Position numbers and translations under genes: made by a program
Assembly (NCBI RefSeq): GCF_030013905.1
Contig: NZ_CP124862.1
Coordinates: 5,397,051-5,461,050 of the forward strand
Source of the DNA: Petroclostridium sp. X23
GTDB lineage: Bacteria > Bacillota > Clostridia > SK-Y3
Direction of reading: 5' to 3'
Length of the DNA stretch: 64,000 nucleotides
Shown here: one piece after another, positions 1-64,000 of the stretch
How the letters are laid out: the number at the start of each line of letters is the position of its first letter
Position numbering within the stretch: the first letter of the stretch is position 1
The notes under the pieces: model-generated
The model's database searches: none
Told to the model about the DNA's origin: nothing
Seen by the model: only the letters and a program-made list of their open reading frames with translations

Positions 1-1
1 G

Positions 2-2284
2 CTAAGTCCCATCACCAATATACATGAGATTGCTTATCTGCAGAAGGAAACTACAGAAGCTGTAAGTATGATTGTGAAAAAAGGAAATGCGCCTCTTGGT
101 GGTCTAAGCGATATCAGGGGGGCCTTAAAGAAGGCGGAAATCGGTTCCGTACTGAGCCCTAAAGAGTTATTGGAGATTGCACAATCACTTAGAATTGCAC
201 GAAATACCAAAAGATATGCGGGAGAGGATAGAAGAGAAGAGGTATATCCGATATTGGATAACCTGATTGATGCTTTAGAAATAATAAAAAAGCTGGAAGA
301 CGAGATCACCGGATGTATACTAAATGAAGAAGAAATTGCCGACAATGCGAGTTCGGAATTAAGCAATATACGGCGTCACATAAGAAATGTAAATAATAAG
401 ATCAAAGACACATTAAACAATATTGTTCATTCGGCTAAGTATCAGAAGTATTTACAAGAGCCGATTGTAACAGTACGTGGCGAAAGATATGTTGTTCCGG
501 TTAAATCCGATCATAAAGGGGATGTAGCCGGTGTGGTACATGATTCCTCTTCCAGTGGTGCAACGCTATTTATTGAACCTATGGCAGTAGTGGAAGCAAA
601 TAATGAGTTACGGCAGCTCAGGGTAAAAGAGAAGGAAGAAATTGAGCGGATATTGTACGAGCTTACCATCATGGTTCAACAACACAAGGAAGAAATCAAA
701 AGCAATGTTAAAATTATCATAGACTTGGATGTTATCTTTGCAAAGGCAAAGCTTAGCCTGGACTGGAATGCTGTTGAACCTGCTATCAACAATAAAGGGC
801 ATATTGATATCAAAAAGGCCAGACATCCGTTATTAGATCCTAAAACCGTCGTAGCAACGGATATCTATTTGGGAAGAGATTTTGATACGCTGGTGATTAC
901 AGGACCTAATACAGGCGGGAAGACTGTTACTTTAAAAACGATTGGCTTATTTACGTTAATGGCACAGTCAGGACTTCATGTGCCTGCAAATGACGGTACC
1001 GAACTGGCAGTATTTAAAAAAGTATTTGCAGATATAGGGGATGAGCAAAGCATTGAACAAAGCCTAAGTACTTTCTCTTCCCACATGACCAATATCGTCA
1101 ACATACTAAACCATGTTGATGAACATTCGCTTGTACTTTTTGATGAATTGGGGGCAGGAACCGATCCCGTAGAAGGGGCTGCACTTGCAATGTCTATCCT
1201 TGAATACCTCCGGCAAGTAGGTGCAAGAACAGCGGCAACCACTCATTACAGCGAGTTGAAGCTGTTTGCTTTGTCTACCGATGGAATAGAAAACGCTTCA
1301 TGCGAGTTTGACGTGCAGACGCTTAGTCCTACCTATAAGTTGTTAATCGGGGTTCCAGGAAAAAGTAATGCATTTGCCATCTCCGGCAGACTAGGACTTG
1401 ATGATCATATCATACAGCGTGCGAAGGAATTTATTTCCCAAGAGGATGTTAAATTCGAAGACATTATATCTAATCTGGAAAAGAACAGGCAGATCGCGGA
1501 ACAAGAAAAAGAACTGGCTGTAAGGTATAAGAGGGAAACCGAAGTTTTAAAAAATCAGTTGACCATTCAAAAAGAAAAACTTGAAAAGCAAAAAGAGAAA
1601 ATGCTGGAAGAAGCGCGGCGTGAAGCACGAAAAATCGTTCAGCAAGCCAAGGAAGAATCGGATGATATTATTAATGAAATTAGAAGAATTCAGCAAGATA
1701 CGGAAGAAAAGGAAAGAAATAAAGCCCTTGAAGAAGCGAAAAATAAGCTCAGGCATTCATTGAACAAGCTGGATAATTCGTTGACGGCTTCCGTTCTTCC
1801 TAAAAAAAGGTATTCAAAACCACCTGCGAACTTGAAGCCGGGGGACCCGGTAGTCATTCTAAACCTAAATCAGAAAGGGAATGTCATTACACCTCCGGAT
1901 AATAACGGAGAGGTGTTGGTGCAAGTGGGTATCATGAAAATCAACGTTCATGTGTCGAATCTGAACCTGGCGCAAGACGAGTCCAACCATACCGTTAGTA
2001 GGACCGGTGCCGGGAAAATACGCATGCAAAAGGCGGCTTCCGTATCAACCGAGTTGGATTTAAGAGGACAGTTACTGGATGAAGCATTGCTGAATTCCGA
2101 TAAGTTCCTGGATGACGCTGCACTAGGAGGACTGCAGCAGGTTACAATTATACACGGAAAAGGTACCGGCGCGTTGAGAAGCGGGGTCCACGGGATGTTG
2201 AGAAGTCACAGGCATGTAAAATCTTTTCGTCTTGGTAAATACGGCGAAGGAGAGTCAGGAGTAACCGTTGTGGAGTTAAAATAG
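2..2284 (+). CDS. mutS2: MutS2 family DNA mismatch/recombination ATPase, 5' truncated by window edge
   Basis: The reading frame is open from the first bases of the window, so the true start lies upstream; about 760 residues are visible against roughly 785 for Bacillus MutS2. A P-loop (GPNTGGKT, nt 902-925), a Walker B region (LVLFDELGAGTDP, nt 1129-1167) and an ABC-type MutS core are followed by a long charged coiled coil (about nt 1430-1780) and a C-terminal Smr domain with ELDLRGQ and IIHGKGTGAL motifs (about nt 2045-2281). The family acts on branched DNA or, in Bacillus, on collided ribosomes; which applies here is not shown by sequence. The family assignment is very secure; only the N-terminus is missing. 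Confidence 0.97.
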   Translation, partial: LSPITNIHEIAYLQKETTEAVSMIVKKGNAPLGGLSDIRGALKKAEIGSVLSPKELLEIAQSLRIARNTKRYAGEDRREEVYPILDNLIDALEIIKKLEDEITGCILNEEEIADNASSELSNIRRHIRNVNNKIKDTLNNIVHSAKYQKYLQEPIVTVRGERYVVPVKSDHKGDVAGVVHDSSSSGATLFIEPMAVVEANNELRQLRVKEKEEIERILYELTIMVQQHKEEIKSNVKIIIDLDVIFAKAKLSLDWNAVEPAINNKGHIDIKKARHPLLDPKTVVATDIYLGRDFDTLVITGPNTGGKTVTLKTIGLFTLMAQSGLHVPANDGTELAVFKKVFADIGDEQSIEQSLSTFSSHMTNIVNILNHVDEHSLVLFDELGAGTDPVEGAALAMSILEYLRQVGARTAATTHYSELKLFALSTDGIENASCEFDVQTLSPTYKLLIGVPGKSNAFAISGRLGLDDHIIQRAKEFISQEDVKFEDIISNLEKNRQIAEQEKELAVRYKRETEVLKNQLTIQKEKLEKQKEKMLEEARREARKIVQQAKEESDDIINEIRRIQQDTEEKERNKALEEAKNKLRHSLNKLDNSLTASVLPKKRYSKPPANLKPGDPVVILNLNQKGNVITPPDNNGEVLVQVGIMKINVHVSNLNLAQDESNHTVSRTGAGKIRMQKAASVSTELDLRGQLLDEALLNSDKFLDDAALGGLQQVTIIHGKGTGALRSGVHGMLRSHRHVKSFRLGKYGEGESGVTVVELK

Positions 2285-2320
2285 TATCAAAACATATTTG
2301 TTTGATTTGGGGGCATATTT

Positions 2321-4090
2321 ATGAAAAAGTATGGTGTATTGTTTATTATATTGATGCTGCTGCTTTCAACTGCTGTTTATGCGGAGGTGCCGGATTATAG
2401 CATGTTCAGCGATGTTCCGGAAGATAGTTGGGCAAAAGAATATATATATAAACTGAAAGAATTAGGGATTACAAGCGGGCAGGGAAATGGGCTGTTCGGC
2501 TACAACAGTAATATTTCCCGTGCTGAATTTCTTACATTTCTTATAAGAGTACTGAATGCGGACATAAAATTGGAACAACCGAACAATCAGCAAGTTTTCA
2601 GTGATGTTGGGGCGGACCGCTGGCACTATCCTTATGTTAGTGCCGGATTAGAGAATTCCATCATTGTCGCGAAAGAATACCCGGATAATAGATTTCAGCC
2701 CGATAAAAAAATTACACGTGAGGAAATGGCTGTAATGATTATACGGGCACTTGGGTATGATTATTTGGCAAAACTGGTGAAAGATGAGCCGGGCGTGATA
2801 CAATTCGGTGATGTTCAATCAAGCAAAGGTTATATCGCTCTTGCAAAGGATTTCGGTATCATCAGCGGAAGGAGCTCAGAATCTTTTGCACCTGAGGGGA
2901 ATGCGTTGAGACAGGAAGCTGCCGCTATGCTTATACGAATGTATGAAACCATGAATCACAAAATCAGCAGTTTGAATGGGTTTTATGCTATTAAGGCTTC
3001 TACGCAAATGGACAAGATAAAAATATTCGATACTGTCGGTTTTGGATGGAGCCGGTTAGAATATAATGATCAAACCAACCTGGTTGAAGTCAATACCAAG
3101 GAGGCTCCAAATAAGGAATTTAGGGTTCCGGAAGGAGCAGAAAAACCTGTAAATGAAGCAGAGAAGAACCATGTAAAGAAATATATGATGATTTTTGCCA
3201 ACAATGACACGAGTATTCCTGTAGACGATGAAAAAGTTGGACTAATATCGTTCATGCTTTCGGACGATCAATCTACACAACAGGTAATTTCAAAAATGGT
3301 AGAGATGACCGAGAATATTGAAAAAGATGGCTTTAAGATTAGTTTCGATGGGATTGTGGTAGATTTCGAAGGATTAAGAGATTCGGGAAAAGATAAGCAA
3401 GCGTTTGTTGATTTTCTAAGAATATTACAAAAAGAATTGAAACAAGAAGGAAAAGATCTTATTGTATGTGTAAACCCCATTAGACAAAAGGGGCAAGCTT
3501 ATTATGACGGGTATGACTTTAAAGCGATAGGGGAAATAGCGGATAAAGTTATATTAATGGCTCATGATTATGAACCGAAAAATATAAGGCCGGAAGAGCA
3601 ATCAGCATTTACTGCGGAAACACCAACGCCATTGGCGCCTGTGAAGGATATTTATTTTGCGTTAAAATATGTTGCTTCCCAAGAATGGGGGATACCCAAA
3701 GAGAAACTCATGCTGCAGATTAACTTTGGCTCTGCGCAATGGAATTTTAAAGATGGAGCATTGGAAAACAGTATACCTTATACCCTTTCTTCTTATCAAA
3801 TATTACGAGATCGAATGTCGGATGCGAATATAACAGATAAGCAGTTTGAATACTGGAATAACCTTCAATCACCAAGCTTTACGTTTACCGATCCGTCTTC
3901 CGGTGTGAAAAAGGTAATATGGTATGAAGATGTACGGAGTGTTAAAGCGAAGATACAATTAGCCGAGATGTTTGGGATCGATGGGATATCGGTATGGAGG
4001 CTTGGAATCATTCCGGATATGGGGGATGTACCGGGACAACAACCTTACTATTTGGACGTGATGCCTTTATTTGAGGGGATCTCGAAATAA
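2321..4090 (+). CDS. Secreted SLH-domain protein with GH18 (spore-cortex/chitinase-like) domain
   Basis: The 589-residue product begins with a signal peptide (residues 1-21, cleavage near VYA-E). Three S-layer homology repeats follow (about 26-80, 90-150 and 160-210), which in the family bind pyruvylated cell-wall polymers. The rest (about 220-589) resembles glycoside hydrolase family 18 proteins of the YaaH/YdhD type. The catalytic strand reads DGIVVDFE (D343, D348, E350), so the acid/base glutamate is kept while the first central aspartate of the usual DxxDxDxE signature is valine. It is probably a cell-surface peptidoglycan or chitin-like polymer hydrolase. It starts 36 bp after mutS2 with a GGGGGC-type ribosome binding site. 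The substrate is inferred. Confidence 0.88.
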   Translation: MKKYGVLFIILMLLLSTAVYAEVPDYSMFSDVPEDSWAKEYIYKLKELGITSGQGNGLFGYNSNISRAEFLTFLIRVLNADIKLEQPNNQQVFSDVGADRWHYPYVSAGLENSIIVAKEYPDNRFQPDKKITREEMAVMIIRALGYDYLAKLVKDEPGVIQFGDVQSSKGYIALAKDFGIISGRSSESFAPEGNALRQEAAAMLIRMYETMNHKISSLNGFYAIKASTQMDKIKIFDTVGFGWSRLEYNDQTNLVEVNTKEAPNKEFRVPEGAEKPVNEAEKNHVKKYMMIFANNDTSIPVDDEKVGLISFMLSDDQSTQQVISKMVEMTENIEKDGFKISFDGIVVDFEGLRDSGKDKQAFVDFLRILQKELKQEGKDLIVCVNPIRQKGQAYYDGYDFKAIGEIADKVILMAHDYEPKNIRPEEQSAFTAETPTPLAPVKDIYFALKYVASQEWGIPKEKLMLQINFGSAQWNFKDGALENSIPYTLSSYQILRDRMSDANITDKQFEYWNNLQSPSFTFTDPSSGVKKVIWYEDVRSVKAKIQLAEMFGIDGISVWRLGIIPDMGDVPGQQPYYLDVMPLFEGISK

Positions 4091-4113
4091 GAGAAAGTCA
4101 GAATATGGTACAA

Positions 4114-4255
4114 GGGCAGACACAAGGCCTGCCACTACGATATACTAAGAGTATATTGGGGGAGTTATGTATAGCCAAAATTAAATTATTCTATATCCGA
4201 ATTCCCAGATCATAAATCTAATGTTCGTCTGTAGGGGCAGGCCTTGTGTCTGCCC
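4114..4255. repeat. Inverted-repeat element with GC-rich ends (MITE-like)
   Basis: Perfect 20-bp inverted copies lie at 4114-4133 and 4236-4255, extended by a near match of GTAG at the outer/inner edges. The element sits between convergent genes and could also act as a bidirectional transcription stop. It resembles the GTAGGGGC...GCCCG palindromes at 11482, 24573 and 48752. No coding capacity is visible inside. Confidence 0.6.
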
Positions 4256-4278
4256 GCGGATACTATCATCATTCACAA

Positions 4279-4725
4279 TTAAAAATCTTCCTCGGTCAAT
4301 ATTTTAAACCCGTTACGGTGCAGCAACTCAGCGGTAACACCGTTCCCAGGGACGATGTTACCCGAGAAACTTCCATCATATATCTTGCCGAAACCGCAGG
4401 ACGGACTGCGCTGCTTAAGGATTGCTTCATTTATATTGAGTGCTTCAGCAATCTTAAGAACTTTTTGTGCGCCGGTAACGAATTTCATGGTATTGTCTGC
4501 AAGGCCGCTTTTATCACCAATTCTTGCTTTCTGATCCAGTACATTTGCACCATTTCCGCCGATGATTTCATGGGGAGCCCGTGGGGTTGACATACCTCCT
4601 AATTGTTCGGGACAGATAGGAACAAGCTCACCCTTTTGAAATAATTCATAGATTTTCGGATGCAAGTTGTTTTTACCGTTATATTTACAATTAAGGCCGC
4701 ATAAGCACGCGCTTACTAGTATCAT
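4279..4725 (-). CDS. DUF523 family protein
   Basis: The 148-residue product matches the DUF523 (YbbK-like) family in length and pattern: an N-terminal cysteine pair in SACLCGLNCKYNG, CPEQLGG near residue 58, and RSPSCGFGKIYDG near residue 107. The conserved cysteines suggest a metal or Fe-S role, but the function is not established. A strong GGAGGTGATG ribosome binding site precedes the ATG at 4725. It is a single gene facing the SLH-GH18 gene across the inverted-repeat element. An open frame on the opposite strand is antisense to it and is not a gene. Confidence 0.88.
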   Translation of the reverse strand: MILVSACLCGLNCKYNGKNNLHPKIYELFQKGELVPICPEQLGGMSTPRAPHEIIGGNGANVLDQKARIGDKSGLADNTMKFVTGAQKVLKIAEALNINEAILKQRSPSCGFGKIYDGSFSGNIVPGNGVTAELLHRNGFKILTEEDF

Positions 4726-4892
4726 CCATCATCACCTCCATGATTATTATATTAGATGAAACGGATATTGTAAATGTGCTGCACATTAAGAAATCCATAA
4801 CCGATTGAAAGTTTAGGTTGAACATATTTTATGCAAGTGCTATAATTTTTATATTGCTGAAACGGTTATCAATAAAAAAAGAGGTTATAATT

Positions 4893-5411
4893 ATGAAAGT
4901 TAGTCATCAGGTACTTATCAGTGAAGTGAAGAGTTGGTCTAAAACCATCATTTTATATATTATAATTGCATTATTTATCCGTTTTTTTATTTTTAATCTA
5001 TCCATTGTACCTACAGGTTCCATGGTTCCAACGATACAGATAAAAGATGTTATTGTAGTACTTAAATTCAGCTATTGGTTTCAGCCGGTAAAGCGTGGAG
5101 ATATCGTGGTATTTAAGTCACCTTTAGAAAAGAATAAGCAGTTGGTTAAAAGAGTTATAGGATTAGGTGGCGATAACATACTTATCAAAAATGGCAAATT
5201 ATATATTAATGGGCACGAATATCGAGAGGCCTACATTTATGAAGATATGAAAGATGATTTCGGTCCTTATCTTGTTCCGACAGATGGTTACTTTGTAATG
5301 GGTGATAACAGGAATGATTCCTATGATTGCAGAAAGTGGCCCGACAAGAAGTATATAACGAGAAAAGTGGTTATCGGAAAAGCAGTATACCGATTTGGAG
5401 GATTGAAGTAA
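4893..5411 (+). CDS. lepB: Signal peptidase I
   Basis: The 172-residue protein has one N-terminal membrane helix (about 18-36) followed by the S26 peptidase core. The nucleophile is Ser43 in PTGSMVPT and the general base is Lys86 in VKRVIGLGGD; the MGDNRNDSYDCR box is near the C-terminus. It cleaves signal peptides on the outer face of the membrane. I chose the ATG at 4893 because AGAGG lies 8 bp upstream and the length equals that of Bacillus SipS-type enzymes; an upstream in-frame ATG at 4818 would add 25 residues with no ribosome binding site. It lies 25 bp before recJ. Confidence 0.95.
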   Translation: MKVSHQVLISEVKSWSKTIILYIIIALFIRFFIFNLSIVPTGSMVPTIQIKDVIVVLKFSYWFQPVKRGDIVVFKSPLEKNKQLVKRVIGLGGDNILIKNGKLYINGHEYREAYIYEDMKDDFGPYLVPTDGYFVMGDNRNDSYDCRKWPDKKYITRKVVIGKAVYRFGGLK

Positions 5412-5436
5412 TACAAAAAATATATAGGTGGGAATC

Positions 5437-7518
5437 ATGAATTATAAAAAATGGGTTTATCAACAACCGAATATAGAGGCAATTACAAAAATCAGCGATA
5501 CGTTTGGAGTTTCTCCGATCGCTGCTGCGGTTGTATATAACAGAGGTATCCGGGCGGATGATGATATAGAAGTTTTTTTAAAAAAAGAAATTACCGATCT
5601 TCATAGCCCTTTTTTAATGAAGGACATGGATAAAGCAGTGAAGAGGGTCAAAGATGCCATCCATAAAAATGAAAAAATTACTGTGTATGGGGATTATGAT
5701 GTGGATGGAGTTACCAGTACTGCTATACTGGTAAAGTATTTAAGAAGCTGCGGAGCGGATGTCGGATACTATATACCTGATAGAATTGATGAAGGATATG
5801 GTGTGAATATGCAAGCGCTTCAAATCATAAAGAATAACGGGACTTCTTTGGTGATCACCGTAGATTCCGGGGTAACGGCAATAGAAGAAATAAAATATGC
5901 TGCGCAATTGGGATTGGATGTCATTGTAACGGATCATCATGAATGTAAAGAGGATATTCCTCAATGCTGCGCTGTCTTAAATCCAAAACAGAAGGAATGC
6001 AGCTATCCTTTTAAAGATTTAGCAGGTGTGGGTGTTACCTTTAAGCTTATTCAAGGATTATCAGATCAATCGTTCATGCCTTCCATCATAGATGAGTATT
6101 GTGATATCGTATGCTTAGGAACCATTGCGGATGTTGTTCCGTTATTAGGAGAAAACCGGCTGATTGTAAATAACGGTCTAAAAAAGATGAAGCACACATG
6201 CAATATAGGGCTGAAATCATTAATTAGAATAGCAGGGCTGAAGGACAAGCAGATTACTACCGGTGTAGTGGGATTTATGGTAGCGCCGCGAATTAATGCT
6301 GCCGGGAGAATCGGAAGCGCCTTAAGAGCTGTAGACTTGTTTCTAACAGAAGATGAGGAGCTGGCGGATGAGATATCTAATGAACTAAATGAAGAGAATA
6401 AAAATCGTCAAGCGACAGAGGCATATATTTTACAAGAAGCCTTGGAGACTGTACAGAAAGAATTTGATTTCAATAACAAAAAAGTAATTGTGTTAGCCGG
6501 TGAAAACTGGCATCATGGAGTGATAGGCATAGTTGCGTCCAGAATCACCGAAAAATTTTACAGGCCTTCTATCCTTATTTCATTTGAAGGGAATGAAGGA
6601 AAGGGTTCAGGCAGAAGCGTCAGCAGATTCAATTTATTCAAAGCATTGGATGAATGTAAGCAAGATTTAGTGAAATATGGAGGACATGAATTAGCGGCCG
6701 GTTTAAGTGTTCAAAGGGAAAAAATTGATGACTTTATCAAGCATATTAATGAGTATGCAGATAAGAACATGAATGAAGATGACTTGATTCCACGCATAAA
6801 AATTGATTATGAAGTGGGTATTCAAGATCTTAACATTGATACCATTAAAGACCTTGAAGTACTGGAACCTTTTGGGATGGGCAACGCGAATCCTGTTTTT
6901 TCATTTACGGATGCTGTTGTCGCGGATATTAGGACGGTAGGAGATAATAAACATTTAAAGGTGATTTTGGAAAAGAATGGTGGGCTTGTTGATGCAATAG
7001 GTTTTAATATGGGTGAATACGCGCAACACTTTATTAACGGCGATATTATAGATGTAGCATGTTGTTTGGACATAAACGCATATAATGGTCAAGAAAAAGT
7101 TCAACTTGTAATGAAGGATATTAAGCTTAATGATCAAGAATTGCAAGAGTATAAATATTTAAAGGACATTCATATGGATCGAGAAGAGGTTTCACAAGAA
7201 CTATTACACCGCATTATTCCTGAAAGACAGGATTTTGTGATGGTATATCAATATATAAAAACGCGCAGTGTCAATGGCAGTTATTCAGATCATGAATTTT
7301 TATTAAATAGAAGGATAGCTAAAAGCTATAATACACCCCTTAATTATTTAAAAATGATAAATATTTTAGAAATTTTTCAGGAGCTAGGCCTATTACGCTA
7401 TTCAATAGAAGGGGAACAAATATACATATTGATTTGTGAACAAAAAGGTAAAAAAGTGAATATCGAAAGCTCTAATAAACTTATTAATTTAAGAAGAATG
7501 AAAAAAACAGCCAGATGA
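5437..7518 (+). CDS. recJ: Single-stranded-DNA-specific exonuclease RecJ
   Basis: The protein of 693 residues carries the DHH phosphoesterase motifs: TVYGDYDVDGVTST near residue 85, VIVTDHHE near residue 167 and GTIADVVPL near residue 230. These are followed by the DHHA1 domain with GGHELAAG near residue 420 and an OB-like C-terminal part. RecJ degrades single-stranded DNA 5' to 3' in recombination and repair. The ATG at 5437 is preferred over a GTG at 5428, which lies inside the AGGTGGG ribosome binding site. It heads the conserved recJ-apt-rel-dtd gene string of Firmicutes. The C-terminal region is shorter than in Bacillus YrvE. Confidence 0.96.
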   Translation: MNYKKWVYQQPNIEAITKISDTFGVSPIAAAVVYNRGIRADDDIEVFLKKEITDLHSPFLMKDMDKAVKRVKDAIHKNEKITVYGDYDVDGVTSTAILVKYLRSCGADVGYYIPDRIDEGYGVNMQALQIIKNNGTSLVITVDSGVTAIEEIKYAAQLGLDVIVTDHHECKEDIPQCCAVLNPKQKECSYPFKDLAGVGVTFKLIQGLSDQSFMPSIIDEYCDIVCLGTIADVVPLLGENRLIVNNGLKKMKHTCNIGLKSLIRIAGLKDKQITTGVVGFMVAPRINAAGRIGSALRAVDLFLTEDEELADEISNELNEENKNRQATEAYILQEALETVQKEFDFNNKKVIVLAGENWHHGVIGIVASRITEKFYRPSILISFEGNEGKGSGRSVSRFNLFKALDECKQDLVKYGGHELAAGLSVQREKIDDFIKHINEYADKNMNEDDLIPRIKIDYEVGIQDLNIDTIKDLEVLEPFGMGNANPVFSFTDAVVADIRTVGDNKHLKVILEKNGGLVDAIGFNMGEYAQHFINGDIIDVACCLDINAYNGQEKVQLVMKDIKLNDQELQEYKYLKDIHMDREEVSQELLHRIIPERQDFVMVYQYIKTRSVNGSYSDHEFLLNRRIAKSYNTPLNYLKMINILEIFQELGLLRYSIEGEQIYILICEQKGKKVNIESSNKLINLRRMKKTAR

Positions 7519-7578
7519 ATGAAAGAATATATTTAAATAATACTAAGGAATGACGGAATAATCTTAAGGAGGATGGTT

Positions 7579-8091
7579 ATGAACCTAAAAGAAAAGTTCA
7601 GGCATATTGTAGATTTCCCAAAGGAAGGTATTGATTTTATCGATATTACTACTGTACTGCAGGATAAAGAATCTTTTAAATATGCGGTAGATACTTTATG
7701 TGATATGCTGAAAGACAAAGATTTTGATCTGGTCATAGGACCTGAGTCAAGGGGGTTTATTTTTGGCGCACCTTTGGCATATGCACTCAATAAAGGTTTT
7801 ATACCTATCAGGAAGAAAGGGAAATTACCCTATAAGACCATCCAGGTTGAATATGAACTTGAATATGGTACCGATGTTCTTGAAATGCATGAAGACGCGG
7901 TACAGCCGGGGCAAAGAGTAGTGATTGTGGATGACTTGCTGGCAACCGGAGGAACCACTGTCTCCAATATTAAGTTAATCGAACAGGTAGGAGGAATCGT
8001 TACCGATATCATATATTTGGTGGAGCTTGAGTTTCTAAATGGCAGAGATAAACTTCAGGGGTACAATGTGCAATCTGTTGTAAAGTTTTAA
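7579..8091 (+). CDS. apt: Adenine phosphoribosyltransferase
   Basis: The product of 170 residues has the usual length and sequence of Apt, with the PRPP-binding loop VVIVDDLLATGGT near residue 113 and the RKKGKLPYKT loop near residue 78. It salvages adenine to AMP in the cytoplasm. The ATG at 7579 has a perfect AAGGAGG (7566-7572) 6 bp upstream; an in-frame ATG at 7573 abuts the ribosome binding site and is less likely. It sits between recJ and rel as in many Firmicutes. Confidence 0.96.
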   Translation: MNLKEKFRHIVDFPKEGIDFIDITTVLQDKESFKYAVDTLCDMLKDKDFDLVIGPESRGFIFGAPLAYALNKGFIPIRKKGKLPYKTIQVEYELEYGTDVLEMHEDAVQPGQRVVIVDDLLATGGTTVSNIKLIEQVGGIVTDIIYLVELEFLNGRDKLQGYNVQSVVKF

Positions 8092-8145
8092 TATAGGATA
8101 TGATGATAGGTTCAAGATAGCTAAATGGTAAAAGTGGGGAAGAGT

Positions 8146-10320
8146 ATGGACCAAGCGTATAAAAAACTAGTCGAAAAAATAAATAAGTATAATCCTCAAT
8201 GTGATTGGGATATGTTGAGCAGGGCGTATGATTTATCAAAAACTGCGCATGAAGGCCAGCATAGAATCTCGGGGGAACCCTATATTATGCATCCTTTGGA
8301 AGTTGCACATATACTCGCCGATATGGAGCTGGACTGTGAGTCCATTGTAGCGGGGCTTTTGCATGATGTCATAGAAGATACCAGTCATGATCGTGATGAG
8401 ATCAAGCAGATGTTTGGGGAGCAGGTCATGCTGCTGGTTGAAGGGGTTACAAAACTGGGGAAAATCCCCTATACGACGAAAGAAGAGCAACAGGTAGAAA
8501 ACCTGAGAAAAATGTTTTTAGCAATGGCTAAGGATATTAGAGTCATCCTGATTAAGCTTGCAGACCGGCTTCATAATATGAGAACCTTAAAAAGTGTTCC
8601 GGAAGAAAAACAGAGAGAGAAAGCGCGGGAAACACTGCAGGTCTATGCACCGTTAGCCCACCGTTTGGGGATTACAAAGATTAAGTGGGAGCTTGAAGAT
8701 TTATCGTTACGTTATCTTGATCCGGTTGCGTATTACGAAATCGTTGAAAGTATCGACCAAAAGAAGCAGGAAAGAGACGCTTATATCAGCTCTATTATAG
8801 ATGCAATCAGTAAACGGTTGAAAGAATTGAATATAGAAGGTCAAATTGACGGACGGTCAAAGCATTTTTACAGTATTTACAGAAAAATGTTCGCCCAAGG
8901 GAAAGGGATAGAAGAAATCTATGACTTATTTGCGGTGAGAGTCATTGTGAATAGTGTAAAAGATTGTTATGGTGTGCTTGGAACGGTTCATGAGCTTTAT
9001 AAACCCATTCCGGGTCGGTTTAAGGATTATATCGCTATGCCTAAACCGAATATGTATCAATCTTTGCATTCGACGGTAATGGGGCCGACCGGAAAAACTT
9101 TTGAAATACAAATTAGAACCTGGGATATGCACAGAACGGCGGAATATGGTATTGCCGCACATTGGAAATATAAAGAAGGCAGAGCCGGAGAAAACGATTT
9201 GGATTCCAAGCTTGCATGGGTAAGACAGCTATTAGAAATTCAACGTGATCTGACAGATGCGGAAGAATTTATGCAGACGCTTAAAATTGACTTGTTTGCC
9301 GATGAAGTTTTTGTATTTACTCCGAAAGGGGATGTTATCAATCTTCCGGCAGGATCCACGCCCATTGATTTTGCTTATGCCATTCACAGCGCAGTTGGAA
9401 ATAAAATGATGGGAGCAAAAGTAAATGGCAAAATCGTTCCTATTGAATACAATCTCAAAAATGGAGATATTATTGACGTATTGACTTCGTCTTCAGTCCA
9501 CGGCCCTAGCAGGGATTGGCTTAAAATCGCTAAAACTTCCCAGGCTCGAAACAAGATTAACCAATGGTTTAAGAAAGACAAGCGTGATGAGAATATTGCC
9601 CGTGGTAAAGAACAGATTGAAAAGGAGTTAAAAAAGCTGGGATTACAGCATAATCAGTTATTTAAGAATGAATGGGTGGAAATTGTCTTAAAGAAATACA
9701 GTTACCAAAGTATAGAGGATATGTACGCCAGTATCGGTCATGGTGCGATGACGGCCTCCAAGATTATTTCAAGGCTGCGGGAAGAATATAAAAAGACTAT
9801 AAAACCTGAAGCTTTAGAAGTATTGCCGGAAGATACAGAGAATTATGCAAATACCAGGAAAAGAAAGCAGAGTAATAACGGGATCATTGTAAAAGGTATT
9901 GATAACTGTCTGGTGAGACTTTCGCGATGCTGCAATCCGGTTCCCGGGGATGATGTGATCGGATACATCACTCGGGGCAGGGGCGTATCGGTACATCGGC
10001 GGGACTGTTCCAATGTAAGCAGTGAGGAAAATGAGCAGAATCGTTTGATAGAGGTAGCTTGGGAAGTTTCGCAAAATGCGTCATACTTGTCGGATGTTCA
10101 AATACTGGCCAATGATAGGGTTGGATTATTGGTTGAAGTCACCAATAGCGCAGCAGACTCAAAGATACCGCTTAAAGCGATGAATGCCCGAACTTCAAAA
10201 GATAGAGTTGCTGTGATTAATTTGACGCTTGAAATTTCCGATACGGAGCAATTGGATAAGATTATCAAAAGGCTGCGTAAAATTGATGGAGTATTCCAGG
10301 TAACACGAAGCAGGCAGTAA
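8146..10320 (+). CDS. relA: Bifunctional (p)ppGpp synthetase/hydrolase, RelA/SpoT homologue
   Basis: The 724-residue RSH protein has an N-terminal HD hydrolase domain (GLLHDVIEDT, nt about 8355-8385), a synthetase domain with RFKDYIAMPKPNMYQSLH, a TGS domain (about nt 9295-9490) and a C-terminal ACT domain (about nt 10080-10310). The RxKD form of the synthetase loop (RFKD) is the type found in bifunctional long RSH enzymes. It makes and degrades the stringent-response alarmone. I prefer the ATG at 8146, preceded by GGGGAAG; an in-frame ATG at 8125 adds 7 residues but has no good ribosome binding site. Confidence 0.96.
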   Translation: MDQAYKKLVEKINKYNPQCDWDMLSRAYDLSKTAHEGQHRISGEPYIMHPLEVAHILADMELDCESIVAGLLHDVIEDTSHDRDEIKQMFGEQVMLLVEGVTKLGKIPYTTKEEQQVENLRKMFLAMAKDIRVILIKLADRLHNMRTLKSVPEEKQREKARETLQVYAPLAHRLGITKIKWELEDLSLRYLDPVAYYEIVESIDQKKQERDAYISSIIDAISKRLKELNIEGQIDGRSKHFYSIYRKMFAQGKGIEEIYDLFAVRVIVNSVKDCYGVLGTVHELYKPIPGRFKDYIAMPKPNMYQSLHSTVMGPTGKTFEIQIRTWDMHRTAEYGIAAHWKYKEGRAGENDLDSKLAWVRQLLEIQRDLTDAEEFMQTLKIDLFADEVFVFTPKGDVINLPAGSTPIDFAYAIHSAVGNKMMGAKVNGKIVPIEYNLKNGDIIDVLTSSSVHGPSRDWLKIAKTSQARNKINQWFKKDKRDENIARGKEQIEKELKKLGLQHNQLFKNEWVEIVLKKYSYQSIEDMYASIGHGAMTASKIISRLREEYKKTIKPEALEVLPEDTENYANTRKRKQSNNGIIVKGIDNCLVRLSRCCNPVPGDDVIGYITRGRGVSVHRRDCSNVSSEENEQNRLIEVAWEVSQNASYLSDVQILANDRVGLLVEVTNSAADSKIPLKAMNARTSKDRVAVINLTLEISDTEQLDKIIKRLRKIDGVFQVTRSRQ

Positions 10321-10341
10321 TATAAGATGGGAGGTGCCATG

Positions 10342-10794
10342 ATGCGGGCGGTGGTACAGAGAGTAAGCCAATCTAAAGTAGCGGTTCAAGGCAATACGAC
10401 GGGGCAAATCAATAAAGGTCTTATGATCTTGCTGGGAGTTGGCCCTGCCGATACACAAAAAGATATAGAATATATGGTTGATAAAATTATAAATTTAAGA
10501 ATATTTGAAGATAATGAAGGAAAGATGAACTTATCTGTTTTAGATATAGATGGAGAGCTTTTGGTAGTTTCACAGTTTACATTGTATGGTGACTGCAGGA
10601 AGGGACGAAGGCCGAGTTTTGCAAACGCCGCACCACCGGACATGGCTAACAGTATTTACGAAGAATTTGTACAAGCATGCAGAGGTCGTGGCATCAAGAA
10701 TGTTCAAACCGGTGTATTCGGTGCGCACATGTATGTTGATATTTATAATGATGGTCCGGTAACCTTGTTGTTAGACAGCGAAAAATTGTTTTGA
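10342..10794 (+). CDS. dtd: D-aminoacyl-tRNA deacylase
   Basis: The 151-residue protein begins with the family-typical MRAVVQRV and contains SQFTLYGD near residue 77 and NDGPVT near residue 137, the two motifs that form the chiral active site. It removes D-amino acids from mischarged tRNAs. The start is the ATG at 10342, 6 bp after GGGAGGTG; upstream in-frame ATGs at 10327 and 10339 overlap or crowd this site. It follows rel by about 20 bp and precedes the hydrolase gene by 9 bp, so the run is probably one transcription unit. Confidence 0.96.
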
Positions 10795-10803
10795 GGTGAT
10801 GAT

Positions 10804-11421
10804 ATGATACTGGAAGTGATACCGGTTGGACCTATCCAAGCAAATTGTTATATTGTGGGAGATAAGGATACCAATGAAGTAGCGGTGATTGACCCTGGTG
10901 AAGAGGGGAATAGGATTGTTGATGGGTTACAGAAAAAAGGTTATAAAGCGAAGTATATTATTGCTACCCATGGACATGCTGATCATATAGGCGCAGTGAA
11001 GTATTTGAAACAACACACTTTAGCACCTGTGATGATTCATGGAAACGATAGTGAATGCCTAATAGATAGTAAAAAAAACCTATCCATATATATGGGGGTT
11101 GAATCAGTTCAGGTTGCTGCCGATATCATTTTAGAAGATTCGATGACCTTTACTGTTGGAAGATATGATTTTAAAGTGCTATATACTCCGGGGCATTCAC
11201 CGGGAGGTGTATGTGTTTTAACAAATAGCATACTGTTTTCGGGAGACACACTATTTAATGGGTCGGTAGGAAGGACAGATCTCCCAGGGGGGAATCACCA
11301 GCAGTTAATTGGTTCGATTAGACAAAAGCTGCTGGCATTACCTGATGATACGATCGTATACCCGGGGCACGGAGCGAAAACAACCATAAAGAAAGAAAAA
11401 GAATCGAATCCATTTATATAG
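10804..11421 (+). CDS. Metallo-beta-lactamase-fold hydrolase (glyoxalase II-like)
   Basis: This 205-residue protein has the metal-binding motif THGHADHIG near residue 55, a histidine in YTPGHSPGG near residue 130, an aspartate in FSGDTLFNGSVGR near residue 150 and a final YPGHG near residue 180. It matches the YqgX-type short hydroxyacylglutathione hydrolase-like family, thought to act on thioesters in the cytoplasm. The actual substrate is not known. GAGGTGATG provides its ribosome binding site and it is the last gene of the recJ run. Confidence 0.9.
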   Translation: MILEVIPVGPIQANCYIVGDKDTNEVAVIDPGEEGNRIVDGLQKKGYKAKYIIATHGHADHIGAVKYLKQHTLAPVMIHGNDSECLIDSKKNLSIYMGVESVQVAADIILEDSMTFTVGRYDFKVLYTPGHSPGGVCVLTNSILFSGDTLFNGSVGRTDLPGGNHQQLIGSIRQKLLALPDDTIVYPGHGAKTTIKKEKESNPFI

Positions 11422-11481
11422 ATAACGAACTCTAGGTTTATAATTTACCAAGTAATATATCACGCTAACAGTTAAGATTTT

Positions 11482-11555
11482 GTAGGGGCGGACGACTCTG
11501 TCCGCCCGTAGATATGGCGATAGTACATCGGGTGGACAGGGGCGTCCACTCCTAT
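11482..11555. repeat. GC-rich MITE-like repeat, inverted ends
   Basis: This element starts GTAGGGGCGGACGACTCTG and ends with its imperfect inverted copy (GGGTGGACAGGGGCGTCCAC, then TCCTAT). The same organisation recurs at 48752-48824, and a half element is at 24573-24600. Each arm is itself a short palindrome (GGCGGAC...GTCCGCC). It occupies the gap after the MBL hydrolase gene. Confidence 0.65.
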
Positions 11556-11639
11556 CATACAAAACAGATATATTGTCAAGGGGAAATTAACACATTAGTT
11601 GATAATAGCTTTAGAGTTTTTTATTTTTAATAATCCTAT

Positions 11640-11665
11640 AAAAGGACAGGTTTCCCTGTCCTTTT
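11640..11665 (+). terminator. Stem-loop, probable terminator
   Basis: An 11-bp perfect stem (AAAAGGACAGG / CCTGTCCTTTT) with a TTTC loop lies between the recJ-group operon and hemZ. The following T run is short, so it may be a terminator or a processing site. Confidence 0.5.
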
Positions 11666-11703
11666 ACAATAGGGCAGAATGAACCATCGAGGTGGAAGCA
11701 AAA

Positions 11704-13188
11704 ATGAAAATCTTATTAAGAGGCCATAACTATCGATATGAAATCGAGCAGATGGTACGTATTTTCTTCGAACAACAGAAGATTGAATACATTGAGAATA
11801 AAGATGAGGTAGAAAACGCAGAGTTCAATATCATAAGTATGTTACAAGAAAGCAGCAGTCAAATAGTAGCTGTTACATATATAGAATATGATGGTAAAAA
11901 TAAAGAATATAAGATTGAAAAACAATACGATACAGAATTAGACGAAGTGGAATATGTGAAGCTATGCAAGGCAATTATAAAACTCTCTTTTTTCAATGCT
12001 GCAAAAGAGGTTGCCTCTGTACAGGTACCGTGGGGTACGCTCACAGGAATACGGCCTACTAAAATCGTACATCACTTAATGGAACAGCAGAAAACAGACC
12101 AAGAGATAAAAAAGATTTTATCAGAGAGGTATGCTGTAACCGCTCAAAAGATAGACTTGGCGCTGGAAGTTGCAAAAAACGAATTAAAGATTCTAAAGAA
12201 GTCTGCACCGGATGCTGTAGCCGTGTATATAGGGATCCCTTTTTGCCCTACCAGATGTCTGTATTGCTCTTTTGTATCTAATTCCGTTCATAGAGCGCAG
12301 AAGTTAATCGAGCCATATATGGATGCATTAATAAAAGAAATAGAGTACACTAAAACAATCATTGACAAGTTGAACTGGAAAGTAGAAAGCGTATATATTG
12401 GTGGAGGTACTCCTACTGTACTGGCGCCCGAGATGATGGATAGGCTGTTGTTTACCTTATTCCAGCAACTGGATTTAACTAAGGTTAAAGAGTTTACCAT
12501 AGAAGCAGGAAGGCCGGATACTATTGACAGGCAAAAGCTTTTAACTATAAGAAACTATCCTGTAAACCGTATCAGCATCAATCCGCAGACCATGCATAAA
12601 GAAACTTTAAAAACCATTGGCAGGTGCCATTCACCTGAAGATATCGTACGTTCCTTTGAATTGGCAAGGGAATTAGGCTTTTCAAATATAAATATGGATG
12701 TTATTGCAGGACTGCCTGATGAAACAGTAGAAATGTATGAAGATACATTAAATAGAATTCAACACATGGCGCCGGAAAACATTACCGTACATACTATGAG
12801 TATTAAAAGAGCCTCACGGTTGAATGAAAAAAAAGATGAATATGCGATAACCCAAGCAAAAGCTGTTCATAGAATGCTGGACTTTACACATCGGTTTATG
12901 AAAGACAATACCATGCTCCCCTATTATATGTACAGGCAGAAAAATATACTAGGCAACCTTGAAAATGTCGGGTACTGTAAGCCTGGTTATGAATGCATTT
13001 ATAACATTCAGATTATGGAAGAACGGCAGAGTATTATCGCATTGGGCTGTGGTGGGGTAACCAAGTTGGTGAATCAGAGAGAAAATCGCATCGACCGCAT
13101 TTTTAATGTTAAGGATGTGGAAGAGTATATACAAAGAATAGATGAAATGCTGGAGAGGAAAAATAAAATTTACCACTATTTTGCATAA
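11704..13188 (+). CDS. hemZ: Coproporphyrinogen III oxidase-like radical SAM protein HemZ
   Basis: The product of 494 residues has the radical SAM cluster motif CPTRCLYCSF (CxxxCxxC, near residue 180) and YIGGGTPT near residue 235, and matches the HemZ branch of the HemN/HemW superfamily, including its N-terminal extension of about 150 residues. HemZ-type proteins are linked to anaerobic haem synthesis, but many HemN relatives have other substrates, so the reaction is inferred. The ATG at 11704 follows GAGGTGG; a GTG at 11692 lies inside that ribosome binding site. Confidence 0.88.
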   Translation: MKILLRGHNYRYEIEQMVRIFFEQQKIEYIENKDEVENAEFNIISMLQESSSQIVAVTYIEYDGKNKEYKIEKQYDTELDEVEYVKLCKAIIKLSFFNAAKEVASVQVPWGTLTGIRPTKIVHHLMEQQKTDQEIKKILSERYAVTAQKIDLALEVAKNELKILKKSAPDAVAVYIGIPFCPTRCLYCSFVSNSVHRAQKLIEPYMDALIKEIEYTKTIIDKLNWKVESVYIGGGTPTVLAPEMMDRLLFTLFQQLDLTKVKEFTIEAGRPDTIDRQKLLTIRNYPVNRISINPQTMHKETLKTIGRCHSPEDIVRSFELARELGFSNINMDVIAGLPDETVEMYEDTLNRIQHMAPENITVHTMSIKRASRLNEKKDEYAITQAKAVHRMLDFTHRFMKDNTMLPYYMYRQKNILGNLENVGYCKPGYECIYNIQIMEERQSIIALGCGGVTKLVNQRENRIDRIFNVKDVEEYIQRIDEMLERKNKIYHYFA

Positions 13189-13258
13189 TAAAAGAATACA
13201 GATAAAAATAAATATCATTGCTGGACATCAAGCAACACTAAAATGGAGGTTGAACCAT

Positions 13259-14923
13259 ATGCTGCAAAAAGAAGATATAATCAAAGTAAATTTGGAACAG
13301 ACGCAAATTGAAGTGAAGAAAGGAACAACTCTTTTAGAACTGGGAAGGCTTTATAAACACGACACTCCATTGGACATCCTGGCCGGTAAAGTGGATAATA
13401 AGATAAAGGACCTTCATTATAAATTGGATAATGATTGTACGGTGCAATTTGTAGACTTGTCTTCCGGTGATGGCGTGCGTGTATATAAAAGAAGTCTGTT
13501 CTTTATACTGAAAATGGCGGTAAGGGAATTATATCCTGATAGAAAATTGAGTATCCGTCATTCCATCAGTAGAGGCACGTATTGTGAAATATATGGAGAG
13601 AGTTCCATTACTGAAATAGAAGTTCACGCAATTGAAGAGAAAATGAAGAGTATGATTTCCCAGGAAATACCAATCTATAAGAATGTTATTACCCTTGAAG
13701 AAGCAAAGGAAATCTTTTATAAGAGTGAAGACTATGATAAAGTAAGTTTACTGGAGCACTGTAAAAAAGACACCATAAGCTTGTACAAGTGTGGAGATAT
13801 GTCAAATTATCTATATGGGTATCTTGTTCCGCATACCGGCTATATTAAGAAATTTGATCTTATGTTTTATACACCGGGATTTATAATAAGGTATCCTGAT
13901 ATGCATTCGCCCAATGATATTCCGAGCTTTGAGGAAAGTAGAAAACTGTTCACTGTGCTGGACGAGTATAAGCGGTGGGGAGAAATACTTGATGTGTCAC
14001 ATGTGGGTTCATTAAATAAGACTATTGATTCAGGAGGTGCAAGAGACGTTATCCATATCTCTGAGGCCCTGCATGAAAAGAAAATCGCTTATATTGCAGA
14101 TATGATAGAAAAAGGGCGTGAGGATATCAAAGTGGTATTGATTTCCGGACCATCTTCCTCAGGAAAAACAACTTTTGCACATCGGCTTGCCATACATCTG
14201 AAAGTTAATGGATTTAAACCGGTTACCATTTCTTTGGACGACTATTTTGTAGATCGAGAGCATACGCCTATAGATGAAGATGGGAAGCCGGATTTTGAGG
14301 CATTGGAAGCGATTGATATTCAGCTATTTAATAAGCAATTAAGCATGCTGATTAATGGTCAGGAAGTAGAAATTCCTATTTTTAATTTCCACTTGGGGCG
14401 TCGGGAGCCACACGGAAGAAAACTGAAGTTGGATAACAACCAAATAGCCATTATCGAGGGGATTCATGGAATGAACGAAAAGCTTACTGCTTCGATTCCC
14501 AGAAAAAACAAGTTTAAGGTATATGTAAGTGCCCTTACACAATTGGGGCTGGATAATTATAATCCTATTTCCACTACAGATACCCGGTTGATTAGAAGGA
14601 TGGTAAGAGATTATAATTTCCGTTCTAACTCTGCGTTAAGGACGCTGGAAATGTGGGGGTCTGTAAGAAGGGGAGAAACAAGAAATATATTTCCATTTCA
14701 GGAACAGGCAGACGTGATGTTTAATTCTGCATTGGTTTATGAGCTTTCAGTGTTGAAGAAATATGCAATGCCCTTGTTAGAGAGTATTGATAGAAGCTGC
14801 GAATTCTATTCTGAAGCGAGAAGATTATTAGACTTTTTGAGCTATTTCTTACCTATAGAACCGGATGATATACCGACTATATCTATTATGCGGGAATTTA
14901 TAGGAGGAAGTTCGCTATATTAA
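13259..14923 (+). CDS. TGS domain plus uridine kinase-like nucleoside kinase
   Basis: The 554-residue protein begins with a TGS-like domain (about residues 5-65) and a threonyl-tRNA synthetase-like second domain (about 70-240). It ends with a P-loop kinase of the uridine kinase/phosphoribulokinase type: GPSSSGKTTFA near residue 298, SLDDYFVDR and EGIHGMNE. This architecture is common in Clostridia; the kinase probably phosphorylates a nucleoside, but the substrate is not established. I chose the ATG at 13259, 8 bp after GGAGGT (13245-13250). The frame is open upstream and overlaps hemZ, but without a ribosome binding site. Confidence 0.88.
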   Translation: MLQKEDIIKVNLEQTQIEVKKGTTLLELGRLYKHDTPLDILAGKVDNKIKDLHYKLDNDCTVQFVDLSSGDGVRVYKRSLFFILKMAVRELYPDRKLSIRHSISRGTYCEIYGESSITEIEVHAIEEKMKSMISQEIPIYKNVITLEEAKEIFYKSEDYDKVSLLEHCKKDTISLYKCGDMSNYLYGYLVPHTGYIKKFDLMFYTPGFIIRYPDMHSPNDIPSFEESRKLFTVLDEYKRWGEILDVSHVGSLNKTIDSGGARDVIHISEALHEKKIAYIADMIEKGREDIKVVLISGPSSSGKTTFAHRLAIHLKVNGFKPVTISLDDYFVDREHTPIDEDGKPDFEALEAIDIQLFNKQLSMLINGQEVEIPIFNFHLGRREPHGRKLKLDNNQIAIIEGIHGMNEKLTASIPRKNKFKVYVSALTQLGLDNYNPISTTDTRLIRRMVRDYNFRSNSALRTLEMWGSVRRGETRNIFPFQEQADVMFNSALVYELSVLKKYAMPLLESIDRSCEFYSEARRLLDFLSYFLPIEPDDIPTISIMREFIGGSSLY

Positions 14924-14952
14924 TATTTTTGTAAGTGGATATATTTTGAATT

Positions 14953-14998
14953 AAAAGATCGTGATACCTAGAAAGAATATCGTTTCATGATCTTTTTT
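14953..14998 (+). terminator. Rho-independent terminator
   Basis: A 12-bp stem (AAAAGATCGTGA / TCATGATCTTTT, one G-T pair) is followed by TTTT. It lies directly after the TGS-kinase gene. Confidence 0.75.
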
Positions 14999-15019
14999 AT
15001 TATTATATATGTTATATAA

Positions 15020-15160
15020 GAGGATGTGAAAAAGTGCTTAATCATTCGGAAATCTAACACGGGGACAGGGCCGCAGTCCGGCCAAAAACCAGGCCTGACA
15101 GCAGACCAGTCCCCATGTCCGATTTCCTCTTCGTGCTAAATCGGACTTTTTCACATCCTC
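15020..15160. repeat. Short element with 16-bp terminal inverted repeats
   Basis: The ends GAGGATGTGAAAAAGT (15020-15035) and its exact inverse (15145-15160) enclose a GC-richer centre. A reduced version that shares GTGAAAAAGTGCTAAATCGGAC lies at 27770-27814. It looks like a non-autonomous mobile element or a strong hairpin. A small block of heptad-like CCCACTA/TCCACTC repeats follows at 15216-15241. Together these fill most of the 450-bp gap before the next gene. Confidence 0.55.
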
Positions 15161-15272
15161 CTATAAATAGCGACTAACAATTTATATCAGCATCATAGAG
15201 TGAGGAGATTTTGTACTCTCCCCACTATCCACTCCCCACTAAGTATATTGGAATAAATGGGCATTTAATCCA

Positions 15273-15302
15273 TTGCTATAATCTATAGCTGTTTGCTATA
15301 AT
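15273..15302 (+). promoter_or_regulatory. Promoter with direct repeat TTGCTATAAT x2
   Basis: TTGCTATAAT occurs at 15273-15282 and again at 15293-15302, exactly 20 bp apart. The second copy supplies a perfect -10 (TATAAT, 15297-15302) and the first a -35-like TTGCTA with an 18-bp spacer. AraC proteins typically bind direct repeats about 20 bp apart, so this could be an autoregulatory site for the downstream regulator (inference). Confidence 0.5.
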
Positions 15303-15373
15303 GATTCTAAATGGAAAAGCTTTCTTTAAGTTATTTATAGGAGTATCTGTATAGATAAGGGGGAATAGTTTGG

Positions 15374-17695
15374 GTGCAAAAAAGGTTTATTTATAATTAT
15401 AAGTTTAACAGTGTATTTATCAAGACCTTTGTAATACTCATTTTGACTTCTATTATACCTGTTGTTGCGGCAAATACAATTATTTATAGAAAATCCACTA
15501 TGACCATCCAGAAACAAACCAGGAATACAAATATGAATATGTTAGGCAAGACCAGTGAAACCGTTGATTTGGTCTTTAAACAAATCGACCAGACAATGCA
15601 GCAAATCGCAAAAGATCCTAGTATCGTGAATTCAATTATTAATCCTGATATCAATTCTATAGGGAGAAATAGTAAAATTATAAGTAATCTGAAAAATATT
15701 GCATCAACCAATAACTATATACTGTCGATATATGTATACTCAGCTTTTAATCAAACAATTATTAGTTCCAGCGGAGGCGTCTACAAGCTGGAAGAGTTTT
15801 ATGATAAAGAATGGCTGAAGGAATATGATAATTTTATTTTAGGTACGCATCAAATGGAAACACGTAAAATCTCAGATGCGTTAGGAAATCAGTATAATGG
15901 TATTACATTTTTTAGAAATCTGCCTTATGCGTCATGGAGCAAATTAGGAGCCATTATTATCAATGTTAGCGAAGATAAATTATATGAGACTATTGCCGGA
16001 TTGGATATGGAAGTAAAGGGTCAATTTTATGTGGCGAATGCAGAAGGAAAGATCTTGATTCACGAAGAAAAGGACAAGTTATATACTAACATAGATATAC
16101 ATGATCGCAACGGTGTATCGTTATTAGTAGATGATAGAGGCTTTTTTATTAATAAGGTTGGAGGAAAGCAAACACTATTCACTTATGTTACTTCTCCTTA
16201 TAACGAGTGGAAATATTTTTATGCTATTCCTTTGGAGTATTTGCAGACTGACTCTGCGATTATTTCCAGGTTAATTGTGATTACGACGCTGATATATATT
16301 TTACTGGGTTTGATACTGTCTTTTCTAATTTCAAAAGGGGTGTACAATCCTATAGAAAAACTAATGAATTTAGTGTTGGCAGAGTCCAAGCAGTCTTTCT
16401 ATGAAGAAAATTTTGATGGAAAGGATGAGTATGAATTCTTAGGATATGCCTATAATCAAGTAGTAGGTAAGAATAAAAGTATGGAAGATATCATCACAAG
16501 TATGAAACCTGTAATGAAAGAAAAGCTATTAACCAGCCTCCTATTAGGTAAAGTGGATAGCTTGAAAGAAATAAGTGAAAAGCTTAGTTTTTTGGAATTG
16601 GATTTTAGTTTGAAGAACTATGTTGTCATCGTCATGCAGATAGACAATTACAGCGAATTTTGCAGCAACCTCAATGAGGTAGACCGGAACTTGTATACAG
16701 CCCAGTTAGTGAATGTTATAGAAGAGAGACTATCCGGTGAGCATAAGGGCGTTTGCATTGAAGTAGAATCTGACAAGGTGGCGGCGATTATCAATTTCAA
16801 TGAAGAGATTACATTGATAGAGGCAAAAAAACAATCTTCTATCATGGCGGCACACATAAAAGATGAGGTGGAAAAGCATTTTCCGTTTACCATTACGCTT
16901 GGGATCGGCAGGATGTATAAGGAAATTACAAATGTTCAATTATCTTATAATGAGGCGGTAAATGCACTCAAATACAAGATTTATCAAGGAAAGAATGAAA
17001 TAATTAATATTGATGATGTAGAGCAGCAGACTGAAGAATTGTATTATTATGATTCGGAAAAAGAAAGAATGCTAATAAATAATCTCAAGGTGGGTCACCA
17101 AAAAGAGGTTGATCAATTAATTGATGAATTATGTCAGGAAATATTGGACAATAGAAATATTTCATATACCTATGTACAGCAAGTATTTATAAGAGTAATC
17201 AGTTCAATCATTGAATTAATTATAAATCTTGGTATGACAACGGATGAGGTTTTTGAGCCGGGTTATAATATGTATGAAGACTTTTCTAATAAAGAGACAA
17301 TAGAAGATATTAAATTCTGGTTATCGGGGATATGCGGAACCATTATTGACAATGTTAATAATTTGAATCAAACAAGATCTCAAAAATATGTAGAAAAGAT
17401 ATTAGAGTATATTGACGAAAATCTTAGCAGCGAAATATCTTTAAATGATATAGCGGATTATGTAGGTCTTAGTCCCACCTATGTCAGCAAAATATTTAAA
17501 GATAGTATGGGTAAGAACTATGTTGATTATCTTAATGCAAGCCGTATAGAGAAAGCGAAACAGCTTTTAAAAAATACACAATTGGCAGTAAAAGAAATCG
17601 GTTTTAGAGTAGGATTTAATACGATCCAGACTTTTATGCGAACTTTTAAAAAATATGAAGGAATTACCCCAGGTCAATTTAGGGATAAAATGTAG
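15374..17695 (+). CDS. Membrane-spanning AraC-family transcriptional regulator (copy 1)
   Basis: The 773-residue protein has membrane helices at about 16-36 and 298-320 enclosing an extracytoplasmic region of about 260 residues. A cytoplasmic linker of about 350 residues follows, then an AraC-type double helix-turn-helix at about 675-772 (SLNDIADYVGLSPTYVSKIF and EIGFRVGFNTIQTFMRTFKK). There is no histidine kinase or receiver domain, so it is a one-component receptor that would bind DNA at the membrane. The start is a GTG, 8 bp after AAGGGGGAA. The next gene begins 26 bp later and encodes a TRAP-type binding-protein paralogue, followed by a TRAP transporter. Copy 2 lies at 28051. It probably activates the TRAP operon; the ligand is unknown. 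Confidence 0.88.
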   Translation: MQKRFIYNYKFNSVFIKTFVILILTSIIPVVAANTIIYRKSTMTIQKQTRNTNMNMLGKTSETVDLVFKQIDQTMQQIAKDPSIVNSIINPDINSIGRNSKIISNLKNIASTNNYILSIYVYSAFNQTIISSSGGVYKLEEFYDKEWLKEYDNFILGTHQMETRKISDALGNQYNGITFFRNLPYASWSKLGAIIINVSEDKLYETIAGLDMEVKGQFYVANAEGKILIHEEKDKLYTNIDIHDRNGVSLLVDDRGFFINKVGGKQTLFTYVTSPYNEWKYFYAIPLEYLQTDSAIISRLIVITTLIYILLGLILSFLISKGVYNPIEKLMNLVLAESKQSFYEENFDGKDEYEFLGYAYNQVVGKNKSMEDIITSMKPVMKEKLLTSLLLGKVDSLKEISEKLSFLELDFSLKNYVVIVMQIDNYSEFCSNLNEVDRNLYTAQLVNVIEERLSGEHKGVCIEVESDKVAAIINFNEEITLIEAKKQSSIMAAHIKDEVEKHFPFTITLGIGRMYKEITNVQLSYNEAVNALKYKIYQGKNEIINIDDVEQQTEELYYYDSEKERMLINNLKVGHQKEVDQLIDELCQEILDNRNISYTYVQQVFIRVISSIIELIINLGMTTDEVFEPGYNMYEDFSNKETIEDIKFWLSGICGTIIDNVNNLNQTRSQKYVEKILEYIDENLSSEISLNDIADYVGLSPTYVSKIFKDSMGKNYVDYLNASRIEKAKQLLKNTQLAVKEIGFRVGFNTIQTFMRTFKKYEGITPGQFRDKM

Positions 17696-17721
17696 TGTGT
17701 AAAGTGAAGGGAGGCATAGTT

Positions 17722-18804
17722 GTGGCAAAAAAAAGGTTGCTGTTCATTTTCTTTTTACTCATATTAATAAGTGCATACTTGGTTCCAAATATGCTTGCGC
17801 ATTACAAAAAAGAAGAACCCGACTTACAAAGAGTAAATAATATTACCGTATCAAGTAACAAAGAAAAAGTAGATTTAATAATATTAAAAATCGCACATTA
17901 TTTTCCTGAGTCTCATCCACAGCATATTGCATTAGTACAGAAATTCATACCTCTTGTTGAGGAGGGTAGCAATTGGAAAATAAGAGTTGAAGTGTATCCA
18001 AACAGTCAATTAGGTGGAGAGAAAGAATATATTCAAGGAGTGAGAAACGGCACTATAGAAATGGGAATAGGGGGGCAGTCTTTGGCAGAGTTGCTGCCGG
18101 GATTTAAAGTGATAGAGTTCCCTTACTTATTTAGCAGCTATGACGAGGCGAAACGTATATTGAATAGTGATATCGGAAATAAGGCTACCGAGGGATTGGA
18201 TGCCCTGGGGGTCTACAGTTTGGCGTGGAGCCTTAACGGATTCCGTCAGATATCAACTTATGATAAGTCATCGAAAGAACTTGAATCACAAGGGAATAAT
18301 AAGATTGCAACTACTTTTTCAACAGAAAATGCTGAAGCACTTAAAGTGATAGGATTTGATGCTGTACCTACGCATGTAGAGGAAATGAGTATTACCCTTA
18401 AGCAAAAAGCCGTTGACGGACACGATAACCCTCCTCTTTTAAGCTACTATAACGGATGGTATGAAACGCAAAAATATATTTTTATTACCAATCATATAAT
18501 TAGTCCTACAATGTACCTCGTGGGTGAGAAGTTTTGGACTTCTCTGCCCGAAGAATATAAAGTATTGATAAAAAATGCTTCTAAGGAAACAGCGGACTAT
18601 GAGACGGAATTATTGAAAGATGCTGAAAAAGACATCTTTAATACGTTAAAAAGTAAAGGTGTAGAGATGGAGTATCCGGATATAGCTGCTTATAAAGAAG
18701 AAATTATGCCTTTATATGATAAGTGGGCAAGTAATAATACGATGAGAGATTTATTAGACGAAATTATAAGTGAAAAAGAAAAATTAGATAACCACTCCAA
18801 TTAA
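17722..18804 (+). CDS. Membrane-anchored TRAP-type binding protein, probable co-sensor (copy 1)
   Basis: The 360-residue protein is homologous to DctP-type solute-binding proteins (FPYLF, VDGHDNP and SPTMYL regions), but its N-terminus is an uncleaved-looking membrane helix (residues 4-24) with no lipobox cysteine. Where the neighbouring transporter proteins have KLRAP, with the family's ligand-binding arginine, this one reads KIATT (Ala196). The earlier arginine in NGFRQIS is kept. It starts with GTG, 8 bp after AAGGGAGG, and lies 26 bp behind the membrane AraC gene. A terminator separates it from dctP. I infer a sensory partner of the regulator, as Bacillus DctB is for DctS, not a transport protein. 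Confidence 0.8.
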   Translation: MAKKRLLFIFFLLILISAYLVPNMLAHYKKEEPDLQRVNNITVSSNKEKVDLIILKIAHYFPESHPQHIALVQKFIPLVEEGSNWKIRVEVYPNSQLGGEKEYIQGVRNGTIEMGIGGQSLAELLPGFKVIEFPYLFSSYDEAKRILNSDIGNKATEGLDALGVYSLAWSLNGFRQISTYDKSSKELESQGNNKIATTFSTENAEALKVIGFDAVPTHVEEMSITLKQKAVDGHDNPPLLSYYNGWYETQKYIFITNHIISPTMYLVGEKFWTSLPEEYKVLIKNASKETADYETELLKDAEKDIFNTLKSKGVEMEYPDIAAYKEEIMPLYDKWASNNTMRDLLDEIISEKEKLDNHSN

Positions 18805-18823
18805 TATCATTTTCGCAGAATTC

Positions 18824-18850
18824 AAAAAATGCCTTAGGGCATTTTTTAAA
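18824..18850 (+). terminator. Rho-independent terminator
   Basis: The stem AAAAAATGCC / GGCATTTTTT with loop TTAG ends the regulator/co-sensor unit and separates it from the TRAP operon. Confidence 0.8.
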
Positions 18851-19134
18851 TTCCTTGATAATAGCGGGTTTGAGTGCTTTTAATAAAAGATGTTAATAAA
18901 TCATAAAAAATGTTATTCACATGGTTTTTATAAATTTTAATCAAAAAAATCATTATAAAAAATGGTATAAACACCTAGAGATAAGCAGAATGTAATAAAA
19001 AAGGTTAGCGGCTTTATAAAAGTGTTAATTTACTAATGCGGCATTTTATTATATATTTGACTTAAGGATTTGGTGAATATGCAACAAAAAAAATTATAAA
19101 AAAAAAGAAAATTGTTCAAAGTAACCATTAGTAT

Positions 19135-19163
19135 TTGACTGATTCCAAAGGAAAGTATAGTTA
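19135..19163 (+). promoter_or_regulatory. Candidate promoter of TRAP operon 1
   Basis: TTGACT (19135-19140), a 17-bp spacer and TAGTTA (19158-19163) lie about 140 bp before dctP. The 450-bp leader between 18850 and 19300 is very AT-rich; repeated ATAAAAAATG words at about 18905 and 18957 could be activator sites, but I cannot define an operator by eye. Confidence 0.35.
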
Positions 19164-19300
19164 ATATTTCTTTTGATTATAATATCATAAAACAGAAAAG
19201 TTTTTAAGGTAATTTAATTCAGTATTTAAAGAGATTGCAATAGTACCTTTAAATGCCGGATTATTACAATAAATATATATAATTTTAAGGAGGAATTAAG

Positions 19301-20377
19301 ATGTCTAGAAAAACCAGAAAAACTTTAGCACTTGTGCTTGCAGCGGTATTCGTATTAACGCTTGCATTTACAGGATGTGCCCCCAAACAGGAAGAAGCAA
19401 AGGATACACCAGGTCAAGAAGCACCTAAACAAGAGGCACCTAAGCAAGATGAGAAAAAAGCAGCAGATAAAGTTGTAACTTATAAACTCGCGCATGTATA
19501 TGCTCCTGATCATCCATTCTCAAAAGGTATGGACAAATTGGCTGAAACAGTCAAGACCAAATCAAATGGAAAGCTTGTGATTAATCACTATCCTGCAGCA
19601 CAATTAGGTAGTGAAAAAGATATTGCAGACGGCATCGTAAATGGTATCGTTGATATGGCGATTATCGGACCTGGAGAATTAGGAAAGAGATTTAAGCCTA
19701 TATTGGTATTTGATGCGCCTTATGTATTTAGAGACGTAGATCATATGCAAAAAGTAACCACAGGAGATGTAGGGAACGAGTTGTGGGAAAAAATGGCATC
19801 TGAAACAGGTATTCGTGAATTAGCTGCATTGTACTATGGCACCAGATATGTAACCACTTCTAAGGTGCCTATAAAGACTCCGGCCGATTTAAAAGGATTA
19901 AAGCTTAGAGCTCCTGACCAACCTTTAAGTGTTGCCAATGCTAAAGCAATGGGTGCCAATCCTACTCCAATGGCATTATCGGAAGTATATCTTGCATTAC
20001 AACAAGGTGTTGTTGACGGACAGGAGAACCCTATTCCAACAATCGCCAGCCAAAAATTTAATGAAGTTCAAAAGTATATTAATTTAACAGGACATGTTGT
20101 CCAAGTAACGCCAATCGTTATGTCTGAAAAGAAATTAAAAGAGCTGCCTGACGATTTAAAACAAATCCTTATGGATGCAGTAAAAGAAATAGCACCTACC
20201 ATTAATCAAGAAATTGCGGATAATGAAAAAGCAACACTTGAAGAATTCAAAAAGGGTGGAATGGAAGTTATTGAATCGGATGTTGAAGCATTTAGAACAG
20301 CCACTGCTTCAGTCATCAAAGAGTTTGAAAGCACATGGGGCCAAGGTTTGTTTGAGAAAATACAGGCTGTAAAATAA
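19301..20377 (+). CDS. dctP: TRAP transporter solute-binding lipoprotein (system 1)
   Basis: The 358-residue lipoprotein has a lipobox LAFTGC (Cys26), a charged linker (27-58) and a full DctP domain. The ligand-binding arginine is Arg203 in KLRAPDQP; GTRYVTTSKVP and VDGQENP are also present. Family members bind carboxylates (C4-dicarboxylates, sialic or sugar acids) outside the membrane and hand them to DctQM. A perfect AAGGAGG precedes the ATG. A stem-loop separates it from dctQ. The exact ligand cannot be told from sequence. Confidence 0.95.
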   Translation: MSRKTRKTLALVLAAVFVLTLAFTGCAPKQEEAKDTPGQEAPKQEAPKQDEKKAADKVVTYKLAHVYAPDHPFSKGMDKLAETVKTKSNGKLVINHYPAAQLGSEKDIADGIVNGIVDMAIIGPGELGKRFKPILVFDAPYVFRDVDHMQKVTTGDVGNELWEKMASETGIRELAALYYGTRYVTTSKVPIKTPADLKGLKLRAPDQPLSVANAKAMGANPTPMALSEVYLALQQGVVDGQENPIPTIASQKFNEVQKYINLTGHVVQVTPIVMSEKKLKELPDDLKQILMDAVKEIAPTINQEIADNEKATLEEFKKGGMEVIESDVEAFRTATASVIKEFESTWGQGLFEKIQAVK

Positions 20378-20396
20378 TAATACGGTAAAAATGAAT

Positions 20397-20418
20397 ATGG
20401 GGGGAGTGATCCTCCCAT
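20397..20418 (+). promoter_or_regulatory. Intercistronic stem-loop between dctP and dctQ (system 1)
   Basis: A 9-bp stem (ATGGGGGGA / TCCTCCCAT, one G-T pair) with a GTGA loop lies 19 bp after the dctP stop. It has no T run, so it more likely stabilises the dctP message or limits read-through than ends transcription. Systems 2 and 3 have hairpins at the same place. Confidence 0.65.
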
Positions 20419-20439
20419 TTATTAAATTAGGAGGCAAAT

Positions 20440-20907
20440 ATGAAGATTTGGGATAAAATTGAGGAATGGTTCGTACTCAGTACCCTTGCTGTCATGGGTA
20501 TTGTTTTGACTGTTCAGGTCTTTATGAGATATATATTTAATTACCCCTTAGTATGGAGTGAAGAGCTTGCCAGATATCTTTTTGTATGGCTTGCGTTTAT
20601 AGGTGCGGGTTATGGTGTAAGACATCATATCCACATTGAGATGGAGGCATTTTATAATAAGTTTCCTCCAACCATGAAGAAAATAGTAACAGTTACTACT
20701 AATGCATTAGCGATCTTTTGTTTTGCTTATATTATTCCATACGGGATAAAATTTACGATAGAACAGCATAGCATAGCATCGTCTGCAATGGGGATTCCTA
20801 TGAGCTATGTAGTAGCGGCTGTGCCCATTGGATGTATTATCGTGGTTTTACGGCTGCTTATTGAGACAATTGGTGTATTTATTCCGAAGAAGGGGGGAAA
20901 TATATAA
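20440..20907 (+). CDS. dctQ: TRAP transporter small permease subunit (system 1)
   Basis: The 155-residue protein has four predicted membrane helices and the family signature WSEELARYLFVWLAFIG near residue 38. DctQ forms the small subunit that helps the binding protein dock to DctM. TAGGAGG lies upstream of the ATG. Its TAA overlaps the first base of the dctM ATG at 20907, indicating translational coupling. Confidence 0.95.
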   Translation: MKIWDKIEEWFVLSTLAVMGIVLTVQVFMRYIFNYPLVWSEELARYLFVWLAFIGAGYGVRHHIHIEMEAFYNKFPPTMKKIVTVTTNALAIFCFAYIIPYGIKFTIEQHSIASSAMGIPMSYVVAAVPIGCIIVVLRLLIETIGVFIPKKGGNI

Positions 20908-22187
20908 TGCTTACACTGTTGGGAACATTGTTGCTTCTTTTAATACTTAAGGTTCCGGTAGCTTTCTCGTTATTTATTAGTTCATTATTCTATCTTATAA
21001 CTAAAGATATATCTCCCCTTATTGCGGTACAAAGAATGGCGATGGGGGTAGGGGATTCCTTTCCGTTAATGGCGGTTCCGTTTTTCATTTTGGCAGGATC
21101 TATTATGAACTCGGGCGGAATTACCGAAAGATTATTTTCATTTGCAAATAAGCTTGTAGGGCATATTACCGGTGGTTTAGGCCATGCGAATATACTTGCG
21201 AGTATTATTTTTTCCGGTATGTCCGGTACGGCAATTGCTGACGCGGGAGGATTAGGAGCTATAGAATTAAAAGCAATGAAGGATGCCGGATATGATGAAG
21301 ATTTTAGTTTGGCTGTCACCGGTGCGTCGTCCATCATTGGTCCGATTATCCCGCCTAGTGTACCAGCTGTTGTATTTGGCGTTATTGCCGGTGTATCCAT
21401 AGGACGGCTATTTATTGCGGGGGTATTACCCGGACTATTTATGGGATTGGTCATGGCCGGTTTGGTATATCATCAAAGTAAAAAGAGGAATTATCCGAAA
21501 GAACGCAAGGCTACTTTCAGAGAGATATTATCTGCGACAAAATCATCTTTCTTTCCGCTTTTGACGCCGGTAGTAATTATCGGAGGAATTCTGATAGGTG
21601 TGTTTACGCCTACCGAAGCCGCCATTATTGCGGTGATATATTCTCTTATACTGGCATTTGTATATCGTTCTATTACTATTAAGGATTTGCCGCGTTTTTT
21701 AAGAGAAACAGCAAATACGACAGTTGGTGTTATGCTGATTGTAGCAGCTGCTTCTCTATTTGGATGGATATTGGCCAGTGAACAGATTCCACAGAAATTA
21801 TCTCAATTTTTCCTTGCCAATTTCCCGAATAAATATATGGCGCTTTTAGTAATCAATATCTTTCTATTAATTGCAGGTACTTTTATGGAAACAATTGCGG
21901 CGCTTACCATATTAACGCCTGTATTAATGCCGGTAGTTATGGGACTGGGAATAGATCCTGTACATTTTGGGATTGTTATGATATTGAATCTGATGATAGG
22001 ATTGCTGACTCCTCCTGTAGGAATGGTACTATATGTACTAGCCGGTGTATCCAAAGTTCCTTTTGAAAAGATATCGAAGGCAGTTACGCCGTATTTGATT
22101 ATATTAGCGGTAACGCTGTTGATTATAACCTACGTTCCGCAGATTTCGCTATTTTTGCCTGACTTGCTATTTGGAGCAGCGAAATAA
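20907..22187 (+). CDS. dctM: TRAP transporter large permease subunit (system 1)
   Basis: The 426-residue hydrophobic protein of about 12 helices carries DctM signatures: MAVPFFILAGSIMNSGG near residue 50, SGMSGTAIADAGGLGAIE near residue 107 and GPIIPPSVPAV near residue 145. It is the ion-motive-force-driven membrane pore of the transporter, probably Na+-coupled as in the characterised TRAP systems. It is the last gene of operon 1, followed at once by a tandem heptad repeat. Confidence 0.95.
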   Translation: MLTLLGTLLLLLILKVPVAFSLFISSLFYLITKDISPLIAVQRMAMGVGDSFPLMAVPFFILAGSIMNSGGITERLFSFANKLVGHITGGLGHANILASIIFSGMSGTAIADAGGLGAIELKAMKDAGYDEDFSLAVTGASSIIGPIIPPSVPAVVFGVIAGVSIGRLFIAGVLPGLFMGLVMAGLVYHQSKKRNYPKERKATFREILSATKSSFFPLLTPVVIIGGILIGVFTPTEAAIIAVIYSLILAFVYRSITIKDLPRFLRETANTTVGVMLIVAAASLFGWILASEQIPQKLSQFFLANFPNKYMALLVINIFLLIAGTFMETIAALTILTPVLMPVVMGLGIDPVHFGIVMILNLMIGLLTPPVGMVLYVLAGVSKVPFEKISKAVTPYLIILAVTLLIITYVPQISLFLPDLLFGAAK

Positions 22188-22192
22188 TTCAG

Positions 22193-22407
22193 TGAATAAT
22201 GAACAGTGAATAATGAATAGTGAATAGTGAATAGTGAACAGTGAGTAATGAGTAGTGAATAATGAACAGTGAGTAATGAACAGTGAGTAATGAACAATGA
22301 GTAATGAATAGTGAGTAATGAATAGTGAGTAATGAATAGTGAATGATTGATAGGCCATAGCAGGATTTTTATAATTATTCACTATTCACTATTACCTATT
22401 CACTATT
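22193..22407. repeat. Tandem heptad repeat (AGTGAAT/AATGAAC type) with inverted tail
   Basis: From 22193 to about 22345 the sequence is a run of 7-base units of the form RRTGARY (AGTGAAT, AATGAAC, AGTGAGT). After a 26-bp spacer, inverted copies (ATTCACT, ATTACCT) run from about 22370 to 22407, so the transcript can fold into a long hairpin. It begins just after the dctM stop and may act as terminator or 3' stabiliser. Similar but GC-richer heptads occur at 15216-15241. Confidence 0.75.
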
Positions 22408-22434
22408 TAAACTCTATCGTCAATGTAGTATAAT
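22406..22434 (+). promoter_or_regulatory. Weak candidate promoter of the PrpR-type gene
   Basis: TTTAAA (22406-22411), a 17-bp spacer and a perfect TATAAT (22429-22434) lie 35 bp before the activator gene, just after the heptad repeat. Confidence 0.4.
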
Positions 22435-22468
22435 GTAGTCAAATCGTGTATTACAGAGAGGTAGATTT

Positions 22469-24412
22469 ATGTATTCAATTGGATTAATCTCGCCTTATGA
22501 GAAACTTGTGGATATTGCAAAAGAAATAAACGACATGACTGATGAACAGATTGATATTGAATTAGGAGATATGAATGAGGCTATCCCTATTGCCAATAAA
22601 ATGATTTCTGAAGGAGTGGAAGTGATTATCAGCAGGGGTGGGACGGCCATTGTGCTCAGAGAGTTCATAGATGTGCCCATCGTTGAGATTCAGATTACAT
22701 CCATTGATATTATGCGATCTATAAAAGAAGCGAAAAAAAAAGGGAAGAATATTGGATTTTTGGGATATGACAATGTGGTATATAATATTGAAACCATCGC
22801 AGAGATTTTGGATGTAAATCTTATACCGGTTATTTTTAATAAAGCGGAGACCATTGAACAAAAGAAAGCGAAGATTATGCAGCTCATAGGAAAAGCAGAG
22901 ATGGTAATAGGAGATCATATATCTATTCAAATTGCCAGACAATGCGGCATTGAGGGACTGTTGATTGAGTCGGGAAAGGATTCTGTCTTAGAAAGCATTT
23001 CGGAGGCAAAAAAGATAAGAGATGCTACCAATAGAGAGAGAGAACGTTTCGAAGAGTTAAAAGCCATACTAGACTATAGTCATGACGGTATTATGAGTAT
23101 TAGCAATAAAGGACAAATAAAGTTTTTTAACCCTGCGGCGGAAAAAGTTTTTAATATACACAAAGATCGAGTAATAGGACATAGTATTAATGATGTACTG
23201 CCTCATGTTAATTTTAAGGATGTTATAAAGAACGGGCAATCGAAAGTGGACGAGTTTTATAATATTGGGGAAAAAATTATTATTGCCAGTACACTGCCTA
23301 TTAAGATTAGAGATAAAATTACAGGGGCTTTAAGCGTATTTCAGGATATAAGCAATATACAAAATACAGAAGAAAAAATCAGGAAGAAAGTATATTTAAA
23401 AGGACATGTAGCTCGGTATCATTTTGAGGATATGATTACCGGAAATGAGAAGATGAATAAGTTAGTAGATATCGCTAAATTGTATGCCAATACCAGTTCA
23501 AATATTCTTCTTGTAGGAGAAACGGGTACCGGCAAAGAATTTTTTGCTCAGGGAATTCATAATGCGAGCAGTAGAAAAAAAAGACCCTTTGTGGCTTTAA
23601 ATTGTGCTGCTTTGCCTGATAATCTTTTGGAGAGTGAATTGTTCGGATATGAGGAAGGTGCCTTTACCGGGGCGAAAAAGGGTGGAAAACAAGGTCTTTT
23701 TGAACTTGCCCACAGCGGAACAATTTTTTTAGATGAAATTGGTGAAATTGCGCCCCACATACAAACCAGACTTTTAAGGGTACTGCAGGAAAAGCAGGTG
23801 ATGAGGTTAGGAAGCGACCGGGTAATGCCTGTGGACGTAAGAGTTATTGCCGCAACAAATAAAGATTTGAAAAAAGCCATAGATGACAACATTTTTAGAG
23901 AAGATCTCTATTACCGGTTAAATGTTCTAACTTTAAAAATTCCCCCTCTAAGAGAGAGAAAAGATGCAATCCCGTTATTTGTCCATTCATTTATTGAGAA
24001 ATATTGCAGGAAAAACGATATAGATGTAAAAACAGTGTCGGAAGAAGCAATGAATGCTTTACAATCATACAATTGGTATGGGAATGTTCGAGAATTGGAA
24101 AATGTAGTAGAAAGACTGGCAATCATTGTTCCGGCAAAGCGTGTAGAGCTTTATCACATTAAAAACTTTATTGATGATTGGGATGAAGAAGTACCGCCGG
24201 TAATACAAGAAAATAATGAGCATCCGGATATATCGGAGGAATATAAAATTCGATTGGACATCAATAGAAGTTTAAAAGAGATTGAAAGTGAGATCATAAA
24301 AAAGGTACTTGAATTTACAGGTGATGACAGGACAAAAGCAGCTAAAATATTAGGGATAGGTAGAACTACATTGTGGAGATGGATCAATGACTCGGGTTGT
24401 GTTTCGGATTGA
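22469..24412 (+). CDS. Sigma-54-dependent activator with PrpR-type sensor and PAS domain
   Basis: The 647-residue protein has an N-terminal PrpR_N-like sensor domain (about 1-185; GVEVIISRGGTA near residue 50), a PAS domain (about 195-300) and an AAA+ domain (about 325-560) with Walker A GETGTGKE, the sigma-54-contacting GAFTGA loop and GTIFLDEIGE. A Fis-type helix-turn-helix (RTKAAKILGIGRTTLWRWI) ends the protein. PrpR_N domains bind small organic metabolites. A -24/-12 promoter lies 314 bp downstream, before the dehydrogenase/transketolase operon, which is the obvious target. The inducer is not known. The start is the ATG at 22469 after AGAGAGG. Confidence 0.93.
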   Translation: MYSIGLISPYEKLVDIAKEINDMTDEQIDIELGDMNEAIPIANKMISEGVEVIISRGGTAIVLREFIDVPIVEIQITSIDIMRSIKEAKKKGKNIGFLGYDNVVYNIETIAEILDVNLIPVIFNKAETIEQKKAKIMQLIGKAEMVIGDHISIQIARQCGIEGLLIESGKDSVLESISEAKKIRDATNRERERFEELKAILDYSHDGIMSISNKGQIKFFNPAAEKVFNIHKDRVIGHSINDVLPHVNFKDVIKNGQSKVDEFYNIGEKIIIASTLPIKIRDKITGALSVFQDISNIQNTEEKIRKKVYLKGHVARYHFEDMITGNEKMNKLVDIAKLYANTSSNILLVGETGTGKEFFAQGIHNASSRKKRPFVALNCAALPDNLLESELFGYEEGAFTGAKKGGKQGLFELAHSGTIFLDEIGEIAPHIQTRLLRVLQEKQVMRLGSDRVMPVDVRVIAATNKDLKKAIDDNIFREDLYYRLNVLTLKIPPLRERKDAIPLFVHSFIEKYCRKNDIDVKTVSEEAMNALQSYNWYGNVRELENVVERLAIIVPAKRVELYHIKNFIDDWDEEVPPVIQENNEHPDISEEYKIRLDINRSLKEIESEIIKKVLEFTGDDRTKAAKILGIGRTTLWRWINDSGCVSD

Positions 24413-24432
24413 AACATAATCCGAGTTTGTTT
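24390..24432 (+). terminator. Terminator overlapping the 3' end of the activator gene
   Basis: A 16-bp stem with two G-T pairs (24390-24405 with 24411-24426, loop GGATT) is followed by TTTGTTT. The apex contains TGTTTC-N5-GAAACA, a perfect palindrome that could alternatively be an enhancer site for the activator. Confidence 0.65.
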
Positions 24433-24572
24433 CATAATAGAACGATTGTCGCAAGCTTAACTGGGATAAGCCTTTGGTATAAATATGCTGATTGTTTATA
24501 TATAATGGTTCCATATTGAAACGTAAGTATATGAATGATGTTTTATATTCTGGAAAATGTGTAATTTATATA

Positions 24573-24600
24573 GTAGGGGCGGATGACTCTGTCCGCCCGA
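24573..24600. repeat. GC-rich palindromic repeat, single arm
   Basis: GTAGGGGCGGATGACTCTG followed by TCCGCCCGA matches the left arm of the elements at 11482 and 48752; only a degenerate GTAGGCGAACAGGG follows at about 24620. It sits in the 405-bp gap before the dehydrogenase gene. Other features of this gap are a GTATTT-N6-AAATAC dyad (24649-24666) and a CCTAA-TAC-TTAGG dyad (24703-24715), possible activator sites. Confidence 0.6.
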
Positions 24601-24725
24601 ATTTGTAATTTTTGCTGTTTGTAGGCGAACAGGGATCAGATTATTTGCGTATTTGGTAAAAAATACAGTTTAAAACCTAATTTTTTTATTTATATGGGGC
24701 AACCTAATACTTAGGGTAAAATAAT

Positions 24726-24740
24726 TGGCATGGTTATTGC
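24726..24740 (+). promoter_or_regulatory. Sigma-54 (-24/-12) promoter
   Basis: TGGCATG-GTTA-TTGC matches the consensus TGGCACG-N4-TTGC at all but one position, and the GG (24727-24728) and GC (24739-24740) doublets are exactly 12 bp apart. It points at the dehydrogenase/transketolase operon, 78 bp before the ATG, and lies just downstream of a sigma-54 activator gene. Confidence 0.85.
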
Positions 24741-24788
24741 TTATATAATAAGTGTAATTAACAAGCTCGTTTATGAGAGGAGGGTTAA

Positions 24789-24810
24789 CCGTATTGTATG
24801 TACAATACGG
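24789..24810 (+). promoter_or_regulatory. Perfect palindrome between SD-like sequence and start codon
   Basis: CCGTATTGTA-TG-TACAATACGG is a perfect 10+2+10 inverted repeat. It lies between a strong ribosome-binding-like GAGGAGGG (24776-24783) and the ATG at 24818. As RNA it would form a hairpin that could bring the ribosome binding site near the start or hide it. Confidence 0.6.
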
Positions 24811-24817
24811 GAATTCT

Positions 24818-25861
24818 ATGAAAGCATTAGTAAAATACGCTAGAGGAAACGGGAATATGGAAATCAGAGATATACCTGAACCGAAACCAGGACCGGGGCA
24901 GGTGAAAATAGAAGTGAAAGCCGCGGGAATCTGTGGTTCGGATCTTCATATCTATCATGATGATATTGACGGTATTCCTATTAATCCACCGGTCATTACA
25001 GGACATGAGTTCTGTGGTGTGGTTGTTGAAGTTGGAGAAGGAGTTACTGAATGGAAACCAGGGGACAGAGTGACATCCGAAACAGCATATAGCTTCTGCG
25101 GGAAATGTCACTATTGTATTACCGGATATTATAATTTATGTAATAATAGAAGGACTTTGGGATACTGGTACAATGGTGCTTTCGCAAAATATACCATGGT
25201 GCCGCACGAAAGAGTACATGCGCTTCCTGATAGTATTGATTTTGTTTCGGGCGCATTGATTGAGCCTTTGGCATGTATCACACATGCTGTTTTGGAGCTG
25301 ACTACTATTACCGTAAGCGATGTCGTACTGGTTCAAGGTCCTGGTGCCATTGGATTGGCAACGATGCAGGTAGCAAAATCTCAAGGAGCTACGGTGATTG
25401 TATCGGGTACAGATGTTGATGCTGAAAGATTAAAGATGGCAAAAGAATTGGGAGCAGACTATACGATTAATGTCCAGCAAGAAGATTTGTCTAAATTTGT
25501 ATCGGAATTGACAAATGGTAGAGGTGTAGATATCGTCTTCGAATGCTCTGGGGTTGGAAGAGCTATCGATGGTGCTTTAAATGTAATTAAAAAGCAAGGA
25601 CAGTTTACCCAAATCGGTTTGTTTGGAAAGCCTATCACCATTGATTTTGAAAGAATTTGCTATAAAGAGCTAAAAGTAACCGGTTCACTAGGTTCCAGAT
25701 GGACCTCATGGGAAAAAGCGATTCAGCTTCTAGAACAGGGCAAAGTTAAAACAAAACCGCTTGTATCCCATCAGTTCCCCATTACCGAATGGGAAAAAGC
25801 TTTTGAAATGTTTGAAAGCAAGCAAGGTCTGAAATTGGTATTACTGCCGGTTGAAGATTAA
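24818..25861 (+). CDS. Zinc-dependent medium-chain dehydrogenase (sorbitol/threonine dehydrogenase-like)
   Basis: The 347-residue enzyme has catalytic-zinc residues in GICGSD and TGHEF, the structural-zinc cysteine cluster CGKCHYCITGYYNLC and a nucleotide-binding GPGAIG motif. It should oxidise a polyol, sugar or hydroxy acid with NAD(P)+. I start at the ATG at 24818, where the family homology begins (MKALVKYA). In-frame alternatives are the ATG at 24773 and a TTG at 24794, the latter well placed after GAGGAGGG. It is the first gene of a sigma-54 operon with a split transketolase. The substrate is not determined. Confidence 0.88.
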   Translation: MKALVKYARGNGNMEIRDIPEPKPGPGQVKIEVKAAGICGSDLHIYHDDIDGIPINPPVITGHEFCGVVVEVGEGVTEWKPGDRVTSETAYSFCGKCHYCITGYYNLCNNRRTLGYWYNGAFAKYTMVPHERVHALPDSIDFVSGALIEPLACITHAVLELTTITVSDVVLVQGPGAIGLATMQVAKSQGATVIVSGTDVDAERLKMAKELGADYTINVQQEDLSKFVSELTNGRGVDIVFECSGVGRAIDGALNVIKKQGQFTQIGLFGKPITIDFERICYKELKVTGSLGSRWTSWEKAIQLLEQGKVKTKPLVSHQFPITEWEKAFEMFESKQGLKLVLLPVED

Positions 25862-25879
25862 TATAAAGGAGGAGATCAT

Positions 25880-26719
25880 ATGAGTTTAACTGCAGAAAAG
25901 AAGAAATACCTTGAAGATTTATGTAAAAATTTCAGAGTGGAAATTATCGAACTGCTGCACAAGATTCAAACAGGACACCCGGGAGGATCATTATCAGCGA
26001 CTGAAATTCTTACAACATTATACTTTGAAAAGATGAATGTAGACCCTAAAAATCCTAAAAAAGAAGACAGGGACCGTTTCATATTGGCAAAAGGCCATGC
26101 GGCACCGATATTATATTTTGTACTTGCTGAAAAAGGATACTTCCCTAAAGAAGAAATGCAGACACTTAGACAAATCAATAGTAATCTGCAAGGGCATCCT
26201 TGTGCGAAGAAGACTTGTGGTGTAGAACTATCAACCGGTCCTTTGGGATTAGGATTGCCGGCCGGATTGGGTATGGCAATGGGAGCAAAATTAGATAATA
26301 AGGATTATTATACCTATGTTTTAATGGGAGATGGAGAAATCCAAGAAGGTATTGTGTGGGAAGCTGCAATGTCCGCTGCGAAATTTAAAGCTGATAACCT
26401 AATTGCGATTCTGGATAATAACGGCGTACAACTTGATGGTACAGTGGAAGAAATCATGCCGATGGGAGATATTGCAGCAAAGTGGAAAGCTTTTGGCTGG
26501 AATGTAATCCATATTGATGGACATAATGTTGAAGAAATATCCGATGCAATTGATGAAGCAAAGAAAACAAAAGGAATGCCTACCATCATTATTGCAAAAA
26601 CCGTTAAAGGTAAGGGTGTTTCTTTCATGGAAGGTCAGAATGCATGGCATGGAAAACCAATCGGAGCAGAAGATTACAAAAAAGCAATGGCTGAATTAGG
26701 AGGTGCTGTCAATGGCTAA
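25880..26719 (+). CDS. Transketolase-like subunit, N-terminal (TPP-binding) half
   Basis: The 279-residue protein equals the first third of a transketolase: GHPGGSLSATE near residue 33, KGHAAP near residue 74 and the thiamine-diphosphate motif GDGEIQEG...ILDNN near residues 155-180. It pairs with the next gene, whose start it overlaps by 8 bp. AAGGAGGAG precedes the ATG. Split transketolases outside the pentose-phosphate core often serve special ketose pathways. With the upstream dehydrogenase the likely scheme is oxidation to a ketose-like compound followed by C2 transfer (inference). Confidence 0.93.
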   Translation: MSLTAEKKKYLEDLCKNFRVEIIELLHKIQTGHPGGSLSATEILTTLYFEKMNVDPKNPKKEDRDRFILAKGHAAPILYFVLAEKGYFPKEEMQTLRQINSNLQGHPCAKKTCGVELSTGPLGLGLPAGLGMAMGAKLDNKDYYTYVLMGDGEIQEGIVWEAAMSAAKFKADNLIAILDNNGVQLDGTVEEIMPMGDIAAKWKAFGWNVIHIDGHNVEEISDAIDEAKKTKGMPTIIIAKTVKGKGVSFMEGQNAWHGKPIGAEDYKKAMAELGGAVNG

Positions 26720-27653
26720 TAAAAAAGCGATAAGAGATGCTTATGGTGAGGTATTGCTTGAGATAGGAAAAGAGAATAAAGATGTTGTTGTATTAGATGC
26801 TGACGTGGCGAGTTCAAGTAAAAGTGGTGTGTTTGGAAAAGAATTTCCTGACAGATTCTTTAATGTAGGGATCGCTGAAGCGAATATGGCAGCAATCGCT
26901 GCAGGGTTGGCTACTACCGGCAAAATTCCTTTTATCAATACTTTTGCAGCTTTTATGGTGCTAAGAGCAGCAGATCCGGCAAGAAGCTTGATCGCATATA
27001 CAAATTTGAATGTTAAACTCGCAGGAACATATGCAGGCTTGTCGGATTCTTACGACGGTGCAAGCCATCATGCGATCGCAGACATCGCTTTCATGAGAGC
27101 ATTGCCGAATATGACCGTAATTTCAGTAGCTGACGCTGTTGAAACAGCAAAGGCAACAAAAGCGGCTGCAGCATATAATGGACCTGTATATCTGAGATTA
27201 AGCAGAGCAGAAGTACCTATTATTTTTGATGAAAGCTATGAATTTGAGATTGGTAAGGGTGTTCAGCTGACAGAAGGAAATGATGTTACCATTGTAGCAA
27301 CAGGTTATATGGTTACAAAATCATTAGAAGCGGCAGAATTGCTGAAATCTAAAGGAATTAAAGCAAGAGTTGTCAATATTCATACAATAAAACCAATTGA
27401 TAAGGAACTTCTAATAAAATGCGCGCAGGAAACCGGCGCAGTAGTAACCGCTGAAGAACATAATGTTTATGGCGGATTGGGAAGCGCAGTTTCTGAAGTA
27501 CTTATTAAAGAATATCCTGTTCCAATGGAAATCATAGGCGTAGAAGATACATTTACCGAATCGGGAGACTATGAAGAACTTCTGGAAAAATACGGATTAA
27601 GTGCTGGGAATATTGTAAGCAAGGTAGAAGCAGTAATGAAAAAAAAGAAGTAA
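26712..27653 (+). CDS. Transketolase-like subunit, C-terminal (pyrimidine-binding) half
   Basis: The 313-residue protein has the transketolase pyrimidine-binding domain (FFNVGIAEANM near residue 54, HHAIADIAFMRALPN near residue 117) and the C-terminal domain (IKPIDKELL, EEHNVYGGLG). Together with the preceding gene it forms a complete transketolase. The ATG at 26712 follows AGGAGGTG by 7 bp and overlaps the previous stop by 8 bp, so the halves are translationally coupled. A terminator follows. Confidence 0.93.
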   Translation: MANKKAIRDAYGEVLLEIGKENKDVVVLDADVASSSKSGVFGKEFPDRFFNVGIAEANMAAIAAGLATTGKIPFINTFAAFMVLRAADPARSLIAYTNLNVKLAGTYAGLSDSYDGASHHAIADIAFMRALPNMTVISVADAVETAKATKAAAAYNGPVYLRLSRAEVPIIFDESYEFEIGKGVQLTEGNDVTIVATGYMVTKSLEAAELLKSKGIKARVVNIHTIKPIDKELLIKCAQETGAVVTAEEHNVYGGLGSAVSEVLIKEYPVPMEIIGVEDTFTESGDYEELLEKYGLSAGNIVSKVEAVMKKKK

Positions 27654-27704
27654 GGTATTGAAGCATAAATTAATACTAATCAAATGAGAATCATGTAATT
27701 TATA

Positions 27705-27756
27705 AAACTTCTTCTTGGTATAATATAATACTATTTATCGAGAAGAAGTTTTTTTG
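27705..27756 (+). terminator. Rho-independent terminator
   Basis: A perfect 11-bp stem (AAACTTCTTCT / AGAAGAAGTTT) with a 25-base loop is followed by TTTTTG. It ends the dehydrogenase/transketolase operon. Confidence 0.75.
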
Positions 27757-27769
27757 TTTAATTATTACA

Positions 27770-27814
27770 GGAGGTTGTGAAAAAGTGCTAAATCGGACGT
27801 TTTCGCACCCTCCT
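27770..27814. repeat. Short hairpin repeat related to the 15020 element
   Basis: GGAGGTTGTGAAAAAGT is followed by GCTAAATCGGAC and the inverted arm GTTTTCGCACCCTCC. The word GTGAAAAAGTGCTAAATCGGAC is shared with the ends of the element at 15020-15160, as if the middle had been lost. Confidence 0.5.
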
Positions 27815-27856
27815 ATAAAGTTTGAATAATGTGAATAGAAGTGTTTATGTAAAATG

Positions 27857-27885
27857 TTGAGTATTGAAATAATATATGTTATACT
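27857..27885 (+). promoter_or_regulatory. Promoter of the second regulator/co-sensor unit
   Basis: TTGAGT (27857-27862), a 17-bp spacer and TATACT (27880-27885) lie 165 bp before the membrane AraC gene. Confidence 0.55.
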
Positions 27886-28050
27886 AAACTAACTAAAAGT
27901 ATTATGCAAATCTTTATTCATTTTGCTTATCTTAGCGATTTACGGTGTATTATACAAGGTAAATATAATTGCAATTCATTTATAAATAGAATCATTCAGA
28001 AGTCAGTATTATCATTGGTGCATAGATCATGAAAGAAGGAACTTGCGAAT

Positions 28051-30375
28051 ATGAAAAGAAAATATGTAAATGACTATAAATTTAATAGTATTTTTGTCAA
28101 AACCTTACTTGTACTTATGATGTTTTCACTTATACCTTTAATAGCTACCAATGCGGTGATTTATAGACGGTCTATAGCGATCATACAAAAGCAAGCGCAT
28201 AATATCAATATGAATATGCTGGTGAAAACCAATGAAGCGGTAGATTTGATTTTTAAGCAGGTAGATGATATCGTACAGCAGATTGCCAAGGACTCTGATG
28301 TTGTAGAATTAGTCATTGACCCTGCAAGTGAGTCGTTTACTAATAGTCATAAGATCATTGGGAAGCTGATGAATGTTTCATATGCCTCGAATTATATATC
28401 CTCTGTTTATGTCTATAATACATACAATGATAAAATTTACAGCTCAACAGGAGGGGTTTATAAGTTTAGTGATTTTTATGATAAAGATTGGTTTAAAGAC
28501 TATAATAAATTTATTATTGGCACATCAAAACTTGAGACTAGAAAGATATCCGATGCTTTGGGCAACCAATTTAATTGTATTACGTTTATAAGGAATATTC
28601 CGTTTTCATCATGGAGCAAGTTGGGTGCGGTGATAGTCAATATTAATGAAGAAAAGCTGTATGAATTGGTGTCGGGAGTAAATACAGAAGATAATGGGGT
28701 TCTTTATGTAGTCAATCGTGATGGAAAAATACTGCTTCATAAAGAGAAAAGTAAATTAAGAACATATTTTAGTGATGACCCTAGCATGAATGCTATTTTA
28801 AAAGATGACAGCGGATACGTTATTCAACATGTCAATGGTAAAAAGATGTTGGTTACATATACTACTTCCGGATATAATGGATGGAAATACATTTATTCCA
28901 TTCCATTGGAAGAGTTACAAAAGGATTCTAAAATTATATCAAAAATGATCAAAATTTCAGCAATCATTTATATCCTATTTGCTTTGGTATTTTCTTTCTT
29001 GATTTCAAAAGGTATGTATGAACCTATTGAGAGATTAATCAATCTTATTTTAGCGTCCTCAAAAGATGAGTTTTTTACCAAAGGCATTACAGCCAAAGAT
29101 GAGTACGAATTCTTAAATTATGCTTATAATGATGTCATTGATAAAAACAAAAGTATGGAAGATGCTATCAAAAGTATAAAACCCATGGTAAAAGAAAAAT
29201 TATTTACGAATTTGATCATGGGGAAGAGAACGAGTTTGGAAGAGATCCTTGAAAAACTAAAATTGCTAAGTATTGATTTCCATTCAACAAATTTTATTGT
29301 TGTAGTCATGCAAATAGATAATTACAGCGAATTTTGCAAAAAATTCGATGAGATTGATAGAAGTATTTATAAAATTAACCTGATGGCCATGGCGGAAACA
29401 GTCATTTCAAGTAGAAATAAGGGAGTATGTATTGAAATAGAGTCTGATAAAATAGCCGCAATCATTAATTGCACCAATGAAGGTATTTCAATGCAAGCAA
29501 GAGATGAATTACTACTGATGATAGAAAAGATAAAGAACGAGGTTAAAAAGCACTTTCCTTTTACCATTACACAAGGGGTCGGAAGGGTGTATAAGAGTAT
29601 TGTCGATATTAAGTTATCCTACAATGAAGCAATTATTGCTCTTAAATATAAGTTGTACCAGGGTACAAATGAGGTAATCAATATAGATGATATAGAAGTA
29701 CAATCAGAAGAACTATACTATCATAATTCAGAAAAAGAAAAAATGATTGTAAATAACCTTAGAATTGGCCAATATAAGGAAGTAGAAACATTAGTTGAAG
29801 AAATGGCCGGTGAGATTTTAAATAACCGCAGTATTTCATATGAAAGTGTTCAACAGGTATTTGTAAGATTGGTCAATGGCATTGTGGAACTGATAATCAA
29901 TATGGGAATGACGGTAGATGAGATTTTTGGAAAACAAGCGAATCTGTATGAACAATTGGCGGCTCAAGAGACAATAGAAGATATTAAAGTTTGGCTTATG
30001 AAGATCTGCCGGACCATCTCGGATGAAATCAACAGCACGAATAGTGATAAAAGCCAAAAAAATGCAGAGAGAATATTGGAATATATTAACGAGAATTTAA
30101 GTAAGGATATTTCATTAAACGAAGTTGCGGATTTAATTGGTTTTAGCAGAGCATACGTCAGTAAGATATTTAAAGACTATACAGGGAAAAACTATACCGA
30201 TTATGTAAATGGAAACCGTATAGAAAAAGCCAAACAGCTTCTTAAGGATTCTCAACTATCCATAAAAGAAGTAGGATTTAGAGTTGGATTTAACAGCATT
30301 CAGACTTTTATGAGAACTTTTAAAAAATACGAAGGTATTACTCCGGGGCAATATAGAGATAATATCCGTATTTAA
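28051..30375 (+). CDS. Membrane-spanning AraC-family transcriptional regulator (copy 2)
   Basis: This 774-residue protein is a close paralogue of the protein at 15374 over its whole length, including the N-terminus (YKFNS-F-KT), the sensor region (KISDALGNQ, SWSKLGA), both membrane helices (about 16-36 and 298-320) and the C-terminal AraC helix-turn-helix (SLNEVADLIGFSRAYVSKIF, EVGFRVGFNSIQTFMRTFKK). The extracytoplasmic domain is the most divergent part, as expected if the two copies sense different ligands. The ATG follows GAAGGAAC. The co-sensor gene starts 20 bp after its stop, and TRAP operon 2 follows. Confidence 0.88.
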   Translation: MKRKYVNDYKFNSIFVKTLLVLMMFSLIPLIATNAVIYRRSIAIIQKQAHNINMNMLVKTNEAVDLIFKQVDDIVQQIAKDSDVVELVIDPASESFTNSHKIIGKLMNVSYASNYISSVYVYNTYNDKIYSSTGGVYKFSDFYDKDWFKDYNKFIIGTSKLETRKISDALGNQFNCITFIRNIPFSSWSKLGAVIVNINEEKLYELVSGVNTEDNGVLYVVNRDGKILLHKEKSKLRTYFSDDPSMNAILKDDSGYVIQHVNGKKMLVTYTTSGYNGWKYIYSIPLEELQKDSKIISKMIKISAIIYILFALVFSFLISKGMYEPIERLINLILASSKDEFFTKGITAKDEYEFLNYAYNDVIDKNKSMEDAIKSIKPMVKEKLFTNLIMGKRTSLEEILEKLKLLSIDFHSTNFIVVVMQIDNYSEFCKKFDEIDRSIYKINLMAMAETVISSRNKGVCIEIESDKIAAIINCTNEGISMQARDELLLMIEKIKNEVKKHFPFTITQGVGRVYKSIVDIKLSYNEAIIALKYKLYQGTNEVINIDDIEVQSEELYYHNSEKEKMIVNNLRIGQYKEVETLVEEMAGEILNNRSISYESVQQVFVRLVNGIVELIINMGMTVDEIFGKQANLYEQLAAQETIEDIKVWLMKICRTISDEINSTNSDKSQKNAERILEYINENLSKDISLNEVADLIGFSRAYVSKIFKDYTGKNYTDYVNGNRIEKAKQLLKDSQLSIKEVGFRVGFNSIQTFMRTFKKYEGITPGQYRDNIRI

Positions 30376-30395
30376 TGCTATGGGGGGATAATTGA

Positions 30396-31487
30396 TTGGA
30401 AAAATTTATATCAAGAAATCAGATATTAGTAGTGCTGGGTGTTGTATTTGTATTGACATTATTGATATATGTTTATAATGTTTTTTATGATGCAAAGAAG
30501 GATAGCACTCAATATAAGGGAAGTAAAATAAGCAGACAATCCGCAGTATTTGACGATCCTATACCAGAAGAGATGATCATTCTCAAAATAGCGCACAATT
30601 ATCCGGAATCCCACCCACAGCATTTGGCGCTGGTTGAAAAGTTTATTCCGATGGTTCAAGAACAGAGTAGCTGGAAAATACGCGTAGAAACATATCCGAA
30701 TAATCAGCTTATAGGTGAAAAAGGTTATATTCAAGGGGTTAAGCATGGCACAATCGAGATGTGCATAGGAAGTCAGTCGGTAGAGGATATACTGCCCAAG
30801 ATGAGTATCATAAAATATCCTTATATTTTTGATAGTTATGAGCAGGCAATGAATGTGTTAAACGGTGAATTTGGCAATAAAATCATTGAAGGTATGGACG
30901 CATTAGGCGTTCGTTGTTTGGCCTGGACCTTAAATGGCTTTAGACAAATATCCATTAGTCAGAAGGATATACCCAATAAAGGATATTTAAGAAAGCCATT
31001 ACTTGCTACCGCTTTTTCGGGTATTAATCTTGATACATTAAAAGCAATGCAGTTTGATGCTTTATCATTGGACGTACAGGACACCGCCATGGCATTAAGA
31101 CAAAATGTAGTTGATGGACATGATAGTCCTCCGTTGTTAAGTTATAATAACGGATGGTACAATAATCAAAAGAAGATTATCGTCACAAATCATATTATTA
31201 GTCCCACAATGTATTTGATAAGCGATAAGTTTTGGCGCAGTCTGTCAAAAGAGCATAGAGAACTGATCGAAAAAGCAGCAAAAGAATCTGCTGCTTATGA
31301 AGTGAAGCTATTAAGAAAAGCAGAAGAAGACATTTTTAAAGCGTTAGAACAAAAGGGAATAGAGATAGAGTATCCTGATATAACGGTGTATAAAAGAACG
31401 GTATCTCCTTTATATAATGAATGGTTAAATAATAATGATGAGCTGAAAAAGCTTTTAAATCAATTAATCAATGAAAATAATATTTAA
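30396..31487 (+). CDS. Membrane-anchored TRAP-type binding protein, probable co-sensor (copy 2)
   Basis: The 363-residue protein resembles the product at 17722 (shared LKIAH-YPESHPQH, WKIRVE-YPN-QL, NGFRQIS, VDGHD-PPLLSY and NHIISPTMYL). It has a single N-terminal helix (about 9-30), no lipobox, and alanine (Ala204 in PLLATAFS) where transporter DctPs have the ligand arginine. Translation probably starts at TTG 30396, 7 bp after GGGGGGA. The weak start and position directly behind the regulator argue for a low-abundance sensory subunit. What it binds, if anything, is unknown. Confidence 0.8.
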   Translation: MEKFISRNQILVVLGVVFVLTLLIYVYNVFYDAKKDSTQYKGSKISRQSAVFDDPIPEEMIILKIAHNYPESHPQHLALVEKFIPMVQEQSSWKIRVETYPNNQLIGEKGYIQGVKHGTIEMCIGSQSVEDILPKMSIIKYPYIFDSYEQAMNVLNGEFGNKIIEGMDALGVRCLAWTLNGFRQISISQKDIPNKGYLRKPLLATAFSGINLDTLKAMQFDALSLDVQDTAMALRQNVVDGHDSPPLLSYNNGWYNNQKKIIVTNHIISPTMYLISDKFWRSLSKEHRELIEKAAKESAAYEVKLLRKAEEDIFKALEQKGIEIEYPDITVYKRTVSPLYNEWLNNNDELKKLLNQLINENNI

Positions 31488-31535
31488 AGATGATCAAAAT
31501 GTTCATTTGCTAATAAAATGTCAACAAATAATAAT

Positions 31536-31591
31536 AAAAAGCTTTCTGTCTTGGATATCATTGCAGTTAATTAAAGATAGAAAGCTTTTTT
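31536..31591 (+). terminator. Rho-independent terminator
   Basis: A 12-bp stem (AAAAAGCTTTCT / AGAAAGCTTTTT) with a 31-base loop ends the second regulator/co-sensor unit. The remaining 220 bp to dctP are AT-rich; I see no convincing -35/-10 pair there. Confidence 0.75.
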
Positions 31592-31809
31592 AGTATTAAC
31601 AAATAGTAAAACGATGAACGTTTTGTAAACAAACTGTGTTACAAAGGGCTTTAAACATAGCGTGTGGGCAAAAAGTTCATTCCTTTTAAAAATGTACATT
31701 TACAGATAAGAATATTTCCACTATATTAAACTTGTACAATTCAATATGCTGCAGCATTGAGAAAATTATCTATAATTACTAAAATTACCAAACTTAAGGA
31801 GGAGTTATA

Positions 31810-32874
31810 ATGTTTAAGAAAAAAACGAAAGCTTTGATCCTGGTTATGGCAGCTGTATTTATTTTTGGTTCTATATTCTCTGGTTGTGGTACAAAAAGTG
31901 AACCTGCAGCAGATAAAAACGATGCTAAACAGGAAGCACCTAAAACTGAAGCGCCAAAAGATGAAAAAACCTATACTTTTAAAATGGGTCATGTTTTACC
32001 CACAGACCATTTGAATCATTTAGGATCGGAACATTTCGCAAAGCTTGTAAATGAAAAAACCGGAGGCAAGGTTACTATCGAAATATATCCTGCGGCTCAG
32101 CTTGGTTCAGAAAAGGATCATTCCGATGCAGTAGCGATGGGAACACTTGATTTTGCATTGATTGGTATGGGAGAAATCGCAAAGAGATATAAACCGGCGC
32201 TGATATTTGACGGACCATTCATTTTTAGAGATAGAGATCACCTGATTAATGTATTTAAAAGTGATTTATTTGCAAAGATGGCCGATGAATCGGCGGCTAA
32301 GGCCGGCATTCGTCCTATTGGCGGCACTTACTACGGTACACGTCATGTAACCACCAGCAAAGTTGCTGCTAAAACACCTGAAGAATTAAAAGGCTTAAAA
32401 CTCAGATGTCCGGATCAACCTATGTTTGTTGGTGTTGTTAAAGCAATGGGTGCTACACCTGCTCCTATGGCTTTCTCAGAAGTATATCTGGCATTACAGC
32501 AAGGTGTTGTGGATGGGCAGGAAAATCCTGCAGCCGCTATTACATCCATGAAGTTCTTTGAGGTACAAAAATACCTTATTAAAACCGGTCATATCGCTCA
32601 AGGAAATCATATTTTCGTGAGTGAGAAAGTATTCAAGACACTTCCGGAAGATATCCAAAAGGCTATTTTGGAAGCCGGACAGGAGACTGCTGACTGGGTT
32701 AATGAACAAGCCTTTGCTTTAGAAGATAAATTGCTAAAAGAACTTGTTGAGAAAGGCATGACAATCGTAGAGCCTGACCGTGAAGCATTTATTAAAGCTG
32801 CTCAACCGCTGTATGATGAGTATGAAAGCCAGTGGGGAGAAGGATTGCTTGAGGACATAAGAGCAATAAAATAG
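31810..32874 (+). CDS. dctP: TRAP transporter solute-binding lipoprotein (system 2)
   Basis: The 354-residue lipoprotein has a lipobox SIFSGC (Cys26) and the DctP fold with Arg199 in KLRCPDQP, GTRHVTTSKV and VDGQENP. It is clearly paralogous to system 1, with the conserved stretches AAQLGSEKD and SEVYLALQQGVVDGQENP. It presumably binds a related carboxylate. AAGGAGG precedes the ATG. It sits downstream of its own membrane AraC/co-sensor pair, as in system 1. Confidence 0.95.
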   Translation: MFKKKTKALILVMAAVFIFGSIFSGCGTKSEPAADKNDAKQEAPKTEAPKDEKTYTFKMGHVLPTDHLNHLGSEHFAKLVNEKTGGKVTIEIYPAAQLGSEKDHSDAVAMGTLDFALIGMGEIAKRYKPALIFDGPFIFRDRDHLINVFKSDLFAKMADESAAKAGIRPIGGTYYGTRHVTTSKVAAKTPEELKGLKLRCPDQPMFVGVVKAMGATPAPMAFSEVYLALQQGVVDGQENPAAAITSMKFFEVQKYLIKTGHIAQGNHIFVSEKVFKTLPEDIQKAILEAGQETADWVNEQAFALEDKLLKELVEKGMTIVEPDREAFIKAAQPLYDEYESQWGEGLLEDIRAIK

Positions 32875-32900
32875 TCTTAACAAAAGATATAAAACAATTC

Positions 32901-32938
32901 ATTCTCATCCTAGAGGTTTTTTCCTCAAGGATGAGAAT
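32901..32938 (+). promoter_or_regulatory. Intercistronic stem-loop between dctP and dctQ (system 2)
   Basis: A 16-bp stem with one mismatch (32901-32916 with 32923-32938) and a six-T loop lies 26 bp after dctP. There is no T run after it, so partial termination or protection of the dctP mRNA is likely. Confidence 0.7.
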
Positions 32939-32988
32939 TATATTATACCCTGTTGTCTTACGACATGATTTATTAAGGAGGATCTCTA

Positions 32989-33492
32989 ATGAAGCAATCC
33001 AATAAATTGCTCAAAATATTGTGGAATATAGAAGAAATCATTTTAATGATCTGCTTGGCTGTGATGGGGATATCGTTATTCTTGCAAGTAGTATTCAGAT
33101 ATCTGTTTAACATGCCGTTAATATGGAGTGAAGAATTAGCGAGATATCTGCATGTATGGATCACTTTTATAGGATTAGGATACGGAATAAGAAACAAATC
33201 GCATATTGAGATGAAAATATTCTATCAGAAGTTACCTGTTGCGGGACAAAAAACCGTAACGATATTAACGAATTTATTTTTAGTTTTATGCTTTGTTTTT
33301 TACATGCCTGGGGTAATGCGTTTTGTGATGGACCAAAATCTCATAGATTCTGCTGCGATGGGAGTAAGAATGAGCATCGTATATATTGTGCTGCCAATTG
33401 GCGCAATTGTCTCAATACTCTATCTACTGACTGATACATGGCTGAATGTAATTAGTCTGACCGGTATGAAAGAGAGGGAAAACAGATGTTAA
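32989..33492 (+). CDS. dctQ: TRAP transporter small permease subunit (system 2)
   Basis: The 167-residue, four-helix protein contains IWSEELARYLHVWITFIGLGYG near residue 44, the DctQ signature. AAGGAGG precedes the ATG, and its last 7 bases overlap the start of dctM, indicating coupled translation. It is the paralogue of the system 1 subunit. Confidence 0.95.
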   Translation: MKQSNKLLKILWNIEEIILMICLAVMGISLFLQVVFRYLFNMPLIWSEELARYLHVWITFIGLGYGIRNKSHIEMKIFYQKLPVAGQKTVTILTNLFLVLCFVFYMPGVMRFVMDQNLIDSAAMGVRMSIVYIVLPIGAIVSILYLLTDTWLNVISLTGMKERENRC

Positions 33493-34757
33493 TATTATTC
33501 GGAGTATTTTTTATTCTTTTAATACTAGGTGTGCCTGTGGGATTCAGTTTATTTGGCAGTTCCGTCCTGTATATGGTCGTCAATGATATTCCGTTGGAGA
33601 TGGCAGCTCAAAGGCTTGCGGCAGGTCCGGATTCTTTTCCGCTGCTTGCAATCGCGTTTTTCGTTTTAGCAGGCAGTATTATGAATTCCGGTGGAATCAC
33701 CAGAAAAATATTTGATTTTGCTGATCATATCGTTGGTCATTTTACCGGGGGTTTAGGGCATGCGAATATCCTGGCAAGTATTATTTTTTCCGGTATGTCC
33801 GGTTCAGCTGTAGCAGATACCGGTGGATTAGGCGCAATTGAATTGCAGGCAATGAAAGAAGCGGGCTATGATGAAGATTTCAGTCTTGCGGTTACCGGTG
33901 CGTCAGCCATTATCGGGCCTATCATACCTCCAAGTATTCCTGCGGTTATTTTTGGTGTAACCTCCGGCGTATCTATAGGAAGGTTATTCGCAGGAGGAGT
34001 CATTCCGGGACTTCTTATGGGTGGAGCTATGTCCGCCATGGTATATTTTATCAGTAAAAAGAAGAAATATCCAAAACGCAAAAGGGCTTCATTCAAAGAA
34101 ATTTTCCATGCTTTAAAGAGCGCATTTCTGCCGCTGCTCGCGCCGGTAATCATTATTGGCGGGATCATAGGCGGTGTTTTTACACCCACGGAAGCGGCTA
34201 TTGCGGCGGTTTTCTATGCATTATTATTAAGTTTTATTTATAAAGAAATAAGGATTACGCAGTTGCCGGGGTTTTTACGTGAAACATTGAACACAACGAT
34301 AGGAATTTTATTCATTATCTCAAGTGCCAATCTTTTTGGCTGGATTATGACTACATCACAGGTACCGCAAAAGCTGGCTGTGGCGTTTTTAAGTGTGATT
34401 GCGGATAAATATTTGGCATTATTAGTACTTAATGTATTTTTATTATTAGTTGGATGTTTTTTAGAAACTTCAGCAGCACAGATTATACTTGTACCCATTT
34501 TGGTTCCGATGGTGATGAAGATGGGTGTGGACCCTGTACATTTTGGTATCATTATGATATTAAACCTAATGATCGGATTAATGACACCTCCGATAGGCTT
34601 GGTGCTGTATGTGCTTTCAAGTATTTCAAAAGTACCGTTTGAAAAGATATCTAAGGCAATACTGCCGTATGTGCTGGTATTAGGTGTTGTTTTATTGGTA
34701 ATCACTTATGTTCCTATTTTAGTGACCTTCTTACCGGATTTACTGTTTGGCAATTAG
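33486..34757 (+). CDS. dctM: TRAP transporter large permease subunit (system 2)
   Basis: This 423-residue polytopic protein shows the DctM motifs FFVLAGSIMNSGGITRK, SGMSGSAVADTGGLGAIE and GPIIPPSIPAVIFG, and aligns throughout with the system 1 DctM. It drives substrate import with an ion gradient. Its TAG is part of a GC-rich hairpin (34757-34778). The next gene faces it on the other strand. Confidence 0.95.
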   Translation: MLILFGVFFILLILGVPVGFSLFGSSVLYMVVNDIPLEMAAQRLAAGPDSFPLLAIAFFVLAGSIMNSGGITRKIFDFADHIVGHFTGGLGHANILASIIFSGMSGSAVADTGGLGAIELQAMKEAGYDEDFSLAVTGASAIIGPIIPPSIPAVIFGVTSGVSIGRLFAGGVIPGLLMGGAMSAMVYFISKKKKYPKRKRASFKEIFHALKSAFLPLLAPVIIIGGIIGGVFTPTEAAIAAVFYALLLSFIYKEIRITQLPGFLRETLNTTIGILFIISSANLFGWIMTTSQVPQKLAVAFLSVIADKYLALLVLNVFLLLVGCFLETSAAQIILVPILVPMVMKMGVDPVHFGIIMILNLMIGLMTPPIGLVLYVLSSISKVPFEKISKAILPYVLVLGVVLLVITYVPILVTFLPDLLFGN

Positions 34758-34778
34758 CAACAGTCCGGGGACTGTTGC
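34757..34778 (+). terminator. GC-rich hairpin at end of TRAP operon 2
   Basis: GCAACAGTCC / GGACTGTTGC form a perfect 10-bp inverted repeat with a 2-base centre, starting on the last base of the dctM stop. There is no T tract, so the terminator reading is tentative. Confidence 0.4.
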
Positions 34779-34964
34779 GGCAGGACAATTATAAATATTT
34801 AAGGCGAGGTGTATAAATTAAATGCGTATGAGTAGGGAACTTGATAACAAATTGTATAGATGTTTTCAGGTTCTCTGCTTTTATACGAAATGCTGTAGGA
34901 GCAGAGTTTGATGACATTTACAGAAAATACATTTTTATGGATGCTACCATATTAGTTCAGAAGT

Positions 34965-35975
34965 TTATATTTTTCTTGTGCTGCTGCGAAGAATAAGATT
35001 AGGCGGTATAATCTCTGGAATCAGTTGTTCTTTACTTTCCGATACTTTCCTTAAAAGATTAACGGATTTTCTTGCAATACGGTCCATATGAAAAGAAACT
35101 GATGTTAAAGGAACATCCAGAGCAGCTGAAAGCGTAATATCAGAAAAGCCGACAACGGACAAGTCATCGGGAATACGAATCTTATGCTCGCGAGCATAAC
35201 GATAAATTCCATATGCTGCAATGTCTGAACTAGAAAATATAGCAGTAATATTCTGATTGAGAAGCTTATCGAGACATTGGTAACCACTGTCAGAATGTAA
35301 GGTGCCTTCAAAAACCAAATTCGAGTCATATGGAATATCCCATTCGTCAAGAGCGTCTTGATAGCCGTCTGAGATAGCAGATACAGCGTTGAAATCGGCA
35401 CAGGTAATAAAAAAACCGATACGTCTATGACCCATTTCAAGTAAATGGGTTGCGGCGATATAACCTCCCTGACGATAGTCAGGAACAATAGAATTTGGGA
35501 GTAAGCTTGCGTTTACAGGACCTAGAGATATAACCGGTACATTAAGTGAAGCAATGGAATTAACATATTTCTGACTGAATTCCTTAGAGCACAAGGAAGG
35601 GTCAAAAATGATGCCGTCAACACCTCGGTTAATAAAATTAGTAATGTAGGTAAGCTCATTTTCGGACCCTGATGAAATTGTACCAATCATCAAAAAATAG
35701 TTCGTTTTTTTGCAGGCAGCTTCGATAGAATGAATTAGGCTGGTAAAATGGTAGCTGTTTACATCAGGAAGAAGAAGCCCAATGGTTTGTGTTTTTTTTG
35801 TTGCCAGGCCTACTGCCATTTGATTCGGTATGTAGTTCAGTTCCATTGCTGCGTTAGTAACAAGTTGTCTTGTCTTTTCGGAAATACGGGCATTGCTTTT
35901 ATTATTTAATACCAGAGAGACTGTTGTAGTAGAAATGCCCGCTTTTTTTGCTACATCTTTAATGGTAACACCCAT
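34965..35975 (-). CDS. LacI-family transcriptional regulator (citrate-cluster)
   Basis: The 336-residue protein has the LacI helix-turn-helix (TIKDVAKKAGISTTTVSLVLNN, then the YIPNQMA hinge) and a periplasmic-binding-like effector domain. It is divergent from the esterase/CitS cluster. Palindromes of the form TAAAGCGATTTA, typical of LacI operators, lie in front of it (36034-36045), at the start of the first esterase transcript (36215-36230) and twice before the CitS gene (37368-37383, 37519-37534). It therefore probably represses itself and the citrate-type cluster. GGAGG precedes the ATG. The inducer is unknown. Confidence 0.9.
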   Translation of the reverse strand: MGVTIKDVAKKAGISTTTVSLVLNNKSNARISEKTRQLVTNAAMELNYIPNQMAVGLATKKTQTIGLLLPDVNSYHFTSLIHSIEAACKKTNYFLMIGTISSGSENELTYITNFINRGVDGIIFDPSLCSKEFSQKYVNSIASLNVPVISLGPVNASLLPNSIVPDYRQGGYIAATHLLEMGHRRIGFFITCADFNAVSAISDGYQDALDEWDIPYDSNLVFEGTLHSDSGYQCLDKLLNQNITAIFSSSDIAAYGIYRYAREHKIRIPDDLSVVGFSDITLSAALDVPLTSVSFHMDRIARKSVNLLRKVSESKEQLIPEIIPPNLILRSSTRKI

Positions 35976-36031
35976 AGGTAACCTCCTGCAATTCCTAAAG
36001 AGAAATTTATATAAACAATATCAAAAAACAT

Positions 36032-36047
36032 AATAAAGCGATTTAGC
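36032..36047. promoter_or_regulatory. LacI-type operator a (autoregulatory)
   Basis: AATAAAGCGATTTAGC, core TAAAGCGATTTA, lies 57 bp upstream of the lacI start codon on the other strand. It matches the three sites in front of the esterase and CitS genes. Confidence 0.6.
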
Positions 36048-36177
36048 ATATGCAACATATAATATCATATTATATCATATCATAAACCATACGATAAAAA
36101 AATAAAATATCTTTAGGTATATTGTATAAATAATTTAAATGACTATTATATAAAGCGTATAATGTATTCTGTCACTG

Positions 36178-36230
36178 TTGACAAAGTAAAGAACAGATGT
36201 TAGAGTTTTATTTAGATAAATCGATTTAAC
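36178..36230 (+). promoter_or_regulatory. Promoter and LacI operator b of the first esterase gene
   Basis: TTGACA (36178-36183), a 17-bp spacer and TAGAGT (36201-36206) form the promoter. The operator GATAAATCGATTTAAC (36215-36230) covers the expected transcription start, the position at which a LacI protein blocks initiation. A leader of about 115 bp follows. Confidence 0.65.
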
Positions 36231-36332
36231 AACATAATATTGAATCAGAATCTTATGAGGATACACATTGCTCAAAAACAGCGTTTGAAGGCATAACTGC
36301 TCAGACTGAATAATGATTAGGAGGAATCGAAG

Positions 36333-37130
36333 ATGAATATTGATGTGTTTAATACTAAACTTACGCCTTTTGATCGGGATGTAATATTTCGCGTTATGAC
36401 GCCTGACAGCTATGAAGTTTCGCACAAGCGCTATCCTGTTTTATACATGAATGACGGGCAGGACATCTTCTATGATGACGATGCATGCGATGGTGAAAGC
36501 TTGAAGTTTGCTCAGTATTATAAAGAATTCGGAAAATTTCTTCCTGAAATAATACTTGTGGGAATTGATTGTCCTTCAGACAATGTTGTTAGAACAGCGC
36601 AGTATACGCCTTATTATAAAACTTTTGATGTTCAGGGAAAAAACTTCGAACCAGAAATTAATGGTACAGGGAAAGAATATCTTGAATGGCTTGTGAATGA
36701 ACTAAAACCATGGATTGATGCAAGCTATCGTACAAGACCTGAATGTGAAATGACAGGAATATACGGAAGCAGTACAGCAGGAGTTGTCAGTACATATGCG
36801 TTAATGAAATATCCTGAAGTATTCAGCAGGCTGATTGCTTTAAGTAGTGCATACTATATTTGGTTTGACTGCCTTAAAAAAACGATAGAAGAATCTACTT
36901 TTGACCATGTGAATTATATTTATCTTGATGCAGGTACAAAGGAACGGGGCCGTATGACAGAAGAAGAACAGTTTATCAAAGGAAATGAAATGATGCATCA
37001 GAAATTTATGGATTTAGGGTTTGATGAAAAACAAATGAAATTTGCTATCTGGGAAAATGATACCCATACGCATCACTGCTTTGCTAGACGTTTTCCAGAT
37101 GCTTTGCGATGGGTGTTTCAAGATACATAA
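36333..37130 (+). CDS. Enterochelin-esterase-like alpha/beta hydrolase (copy 1)
   Basis: The 265-residue cytoplasmic protein (no signal peptide) belongs to the putative esterase family related to Fes and feruloyl esterases: YPVLYMNDGQD near residue 35, a nucleophile region GIYGSSTAG near residue 145 and a C-terminal histidine in HTHHCFARRFPDALRW. The elbow reads G-S-S-T-A instead of GxSxG. Copy 2 lies at 39766 in the same cluster. Its place with a 2-hydroxycarboxylate transporter and citrate lyase suggests hydrolysis of an ester or thioester tied to that pathway (inference). AGGAGG precedes the ATG. Confidence 0.82.
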   Translation: MNIDVFNTKLTPFDRDVIFRVMTPDSYEVSHKRYPVLYMNDGQDIFYDDDACDGESLKFAQYYKEFGKFLPEIILVGIDCPSDNVVRTAQYTPYYKTFDVQGKNFEPEINGTGKEYLEWLVNELKPWIDASYRTRPECEMTGIYGSSTAGVVSTYALMKYPEVFSRLIALSSAYYIWFDCLKKTIEESTFDHVNYIYLDAGTKERGRMTEEEQFIKGNEMMHQKFMDLGFDEKQMKFAIWENDTHTHHCFARRFPDALRWVFQDT

Positions 37131-37164
37131 AGTATACAAATGTCATGGCAACAATATTTAATTG

Positions 37165-37320
37165 TCAGGACATTTTAATTATAATGAGGGAAGGTCTTGG
37201 GATGCCTAATTGTTCTGCAAGCTGTTTCAATGGCCAGATCTTTTTTACCAATTGTGCATTGTTCTTCTTTACAATATGACACAGAATACAAGATCTCATT
37301 CTTTGTATAAATAGGCTAGT
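37165..37320 (-). pseudogene. Remnant of a helix-turn-helix regulator (Crp/Fnr-like C-terminus)
   Basis: On the minus strand about 51 codons read without a stop and end LKQLAEQLGIPRPSLIIIKM-S, then TGA at 37165. This looks like the DNA-recognition helix pair of Crp/Fnr-type regulators (LAxxLGxxRPSLSRE). There is no start codon, no upstream domain, and the terminator at 37323 interrupts it. It is therefore a decayed fragment, if real. The match is by eye and modest. Confidence 0.4.
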
Positions 37321-37322
37321 TA

Positions 37323-37357
37323 AAAAAGTCAAGAGATAAAAAGTCTCTTGACTTTTT
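37323..37357. terminator. Bidirectional terminator
   Basis: A 14-bp perfect stem (AAAAAGTCAAGAGA / TCTCTTGACTTTTT) with loop TAAAAAG lies between the first esterase gene and the CitS promoter, so the esterase is probably a separate transcript. Confidence 0.8.
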
Positions 37358-37367
37358 ATCTCTTTAT

Positions 37368-37383
37368 GATAAAGCGATTTATC
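37368..37383. promoter_or_regulatory. LacI-type operator c
   Basis: GATAAAGCGATTTATC has perfect 6-bp arms around GCGA. It lies about 150 bp upstream of operator d and could form a repression loop with it. Confidence 0.6.
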
Positions 37384-37481
37384 TTAATGCTTATATATTG
37401 CGGCATTTAGAATGGATTTAAGGGAGATTTGCTTAAAATGAGGTACTTCTTTGTATAATATGCTAAAATATAAGGAATATA

Positions 37482-37536
37482 TTGACAAGTTATTAGTAAA
37501 AGTAGTATAATTGTAGTTGGTAAAGCGCTTAACCAA
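37482..37536 (+). promoter_or_regulatory. Consensus promoter with LacI operator d before the CitS gene
   Basis: TTGACA (37482-37487), an 18-bp spacer and TATAAT (37506-37511) are a perfect-consensus sigma-A promoter. TTGGTAAAGCGCTTAACCAA (37517-37536), a palindrome with one mismatch pair and the central CG of LacI operators, starts 5 bp after the -10. Such a strong promoter needs the repressor to keep the cluster silent. Confidence 0.8.
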
Positions 37537-37605
37537 AAATAGTTAAAGAGGTTTTAGGTCAAATCGTATTTATATTCTATAGCAGAAAAAACAGGGGGGT
37601 TAAAG

Positions 37606-38964
37606 ATGAGTAAAATTTCTGTATCAACAGGAAAAAAAACAGGAGAGCTAGCGATGGGCAAAATTAGCAAAATTAAGATTTTAGGCTTTCCATTGTACAT
37701 GCTGCTCCCAATGGCAATCATTGTTGGTGTAATCGCAGCACAAGGCATTTTATTAGACAATATCATAGGCGCACTACTGTTTGCAATAATCTTCGGTGGT
37801 ATAGTAGGTTGGATTGGTGACAATATTCCAATATGGAAGGATTGGTGTGGCGGCGGAATGTTGTTTACCTCATTGGCTGCAGGAGCATTATATACTTTCA
37901 AACTGGTTCCGGAAAGTGTTATTACTACTGTAAGCAATTTTAATGGCAAGATGGGTTTTTTGGATTTTTATATAGTAGTGCTGTTGACAGGGTCTGTTCT
38001 TGTTGTTGACAGAAAGCTGCTCATTAGAGCATTTGCAGGTTTTATTCCGACCATTCTCGGTGGTGTAGTTGTATCTTTCGGGTTAGCGGCTCTTGTAGGT
38101 ACGATTGTTGGTGTAGGACCCGTTGAAGCAATCTTAAATACGGCTCTTCCTATTATAGGAGGAGGCAACGGTGCAGGTGTAATTCCCATGAGTAAAATAT
38201 GGGGAGGGATAACGGGTAAAGACCCGGCGATATGGTATGCGCCGGCTTTTGCAACCATTGTTATAGGTAATTTAATGGCAGTTGTTGGGGGAGCATTACT
38301 TGACCGGCTTGGTAAAAAGTATCCTAATATTACGGGAGAAGGTCAGCTGATTCGTGGACATAATCAGGAAGCGGTTTCAAAGGGAAATGAAGAGATTAAA
38401 GTCGGCATGACTGAATATGCGTCCGGTTTAGCGCTGGCTCTGTTTATGTTTGTACTGGCAGGCTTTTATGCAGATAAGTTTTCTATCATCAATCATTTAG
38501 GACTTGGTTTTACCATTCACAAATACGCCTTCATGGTTATTTTCTGTGGATTATTAAACGTTTCCAATATTGTTCCTGCTGAAATTCGTGCAGGTTCAAA
38601 GGGAGTACAGCAGTTCTTTGTAAAGCACATGTCACTTCCGTTGATGGTGACGGTTGGTATCACATTGAATCTTGCAGATTTTGCAACAGTGTTCTCTTTC
38701 CAGAAGATCGCTATAAGTCTCGCTGTGGTTATAGGATCTATTATTGGTACGATTGTTGTAGGTAGATGGTTTAAATTCTATCCTGTTGAAGCTGCTATTA
38801 CAGCCGGCCTTTGTATGGCTAACGGCGGTGGTTCCGGTGATGTACAGGTTCTAGGTGCGTCACATAGAATGGAATTGATGCCTTTTGCTCAGATTTCTTC
38901 AAGAATTGGAGGCGCAATTATCCTAGTTATCGCAAGTATCTTATTTGGATTATTTGCATCATAA
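37606..38964 (+). CDS. 2-hydroxycarboxylate transporter (CitS family)
   Basis: The 452-residue membrane protein matches the 2HCT family of citrate/malate symporters and exchangers. The two family GGxG-type re-entrant motifs are seen as PIIGGGNGAG near residue 185 and NGGGSGDVQVL near residue 406. It imports a di- or tricarboxylate, probably with Na+. With citD, citE and citF downstream, citrate is the likely substrate. A GGGGGG-rich ribosome binding site precedes the ATG at 37606; an internal ATG at 37654 is possible. It is driven by the LacI-regulated consensus promoter. Confidence 0.9.
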   Translation: MSKISVSTGKKTGELAMGKISKIKILGFPLYMLLPMAIIVGVIAAQGILLDNIIGALLFAIIFGGIVGWIGDNIPIWKDWCGGGMLFTSLAAGALYTFKLVPESVITTVSNFNGKMGFLDFYIVVLLTGSVLVVDRKLLIRAFAGFIPTILGGVVVSFGLAALVGTIVGVGPVEAILNTALPIIGGGNGAGVIPMSKIWGGITGKDPAIWYAPAFATIVIGNLMAVVGGALLDRLGKKYPNITGEGQLIRGHNQEAVSKGNEEIKVGMTEYASGLALALFMFVLAGFYADKFSIINHLGLGFTIHKYAFMVIFCGLLNVSNIVPAEIRAGSKGVQQFFVKHMSLPLMVTVGITLNLADFATVFSFQKIAISLAVVIGSIIGTIVVGRWFKFYPVEAAITAGLCMANGGGSGDVQVLGASHRMELMPFAQISSRIGGAIILVIASILFGLFAS

Positions 38965-39001
38965 GGAATATAAATATTTAGATAAGAAAGAGGAGAAAAG
39001 G

Positions 39002-39751
39002 GTGACCTTAGAAGCGGAGTATCAGCGCATTTTAAAAAAACATATTGAATATAAAAGAAAAAACAATAAATTAGTTCTAATTGCTGCCGTCTTTCCAATC
39101 CTATATTTGCTAACGAAGTGGGATGTATGGATGCTAGCCGGGATTGTGTATATTATAGCCATTCTCCTTTTTTCTTATCAGCGCAATAATGTGCTGTGCA
39201 GGTCTTACGAACAAATTGAGCAGCAGCAGATAAATCTTCTTACTGAAAGACTTAAAAAGATTGGAATATGGCAGGAAACCGGACGACCCGCATTTGGATA
39301 TTGTGTTACGGCAAAAAAACTGGAACCGGTTTACCTGTATGAGACAGAGAATTATCTGTATATGTTTGGAAATATATTTATAAAAAATTGCGTATATGCC
39401 GTGAATGATCAGGCTTTTTACTGCTTTGAACTAAACAGAGTGGTGCTGGAAGAAGGATACAAAACCTTAGATAAACATTCAATGCTATGGAAAGAAAGGA
39501 AAGAAAACCATCAGGAGCTTTTAAGAGCAGAAGGCCTACGATTAAATAACCTCATGATCATTGAAAGCTTTATCTATGATGATATTTTATGTGATATGAT
39601 TAATCGTAAAAAAAAGCAGCCAATGAATATACAATTAGAACTGACCAATTTGAAGAAAGAAAAGTTAATTCAAACGCAGCTTGATGATATGACACTGGTA
39701 CTTGAAAAAGATACGGCAGAGCGTATAGGAATTTATGCAGATAGCATTTAG
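39002..39751 (+). CDS. Unknown two-helix membrane protein of the citrate cluster
   Basis: The 249-residue protein starts at a GTG, 6 bp after AAAGAGGAG. Two adjacent membrane helices (about residues 22-42 and 45-62) are followed by a cytoplasmic domain of about 185 residues with many charged side chains. I do not recognise the family. It lies 37 bp after the transporter gene and 14 bp before esterase copy 2, so it is surely co-transcribed. A role in transport regulation or in assembly of citrate lyase is possible but unsupported. Confidence 0.7.
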   Translation: MTLEAEYQRILKKHIEYKRKNNKLVLIAAVFPILYLLTKWDVWMLAGIVYIIAILLFSYQRNNVLCRSYEQIEQQQINLLTERLKKIGIWQETGRPAFGYCVTAKKLEPVYLYETENYLYMFGNIFIKNCVYAVNDQAFYCFELNRVVLEEGYKTLDKHSMLWKERKENHQELLRAEGLRLNNLMIIESFIYDDILCDMINRKKKQPMNIQLELTNLKKEKLIQTQLDDMTLVLEKDTAERIGIYADSI

Positions 39752-39765
39752 AAGGAGTTGGATAA

Positions 39766-40569
39766 ATGAGAATTGATGTGATAAATAGAAAAATCACAAC
39801 ACTGGATAGATCGGTGAAGGCTCGGGTAATGGTACCTGATGGGTATGATTCATCAGATAAATGTTATCCTGTTTTATACATAAATGATGGACAGGATGTA
39901 TTCCGTGACCAAGACGTATTCTGGAACGGAGAAAGCCTGCGCTTCGAACAGTATTACAAGGATTATGGCAAGTTCCTGCCGGAAGTGATTCTTGTGGCAA
40001 TTGAATCACCAGATATTAACGCTGTAAGGACAGCGCAGTATTCACCGTATACAAAGGATTTTAATGTGCCGCCGGAAAAGAAATTTGAGTCTCATATTGA
40101 AGGAAAGGGTGTTGCATATCTGGATTGGTTAACCACTGATTTTAAAGAAATGATTGACAAATGTTACCGTACAAGACCTGAGCAGGAATATACAGGGATC
40201 TGCGGATATAGTACAGGAGGGTTGAACTGCATTTATGCGGGACTTCAATATCCACACATTTTTTCCCGTCTGATTGCAATGAGTTCCGCAGTTTATATTT
40301 GGATGGATAAACTTGAAGAGACAATGAAAAGTGCAGATTACAGCCACCTGAAATATGTTTATGTGGATGTGGGAACCAACGAGTTTGGACGTATGACGAC
40401 AAAAGAAGAATTCTTGGAAGGCGCTGATATAATATACGATTACTTAAAGAAAAATCATCTTAGCGATAGACAGTTAAAATATAATATCTATCCTGATGCA
40501 ATACATCACCAGAAGGAATGGCGTGTCCGTTTTCCGGATGCTCTACGCTGGGTATTTCAGGATATTTGA
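39766..40569 (+). CDS. Enterochelin-esterase-like alpha/beta hydrolase (copy 2)
   Basis: The 267-residue protein is a full-length paralogue of the esterase at 36333 (shared YPVLY-NDGQD, VRTAQY-PY, FPDALRWVFQD). Here the nucleophile elbow is canonical (GICGYSTGG, GxSxG) and the C-terminal histidine pair lies in DAIHHQKEWR. It has no signal peptide. AGAAGGAG precedes the ATG. It sits between the unknown membrane protein and citD, so it is part of the citrate operon. One possibility is the long-known but poorly mapped citrate lyase deacetylase activity; another is cleavage of imported citrate esters. Both are inference. Confidence 0.82.
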   Translation: MRIDVINRKITTLDRSVKARVMVPDGYDSSDKCYPVLYINDGQDVFRDQDVFWNGESLRFEQYYKDYGKFLPEVILVAIESPDINAVRTAQYSPYTKDFNVPPEKKFESHIEGKGVAYLDWLTTDFKEMIDKCYRTRPEQEYTGICGYSTGGLNCIYAGLQYPHIFSRLIAMSSAVYIWMDKLEETMKSADYSHLKYVYVDVGTNEFGRMTTKEEFLEGADIIYDYLKKNHLSDRQLKYNIYPDAIHHQKEWRVRFPDALRWVFQDI

Positions 40570-40654
40570 ACTATATTTTGAGAGGAATATATTGAAGTGT
40601 TTTAAGAAAGGGCGGAGGTAATTATTTCTGCCCTTTAATACGGGAGTGATTAGT

Positions 40655-40942
40655 ATGAACATCAAAATAAAAGCAGTATCCGGCACCTTGGAATCTAGTG
40701 ATATTATGATTTGGGTAGAGCCCTACGATAGCGGTATTGAGATTGAACTAAACAGTACGGTGGAAAAACAGTTTGGAAGACAGATTCGCAGGATTATTCT
40801 TGAAACCTTACGAAGACTGAATGTGGATGCAGCTAAAATTATTGCTGTGGATAAGGGAGCTCTTGATTGTACTATAGAGGCAAGAGTAAAAACAGCGGTT
40901 TATCGTGCTTGTGAAGTAGAATCTTACAGCTGGGAGGCGTGA
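40655..40942 (+). CDS. citD: Citrate lyase acyl carrier protein (gamma subunit)
   Basis: The 95-residue protein matches CitD, with Ser14 in GTLESSD, the residue that carries the phosphoribosyl-dephospho-CoA prosthetic group in the Klebsiella protein. It is the carrier to which the acetyl and citryl groups are bound. The ATG at 40655 follows GGGAG; a GTG at 40646 is within that site. citE follows by 4 bp. The gene is intact. Confidence 0.93.
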   Translation: MNIKIKAVSGTLESSDIMIWVEPYDSGIEIELNSTVEKQFGRQIRRIILETLRRLNVDAAKIIAVDKGALDCTIEARVKTAVYRACEVESYSWEA

Positions 40943-40946
40943 AATA

Positions 40947-41541
40947 ATGAAACAGTTAAGGCGTACCATGTTGTATGTACCGGGAAATAATCCCGGGATG
41001 ATTAAAGATGCTGGAATTTACGATAGTGACTGCATCATGTTTGACTTGGAGGATTCTGTATCCTTGACTGAAAAAGACAGTGCTAGATTTCTTGTTTATC
41101 AGGCTCTAAAGACAATGGATTATGGAAAAAAAGAATTGATTGTACGTATTAATGACCTTTCAAGCGGACTTGGGATTAAAGATTTGGAAGCAATGGTCAG
41201 AACACGCAGAGTGGCAATCCGCCTGCCGAAAACAGAGACGGTACAGGATGTTTTACAATGCGAGAAGGAGATTGCGAGGATTGAAAAGGAAATCGGCGTA
41301 GAGGTTGGCTCGACTTCTATGATGGCAGCGATTGAAAGTGCTAAAGGTGTGCTAAATGCAAAGGAAATCGCTTGTGCAAGCAAGAGGCTGATCGGAATAG
41401 CAATAGGAGCTGAAGACTTTGTAACCGACCTGAAAACCAATCGTTCTCCACAAGGTATTGAATTGCTTTTTGGCAGAAGTATGGTGCTTCTCGCAGCTCG
41501 TACAGCAGGTATTGACGCTATTGATACTGTTTATTCGGATA
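40947..41541 (+). pseudogene. citE: Citrate lyase beta subunit, 5' part, interrupted by an IS
   Basis: The frame encodes the first 198 residues of CitE (RRTMLYVPGNNP, MFDLEDSV, AAIESAKGVLNA, GAEDFVTDL), the citryl-ACP lyase. It reads normally to TTCGGATA (41534-41541), where an IS4-like element starts; the fused frame ends in the IS after 12 foreign codons. Joining this part to 43049-43332 with one copy of TTCGGATA gives an uninterrupted 292-residue protein, the normal length. The truncated product lacks the C-terminal third and is presumably inactive. Citrate lyase would then be lost unless another copy exists elsewhere. Confidence 0.93.
41534..41541. repeat. 8-bp target-site duplication, left copy
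   Basis: TTCGGATA here is repeated exactly at 43041-43048 on the other side of the IS. Confidence 0.93.
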
Positions 41542-43040
41542 TCATACGCGTTAAGTTAAGCTATTTTTTACCAATTTAATTGAGCAAATAGTGTTCCTGC
41601 AATCGCTCAACCGTGGTTTTGCGATTACGTTTATCATGTAAGCTTTGTTCGGCCGCTCTTTTAAGAATCAGTCGCAGTTCCGATATTGCTTCAGTGGTTG
41701 CATAAAGGCTTGAAAATATTTTTTCCACCTTTGTCGCAATTAGTTTGATAAACGACATCATACTAATGCATCTGTTTTTTTGTTGGTACATGAGGGCATA
41801 CAGTGCTGAGTAGACTGTGAAAATTAGTATAATGGCAATTAACCTTCCATATAGAAGACACTCTAATTGCTCTTTACCACAGTTGCCTACTTTGCCAAGG
41901 TTTAGATAGCTTTTGCAAGCCTTAAATAAAAGCTCTATCTGCCATCTAGCTCTGTACAATTCACAGGCTGCCTTTGGAGTAAGCATATGTGCTGGGGCGT
42001 TAGTAATTAGAAGGTTCCATCCTAATAACTCTAAGTCATAGTCACTCAGTGTTTTGCCTTGTGACTTTGCTTTTTTATTTGCTTTGCGCCTACGTTCATT
42101 AGCGACTTCATCAGGTAAACGTACACCAATCAGCCGACATTGTAGTAATTTAGAATACTTGGTGCCAAAGTATACATCTATATCAACACTGGAGCTGTTT
42201 TTTAAAACACTTAAAAGGTCTAAGGCTTTAAAAGATTTAGTGTCAGAATTTTGTATTTGAAAAACAGTATTTGATTTAATTCGGCTAAGAAAATATGCAC
42301 CTTTGGATATTATTTTCCTAAACAAATCTTTACTGTAATATCCTAAGTCAGTAATTAACAGCTCACCATGATGAATGTGTTTTAGAAGTTCATCTTTATA
42401 GCCGGCATCTGGACCAGGCGCCTTTGTCAACTCCATATTTGTGATAGTTCTGGACTTAAGGCTATATATAGTCTGGATTTTTAGAGCAGCTTTTGCATTA
42501 TTGCCACCAAGACCTTTCCAGACATCTGCTAATTTGTCCGGAAGAGTAACTTTAGAGCTATCACATATTTTTACATCAGTAAAAGCTTGGAGCACATCGA
42601 GATTCTGGACAGTTATTGCTCTCTTGGCAGAATACTCAACTGCTGACTGGAATACTTGTTTTAGCAATAAAGCACTTGTAGCCAAACGTTGAAAAAGTCC
42701 TTCGCGTGTTATACTAAGTCCGCGTTGAATATTTTCGCATTTAGAAGCAGTTTGACGTAAGGATGGATTAGGGGTGTCCCATAAGCCGAATGTAAATACT
42801 TTTACTATAGTATCTGGCAGCAGCTTAGAGCGGCGCACCGTAAACCCTGTGTCCTTAGAAATTTCCAGTATTTTTGTCTTTCCTAAAAAGCAAATAAAGC
42901 TTATAATTAGTGATATGGGAACTTGAAACATGGGAACCTCACCTTTCATTTCTCTATTACTTTGAGGTTCTCATGTTTTTTTCTTTTTTGCAAATGTAAT
43001 TATTGGTTTACCATAACATGGCTTAGCTTAACGCGTATGA
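41542..43040 (-). mobile_element. IS4-like insertion sequence in citE
   Basis: The 1499-bp element has perfect 14-bp terminal inverted repeats (TCATACGCGTTAAG at 41542-41555; inverse at 43027-43040) that continue to about 23 bp with two mismatches. One transposase gene fills it. The flanking 8-bp duplication is exact and the transposase frame is intact, so the insertion is recent. Confidence 0.95.
41576..42931 (-). CDS. IS4-family transposase
   Basis: The product of about 451 residues has the DDE transposase layout: an aspartate in KICDSSKVTLPD, a second in LLITDLGYYS and a glutamate in YRARWQIELLFKACKS, which carries the Y-(2)-R-(3)-E-(6)-K signature of the IS4 family. I start at the ATG at 42931, after GGTGAGG; an ATG at 42949 has no ribosome binding site. 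It lies antisense to citE and should not restore its expression. Confidence 0.9.
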   Translation of the reverse strand: MFQVPISLIISFICFLGKTKILEISKDTGFTVRRSKLLPDTIVKVFTFGLWDTPNPSLRQTASKCENIQRGLSITREGLFQRLATSALLLKQVFQSAVEYSAKRAITVQNLDVLQAFTDVKICDSSKVTLPDKLADVWKGLGGNNAKAALKIQTIYSLKSRTITNMELTKAPGPDAGYKDELLKHIHHGELLITDLGYYSKDLFRKIISKGAYFLSRIKSNTVFQIQNSDTKSFKALDLLSVLKNSSSVDIDVYFGTKYSKLLQCRLIGVRLPDEVANERRRKANKKAKSQGKTLSDYDLELLGWNLLITNAPAHMLTPKAACELYRARWQIELLFKACKSYLNLGKVGNCGKEQLECLLYGRLIAIILIFTVYSALYALMYQQKNRCISMMSFIKLIATKVEKIFSSLYATTEAISELRLILKRAAEQSLHDKRNRKTTVERLQEHYLLN

Positions 43041-43048
43041 TTCGGATA
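43041..43048. repeat. 8-bp target-site duplication, right copy
   Basis: TTCGGATA matches 41534-41541 exactly and marks the end of the IS. Confidence 0.93.
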
Positions 43049-43332
43049 TAAATAATGAAGAAGGATTCTGTGCAGAAGTAAAGCTGATTCACCAGCTTGG
43101 CTTTGATGGGAAATCTATCGTCAATCCTCGTCAAATCAAACCTGTTCACGAAATATATACACCGTCTCAAAAGGAAATAGATAAATCGCTTGCAATTATG
43201 GATGCAATCGAGCAAGCACATATAAAAGGAAGTGGTGTCATATCCTTAAATGGTAAGATGATTGACAAACCGGTTGTGGCTCGCGCTCAGCGCGTACTGG
43301 ATTTGGCTCGTGCAGTGGGTGCTATTGATTAG
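43049..43332 (+). pseudogene. citE: Citrate lyase beta subunit, 3' part
   Basis: This is the C-terminal third of CitE (NNEEGFCAEVK, GFDGKSIVNPRQI, AQRVLDLAR), in frame with the 5' part once the IS and one target duplication are removed. It ends with TAG at 43330-43332, directly before the citF ribosome binding site. It has no start codon of its own. Confidence 0.93.
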
Positions 43333-43345
43333 GAGGCGGAATACA

Positions 43346-44884
43346 ATGAGTAAAATAAGTTTGGACAAAATCCCTTATATCGATGAATTAAAAACAATTC
43401 ATCATCCGTTTGATGCTAAAAAAATGCAGAAAGATTTTGAAACACTTGCTCAGAAAGAAAAGATGCGAAATAAAATCGTAGATAGTCTTGAGGATGCTGT
43501 TTGCTTGTCGGGACTGAAGGACGGCATGACTATTTCATTTCATCATCATTTCCGTAACGGAGATTATATTATTAATCTTGTAGTCGATAAACTTGCTGAA
43601 ATGGGCTTTAAAAATCTTGTAATGTCGGCAAGTTCGCTCACTGATTGCCACGAGCCGTTGATCAAGCACATAAAAAATGGAGTAATCAGACGTATTGAAA
43701 CAAGCGGCCTTCGTGGGAAACTGGCAGAGGAAATCTCACATGGACTGATGGATGTTCCAGTTGTGTTTCGCTCTCATGGAGGAAGAGCATACGTAATTGA
43801 GACCGGCAATTTGCCTATTGATATGGCATTTTTAGGTGCGCCGTCTTGCGATGCGTATGGAAATGCCAATGGATATTCACGGGATAATGATACAGGAATA
43901 AGCTGTGGTTCTATGGGTTATGCAAAACTGGATGCGCAATATGCAAAAAAGACCATCATTCTGACCGACAACATTGTTCGTTATCCGAATGCACCATTCG
44001 GAATTCCGGAATCAGACGTGGATTATATTGTAAAAGTTGATGCAGTAGGGGACCCGGTAGGGATTATGAGCGGTGCTACACGATTCACCAAAAATCCGAA
44101 AGAACTATTGATTGCTGAAAAAGCCGCTCAGGTAATCGAATATAGCGGATGTTTTGTTGATGGATTTTCCATGCAGATGGGTTCCGGGGGTGCGTCTCTT
44201 GCCGTGGCAAGATTTTTAAGAGAAAAAATGCTTCAAAAAAATATAAGAGCCAATTTTGCCCTCGGTGGCATTACAGGTCAGATTGTTGATCTGCATGAAG
44301 AAGGACTAATTAAAAAAATTCTTGATGTTCAGTCTTTTGATCTTAGGGCTGCGCAGTCTTTGAAAGACAATCGCTTCCATCAGCAAATTTCTGCGTCATA
44401 TTATGCAAGTCCGGGAAATTTAGGCACGGCTGTGAATCAACTTGATATTGTGGTACTTTCCGCACTTGAGGTAGATATAGACTATAATGTGAATGTATTG
44501 ACAGGTTCTGATGGAATTATCCGAGGAGCAGTCGGTGGACATTGTGATACGTCTGCAGGTGCAAGTGTTGCAATTGTTGTTGTACCCTTGACTCGCGGAA
44601 GGATTCCTTGTGTTGTTGAAAAAGTAAATACGGTTGTGACACCAGGAAAAACGATTGATGTGATTGTAACGGAAAAGGGGATTGCAGTGAATCCTCGTCG
44701 TAAGAATCTTCTGGCAAATCTTCAGAAGTCGGGACTTCCTATTTGTACTATCGAAGAGTTGAAAGAAAAAGCTGAGCAGACTGTAGGCAAGCCTGATCAG
44801 ATTGAATATACAGATAAAATTGTTGGAGTTGTTACATATCGTGATGGATCAGTAATAGATGTGATTCGGCAGGTTAATGAGTAA
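43346..44884 (+). CDS. citF: Citrate lyase alpha subunit (citrate CoA-transferase)
   Basis: The 512-residue protein matches CitF: GMTISFHHHFRNGDYI near residue 60, AFLGAPSCDAYGNANGY near residue 160 and EVDIDYNVNVLTGSDG near residue 380. It exchanges the acetyl group of acetyl-ACP for citrate. The ATG at 43346 follows AGGAGG (43331-43336); the frame is open upstream but there it belongs to another frame of citE. The gene is intact, but expression from the upstream promoter must now pass through the IS. Confidence 0.94.
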   Translation: MSKISLDKIPYIDELKTIHHPFDAKKMQKDFETLAQKEKMRNKIVDSLEDAVCLSGLKDGMTISFHHHFRNGDYIINLVVDKLAEMGFKNLVMSASSLTDCHEPLIKHIKNGVIRRIETSGLRGKLAEEISHGLMDVPVVFRSHGGRAYVIETGNLPIDMAFLGAPSCDAYGNANGYSRDNDTGISCGSMGYAKLDAQYAKKTIILTDNIVRYPNAPFGIPESDVDYIVKVDAVGDPVGIMSGATRFTKNPKELLIAEKAAQVIEYSGCFVDGFSMQMGSGGASLAVARFLREKMLQKNIRANFALGGITGQIVDLHEEGLIKKILDVQSFDLRAAQSLKDNRFHQQISASYYASPGNLGTAVNQLDIVVLSALEVDIDYNVNVLTGSDGIIRGAVGGHCDTSAGASVAIVVVPLTRGRIPCVVEKVNTVVTPGKTIDVIVTEKGIAVNPRRKNLLANLQKSGLPICTIEELKEKAEQTVGKPDQIEYTDKIVGVVTYRDGSVIDVIRQVNE

Positions 44885-44941
44885 GCGGTTTTCCAAATAA
44901 TTATATCTGTATTCAAACAAGGATTAGCAAGGGGGACAAAA

Positions 44942-45226
44942 GTGAATATTGAATATAGAATCCCATTTTCAGGCAAAAAACTCGCAGGTGTTGTATCTTT
45001 TCTAAAGAGCAGCGGCCTTGATTATGATGACGGTATTGAATTTACTATAGTTGTTACTGAGGATGACAAGATAGTTGCTACAGGTTCCGGAGAGAGAAAT
45101 ATATTAAAATGTATTGCCGTTTCGGAAGAATATCAGAGTGAAGGATATTCTTCCATAACATCATTGTTGGATGAGTATTCTGATGGTAAAACCCCGAAAT
45201 GTTTTTTAAATACTTGTCCAAAATAA
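44942..45226 (+). pseudogene. citC: Citrate lyase ligase, N-terminal fragment
   Basis: The first about 75 residues match the N-terminal acetyltransferase-like domain of [citrate (pro-3S)-lyase] ligase (FTIVVTEDDKIVATGSGERN, LKCIAVSEEYQSEG). The family is about 340 residues long; here the frame runs into sequence antisense to the response-regulator gene and stops at 94 residues. The nucleotidyltransferase domain is missing. The breakpoint lies between about 45140 and 45180. The start codon is a GTG at 44942 after AAGGGGG. The gene is a clear deletion remnant. Confidence 0.82.
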
Positions 45227-46761
45227 AGTGGATCTGAATAGCCTACCATTTTTGCCACTTCATTCACTTTTAATTGATTATGTTGTAACAGCTCCAATGC
45301 ATTTTCCATTCGAATCTTTGTCAGATAACTCACAAAGGTCATATTTGTTTCCTTTTTGAACAGCTTATTAAAAAAAGTTTTGCTGATAAAAAACTTTTGA
45401 GTAATGCTATCTAAAGTAATAGGTTCAAAGTAATTGGTATCTATATAATGCTTGATGTTGTTAAAAATGATACGTGGATTATCATTTTCCAATGTAGCAA
45501 GATATTGCGCTACTTTTGTAGAAAACGAGGCTAATAATGTTTCTAACTCTTCAGCAGTTGATGTTTTTGGAACATTAATCAAAGATAAGAAGTCTACTTC
45601 CAAAACATCTTCTACCGATAGCTGATATTTAGCCAATACACGTTCTAATAAAAGAATTACTTCATAATACAATTTCATTAGTATTTTGGTTGAAATCTGT
45701 GCGCTGGCTTTTATCTTATCAAATACTGCCGTTATACAAGAGGCAATATCATCAATACTACCTGATTCAATATGGTAAGCTAAGGTCCTTTCATCTGCGG
45801 CAGTAAAATATTGGTAGTCAATTAAACTGTCATAGGCGCGTATGTCTTGATAATATATGCAGTGTGTCTTTTTGTTTTTCAGTAAATTTTTATTTTTTAA
45901 AGCATCAATTGCTTCGATATATGCTTTGTTAAGTTCCAAATAAGACTGATAAGTATTGCTTATTCCGGCTAAAGAGAAAGTCTTTTTAAATATTTCTTTC
46001 AATTTCTTTGTCAGATCAAACAAATGGATTTTATCCAGTTGACTCATATCAGCAGAATACAGCAATATGTTCAGCTCATTATAGCCCTGCATATTCTCAA
46101 ATACGAAGCCTCTATAGTCGTATTTGGTGAAAAAATTACTTATACTGTTTAGCATTTTATTTATATCTTGATTTTCAGTAATAGATGTATCTATTTCTAA
46201 CACCAGCACACAGAAATAAGTGTCTTCCTCAAAAGGCAGTCCCAAGTTGTCTACCATCCGTTGGGTGTACTCTTTAGAAAAGCGGTTGGATGATACCATT
46301 TGCTGAATAAAATGTCTTTGTAATATATGCGTTCTTTCTACAAGTTTTGTTTGTAAAGTATTTATCTGTCCGGCTGTCATATCTTCATCTTTAATTTGTT
46401 GGATTGCTTGCTCTAGGGCTTCTCTTAATTCATGGTCATCTACTGTTTTTAATATATATTGGCATACTTTTAGTTGTAAAGCAGAACGTGCATATTCAAA
46501 ATCGGCATATCCTGAGATAATGATAAATTTTGTTCTGGGCAACTGATCTTTTAATCGTTCAATAAGTTGCAACCCGTTCATGCAAGGCATTTTGATATCC
46601 GTTATAATAATATCGGGCTTTGTATTAAGGGCCAACTCATAAGCTTCTTGGCCATCTTCTGCTTCTGCTGCAATCTTAACTGCCAGACCACAGGATAAAA
46701 CCCTTTTTACAATGGCTTTTCTGATCCACTTTTCATCATCCGCTACTAACACTCTATACAT
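45133..46761 (-). CDS. Response regulator, YesN-like (receiver plus AraC DNA-binding domain)
   Basis: The 542-residue protein has an N-terminal receiver domain (LVADDE, phospho-acceptor Asp in IIITDIKMP, Lys in YILKTVDD), a long linker and a C-terminal AraC helix-turn-helix (TLDSITQKFFISKTFFNKLF, VNEVAKMVGYSDPLYFGQVF). The last residues after HFGVLPSEY are encoded by DNA derived from the truncated citC gene, so the protein carries a short foreign tail but keeps its DNA-binding domain. It is co-transcribed with the kinase gene, 2 bp away, and probably activates the divergent TRAP operon 3. Confidence 0.93.
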   Translation of the reverse strand: MYRVLVADDEKWIRKAIVKRVLSCGLAVKIAAEAEDGQEAYELALNTKPDIIITDIKMPCMNGLQLIERLKDQLPRTKFIIISGYADFEYARSALQLKVCQYILKTVDDHELREALEQAIQQIKDEDMTAGQINTLQTKLVERTHILQRHFIQQMVSSNRFSKEYTQRMVDNLGLPFEEDTYFCVLVLEIDTSITENQDINKMLNSISNFFTKYDYRGFVFENMQGYNELNILLYSADMSQLDKIHLFDLTKKLKEIFKKTFSLAGISNTYQSYLELNKAYIEAIDALKNKNLLKNKKTHCIYYQDIRAYDSLIDYQYFTAADERTLAYHIESGSIDDIASCITAVFDKIKASAQISTKILMKLYYEVILLLERVLAKYQLSVEDVLEVDFLSLINVPKTSTAEELETLLASFSTKVAQYLATLENDNPRIIFNNIKHYIDTNYFEPITLDSITQKFFISKTFFNKLFKKETNMTFVSYLTKIRMENALELLQHNQLKVNEVAKMVGYSDPLYFGQVFKKHFGVLPSEYSSNNDVMEEYPSL

Positions 46762-46763
46762 AT

Positions 46764-48587
46764 CTATATTTCCTTTCTATCTTCTGTGATGGGAAGTTTT
46801 AAAATGACCTTGCAGCCTTTTTCATCGGTACTTTCGATGGTAAGTCCGTAGTTGTTTCCATAATAATGCTTAATTCTAAAATGTACATTTGCAAGGCCTA
46901 TACTTCCGGATGTTTCATATGTTTCAGCAGAATCCCGGTTTAGATCAGCCTGTATCCTTTTCAGCTTTTCATGAGGGATCCCTATTCCATTATCTTCTAC
47001 TTCTATAATCAACATATTATCAAGGCTTTTATGCGCGCTGACTTTTATTATACCGCCTAATTTAATCAATTCTAACCCATGATTAATTGAATTTTCAATA
47101 ATTGGCTGCAATATTAGTTTTATTACATTATATTTTTTAGCTTCTTCAGGAATATTGTAGCATACATTGAACTTGTTTCCATGCCTGATCTTTTGAATGT
47201 TGATGTAATTTGCAGTATGGTATAGTTCATCACCAAGGGTGACTAACTTTTTTTCATTATTTATGCTGTAACGGAACAAATCGGATAAGCTTCTGGAAAT
47301 GGTCATGATTTCCGGAACATCCTTTAAATAGGCAATGCTGCTTATGGTTTCAAGGGTATTATATAAAAAGTGAGGGTTAATTTGCGATTCTAAGGCCTTT
47401 AGCTCCGCTTGCTTTCTTCTTATATCGGCTTCATATTTCTTTACGATAAGATTTTTTATCCTTCGGATCATAGAATTAAAGTTTCGTGTAAGTTTTCCTA
47501 TTTCGTCATTACTTGTTGGACGAAGGTATACATCAAAATTTCTATCTGTAACACCGTCCATAGAAATATTCAGATTTTTTAATGGTGTTGTTACCTTGAT
47601 CGCAATCACAATCGAAAGAATCACTGAGAAAGAGAAAGCAAAGAATCCTACCGTTAAGACGATAGTTTTAACTTTATGGGTTTTTTCCAATAAGCTGTTG
47701 ATCTTTGAGAAGGCAACAAACTTCCATCCGGACACTTCAGATGTTTTATGAATGACCAGATAATCTTCGCCGTTTATTATATGTCTCAAAGTTCCACTAG
47801 GAGAACCTTGGATTTTTGATAATAGTTGATCATCTAATCGTTTTACATATTGCAAATTACTTGAATTAAATATAATGGAACCTTCGGTATCCAATATAGC
47901 TACCTGTGTTTTATTAATACTGCCGGCATTATCAATAATGGTATTGATTTCATCTACTTTCGCGTCTACCATTATAGTGCCTACGATGCGGCCATTACGG
48001 TCTTTAAAGGCTTTGGCTACTGAAAAAACGTTGGTCTTGATATTTGATGGTGCTAATGTCTTATGGGGAGAAATAAAAACCTCTCTTCCATTTTCGAAAA
48101 ATATCTCTCTAAGCCACGGTATAAAAGGGTGGGGGTAACCGATCAATACACCATTTTCAAAATAAATGATACTTGCTCCTTGGAAAGGGACAAGTCGTAC
48201 GCTGGCAATATCGGTTCTTAGATATAATATACCGTAAAATGCATCGTTAACGCTTTGATAATCCTCCATCTTCTTAATATCAGGTGTTTCTGTAATCCAG
48301 CGGGGATTATAAATTACCTCTTTTATTTTTGTGCTGGAAGGGATAGACATTAACAATACTGTCATTGAATGAAATATGTCTTCAACATCTTCACTTGCCT
48401 GCATGATCACGCTGGTCATTCTATCCGAGGTTTCTGATAGTATGGAATTACTGTATATATTGTAAGATATAAAATATATAATACATATCGGCAATATTGA
48501 AATTAATATATGGGAAATAGAAAGCTTTATATGAAAAGGGATAAACGTTCGCTTTAATTTATATTTAATATATCTTTTTAAATTCAT
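46764..48587 (-). CDS. Sensor histidine kinase, YesM-like
   Basis: The 607-residue protein has two membrane helices (about 17-37 and 310-330) around an extracytoplasmic Cache-like sensor region. A HAMP linker follows, then the His_kinase domain with the phospho-acceptor histidine in LESQINPHFLYNTLE, and an ATPase domain (IIENSINHGLE, EVEDNGIGIP). It pairs with the response regulator directly downstream. The divergent position to TRAP operon 3 suggests that it senses that transporter's substrate. AAGGATTAG precedes the ATG. Confidence 0.94.
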   Translation of the reverse strand: MNLKRYIKYKLKRTFIPFHIKLSISHILISILPICIIYFISYNIYSNSILSETSDRMTSVIMQASEDVEDIFHSMTVLLMSIPSSTKIKEVIYNPRWITETPDIKKMEDYQSVNDAFYGILYLRTDIASVRLVPFQGASIIYFENGVLIGYPHPFIPWLREIFFENGREVFISPHKTLAPSNIKTNVFSVAKAFKDRNGRIVGTIMVDAKVDEINTIIDNAGSINKTQVAILDTEGSIIFNSSNLQYVKRLDDQLLSKIQGSPSGTLRHIINGEDYLVIHKTSEVSGWKFVAFSKINSLLEKTHKVKTIVLTVGFFAFSFSVILSIVIAIKVTTPLKNLNISMDGVTDRNFDVYLRPTSNDEIGKLTRNFNSMIRRIKNLIVKKYEADIRRKQAELKALESQINPHFLYNTLETISSIAYLKDVPEIMTISRSLSDLFRYSINNEKKLVTLGDELYHTANYINIQKIRHGNKFNVCYNIPEEAKKYNVIKLILQPIIENSINHGLELIKLGGIIKVSAHKSLDNMLIIEVEDNGIGIPHEKLKRIQADLNRDSAETYETSGSIGLANVHFRIKHYYGNNYGLTIESTDEKGCKVILKLPITEDRKEI

Positions 48588-48751
48588 TTCTAATCCTTCT
48601 TTCCATTGATAACATGTACGATATAGTTCTATTATAAATGATTTGTGTAGAAAGAGCCATCATTTATTAATGCTAATGTTAACTAGAGGTATTTTATAGA
48701 TAATCATGTGTAGAATTATGATTTTCCAACTTATATACTATGTGAGTTCTT

Positions 48752-48824
48752 GTAGGGGTGGACGACTCTGTCCACCCGCAGATCGTGTAACAATGTACCG
48801 GGCGGACAGGGTCGTCCGCCCTAC
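48752..48824. repeat. GC-rich MITE-like repeat, inverted ends
   Basis: The left arm GTAGGGGTGGACGACTCTG and the inverted right arm ACAGGGTCGTCCGCCCTAC enclose about 20 bp. It is the same family as 11482-11555. It occupies part of the 530-bp divergent region between the kinase gene and TRAP operon 3. Confidence 0.7.
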
Positions 48825-48950
48825 GATCACTCGTGCGATAAAACTTGGCGATTTTAAAGTTCCAATTTGTTTGTCTATAAGAGATATAATGAATAAAAAT
48901 TTCTATATAAATAAGAAATAATTTCTATATGATTATTTAAGTGAATCAAG

Positions 48951-48972
48951 TATAATCTATTTAACGTTAAAC
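48951..48972 (+). promoter_or_regulatory. -10 element and LacI-type operator of TRAP operon 3
   Basis: TATAAT (48951-48956) is followed 2 bp later by ATTTAACGTTAAAC (48959-48972), which differs in one base from the palindrome GTTTAACGTTAAAC. The same palindrome precedes the lacI gene (54942) and the SDR gene (56081). No clear -35 is visible, consistent with dependence on an activator such as the YesN-like regulator. Confidence 0.65.
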
Positions 48973-49117
48973 GTTATACAAGATAAATAAATGCAATTCA
49001 AAAGCCTAGTTGGTACAAGCTTTTCTTGATATCTAACCGGGGTGCCAAACGCCCTGTAGATATATACGGCAACGTATGTTGTCAAAAAAATAAACTAATT
49101 TTTAGGGGGAATTGTTT

Positions 49118-50221
49118 ATGAAAAAAAGTTTTAAGAGAGTCGCAGCTTTGGCAGTGGCAACGATGCTTTCATTTTCAATGATTGCTTGCTCCAGCTCAAA
49201 GCCTGCACCGGCAGCAGATCCGAAACCGGCGGCTGAACAGAAAGATACAGCCCAAACGCCAGCTCCGGAGGCAAAACCGGAAAAAGCTATAAAAGTTGCT
49301 GTTTCACACAACAGTTCTGCAGAAAGTCCTTGGGAAAAAGCTTCACTTAAATTTGCTGATATTATAAATAAAGAATCTAATGGCAAATTTGAAGTTAGCA
49401 CATTCCCTAACGGCCAATTATTCCAAAAGAACTGGAAAGTAATGTTGGAAATGACCCAGTCCGGTTCTTCACAAATCGGTATAGAAAGTATTACAGCTCT
49501 TGCATCTGAAGTACCAGAATTAGGAACTGTCCAATTACCGTTCCTGTTCCAAGATGATGCACATCTTATCAAATTTTTAGAAACAGAGTCTCCAATATTA
49601 CAAAAATGGTATAAAAAATTCGAAGAAAAGAATATGGTAGTTGTTGCTGTCGCACCAAGAAAATTCAGACAGCTGATCAACAATAAGAGACTTGTTAAAA
49701 CTCCTGAAGATATTAAAGGTTTAAAATTCAGAGTTCCGGCAAATCCATTCTTCGTAAAAGTATTTGAACTTATAGGCGCTAAACCTGTGCCATTGTCCTC
49801 TGGTGAAATCTATTCAGCGATTCAATTGGGTACAGTTGTTGGAGAAGATAACTCCGTACCGGTTGTATATGACTTTAAAACTCATGAAGTTGCAAAATAC
49901 ATGACTATTTGGAACTATATGGCGGATGCTTCAATCGTAGTTATGAATAAAGATATGTGGGATTCCATGTCTGATGAAGACAAAGCGTTATTCAAAAAAG
50001 CAGGAAAAGAATGGGTAAAAGTAAATGTTGAAGAAGACGACGCTTATCAAATAAAAGCAAGAGAAGAAATGGAAAAAGCAGGTGTTGAGTTCTATGATAT
50101 GCCGGCTGAAGGACAGGCAGCATTTAAGGAACTGGTACAACCTCTTTATGAAGAAACAAAAACTGCACGTGGCGAAGAAGATTGGAATGCATTCTTAAAG
50201 GCTGTAGAAGAAGCAAAATAA
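49118..50221 (+). CDS. dctP: TRAP transporter solute-binding lipoprotein (system 3)
   Basis: The 367-residue lipoprotein (lipobox SMIAC, Cys24) has a proline/alanine-rich linker and a DctP domain with Arg205 in KFRVPANP and RKFRQLINNKR. It is much more distant from systems 1 and 2 than those are from each other. The ATG at 49118 follows TAGGGGGA by 7 bp. After the TAA the same frame continues for 21 sense codons, an unusual tail. It probably binds a sugar acid or hydroxy acid, judged from the neighbouring genes. Confidence 0.94.
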   Translation: MKKSFKRVAALAVATMLSFSMIACSSSKPAPAADPKPAAEQKDTAQTPAPEAKPEKAIKVAVSHNSSAESPWEKASLKFADIINKESNGKFEVSTFPNGQLFQKNWKVMLEMTQSGSSQIGIESITALASEVPELGTVQLPFLFQDDAHLIKFLETESPILQKWYKKFEEKNMVVVAVAPRKFRQLINNKRLVKTPEDIKGLKFRVPANPFFVKVFELIGAKPVPLSSGEIYSAIQLGTVVGEDNSVPVVYDFKTHEVAKYMTIWNYMADASIVVMNKDMWDSMSDEDKALFKKAGKEWVKVNVEEDDAYQIKAREEMEKAGVEFYDMPAEGQAAFKELVQPLYEETKTARGEEDWNAFLKAVEEAK

Positions 50222-50302
50222 TTAAAAATTCAGGCTATTTCTAAATTAGACCAAGTAAAAGATGATGTTACTAAATTAAAGAAATAAGAATCAATAATTA
50301 CT

Positions 50303-50332
50303 AATATGGATACCTGAAAGGGTATCCATATT
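50303..50332 (+). promoter_or_regulatory. Intercistronic stem-loop between dctP and dctQ (system 3)
   Basis: AATATGGATACC / GGTATCCATATT form a perfect 12-bp stem with a 6-base loop. No T run follows. This is the third hairpin at the same place in a TRAP operon of this window. Confidence 0.7.
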
Positions 50333-50400
50333 AAGATTTAACGTGTTATTTTAGACAAATTGTTACTCTTATACAATGTATGATGTGAGGAGCGGTATTC

Positions 50401-50898
50401 TTGAATAAAATTATAAATTTCATTAAAAACATTGACGTCTATATTGGCCCCATCATTTTACTTGCAATCTTAATTGATGTCTTTCTTCAGGTTGTCAGCA
50501 GAGTATTGCCCGGTAATTCTATTTCATGGACGGTGGAAGTGGGTGAAATGCTGCTGGGTGCCCTTATATGGTTTGGGTTAAGTGTGGGCGTTGCAACCAA
50601 TGGACACGTAGCATTTGATTTGCTTGTAAAAAAATTCCCTCCTAAGACCAGAAAAATATTCGGGATAATCGCCAATGGCTTTTTTATAGCTCATGTGGTA
50701 TTATTGGGAAGTTTTACATGGACTTTATTAGAATATTATACAAAATTGGGCAGCAAATCTACTATTTTAGGTATCAGTATGTTTTGGGTGAGGATGCCTA
50801 TTTTATTAGGGTGTATTTTTACACTGATCAGACTGCTGGTAAAAGAATACAGAATAATCCGTGGTCAGGAAGTTGCATTTCCTGATGACCAGATTTAA
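50401..50898 (+). CDS. dctQ: TRAP transporter small permease subunit (system 3)
   Basis: The 165-residue, four-helix protein fits the DctQ family, with SWTVEVGEMLLGALIWFGLSVG near residue 39 in place of the WSEELAR form of systems 1 and 2. It starts at TTG 50401, about 8 bp after GTGAGGAGCGG. dctM follows by 17 bp. Confidence 0.92.
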   Translation: MNKIINFIKNIDVYIGPIILLAILIDVFLQVVSRVLPGNSISWTVEVGEMLLGALIWFGLSVGVATNGHVAFDLLVKKFPPKTRKIFGIIANGFFIAHVVLLGSFTWTLLEYYTKLGSKSTILGISMFWVRMPILLGCIFTLIRLLVKEYRIIRGQEVAFPDDQI

Positions 50899-50915
50899 GA
50901 AGGGGGGAATATATA

Positions 50916-52205
50916 ATGCCTGTTATGTCAATTACATTAGTTATATTAGCAATAGTGCTTTTAGTTGTAGGAGCACCCATTGCCATCGCATTAGGGTTGT
51001 CTTCTGTCGTCGTAATCATGATATTCCAACCGGTGCCTAATATGCAGCTTATACCGCAATTATTCAGTGAAGCGTCAACCTCGTTCGTTTTACTCGCTGT
51101 ACCATTGTTTATTCTTGCCGGTAGTCTTATGGAAAGAGGTACGGTAGGTCGGAATCTTATTGAATTTACCAATGCCATCGTGGGATGGGCAACTGGCGGA
51201 CTAGGTGCGGTAAATATTGTAGGTAGTATGATATTTGGAGGGATTTCCGGTTCTTCTTTGGCGGATACGGCTACTTTCGGTTCAATCCTGGTACCGAGAA
51301 TGGTAGAAGATGGATATCCTAAGGACTATGCCGGAGCGGTAACCCTTACATCTTCTTCGCTTTCGGTTGTAATACCGCCGAGTATATTACTGGTGCTGGG
51401 TGCTGCTGCTACACAGCAATCGGTTGCGCGTGCTTTGGCAGGTGGACTGCTTCCGGGGATATTAATTACGGTTGCGCTATTGATCCCTAATTATTATATA
51501 TCTAAAAAAAATAATTATGGACATAAAACCAAATTCTCAATAAAAAATGTTATGGAAAAAGTGAGTTCATGTTGGACTGCATTGGTTGCTCCATTGATCA
51601 TATTAGGAACTATTTTCTCAGGAATTGTAACGCCTACTGAAGGGGCAGCGGTAGCAGTATTATACATCTTAATCATTGACGGATTAATCTTTAAAAAACT
51701 GAAACGTGTAGACTTGGTTGAAGCGTTTAAGAGTACGGCTGTATTGACAAGTGCGATATTGTTTATTGCAACTTCCAGCGCGATTACTAACTTTATTATT
51801 GCTTATGAAGGTGTTCCAAAGTATCTTGCAGAGCAGCTTGCAAATGTGCCGGGCGGGCAAATAGGATTTTTACTGTTAATGGATTTGGTATTGATCATGA
51901 TAGGAATGACCATCGATGCAAGCCCGGCAACATTGATTTTCACACCACTATTTCTTCCTATAGCGATGTCTATGGGCATAGATCCAACCCACTTTATCGT
52001 TATTACGGTTATGGGCTTTGCGTTAGGTTTAACTACTCCGCCTTACGGTGTATGTCTATTTAGTATAGCCTCGGTATGTAAGATATCCATGGATAAATTG
52101 GTGAGAAAAGCGATGCCGTTTTATGTGGCCATGTTTATTACACTGATACTGGTCACATTAATACCTCAGCTTTCGTTATTCTTGCCTAAAGTATTCGGAC
52201 TATAA
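50916..52205 (+). CDS. dctM: TRAP transporter large permease subunit (system 3)
   Basis: The 429-residue polytopic protein has the DctM motifs LAVPLFILAGSLMERG, GGISGSSLADTATFGSILV and VIPPSILLVLGAAA. It belongs to another DctM subgroup than systems 1 and 2. An AAGGGGGG-type ribosome binding site precedes the ATG. An imperfect terminator follows, so downstream metabolic genes may be expressed at a lower level. Confidence 0.95.
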   Translation: MPVMSITLVILAIVLLVVGAPIAIALGLSSVVVIMIFQPVPNMQLIPQLFSEASTSFVLLAVPLFILAGSLMERGTVGRNLIEFTNAIVGWATGGLGAVNIVGSMIFGGISGSSLADTATFGSILVPRMVEDGYPKDYAGAVTLTSSSLSVVIPPSILLVLGAAATQQSVARALAGGLLPGILITVALLIPNYYISKKNNYGHKTKFSIKNVMEKVSSCWTALVAPLIILGTIFSGIVTPTEGAAVAVLYILIIDGLIFKKLKRVDLVEAFKSTAVLTSAILFIATSSAITNFIIAYEGVPKYLAEQLANVPGGQIGFLLLMDLVLIMIGMTIDASPATLIFTPLFLPIAMSMGIDPTHFIVITVMGFALGLTTPPYGVCLFSIASVCKISMDKLVRKAMPFYVAMFITLILVTLIPQLSLFLPKVFGL

Positions 52206-52235
52206 TACGCAATTGAATAGAATGATTATAATTAA

Positions 52236-52279
52236 AGTGTCTTTCAGCAATATATGTTGAACGGCACTATCTTTTTTTG
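52236..52279 (+). terminator. Imperfect terminator after TRAP operon 3
   Basis: AGTG-T-C-T-TTCA pairs with TGAA-C-G-G-CACT with one mismatch and one G-T pair, and ATCTTTTTTTG follows. Confidence 0.5.
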
Positions 52280-52374
52280 ATTATTATTGAGTACAATTTA
52301 TAATTATATTATAATAGAATGTATAGATAAAATTTAATAATGTATAAATAAAATTTAATGATGAGGTGATTAGT

Positions 52375-53646
52375 ATGAGTGAGGTTATCAGTAATTTATT
52401 AAGTGACATCAAATTGCCTAAAATGGTAAAAATCCGCCAAAACTTTCCCCGACCAAAGATTGATGATATTCCGCTCGCGGTATATAATGAAATTTCAAAA
52501 CCGGAGATTGCTAAGACGATAAAGTCCGGTGAAAGTATAGCCATTACAGTAGGGAGCAGAGGAGTAGCCAATGTTGCGCTGATTACCAAGGAAGTTGTAA
52601 AAGTTGTCAAAAGCCTTGGTGGAAATCCTTTTATCGTTCCTGCTATGGGAAGTCACGGGGGTGCAACCGCTGAAGGACAAAGGGAAGTGTTGGAAAGTTT
52701 TGGCGTAACCGAGGAATATATAGATGCACCTATCAAATCATCGATGGAAGTAAAGGAAATAGGGCGTACTGAGGATGATCGGCCGGTTTTAATTGACAAA
52801 CATGCTGCAGAAGCAGATGGAATCATTGTTGTTGGTCGAATCAAGCCACATACAGCTTTTAGGGGTAAATATGAAAGCGGACTAATGAAGATGATGACTA
52901 TTGGTCTGGGGAAGCAAAAAGGTGCCGATACATGTCATGAAGCAGGATTTAAGCATATGGCCTATAATGTACCGCTTTTTGCCAATGCTATATTAAAGCA
53001 TGCCAACGTTTTGTTTGGACTTGGATTAATCGAAAATCCTTACGATGAGACCTGTAGAATAATCGCACTGGAAAAAGATGAAATTCCTGAAAAGGAACCG
53101 GATCTTTTAATTGAAGCTAAGAATTTGATGCCTAAAATTATGTTTGATAAATTTGATGTTTTAGTGGTAGACGAGATAGGTAAGAACATTAGCGGAGATG
53201 GGATGGATCCGAATATTACGGCTACTTATTGTACCCCGTATGCCAGCGGCGGTCCGGAAATCCAGAGGGTGGTTGTGCTGGACTTGACTGAAGAAACACA
53301 TGGAAATGCCGTAGGAATGGGAATGGCAGACTTTATAACAAAAAAGCTTTTTGACAAAGCAGATCTTGATAAGAGTTATCCAAATGCTTTGACAGCGACG
53401 GTATCAAGCACGGTCAAAATTCCTATGATTATGAAAAGCGATCGTTTAGCAATTGCCGCAGCGGTAAAAATATGCAATGAGATAGATAAAAATAATGCCA
53501 GAATCGTAAGAATTAAGAACTCTTTGCATGTCGGCGAAATATATATATCCGAAGCTTTACTGGAAGAAGCAAAAAGAAATCCTGATATTGAAATTTTAGG
53601 TGAACCGGAATACTTTGCTTTTGACGATCAAGGTAATTTATTTTAA
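52375..53646 (+). CDS. LarA-like nickel-dependent hydroxyacid racemase/epimerase family protein
   Basis: The 423-residue protein matches the LarA (DUF2088) superfamily in length and pattern: VPAMGSHGGA near residue 97, RIKPHTAFRGKYESGLMKM near residue 160 and ADTCHEAGF near residue 185. These supply the histidines and lysine equivalent to those that hold the nickel-pincer cofactor and abstract the alpha proton in lactate racemase. Characterised relatives racemise lactate, malate or hydroxyglutarate, or epimerise gluconate at C2. Being beside a TRAP system, a dehydrogenase and an SDR, a sugar-acid epimerase is plausible. No larB, larC or larE cofactor genes are in the window. The ATG at 52375 follows GATGAGGTGA. 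Confidence 0.82.
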   Translation: MSEVISNLLSDIKLPKMVKIRQNFPRPKIDDIPLAVYNEISKPEIAKTIKSGESIAITVGSRGVANVALITKEVVKVVKSLGGNPFIVPAMGSHGGATAEGQREVLESFGVTEEYIDAPIKSSMEVKEIGRTEDDRPVLIDKHAAEADGIIVVGRIKPHTAFRGKYESGLMKMMTIGLGKQKGADTCHEAGFKHMAYNVPLFANAILKHANVLFGLGLIENPYDETCRIIALEKDEIPEKEPDLLIEAKNLMPKIMFDKFDVLVVDEIGKNISGDGMDPNITATYCTPYASGGPEIQRVVVLDLTEETHGNAVGMGMADFITKKLFDKADLDKSYPNALTATVSSTVKIPMIMKSDRLAIAAAVKICNEIDKNNARIVRIKNSLHVGEIYISEALLEEAKRNPDIEILGEPEYFAFDDQGNLF

Positions 53647-53743
53647 GTTATAAAATATATTAAATGCATTAAAGATTTTACATGGAATATATTACAAGAA
53701 AATATTATTATTTAGATATATTTTCAAAAGAGGGGGAAATCCA

Positions 53744-54769
53744 ATGTTACAGGCATTAACAACAAAAGCATATACATTTGAATTATTAGATGTACCTGTT
53801 CCTGAAGCAGGAGATAATCAGGTGCTACTGGAAATGAAGAGAGTTGGCATTTGCGGTTCAGATATACAGGTGTATCATGGAAAACACAAGTATATGACGT
53901 TTCCAATCGTATTAGGGCATGAAATTTCTGCGGTAGTAATGCAGGCTGGTAAAAATGTTACTAACGTGAAGGTAGGAGAACGGGTGACTATTCAGCCTCA
54001 AATCTTCTGTGGTGAATGCTATCCTTGCCAAATAGGAAGTTATAATGTATGCCAAAATTTGAAAGTCATAGGCATTCATACTACCGGTGCGTGCTCTGAT
54101 TATTTTGCAGTGGATGCCTCAAAAGTAGTTAAGCTTCCCGATGATATGGATTTTGATATAGGCGCGCTGGTGGAGCCGGTAGCTGTAGGTGTTCATGCGG
54201 CGAAAAAGGTTGGACAGATCAAAGGCGCGAATGTTGTTGTATTAGGTGCCGGAGCAATAGGTAATTTTACAGCTCAGGCTGCAAAAGCGCTGGGCGCAGC
54301 GAATGTCATGATTACGGACGTTCAGGATAAGAGGCTGGAGCTTGCAAAAAAAGGAAATGTAGACTATTGTGTGAATACCATGAAAACGGGTCTGGCAGAT
54401 GCGATTAAAGAAAATTTCGGAGCTAGAGGTGCCGATGCGATCATCGACTGTGCGGCAGTTAAAGCTTCAATCCAACAGGCTATTAAGAGTGCGCGCAGAG
54501 CGTCTAAAATTATCATTGTTGGTAATTTTAAAGAGCCTGTGGAAATTGAGATTCCTATGCTCCAAAGACAGGAAATAGATTTAATCAGCGTGATGATGTA
54601 TGTGCGTGAAGATTATGAAGATGCAGTACGTCTGTTAGGAGAAGGAAAGATTAACACTGAAGGCATTATTACAAATCATTTTGACCTGAAACAAGTAAAA
54701 GAAGCTTATGAGTATATAGATGAGCACATGAACGACATTATGAAGGTCATGTTAAAGGTAAATGAATAG
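53744..54769 (+). CDS. Zinc-dependent medium-chain dehydrogenase
   Basis: The 341-residue enzyme shows GICGSD and LGHEISA (catalytic zinc), CGECYPCQIGSYNVC (structural zinc) and VLGAGAIG (nucleotide binding). It resembles sorbitol, threonine or galactitol-phosphate dehydrogenases and is only distantly similar to the protein at 24818. It probably oxidises a hydroxyl of a sugar acid in the TRAP 3 pathway. AGAGGGGG precedes the ATG. A strong terminator follows. Confidence 0.88.
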   Translation: MLQALTTKAYTFELLDVPVPEAGDNQVLLEMKRVGICGSDIQVYHGKHKYMTFPIVLGHEISAVVMQAGKNVTNVKVGERVTIQPQIFCGECYPCQIGSYNVCQNLKVIGIHTTGACSDYFAVDASKVVKLPDDMDFDIGALVEPVAVGVHAAKKVGQIKGANVVVLGAGAIGNFTAQAAKALGAANVMITDVQDKRLELAKKGNVDYCVNTMKTGLADAIKENFGARGADAIIDCAAVKASIQQAIKSARRASKIIIVGNFKEPVEIEIPMLQRQEIDLISVMMYVREDYEDAVRLLGEGKINTEGIITNHFDLKQVKEAYEYIDEHMNDIMKVMLKVNE

Positions 54770-54799
54770 TACTGTTTATTAGAATACCGGCTTATAATA

Positions 54800-54835
54800 A
54801 AACACCCTGATTCCCTATAGAATATCAGGGTGTTT
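54800..54835 (+). terminator. Rho-independent terminator
   Basis: A perfect 12-bp stem (AAACACCCTGAT / ATCAGGGTGTTT) with a 12-base loop lies 31 bp after the dehydrogenase stop. Confidence 0.8.
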
Positions 54836-54932
54836 CATATATAGGATAATTTTAACTTTGATTTTGTTTATAAAAAGAAGAAAATATTTAATAAAAAAGA
54901 AGGATTTTTTAAATAAATATCGAATATATATT

Positions 54933-54955
54933 TATAATGTTGTTTAACGTTAAAC
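54933..54955 (+). promoter_or_regulatory. -10 element and perfect operator of the second lacI gene
   Basis: TATAAT (54933-54938) is followed 3 bp later by GTTTAACGTTAAAC (54942-54955), a perfect 14-bp palindrome. The arrangement is the same as at 48951 and points to autoregulation. Confidence 0.75.
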
Positions 54956-55045
54956 TTATTAATTATGCCTTGGAACTTCTTAATTCTTGGAGTATCACAA
55001 AACAAAAAATGCTTTAAGCTAAAATATTATTTAAGGATGATACAA

Positions 55046-56053
55046 ATGAAAGCTACTAAAAAGATAGCAACAATTAAAGATATTGCAAAAGAATTAGGGA
55101 TTTCTGCAACTGCTGTTTCTAAAGCCTTAAATAATAAAGGCGGCATAAGTGAAGAAATGGTAAAGAAAATAAAAGAAACAGCAAAGAGATTGGATTATAA
55201 ACCCAACGTTATAGCCAAAAGTCTTAAATTGAACAAAACTAAAACAATTGGTGTGATTATTTCTGACAGTTCGCATACCTTCTTTCCAAAGGTCATTAAA
55301 GGAATAGAAGATGCGGCGTCAAAGGAAGGATATAGCATTATTCTATGCAATACCGATAGTGTCAAGGAAAAAGAGAAAAAAGCCTTGAATGTGCTTATTA
55401 GCAAAAGAATTGATGGTGTTATTCTTGCGGCATCAATGCTTACACATGCAGAAGATTATGCTTTGCTAAAAGAATTGGATATCCCGTTTGTCTTTCTTAT
55501 TAGAAGAAGTGAGGTAGAAAGTGCGGATTATGTTATCAATGATAATGTATCAGGTGCATACTTAATGGCTAATTATTTACTAAGATATCATAGGAAAATT
55601 CATTTTTTCAATATAAAAGAATATAATATAAGTGCTGTGGACAGGTTAATAGGATACAAAAAGGCACTTGAAGAAAATGGAGTTCAATATGATCCGTCAT
55701 TAGTACTTAATATGAATCCTGAAATTGAGGACGGATATACAGCGATGCGGCAGCTTCTTGAGAAAGGAGAAGACGTAAAAGCAGTATTCTGTGGCTGTGA
55801 CGTGATCAGTATCGGAGTGATGGAAGCAATTATCGAAAAGGGTCTAAAGATACCGGAAGATATACAGGTAGCAGGATATGATGATATTGATTTTGCGGCG
55901 TATCTGCGCGTACCGTTGACAACCATCAGACAGCCGAAATATTCTATTGGCTGTAAAGGTACCGAGTTACTGATAAATAAGATTAGGAATAAAGTTGATG
56001 GAATGCAGCACGTAGTTTTAAAACCTGAATTGGTAGTAAGACAATCTACGTGA
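55046..56053 (+). CDS. LacI-family transcriptional regulator (sugar-acid cluster)
   Basis: The 335-residue protein has the LacI helix-turn-helix (TIKDIAKELGISATAVSKALNN, hinge YKPNVIAKSLK) and a ligand-binding domain with a family-typical C-terminus (PLTTIRQP). I start at the ATG at 55046, after AAGGA; an in-frame ATG at 54965 would add 27 atypical residues and lies within 10 bp of the operator. The palindrome GTTTAACGTTAAAC in front of this gene, before TRAP operon 3 and before the SDR gene defines its likely regulon. Confidence 0.92.
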   Translation: MKATKKIATIKDIAKELGISATAVSKALNNKGGISEEMVKKIKETAKRLDYKPNVIAKSLKLNKTKTIGVIISDSSHTFFPKVIKGIEDAASKEGYSIILCNTDSVKEKEKKALNVLISKRIDGVILAASMLTHAEDYALLKELDIPFVFLIRRSEVESADYVINDNVSGAYLMANYLLRYHRKIHFFNIKEYNISAVDRLIGYKKALEENGVQYDPSLVLNMNPEIEDGYTAMRQLLEKGEDVKAVFCGCDVISIGVMEAIIEKGLKIPEDIQVAGYDDIDFAAYLRVPLTTIRQPKYSIGCKGTELLINKIRNKVDGMQHVVLKPELVVRQST

Positions 56054-56080
56054 GATTCTCTTATTTCCTTTTGGTATTCA

Positions 56081-56106
56081 GTTAAACGTTAAACAAATAG
56101 TATACT
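56081..56106 (+). promoter_or_regulatory. LacI-type operator and -10 of the SDR gene
   Basis: GTTAAACGTTAAAC (56081-56094) differs in one base from the perfect palindrome at 54942. It lies just upstream of TATACT (56101-56106), so bound repressor would block the -35/-10 spacer. Confidence 0.6.
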
Positions 56107-56140
56107 CTGTAAAAATATAAAAATATTAAGGGAGGTTTCA

Positions 56141-56884
56141 ATGATGAATTTGAAAGACAAAGTATGTATAGTAACAGGAGCAGGAAAGGGAATAGGGCGG
56201 TGTATTGCACTTACAATGGCGGAGAAGGGGGCTGTCCCGGTTATTGTTGATATAGATGAAAAAAACGCTGCCGGTGTTGCTGCAGAGATCAATGCGATGG
56301 GTATACCGTCAATGGCTGTAAAGACCGATGTGTCTAAAGTACAGGAAATTACGGATATGGTAGAGGCCGTGGGACAAAAATACGGAAGAATTGACGTATT
56401 GGTAAATAATGCGGGTATTATTGATAAAGCACCTTTTGACCAGTTGACCGAACAAGAATGGGATAGAGTAATGAATGTAAATTTAAAGAGTGCATTTTTC
56501 ACTTCGCAGCAAGTATTAAAATATATGACAAAGCAAAAAAGCGGGAAAATTATTAACATAGCATCTCTTGCAGGAAGAACGGGCGGCTTTAGTGTAGGTT
56601 GTGCATATTCGGCATCAAAAGCGGCAATGATTGGTCTAACAAAAAGTCTGGCAAGGAAAGTCGCAGGATATAATATTAATGTTAATACCGTTGCACCTGG
56701 ACCAACTGAGAGTGATATCGGACTGACCGAAGAGGACTATGAGGCTCTCAAAAAGAACATTTTGCTGGGCAGAGTAGGGAAACAAGAAAATATTGCGGAT
56801 GTGGTTGCTTTTCTTGCAGGTGATGGTGCAGCATTTATGACCGGAGCAACAATAGATGTAAACGGCGGCATGTTTATCGGATAA
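56141..56884 (+). CDS. Short-chain dehydrogenase/reductase
   Basis: The 247-residue classical SDR has the cofactor motif TGAGKGIG near residue 12, NNAG near residue 89 and the catalytic Ser-Tyr-Lys in IASLAGRTGGFSVGCAYSASK. It resembles FabG and gluconate 5-dehydrogenases; with the LarA-like protein and the zinc dehydrogenase it probably interconverts keto and hydroxy sugar acids (inference). GGGAGG precedes the ATG. It is under the same operator type as the lacI gene just upstream. A bidirectional terminator follows. Confidence 0.9.
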   Translation: MMNLKDKVCIVTGAGKGIGRCIALTMAEKGAVPVIVDIDEKNAAGVAAEINAMGIPSMAVKTDVSKVQEITDMVEAVGQKYGRIDVLVNNAGIIDKAPFDQLTEQEWDRVMNVNLKSAFFTSQQVLKYMTKQKSGKIINIASLAGRTGGFSVGCAYSASKAAMIGLTKSLARKVAGYNINVNTVAPGPTESDIGLTEEDYEALKKNILLGRVGKQENIADVVAFLAGDGAAFMTGATIDVNGGMFIG

Positions 56885-56940
56885 AGTGGAAGTATCATCG
56901 TCTTTGTGACTTTCAAAAAATTTATTGGTATCATTAGAAG

Positions 56941-56988
56941 ATAACTCCTTCATGGCAAAATTTATTATAAAAGCCAAGAAGGAGTTAT
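56941..56988. terminator. Bidirectional terminator
   Basis: ATAACTCCTTCATGGC pairs with GCCAAGAAGGAGTTAT (one mismatch) and sits between the convergent SDR and thioesterase genes. Confidence 0.75.
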
Positions 56989-57024
56989 TTTCATGGATAT
57001 TATCTAAAAACCTAATCAAAGAAA

Positions 57025-57531
57025 TTATTCTTCTTTTGATTTCCTTTTCAGTCTTTCAAGATGCCTGATTTCTGCAGCCTGTGCTATCTTTTTCTCTTCC
57101 TCTGTTTCAAAGTGTAAAGATGGAACAGGAGTAGGCTTGCAGTTATCATCTAAGGCTACAAAAGTTAAAAATGCCTTATTGGTTAATGCAGTTTTTCCTG
57201 ATTTAATGTTTTCGGCATAAACCTTTACCATGACCTCCATAGAAGACCTTCCAACCCAGGTTAATCTAGCCTTAAGGATGACCAGTTCGCCCATACGGAC
57301 GGGATGACGAAAATCCAGACTGTCAACAGAAACTGTAGCCACAATTTTATTTGAATGTCTGGAGGCTGCCATTGCTGAAGCAATATCAATCCAATGCATT
57401 AAACGGCCACCCAAAAGGTTACCAAGAAGGTTTGTGTCATTAGGAAGTACCAATTCAGTCATCTCGACAGCAGATTCACTAGGTGTTTTCCCTAGAAGAT
57501 TCTCTCTATCGATTACGAAATTTTCGCTCAT
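57025..57531 (-). CDS. Acyl-CoA thioesterase (hot-dog fold, YkhA-like)
   Basis: The 168-residue protein has the hot-dog thioesterase pattern with LPNDTNLLGNLLGGRLMHWID near residue 29, in which the aspartate/asparagine region is catalytic, and the HPVRMGELV turn near residue 76. It hydrolyses acyl-CoA in the cytoplasm. A GGAGAG-type site precedes the ATG. It is a single gene. Confidence 0.9.
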   Translation of the reverse strand: MSENFVIDRENLLGKTPSESAVEMTELVLPNDTNLLGNLLGGRLMHWIDIASAMAASRHSNKIVATVSVDSLDFRHPVRMGELVILKARLTWVGRSSMEVMVKVYAENIKSGKTALTNKAFLTFVALDDNCKPTPVPSLHFETEEEKKIAQAAEIRHLERLKRKSKEE

Positions 57532-57809
57532 AAGATTCTCTCCTTTAATATCGTCTTTAGTTATAAATCAATGAATATTAGCTGAATTTAAATAACTATT
57601 TATTGCTATAGATAAAACACCTTGTATATAGTTTAGCAGAAAAGAATGAGGTACATCTATTATATGTACCTGAGGTATAAATATCAAGAGTACCGCGGAA
57701 TAGTAGATACGTTATATTACTCATTTTTGCATTTATTCTCAAATCATGGATTTTAACTTTTGAATATGTTATAGTTTATATTAGTGAACTATAGATAAGG
57801 AGGAGTATT

Positions 57810-58172
57810 ATGAAATATGCATGGTTGGATGAATATTGCCTTTCAAAAAAGAGTGCAGTAAAGGATTTTAAGCCCGAATGGAATGCAACAAGATATATGA
57901 TTAACGGAAAGATGTTTGCTTTACAGGGCGGGGACAAGGAAGGCAAAGCGATTATTACGCTTAAACTGGAACCTTCCTATGGAGAGGTTTTAAGGCAGCA
58001 ATATGAAGAAGATATTGTTCCTGGATATTATATGAACAAGGAGCATTGGAATTCGCTATATTTAGATGGCGATGTGCCGGACGAGGTATTAAAGGATATG
58101 GTAGACCGGTCTTACCGTCTGATTTTTGAGTCTTTGAGCAAAAAAGTACAAAAAGAAATATTGGAGGCATAA
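57810..58172 (+). CDS. MmcQ/YjbR family protein
   Basis: The 120-residue protein matches the MmcQ/YjbR family (LSKKSAVKDFKPEWNATRYMINGKMFAL, PGYYMNKEHWNSLYLDG). The fold is related to a bacterial DNA-binding domain, but the function is not known. AAGGAGGAG precedes the ATG. A hairpin follows. Confidence 0.88.
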   Translation: MKYAWLDEYCLSKKSAVKDFKPEWNATRYMINGKMFALQGGDKEGKAIITLKLEPSYGEVLRQQYEEDIVPGYYMNKEHWNSLYLDGDVPDEVLKDMVDRSYRLIFESLSKKVQKEILEA

Positions 58173-58190
58173 CTATAGCATAGATATCAA

Positions 58191-58236
58191 TTGCCAAATT
58201 TAACCGACTAACGTATGATGTGGTCAAATTTGGCAA
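58191..58236 (+). terminator. Stem-loop terminator
   Basis: TTGCCAAATTT / AAATTTGGCAA form a perfect 11-bp stem with a 24-base loop, 18 bp after the YjbR-like gene. No long T run follows. Confidence 0.6.
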
Positions 58237-58309
58237 TATTCATGCAATTGGATTTAAAGACTAATAACTTATACTACTTGAGGATATTTCATAATTCAAA
58301 AATCAAGAA

Positions 58310-58387
58310 TGTGGATAATTCCTACTGATATTTTTGAAATTGTGCAAAAAAAGGTTAGACTATCCTTACAATAGATAGTTATCCACA
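58310..58387. promoter_or_regulatory. Two perfect DnaA boxes in inverted orientation
   Basis: TGTGGATAA (58310-58318) and TTATCCACA (58379-58387) are both exact consensus DnaA boxes, 60 bp apart and inverted, in AT-rich DNA at the edge of an IS. This could be a DnaA-titrating or regulatory site, or chance. Confidence 0.35.
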
Positions 58388-59748
58388 ACTATATAGTTTT
58401 GAAATTAAGAAATATCATCTCCTGTTCCTTGATAATTAAAATACTAAGCTGCAATATTTTTTGATTGTTCTGCTTTTGTAATTCTTGTAGCAATAATTGC
58501 AATGCAGGCTAAATCCATGAATACTTTTGCTTTTTTTAGCCCTGCTACACGCAGATTGTTTAAAGCATAGTTTTCTTTTCCATCACCAAAAAAGCGTTCA
58601 ACGGATGTTCTTTCATCATATAGATTGTCCCATGCTTCTGTTCCTCGTAATGGATAAGATATAAACCGTGGATTATCCTTAATTTTAACTTTGCCAATGT
58701 ATCCTGATTTTGTACTCGTACACCAACTTGAACCCATAGGACAATTGGCTTTTCCGCAAGCGTGGGGACATAATAACCGAATGGTTCCATTATCATTTCC
58801 ACCATTCACATACGGATAATTCATGGTGCAAACAAGTTGACCTTCCCAGTTAATGCCTTCAGGTGGAGTTTTCGTATTTCTCCAGTTAATTGGCATAATA
58901 GCTTGAGCACCAAATGATACAGCATGTTGATAGATAGATGGTATATCATAGCCTGTATCCATAATGTAGTAAGATGGTTTGAATAAGTCTTCATAATCTG
59001 CCTTAAGCTTATTCATTAGTGGTATTGCCATTACCATATCTGCAACATTTGCAGGGGTTATGATGTACCCTAATGGGATTCCGCTTGTTGTATCTACTAC
59101 AGCATGCATCTTCCAACCAAACCATTTTATCATATTGCCATTGGTATCTTGCTTGGCACCCCAGTGAGGAAACTCTGGATTGTTTTCTGGTATTTTTGAT
59201 TTTGGTACAGCATGCTCAAAGGCATCAATTTTCGATGCATCTATTGAGACATGGGAACCATTAATAAGTCCCAAGGTTTTGGCTCTACGAACCATTCTCT
59301 GAAAAGTTTTTTCAAGTACATCGGTTTTAGAGAGCTTTTCTATAAACCTAGAGAAAGTTGAAGCACTAGGCGTTTTGCCAATAGTATCAAACCCGCAGGT
59401 TACTCTTAAAACGGGGTCTGTTTTCAACCTTTTAACTAATGCTTTAATAGTAGGTATTTGATCTATTTGCATTGCAAGTAAAGCATTGAGCAAGCTGGTA
59501 TACGCAAATCCTTTAGGACCACGTTTGCTGACATCAATTTTAAAAGTTTCAAGCATAATTGAATAATCAATAAATGTTAAAACAGCTTGTAATTTTGTTA
59601 ATGGTTGAATTTCTATAATTTGCTCTAAAGTAAATAATGTTGTTTGCCGATTCATAATTCGTACAACGTTTACTCCTTTCTGTGGATTGTTTGGACGAAT
59701 TATTTATCGGATTGGGGTAAACTATTTTTTATGCTTTTTTCTAACCTT
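58351..59748 (-). mobile_element. Insertion sequence with DDE transposase (IS5/IS1182-like)
   Basis: A transposase gene lies between AAGGTTAGA (58351-58359) and its inverse TCTAACCTT (59740-59748); inside these 9-bp ends the arms show further loose similarity. I find no target duplication, so the ends are tentative and the copy may be old. Confidence 0.6.
58444..59655 (-). CDS. DDE transposase (IS5/IS1182-like)
   Basis: The 403-residue protein shows the DDE triad in SIDASKIDAF (near residue 148), YYIMDTGYD (near residue 233) and DERTSVERFFG (near residue 355). A cysteine-rich insertion (CPHACGKANCPMG, WC) before the glutamate resembles the zinc-binding insert seen in IS1182-type enzymes. The N-terminal helical domain (TYSLLNALLAMQ region) is typical. 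The frame is intact. It is unrelated to the IS in citE. Confidence 0.87.
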   Translation of the reverse strand: MNRQTTLFTLEQIIEIQPLTKLQAVLTFIDYSIMLETFKIDVSKRGPKGFAYTSLLNALLAMQIDQIPTIKALVKRLKTDPVLRVTCGFDTIGKTPSASTFSRFIEKLSKTDVLEKTFQRMVRRAKTLGLINGSHVSIDASKIDAFEHAVPKSKIPENNPEFPHWGAKQDTNGNMIKWFGWKMHAVVDTTSGIPLGYIITPANVADMVMAIPLMNKLKADYEDLFKPSYYIMDTGYDIPSIYQHAVSFGAQAIMPINWRNTKTPPEGINWEGQLVCTMNYPYVNGGNDNGTIRLLCPHACGKANCPMGSSWCTSTKSGYIGKVKIKDNPRFISYPLRGTEAWDNLYDERTSVERFFGDGKENYALNNLRVAGLKKAKVFMDLACIAIIATRITKAEQSKNIAA

Positions 59749-59781
59749 GTGTTTTCAAGGATTAGAAATTATGAAATTAAC

Positions 59782-60630
59782 TCACTTGTTAAAGGATTCC
59801 TCTAATTTCTTCAAATTATCCAACGCGATATCGCTTTTCAAACGTGTTAAAGTTATATTCCCTTGGGTAACCACTTTTTCCAATTCAGTGATTGAGAAAT
59901 CCATTTGGCTTACTTGTTTTTCTTGCTCTTTTTTTCCTTGTGCTTTTACAATGGCCCAGTGAGATTTCAGATTATTAATACTGGAAACAGATTTTTCCCA
60001 TTGGTTGATCATCCCATTGTATTTTGCATCTCTTATAAAATAAGCCATCCTTTTTATATCCGGAGGGACTTTTTCATTATACTGCTCCATAAAGTCAGGG
60101 ATATTTCTATATAATTCATTTGCAAAAAACAATGTGTTTTGCATATCACGGCTTTCAACATAAGTAGTTAGGGTATTTAGAGTATTACTGAACGTATCCA
60201 TTACTTTTGTAGGTGTCCCGCCTTTCACTGCCTCGGGTTGAAGCTCGTTCCATTGCTCATGGATTTTTTCAACTTTTTTTGTAATGGATTCCCACTTTTT
60301 ATCTTCCGGGGATTCTTGTTTTACTTCTTGCTTGGTTTCTTGCTTTGTTTCATTACTGGCTTTATCCTGACCTTCTTCTTGTTTAATTTCCGTTTTTGAC
60401 TCTATCGTAATCTCGGCTTTTTCTTTTTCTTCTTCTTTTTTATCCAATTCATCCATAATATCCTGTATGGATGATTCCAATTCTTTGAGCACATCCGGCG
60501 TCTTTTTCTTTTCTTCATCGGATTCGCTGGGAGCAGGTTTCTCCGCTTTTTTTGAACAACCGCACAGCATAGTGTTAAAAATGAGCGACATAAGTACCAA
60601 CATTATATATAAAACCAGTCGTTTTTTCAT
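59782..60630 (-). CDS. Predicted lipoprotein with charged linker and helical domain
   Basis: The 282-residue product has a lipobox MLCGC (cysteine near residue 24), a highly charged Glu/Lys/Gln-rich linker (about 28-110) with KQE repeats, and a helical C-terminal domain (about 112-282). I recognise no family. It should sit on the outer face of the membrane. I start at the ATG at 60630, after GAGGTG; a GTG at 60639 lies in that site. Confidence 0.75.
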   Translation of the reverse strand: MKKRLVLYIMLVLMSLIFNTMLCGCSKKAEKPAPSESDEEKKKTPDVLKELESSIQDIMDELDKKEEEKEKAEITIESKTEIKQEEGQDKASNETKQETKQEVKQESPEDKKWESITKKVEKIHEQWNELQPEAVKGGTPTKVMDTFSNTLNTLTTYVESRDMQNTLFFANELYRNIPDFMEQYNEKVPPDIKRMAYFIRDAKYNGMINQWEKSVSSINNLKSHWAIVKAQGKKEQEKQVSQMDFSITELEKVVTQGNITLTRLKSDIALDNLKKLEESFNK

Positions 60631-60800
60631 GTGAATCACCTCAATTTTAGTCTAACCACAAAGATTATAATCCATTCAATAAATGATGATAGGATCAAAA
60701 CATACTTCATGTCAGATATTAGCATGTAAAAAGAAAAAATTACATAAAGGATTTTCAATGTTTTTGTTGAATTAAGTATTTATGTCTTTTTTGTTTTATG

Positions 60801-60856
60801 GAATGACGGAATAATAATACCCGATTTTCAAGCAAGGGATTTTTATTTTGTCATTC
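60801..60856. repeat. Imperfect dyad with GAATGAC/GTCATTC ends
   Basis: GAATGACGGAATAATAAT and the inverse-like ATTTTTATTTTGTCATTC enclose 20 bp. The 16-base word GGAATGACGGAATAAT (60800-60815) also occurs at 7547-7562, before apt. It may be a small repeat or a regulatory hairpin before the next gene. Confidence 0.35.
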
Positions 60857-60882
60857 TTAAGTATACTGAGGGGAGTTTTAAT

Positions 60883-61179
60883 ATGTTGGTTACGATAAGT
60901 ATTATGTCAAAGAAAAGGGGGGAAATTAAAAAGTTTTTAGATAAATATTTTGATAAGGAAACAGATGTAGATGATAGTGTGATAGAATGGATATATGTAT
61001 ATCGGAATGTTATCAAAGCGATGAATATTATTGATGTTGTGATGGACAATATCAGTGATTATAATATATCATTATGGGTACAGTTGGGTGATGAAGATAT
61101 TGTTGAAGTAAACAGTAAGAATAAACATAAGATTATTGATGAGATTGCAAATACATTAGAAGTTGCAGCAAGTCATTAG
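60883..61179 (+). CDS. Small conserved-looking protein of unknown function
   Basis: The 98-residue acidic protein (MSKKRGEIKKFLDKYFD, then a beta-rich C-terminal part with SLWVQLGDEDIVEVNSK) has no motif that I recognise. GAGGGGAG lies 7 bp before the ATG and codon use is like that of its neighbours, so it is probably a real gene. It precedes the L25 gene by 90 bp. Confidence 0.65.
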   Translation: MLVTISIMSKKRGEIKKFLDKYFDKETDVDDSVIEWIYVYRNVIKAMNIIDVVMDNISDYNISLWVQLGDEDIVEVNSKNKHKIIDEIANTLEVAASH

Positions 61180-61269
61180 ATTAGAGGAATTGATGATTAT
61201 TCACGTTTAAAAAATCTATAGTATGGGAATACTCCTCTGATAGATCATAGATTATAAGGAGGAGTATTT

Positions 61270-61878
61270 ATGGAAACACCCACTTTGAATGCATATTATA
61301 GAAAAGGAATCGGAACAAATAGTGCGCATAGAACAAGAAGCATCGGTCAGGTGCCGGCAGTTGTATATGATGCTACAGCCAATAAAATGATAGGAATAGA
61401 AAAAAAAGATTTGGATACATTGCTGACACAACATGGTGATAATGCGATTTTAAATGTTCAATTAGGCGATGAAACGGTAAGGGCGATGATAAAAGAAGTA
61501 CAATATCATCCCGTTACCAACCAAGTAATACATGTGGATTTGAAGCCTGTTGAGCAAGATTCTAAGGTGCGTACTCATGTACCTATTCGTTTTATCGGAA
61601 CAGATTATGTTGAAAGAAGCAATGGGATCCTTCAAAAGCAAAAGCAGGAAATTGAAGTTGAATGCGCTGCGGATAGAGTGCCTAAATTTATCAATGCGGA
61701 TTTAAGTAAGCTTGCAGTAGGACAAAGCTTTAAAGTACTGGACTTGGAAGTAGCGGAGGAACTTTCGATACTTACAAGGCCAAGTGAAGTGCTTGTGACC
61801 TTGACCGCAGCCAACAATTTTGTTGAACCGGCAGAAGGTGTTGCAAATAGCGTAGAGAAAGAAAAAGGGGAAAAATAA
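61270..61878 (+). CDS. rplY: 50S ribosomal protein L25/general stress protein Ctc
   Basis: The 202-residue protein is of the long L25 (TL5/CTC) type: an N-terminal 5S rRNA-binding domain (RKGIGTNSAHRTRSIGQVPAVVY; HVDLKPV) and a C-terminal beta domain (VPIRFIG, EVECAADRVPKFINADLSKL). It binds 5S rRNA in the large subunit and in Bacillus is stress-induced. GGAGG precedes the ATG. Confidence 0.93.
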   Translation: METPTLNAYYRKGIGTNSAHRTRSIGQVPAVVYDATANKMIGIEKKDLDTLLTQHGDNAILNVQLGDETVRAMIKEVQYHPVTNQVIHVDLKPVEQDSKVRTHVPIRFIGTDYVERSNGILQKQKQEIEVECAADRVPKFINADLSKLAVGQSFKVLDLEVAEELSILTRPSEVLVTLTAANNFVEPAEGVANSVEKEKGEK

Positions 61879-61905
61879 ATGAACTTTAAAGGGGAGCGAC
61901 ATTAG

Positions 61906-62283
61906 ATGAAATTTTATCAGATTAAAAGTAAAGTCACTGAGACAGCAAAAAGTGCTATTAAAAAATCTAATGAAATTGTAGAGGTTACCAAACTCAATAT
62001 TTCGATAGGCGATGCTCAAACGCGAATAGATGTATTGATGAAAGAAGTAGGGCAAATCATTTATGATGCGTATAAAGACGGAGATGTTTTTTCTGATGAA
62101 TTGACAAATCGTTGTGAAGAGATAGAACAAACAATAGAAAAAGTTAGTCAAATAAAAGAAAAAATTGCAGAAATAAAGAAGATGAAATTATGTCCAAGAT
62201 GTGAGAAAGAAAATGAAATAGATGCGGCTTATTGCTCCAAATGCGGATTCAGAATTGAAGAAGATGAAATACAAGATGATTAA
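61906..62283 (+). CDS. Coiled-coil protein with C-terminal zinc ribbon
   Basis: The 125-residue protein has a helical, probably coiled-coil body (about 5-90) and a zinc ribbon at the end (CPRCEKENEIDAAYCSKCG, CxxC-x11-CxxC). Such proteins are common in Clostridia and of unknown function. It follows the L25 gene by 27 bp with a GGGGAG site, so the two may be co-transcribed. A terminator follows. Confidence 0.8.
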   Translation: MKFYQIKSKVTETAKSAIKKSNEIVEVTKLNISIGDAQTRIDVLMKEVGQIIYDAYKDGDVFSDELTNRCEEIEQTIEKVSQIKEKIAEIKKMKLCPRCEKENEIDAAYCSKCGFRIEEDEIQDD

Positions 62284-62290
62284 AAAGTAA

Positions 62291-62310
62291 AAAAAATCTA
62301 AAGATTTTTT
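62291..62310 (+). terminator. Short rho-independent terminator
   Basis: AAAAAATCT-AA-AGATTTTTT forms a 9-bp A/T-rich stem just after the zinc-ribbon gene. Confidence 0.5.
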
Positions 62311-62370
62311 ATTGCAGATTACCTCCGACGTATTATATGATATACTCATAAATATGTAGGAGGTTTTTCA

Positions 62371-63432
62371 ATGTTTTCTTTAGATTATATCACTTCAAGA
62401 ATTACTCCGCTCAATCAGAATACAATGGTTGTTGTAAAAAAAAGACTGGATAGCCTTACAAAACCAATAGGCAGTTTGGGGCGGTTAGAAGATATTGTAG
62501 TGCGGTTGGCAGGGATAAAGGGTCATATGTACCCTGAAGTGGATAAAAAGTGTGTTATCGTCATGTGTGCGGATAACGGTGTTGTAGCGGAAGGAGTCAG
62601 TTCCTGCCCAAAAGATGTTACTGCAAAAGTTACTCAAAATTTTACAAGAGGAATAACGGGAATAAACATTTTTACCCGTCATACAAACAGTGATCTCGTC
62701 ATTGTAGATATCGGTGTAGACGCAAAACTGGAACATCCTCAAATCATCAATAGAAAAGTAAAATGGGGGACAGATAATATTGCCAAGGGACCTGCCATGT
62801 CACGAGATGAAGCTGTGAAAGCAATAGAAATCGGGATTGATATCATATCTCAACGGGTAGATCAAGGTATCCGGCTCTTCGGGACAGGGGAGATGGGGAT
62901 CGGGAATACGACTACATCCGGTGCAATCGCTGCAGTATATGCTGATTGTCCTATTGAACACGTTGTAGGTCGAGGAGCCGGATTAACGCGGGAAGATTAT
63001 CAAAATAAAATGAATATAGTAAAAAAATCAATAGAAATTAATCAGCCGGATAAAGATGATCCTATCGATGTTCTGGCGAAGGTGGGAGGACTTGATATCG
63101 CGGGGTTAGCAGGGTGCTTTATCGGTGCGGCATATCATAAAACCCCTATCATCATTGATGGGTTTATTTCAGCAGCTGCGGCATTAATTGCCAGCAAAAT
63201 CAATCCGTTGGTTAAAGAATATATTCTTCCTTCTCATGGTTCCGCTGAACCGGGAGCAGAAGTTGTTATGAAGATGTTGAATATGCAGCCTATGCTTAAT
63301 CTTGGAATGCGGTTAGGAGAAGGTACGGGTGCAGCTTTAGCTTTCCATATCGTTGATGCTGCGGTAGCGGCATATACCCAGATGGGTACTTTTGAAGATG
63401 CGGATATTGAGCAGTATGAACCGCTGGAATAG
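62371..63432 (+). CDS. cobT: Nicotinate-nucleotide-dimethylbenzimidazole phosphoribosyltransferase
   Basis: The 353-residue protein matches CobT throughout: PIGSLGRLEDI near residue 31, MCADNGVVAEGVS near residue 64, GEMGIGNTTTSGA near residue 172 and the catalytic glutamate region LGMRLGEGTGAALAF near residue 310. It makes alpha-ribazole phosphate for the lower ligand of cobalamin. TAGGAGG precedes the ATG. No other cobalamin genes and no cobalamin riboswitch are visible nearby, so it may serve salvage. Confidence 0.95.
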   Translation: MFSLDYITSRITPLNQNTMVVVKKRLDSLTKPIGSLGRLEDIVVRLAGIKGHMYPEVDKKCVIVMCADNGVVAEGVSSCPKDVTAKVTQNFTRGITGINIFTRHTNSDLVIVDIGVDAKLEHPQIINRKVKWGTDNIAKGPAMSRDEAVKAIEIGIDIISQRVDQGIRLFGTGEMGIGNTTTSGAIAAVYADCPIEHVVGRGAGLTREDYQNKMNIVKKSIEINQPDKDDPIDVLAKVGGLDIAGLAGCFIGAAYHKTPIIIDGFISAAAALIASKINPLVKEYILPSHGSAEPGAEVVMKMLNMQPMLNLGMRLGEGTGAALAFHIVDAAVAAYTQMGTFEDADIEQYEPLE

Positions 63433-63541
63433 TTTGTTATTATAACTTTTATTGTAAATTAAAAGGGTTTTTTGAGAAAATATAGAATTATAAAGAGTAG
63501 ATCAGCAAGCAAAACAATTGGATTTAAAAGGAGAGTACGAT

Positions 63542-63961
63542 ATGAGACAATGTCCTTACTGCGGGGAGCAGATAGACAATGCGGCTTCTAAATGTGTTTT
63601 TTGCGGTAGTACGGTGGAGCCTCAAAGTAACGGCCAGATCAATGAAGCTACTTACGAAGTTGCAGGATATATTCCTCCCGAACAACATCGAGAACATTTA
63701 AGCAATGGGTTTAAAGTTTTTATTACGATGGTAGCTACCATACCGCTAATCGGTCAATTGGCAGGTATTATAATGGGCATCATATATATGAACAGTGAAG
63801 GCAATCCGGATAAGAAGTCTTTTGGGAGGGCATTGCTCACAGGGACACTTATCATCACGGTTCTCACCTGTTTATGCTGTGTTGCGTATTTTGTTTTCTC
63901 ACTATATATAGTATCGGATACCATGCCTCAAATATTTGAACAGTTTAAGAATATGCAGTGA
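63542..63961 (+). CDS. Zinc-ribbon membrane protein
   Basis: The 139-residue protein starts with a zinc ribbon (CPYCGEQIDNAASKCVFCG, residues 4-22), then a short linker and two to three membrane helices (about 58-80 and 95-125). Such proteins are often DUF4190-like and of unknown function. I start at the ATG at 63542, 8 bp after AAAAGGAGAG; a TTG at 63518 is less likely. No further gene is seen before the window ends. Confidence 0.8.
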   Translation: MRQCPYCGEQIDNAASKCVFCGSTVEPQSNGQINEATYEVAGYIPPEQHREHLSNGFKVFITMVATIPLIGQLAGIIMGIIYMNSEGNPDKKSFGRALLTGTLIITVLTCLCCVAYFVFSLYIVSDTMPQIFEQFKNMQ

Positions 63962-64000
63962 CGTTGTGATATCTATGTTAATACAAAAAATATACTTCTG

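Follow-up and report, generated by a model that had tools for sequence, protein, structure and literature searches.

At positions 15374 to 18804 of the window, i.e. the whole stretch of 64,000 nucleotides of Petroclostridium sp. X23 DNA that was analysed, a gene for a membrane AraC regulator is followed by a gene for a TRAP-type binding protein (SBP) of the DctP family, behind which lies a DctPQM transporter operon. The question raised by this locus is whether the extra DctP feeds the transporter or senses on behalf of the regulator. The results described below make it moderately likely that the pair consists of a one-component regulator, acting on the adjacent TRAP operon, and a dedicated, tethered SBP as its co-sensor.

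Results

A membrane regulator and an apparently tethered DctP

The regulator, P0001 (15374..17695, + strand; ORF call, domain profiles, AF2 model and fold match), is a 773-residue AraC protein with two membrane helices, as the original prediction had it. Domain profiles assign a dCache_1 domain to residues 44-282, a GGDEF-like domain to residues 395-533 and an AraC HTH to residues 693-771, and the domain profile search found neither a receiver domain nor a kinase domain in P0001. In the AF2 model TM1 lies inside helix 14-79 and helix 294-344 begins with TM2, with the Cache domain being flanked by TM helices and the long helix running into the cytoplasmic part; in a fold search P0001 matched dCache sensor domains, close to direct ligand-binding chemoreceptor domains. 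With a TM-flanked sensor and a DNA-binding domain in a single chain from which a receiver is absent, P0001 has the make-up of a one-component AraC regulator, which supports the proposal that it acts in the membrane without a phosphorelay. The putative promoter of the first regulator unit, TTGCTA-18-TATAAT (15273..15302, + strand; consensus scan), is without the box described below for the TRAP promoters; similar TATAAT promoters precede, by eye, the orthologous regulators.

The GTG start of P0002, the DctP paralogue (17722..18804, + strand; ORF, alignment and model), has GGGAGG upstream and lies 26 bp past the P0001 gene. The longest ORF opens at 17695, and the predicted GTG start and 26-bp gap are right provided that translation begins at GTG 17722. 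P0002 has no lipobox, an N-terminal TM helix, and Ala205 in place of the Arg of the TRAP selectivity filter. The anticipated repeat of the pair at 28051 is real, comprising a second membrane one-component regulator, P0003 (28051..30375, + strand; ORF call and domain profiles), and, after 20 bp, P0004 (30396..31487, + strand; ORF and alignment), which has a TTG start with GGGGGG upstream, no lipobox and Ala for the filter Arg. Both DctP paralogues match PF03480 (Pfam; E=6.8e-62 for P0002 and 4.5e-57 for P0004).

The model of P0002 (mean pLDDT 89) has an N-terminal helix (residues 11-36) that a loose linker joins to a complete binding-protein fold, and its best PDB matches in a fold search are TRAP SBPs, i.e. 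4pbq and SiaP R147A (2xwk). The N-terminal helix is apparently an uncleaved membrane tether; the alignment and the model thus confirm that the lipobox is replaced by a membrane anchor, as had been claimed, and these proteins are termed tethered DctPs here. Export as a lipoprotein and encoding with its own DctQM are usual for a Gram-positive DctP, and neither was found for the tethered DctPs.

Ahead of both regulator genes, at window 15015-15165 and at about 27776-27825, lies a small repeat that bears terminal inverted repeats (GAGGATGTGAAAAAGTGC...); about 20 similar repeat ends of the GAGGATGTGAAAAAGTGC type are present in the X23 genome, with 0 in the reversed control, suggesting a MITE-like element. 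Window 13142-14923 encodes a 593-aa protein with TGS and threonyl-tRNA-synthetase-like N-terminal parts and a uridine-kinase domain.

Terminators and neighbouring TRAP operons

Folding recovered an intrinsic terminator behind pair 1 (18824..18847, + strand; perfect 10-bp stem, fold z=-3.95) and a terminator-like hairpin behind pair 2 (31536..31590, + strand; 17-bp stem, fold z=-4.76), both of which were missed by a consensus terminator scan because of a stem that extends into the T tract or a long loop. No terminator-like structure was found by folding between the regulator gene and the tethered DctP gene. For both copies, these results support the view that the pair is cut off from the TRAP operon by a terminator and forms its own transcription unit.

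Beyond the first terminator lie transport DctP 1 (19301..20377; lipobox FTGC, filter Arg present; profile and alignment), DctQ 1 (20440..20907) and DctM 1 (20907..22187), and beyond the second lie transport DctP 2 (31810..32874; lipobox FSGC, filter Arg present; profile and alignment), DctQ 2 (32989..33492) and DctM 2 (33486..34757), all on the + strand and with DctQ and DctM identified by domain annotation. Behind TRAP operon 1, window 22469-27653 carries genes for a PrpR/PrdR-like sigma-54 activator, a threonine-dehydrogenase-like zinc dehydrogenase and a split transketolase; the matching locus in genome G001 also bears a dehydrogenase and a PrpR-like gene. A YesN/YesM-type two-component pair is encoded on the minus strand at window 45133-52205, beside a third TRAP operon (49112-52205), and X23 therefore seems to control TRAP operons by both one- and two-component systems.

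Recurrence of the layout in other genomes

The order regulator, tethered DctP, DctPQM was found at four loci in three genomes, i.e. two in Petroclostridium sp. X23, one in G001, which is of the same family (contig JASGMB010000058.1), and one in the MAG SZUA-474 (QKEK01000115.1); at the G001 tethered locus a zinc alcohol dehydrogenase gene intervenes. Four more close regulator orthologues lie directly ahead of ordinary DctPQM operons (sister loci L035 and L036 in the X23 genome, L065 in G001 and L066 in G003), with an IS110-type transposase inserted between regulator and operon at L035. The DctPs of the sister loci carry both the lipobox and the filter Arg. Taking the four tethered and four sister loci together, regulator-DctP adjacency is thus 8/8 in this regulator clade, and it is not a matter of chance, since the order recurs in two other genomes and all four X23 regulator orthologues adjoin DctP genes. 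The survey of conserved adjacency, proposed beforehand as a check, was therefore positive.

A scan of genome contigs with the tethered DctPs as query gave two loci only. Phylum-wide searches (399 genomes each) revealed no further tethered DctPs among the best matches, which were ordinary Arg-bearing sugar-acid TRAP SBPs with a lipobox or signal peptide, some of them outscoring the sister loci; in the phylum-wide sample (399 genomes) no close regulator orthologue was found outside the X23 genome. The nearest relatives that bear the Arg are encoded in sugar-acid operons, along with KDPG aldolase, keto-deoxy-galactonokinase and LarA-like genes.

The neighbours of most related Cache-AraC genes are ordinary ABC genes, a dedicated SBP being absent, and the dCache domain may therefore be able to sense alone. 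Taken further, this would mean that the regulator described here senses via its own dCache domain, the fold of which is near those of direct ligand-binding chemoreceptor domains, and that the tethered DctP is carried along as a hitch-hiker or does something unrelated. This is unlikely, however, given that the pairing is kept under strong purifying selection at all four loci in the three genomes, and that loss of the lipobox and of the filter Arg is common to all tethered DctPs.

Other Cache-AraC regulators are encoded 4-94 bp from a co-directional orphan SBP that belongs to another family (Peripla_BP_4 or SBP_bac_1), possible pairs being L117:5088-8350, L124:5074-8916, L130:5025-8949 and L049:3131-7001, of which the last, in the X23 genome, lies immediately ahead of a TRAP operon; the theme may therefore be wider. 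A different arrangement is present at L061:8512-10728 (G000:C1:2767011-2769224), where a 738-aa fusion protein has a CdaR/PucR-type regulator (cytosolic, GGDEF-like plus HTH_30) in frame with a whole DctP domain that retains the filter Arg; the gene adjoins a TRAP operon, and no full-length relative of the fusion was found at E<1e-60 in 40 related genomes.

Residues lost and kept in the tethered DctPs

The DctP alignment comprised 52 sequences, i.e. 48 ordinary DctPs and the four tethered DctP sequences known, and nine wider relatives, which belong to other families in the phylum, were checked additionally. SiaP R147 is the Arg by which TRAP binding proteins grip the substrate carboxylate (PMC4646407); Arg is present at this position in 48/48 ordinary DctPs and 9/9 wider relatives, and is replaced by Ala in 4/4 tethered DctPs. 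The lipobox Cys is present in 47/48 ordinary versus 0/4 tethered DctPs, and a Gly conserved in 45 of the 48 ordinary sequences is Trp in all four tethered ones. At the position of SiaP E172, which is required for transporter contact (PMC9352664), the ordinary DctPs have E (46/48) or D (2/48), and the tethered DctPs E/D/E/Q. SiaP R147A (PDB 2xwk, PMC4646407) carries an engineered Arg-to-Ala change at the same position as the tethered DctPs, but is a laboratory mutant of a transport SBP, whereas the change in the tethered DctPs is natural and fixed in the clade. A search for residues common to the regulator-partner DctPs yet missing from their nearest non-partner relatives found none, and hence no interface signature.

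Although two otherwise near-invariant features have been lost, it is extremely improbable that the tethered DctP is a decaying duplicate becoming a pseudogene: the genes are intact at four loci, the same substitution has become fixed in each of them, dN (0.30-0.43) is far below dS (above 2.7 or saturated), indicating purifying selection, and the model has a high-confidence fold.

Retention of the fold and of a second pocket Arg (SiaP R127 equivalent) in 4/4 tethered DctPs, together with reports that SiaP R147A still sustains transport at millimolar substrate (PMC9352664, PMC4646407), would be consistent with the tethered DctP being an alternative, low-affinity SBP that feeds the neighbouring DctQM and has a TM helix as its anchor in place of a lipid. 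We doubt this, given that the TRAP operon already carries its own DctP, that the tethered DctP sits with the regulator gene on the far side of the terminator, that its clade differs from that of the adjoining transport DctP (see below), and that the transporter-contact Glu is relaxed in two of the four tethered DctPs. Because it is membrane-tethered and lacks the acid-gripping residue, the tethered DctP probably serves sensing for the regulator rather than feeding the transporter; the original prediction had likewise held that it was unlikely to feed the transporter, a view supported by the tether, the terminator and the placement with the regulator.

A putative operator at the TRAP promoters

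A box with the pattern GT[TAC][AC]ATTTAC-N18-TANNNT lies upstream of the TRAP operon at 8/8 regulator-linked loci; in the window it takes the form GTTAATTTAC-N18-TATATT at TRAP operon 1 (19024..19057, + strand; pattern search and shuffle test) and GTACATTTAC-N18-TATATT at TRAP operon 2 (31694..31727, + strand; pattern search). The position of the box, 18 bp ahead of a TANNNT -10 element, makes it overlap with the -35 of the TRAP promoter. The pattern has 8 occurrences in 1.40 Mb of sequence (both strands summed), all at linked TRAP promoters and 0 elsewhere, a count that is partly circular because the motif was defined on the same loci. The shuffle test, in which a 10-mer was common to 7/8 upstream regions versus at most 5 in 200 shuffles, is not circular. 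In the whole X23 genome the 15-mer core has, at <=1 mismatch, four sites, of which three (including both exact ones) are at the described loci, with the reversed control giving six matches versus four forward. The GTTAATTTAC version with the exact 18-bp spacing has six matches in four whole genomes, all at regulator-linked loci; at a looser spacing of 15-19 bp, the reversed-control counts in four whole genomes are comparable to the forward ones. A second half-site, as a direct repeat about 19-20 bp upstream of the box, was plausible by eye at some loci and unsupported overall.

We consider it highly probable, from the placement and distribution of this putative operator box, that the regulator controls the adjacent TRAP promoter through it. 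At the tethered loci, the regulator-DctP gap is 20-74 bp and box-free, and the box follows the tethered DctP, which is therefore on the regulator's side; at the sister loci, where DctP is an ordinary transporter subunit, the gap is 408-1985 bp and the box lies inside it.

Phylogeny

In the DctP tree the tethered DctPs form a single clade (support 100/100), nested in a 100/98 group with the DctPs of the four regulator-DctPQM operons, and the transport DctPs adjoining the tethered loci form a separate clade (support 100/100). The regulator tree resolves tethered versus untethered loci poorly (73/92), and is compatible with the DctP tree, if weakly. The simplest account of these trees would be that the transporter behind the regulator was exchanged and the regulator retained its DctP partner. 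The ancestor would have been a dual-role DctP of a regulator-linked TRAP operon, the transporter of which was replaced by another TRAP lineage; the single DctP at the sister loci may serve both transport and sensing. Retention of the partner through the proposed transporter exchange is the strongest argument that the tethered DctP belongs to the regulator.

The apparent exchange also bears on the proposal that the tethered DctP binds to DctQM and keeps the regulator informed of how occupied or abundant the transporter is, with its own ligand binding mattering little. Such a role would fit the loss of the filter Arg, and transporter-coupled sensing has precedent in DctA for DcuS/DctS (PMC6978683); however, the QM-contact Glu varies within the tethered set, and the transporter was apparently exchanged whereas the partner stayed, making this role quite improbable. 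Co-sensing for the regulator by the tethered DctP is the reading that we favour, with reasonable though limited confidence.

Discussion

SBP co-sensors encoded beside sensors (CuaD, XylFII and DctB) and a direct link from an SBP to a DNA-binding regulator (CBP-ChiS) are already known; what is new in the pair described here is the TRAP-family SBP, the AraC one-component partner and the loss of the selectivity filter. ChiS, which lacks an AraC domain, is a hybrid kinase of a non-canonical type, and its SBP partner CBP is soluble and of the ABC type. DctB of Bacillus subtilis we take to be a DctP-family protein. ChiS of Vibrio cholerae is activated by CBP once this SBP has bound chitin (PMC11856585), a case of an SBP governing a transmembrane regulator whose DNA binding is direct, whereas the pair described here has an AraC domain, a dCache sensor and a tethered TRAP-type SBP. 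CadC of Escherichia coli is likewise a membrane one-component transcription activator, coupled to a transport protein, LysP, as co-sensor (PMC6978683), but CadC has a ToxR-type winged helix and LysP is a permease, not an SBP. Given these two precedents, the earlier statement that the combination was not known as described was too strong. The original prediction is extended here by the sister loci, the operator box and the finding that the filter Arg is lost.

CuaD-CuaSR of Ruminiclostridium cellulolyticum, in which CuaDSR is constitutive and CuaABC is induced (PMC10384115), and XylFII-LytSR of Clostridium beijerinckii, in which an SBP is the co-sensor of a kinase system (cited in PMC10384115, PMC9602780), are mechanistically closer parallels than DctB-DctS. 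In both, a second SBP, apart from the transport SBP, is encoded with the sensor in a separate operon adjoining the controlled transporter operon, and the tethered DctPs are likewise second SBPs beside a sensor and distinct from the transport SBP. The differences are that those systems employ a histidine kinase, a response regulator and ABC sugar SBPs, whereas an AraC regulator, P0001, which is without a kinase or receiver domain, and a TRAP-family SBP are present here; further, CuaD retains its lipobox and binds cellobiose tightly (PMC10384115), whereas the tethered DctPs lack the filter Arg. DctB is also a co-receptor of a membrane sensor (PMC6978683), but its partner DctS is a kinase and the transporter is DctA, whereas the unit described here is without a kinase gene. 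The SBP-stimulated receptors covered in a review comprise chemoreceptors, kinases, c-di-GMP enzymes and Ser/Thr kinases (PMC9602780). In the literature found, direct SBP-to-transcription-factor links are documented for CBP-ChiS only, and a literature search on membrane AraC proteins gave nothing usable.

In the mechanism that we propose, the two-gene unit would be expressed at a basal level, and the tethered DctP would capture an external ligand and dock onto the dCache domain that the regulator dimer exposes outside the cytoplasm. From there the signal would reach, by way of TM2, the long helix after TM2 and the GGDEF-like domain, the AraC domain, which would bind GTTAATTTAC over the -35 and so activate the DctPQM operon. 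Since the filter Arg is missing, tight binding of a carboxylate ligand is improbable; the ligand is probably a neutral relative of the transported acid, or merely a weakly bound acid, and the best reading is that the co-sensor serves a non-carboxylate ligand or has a ligand-poor role. As the Arg-bearing relatives occur in sugar-acid operons, a neutral sugar-acid relative is a reasonable first guess, no more. It is possible, though we hold this only tentatively, that a tethered sensor lineage arose from TRAP SBPs, with the AraC regulator inducing an acid transporter when a non-carboxylate compound that this transporter would not take up is sensed, or when the partner is unliganded.

The tethered DctPs represent natural R147A-like SBPs, which let one ask what such proteins bind once transport is lost, and the compact one-component module, with two genes and one defined box, is suited to co-sensing tests. 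The described case also points to a possible evolutionary path from a dual-role transporter subunit to a dedicated sensor, and would extend the range of SBP-stimulated receptors to TRAP SBPs and AraC regulators.
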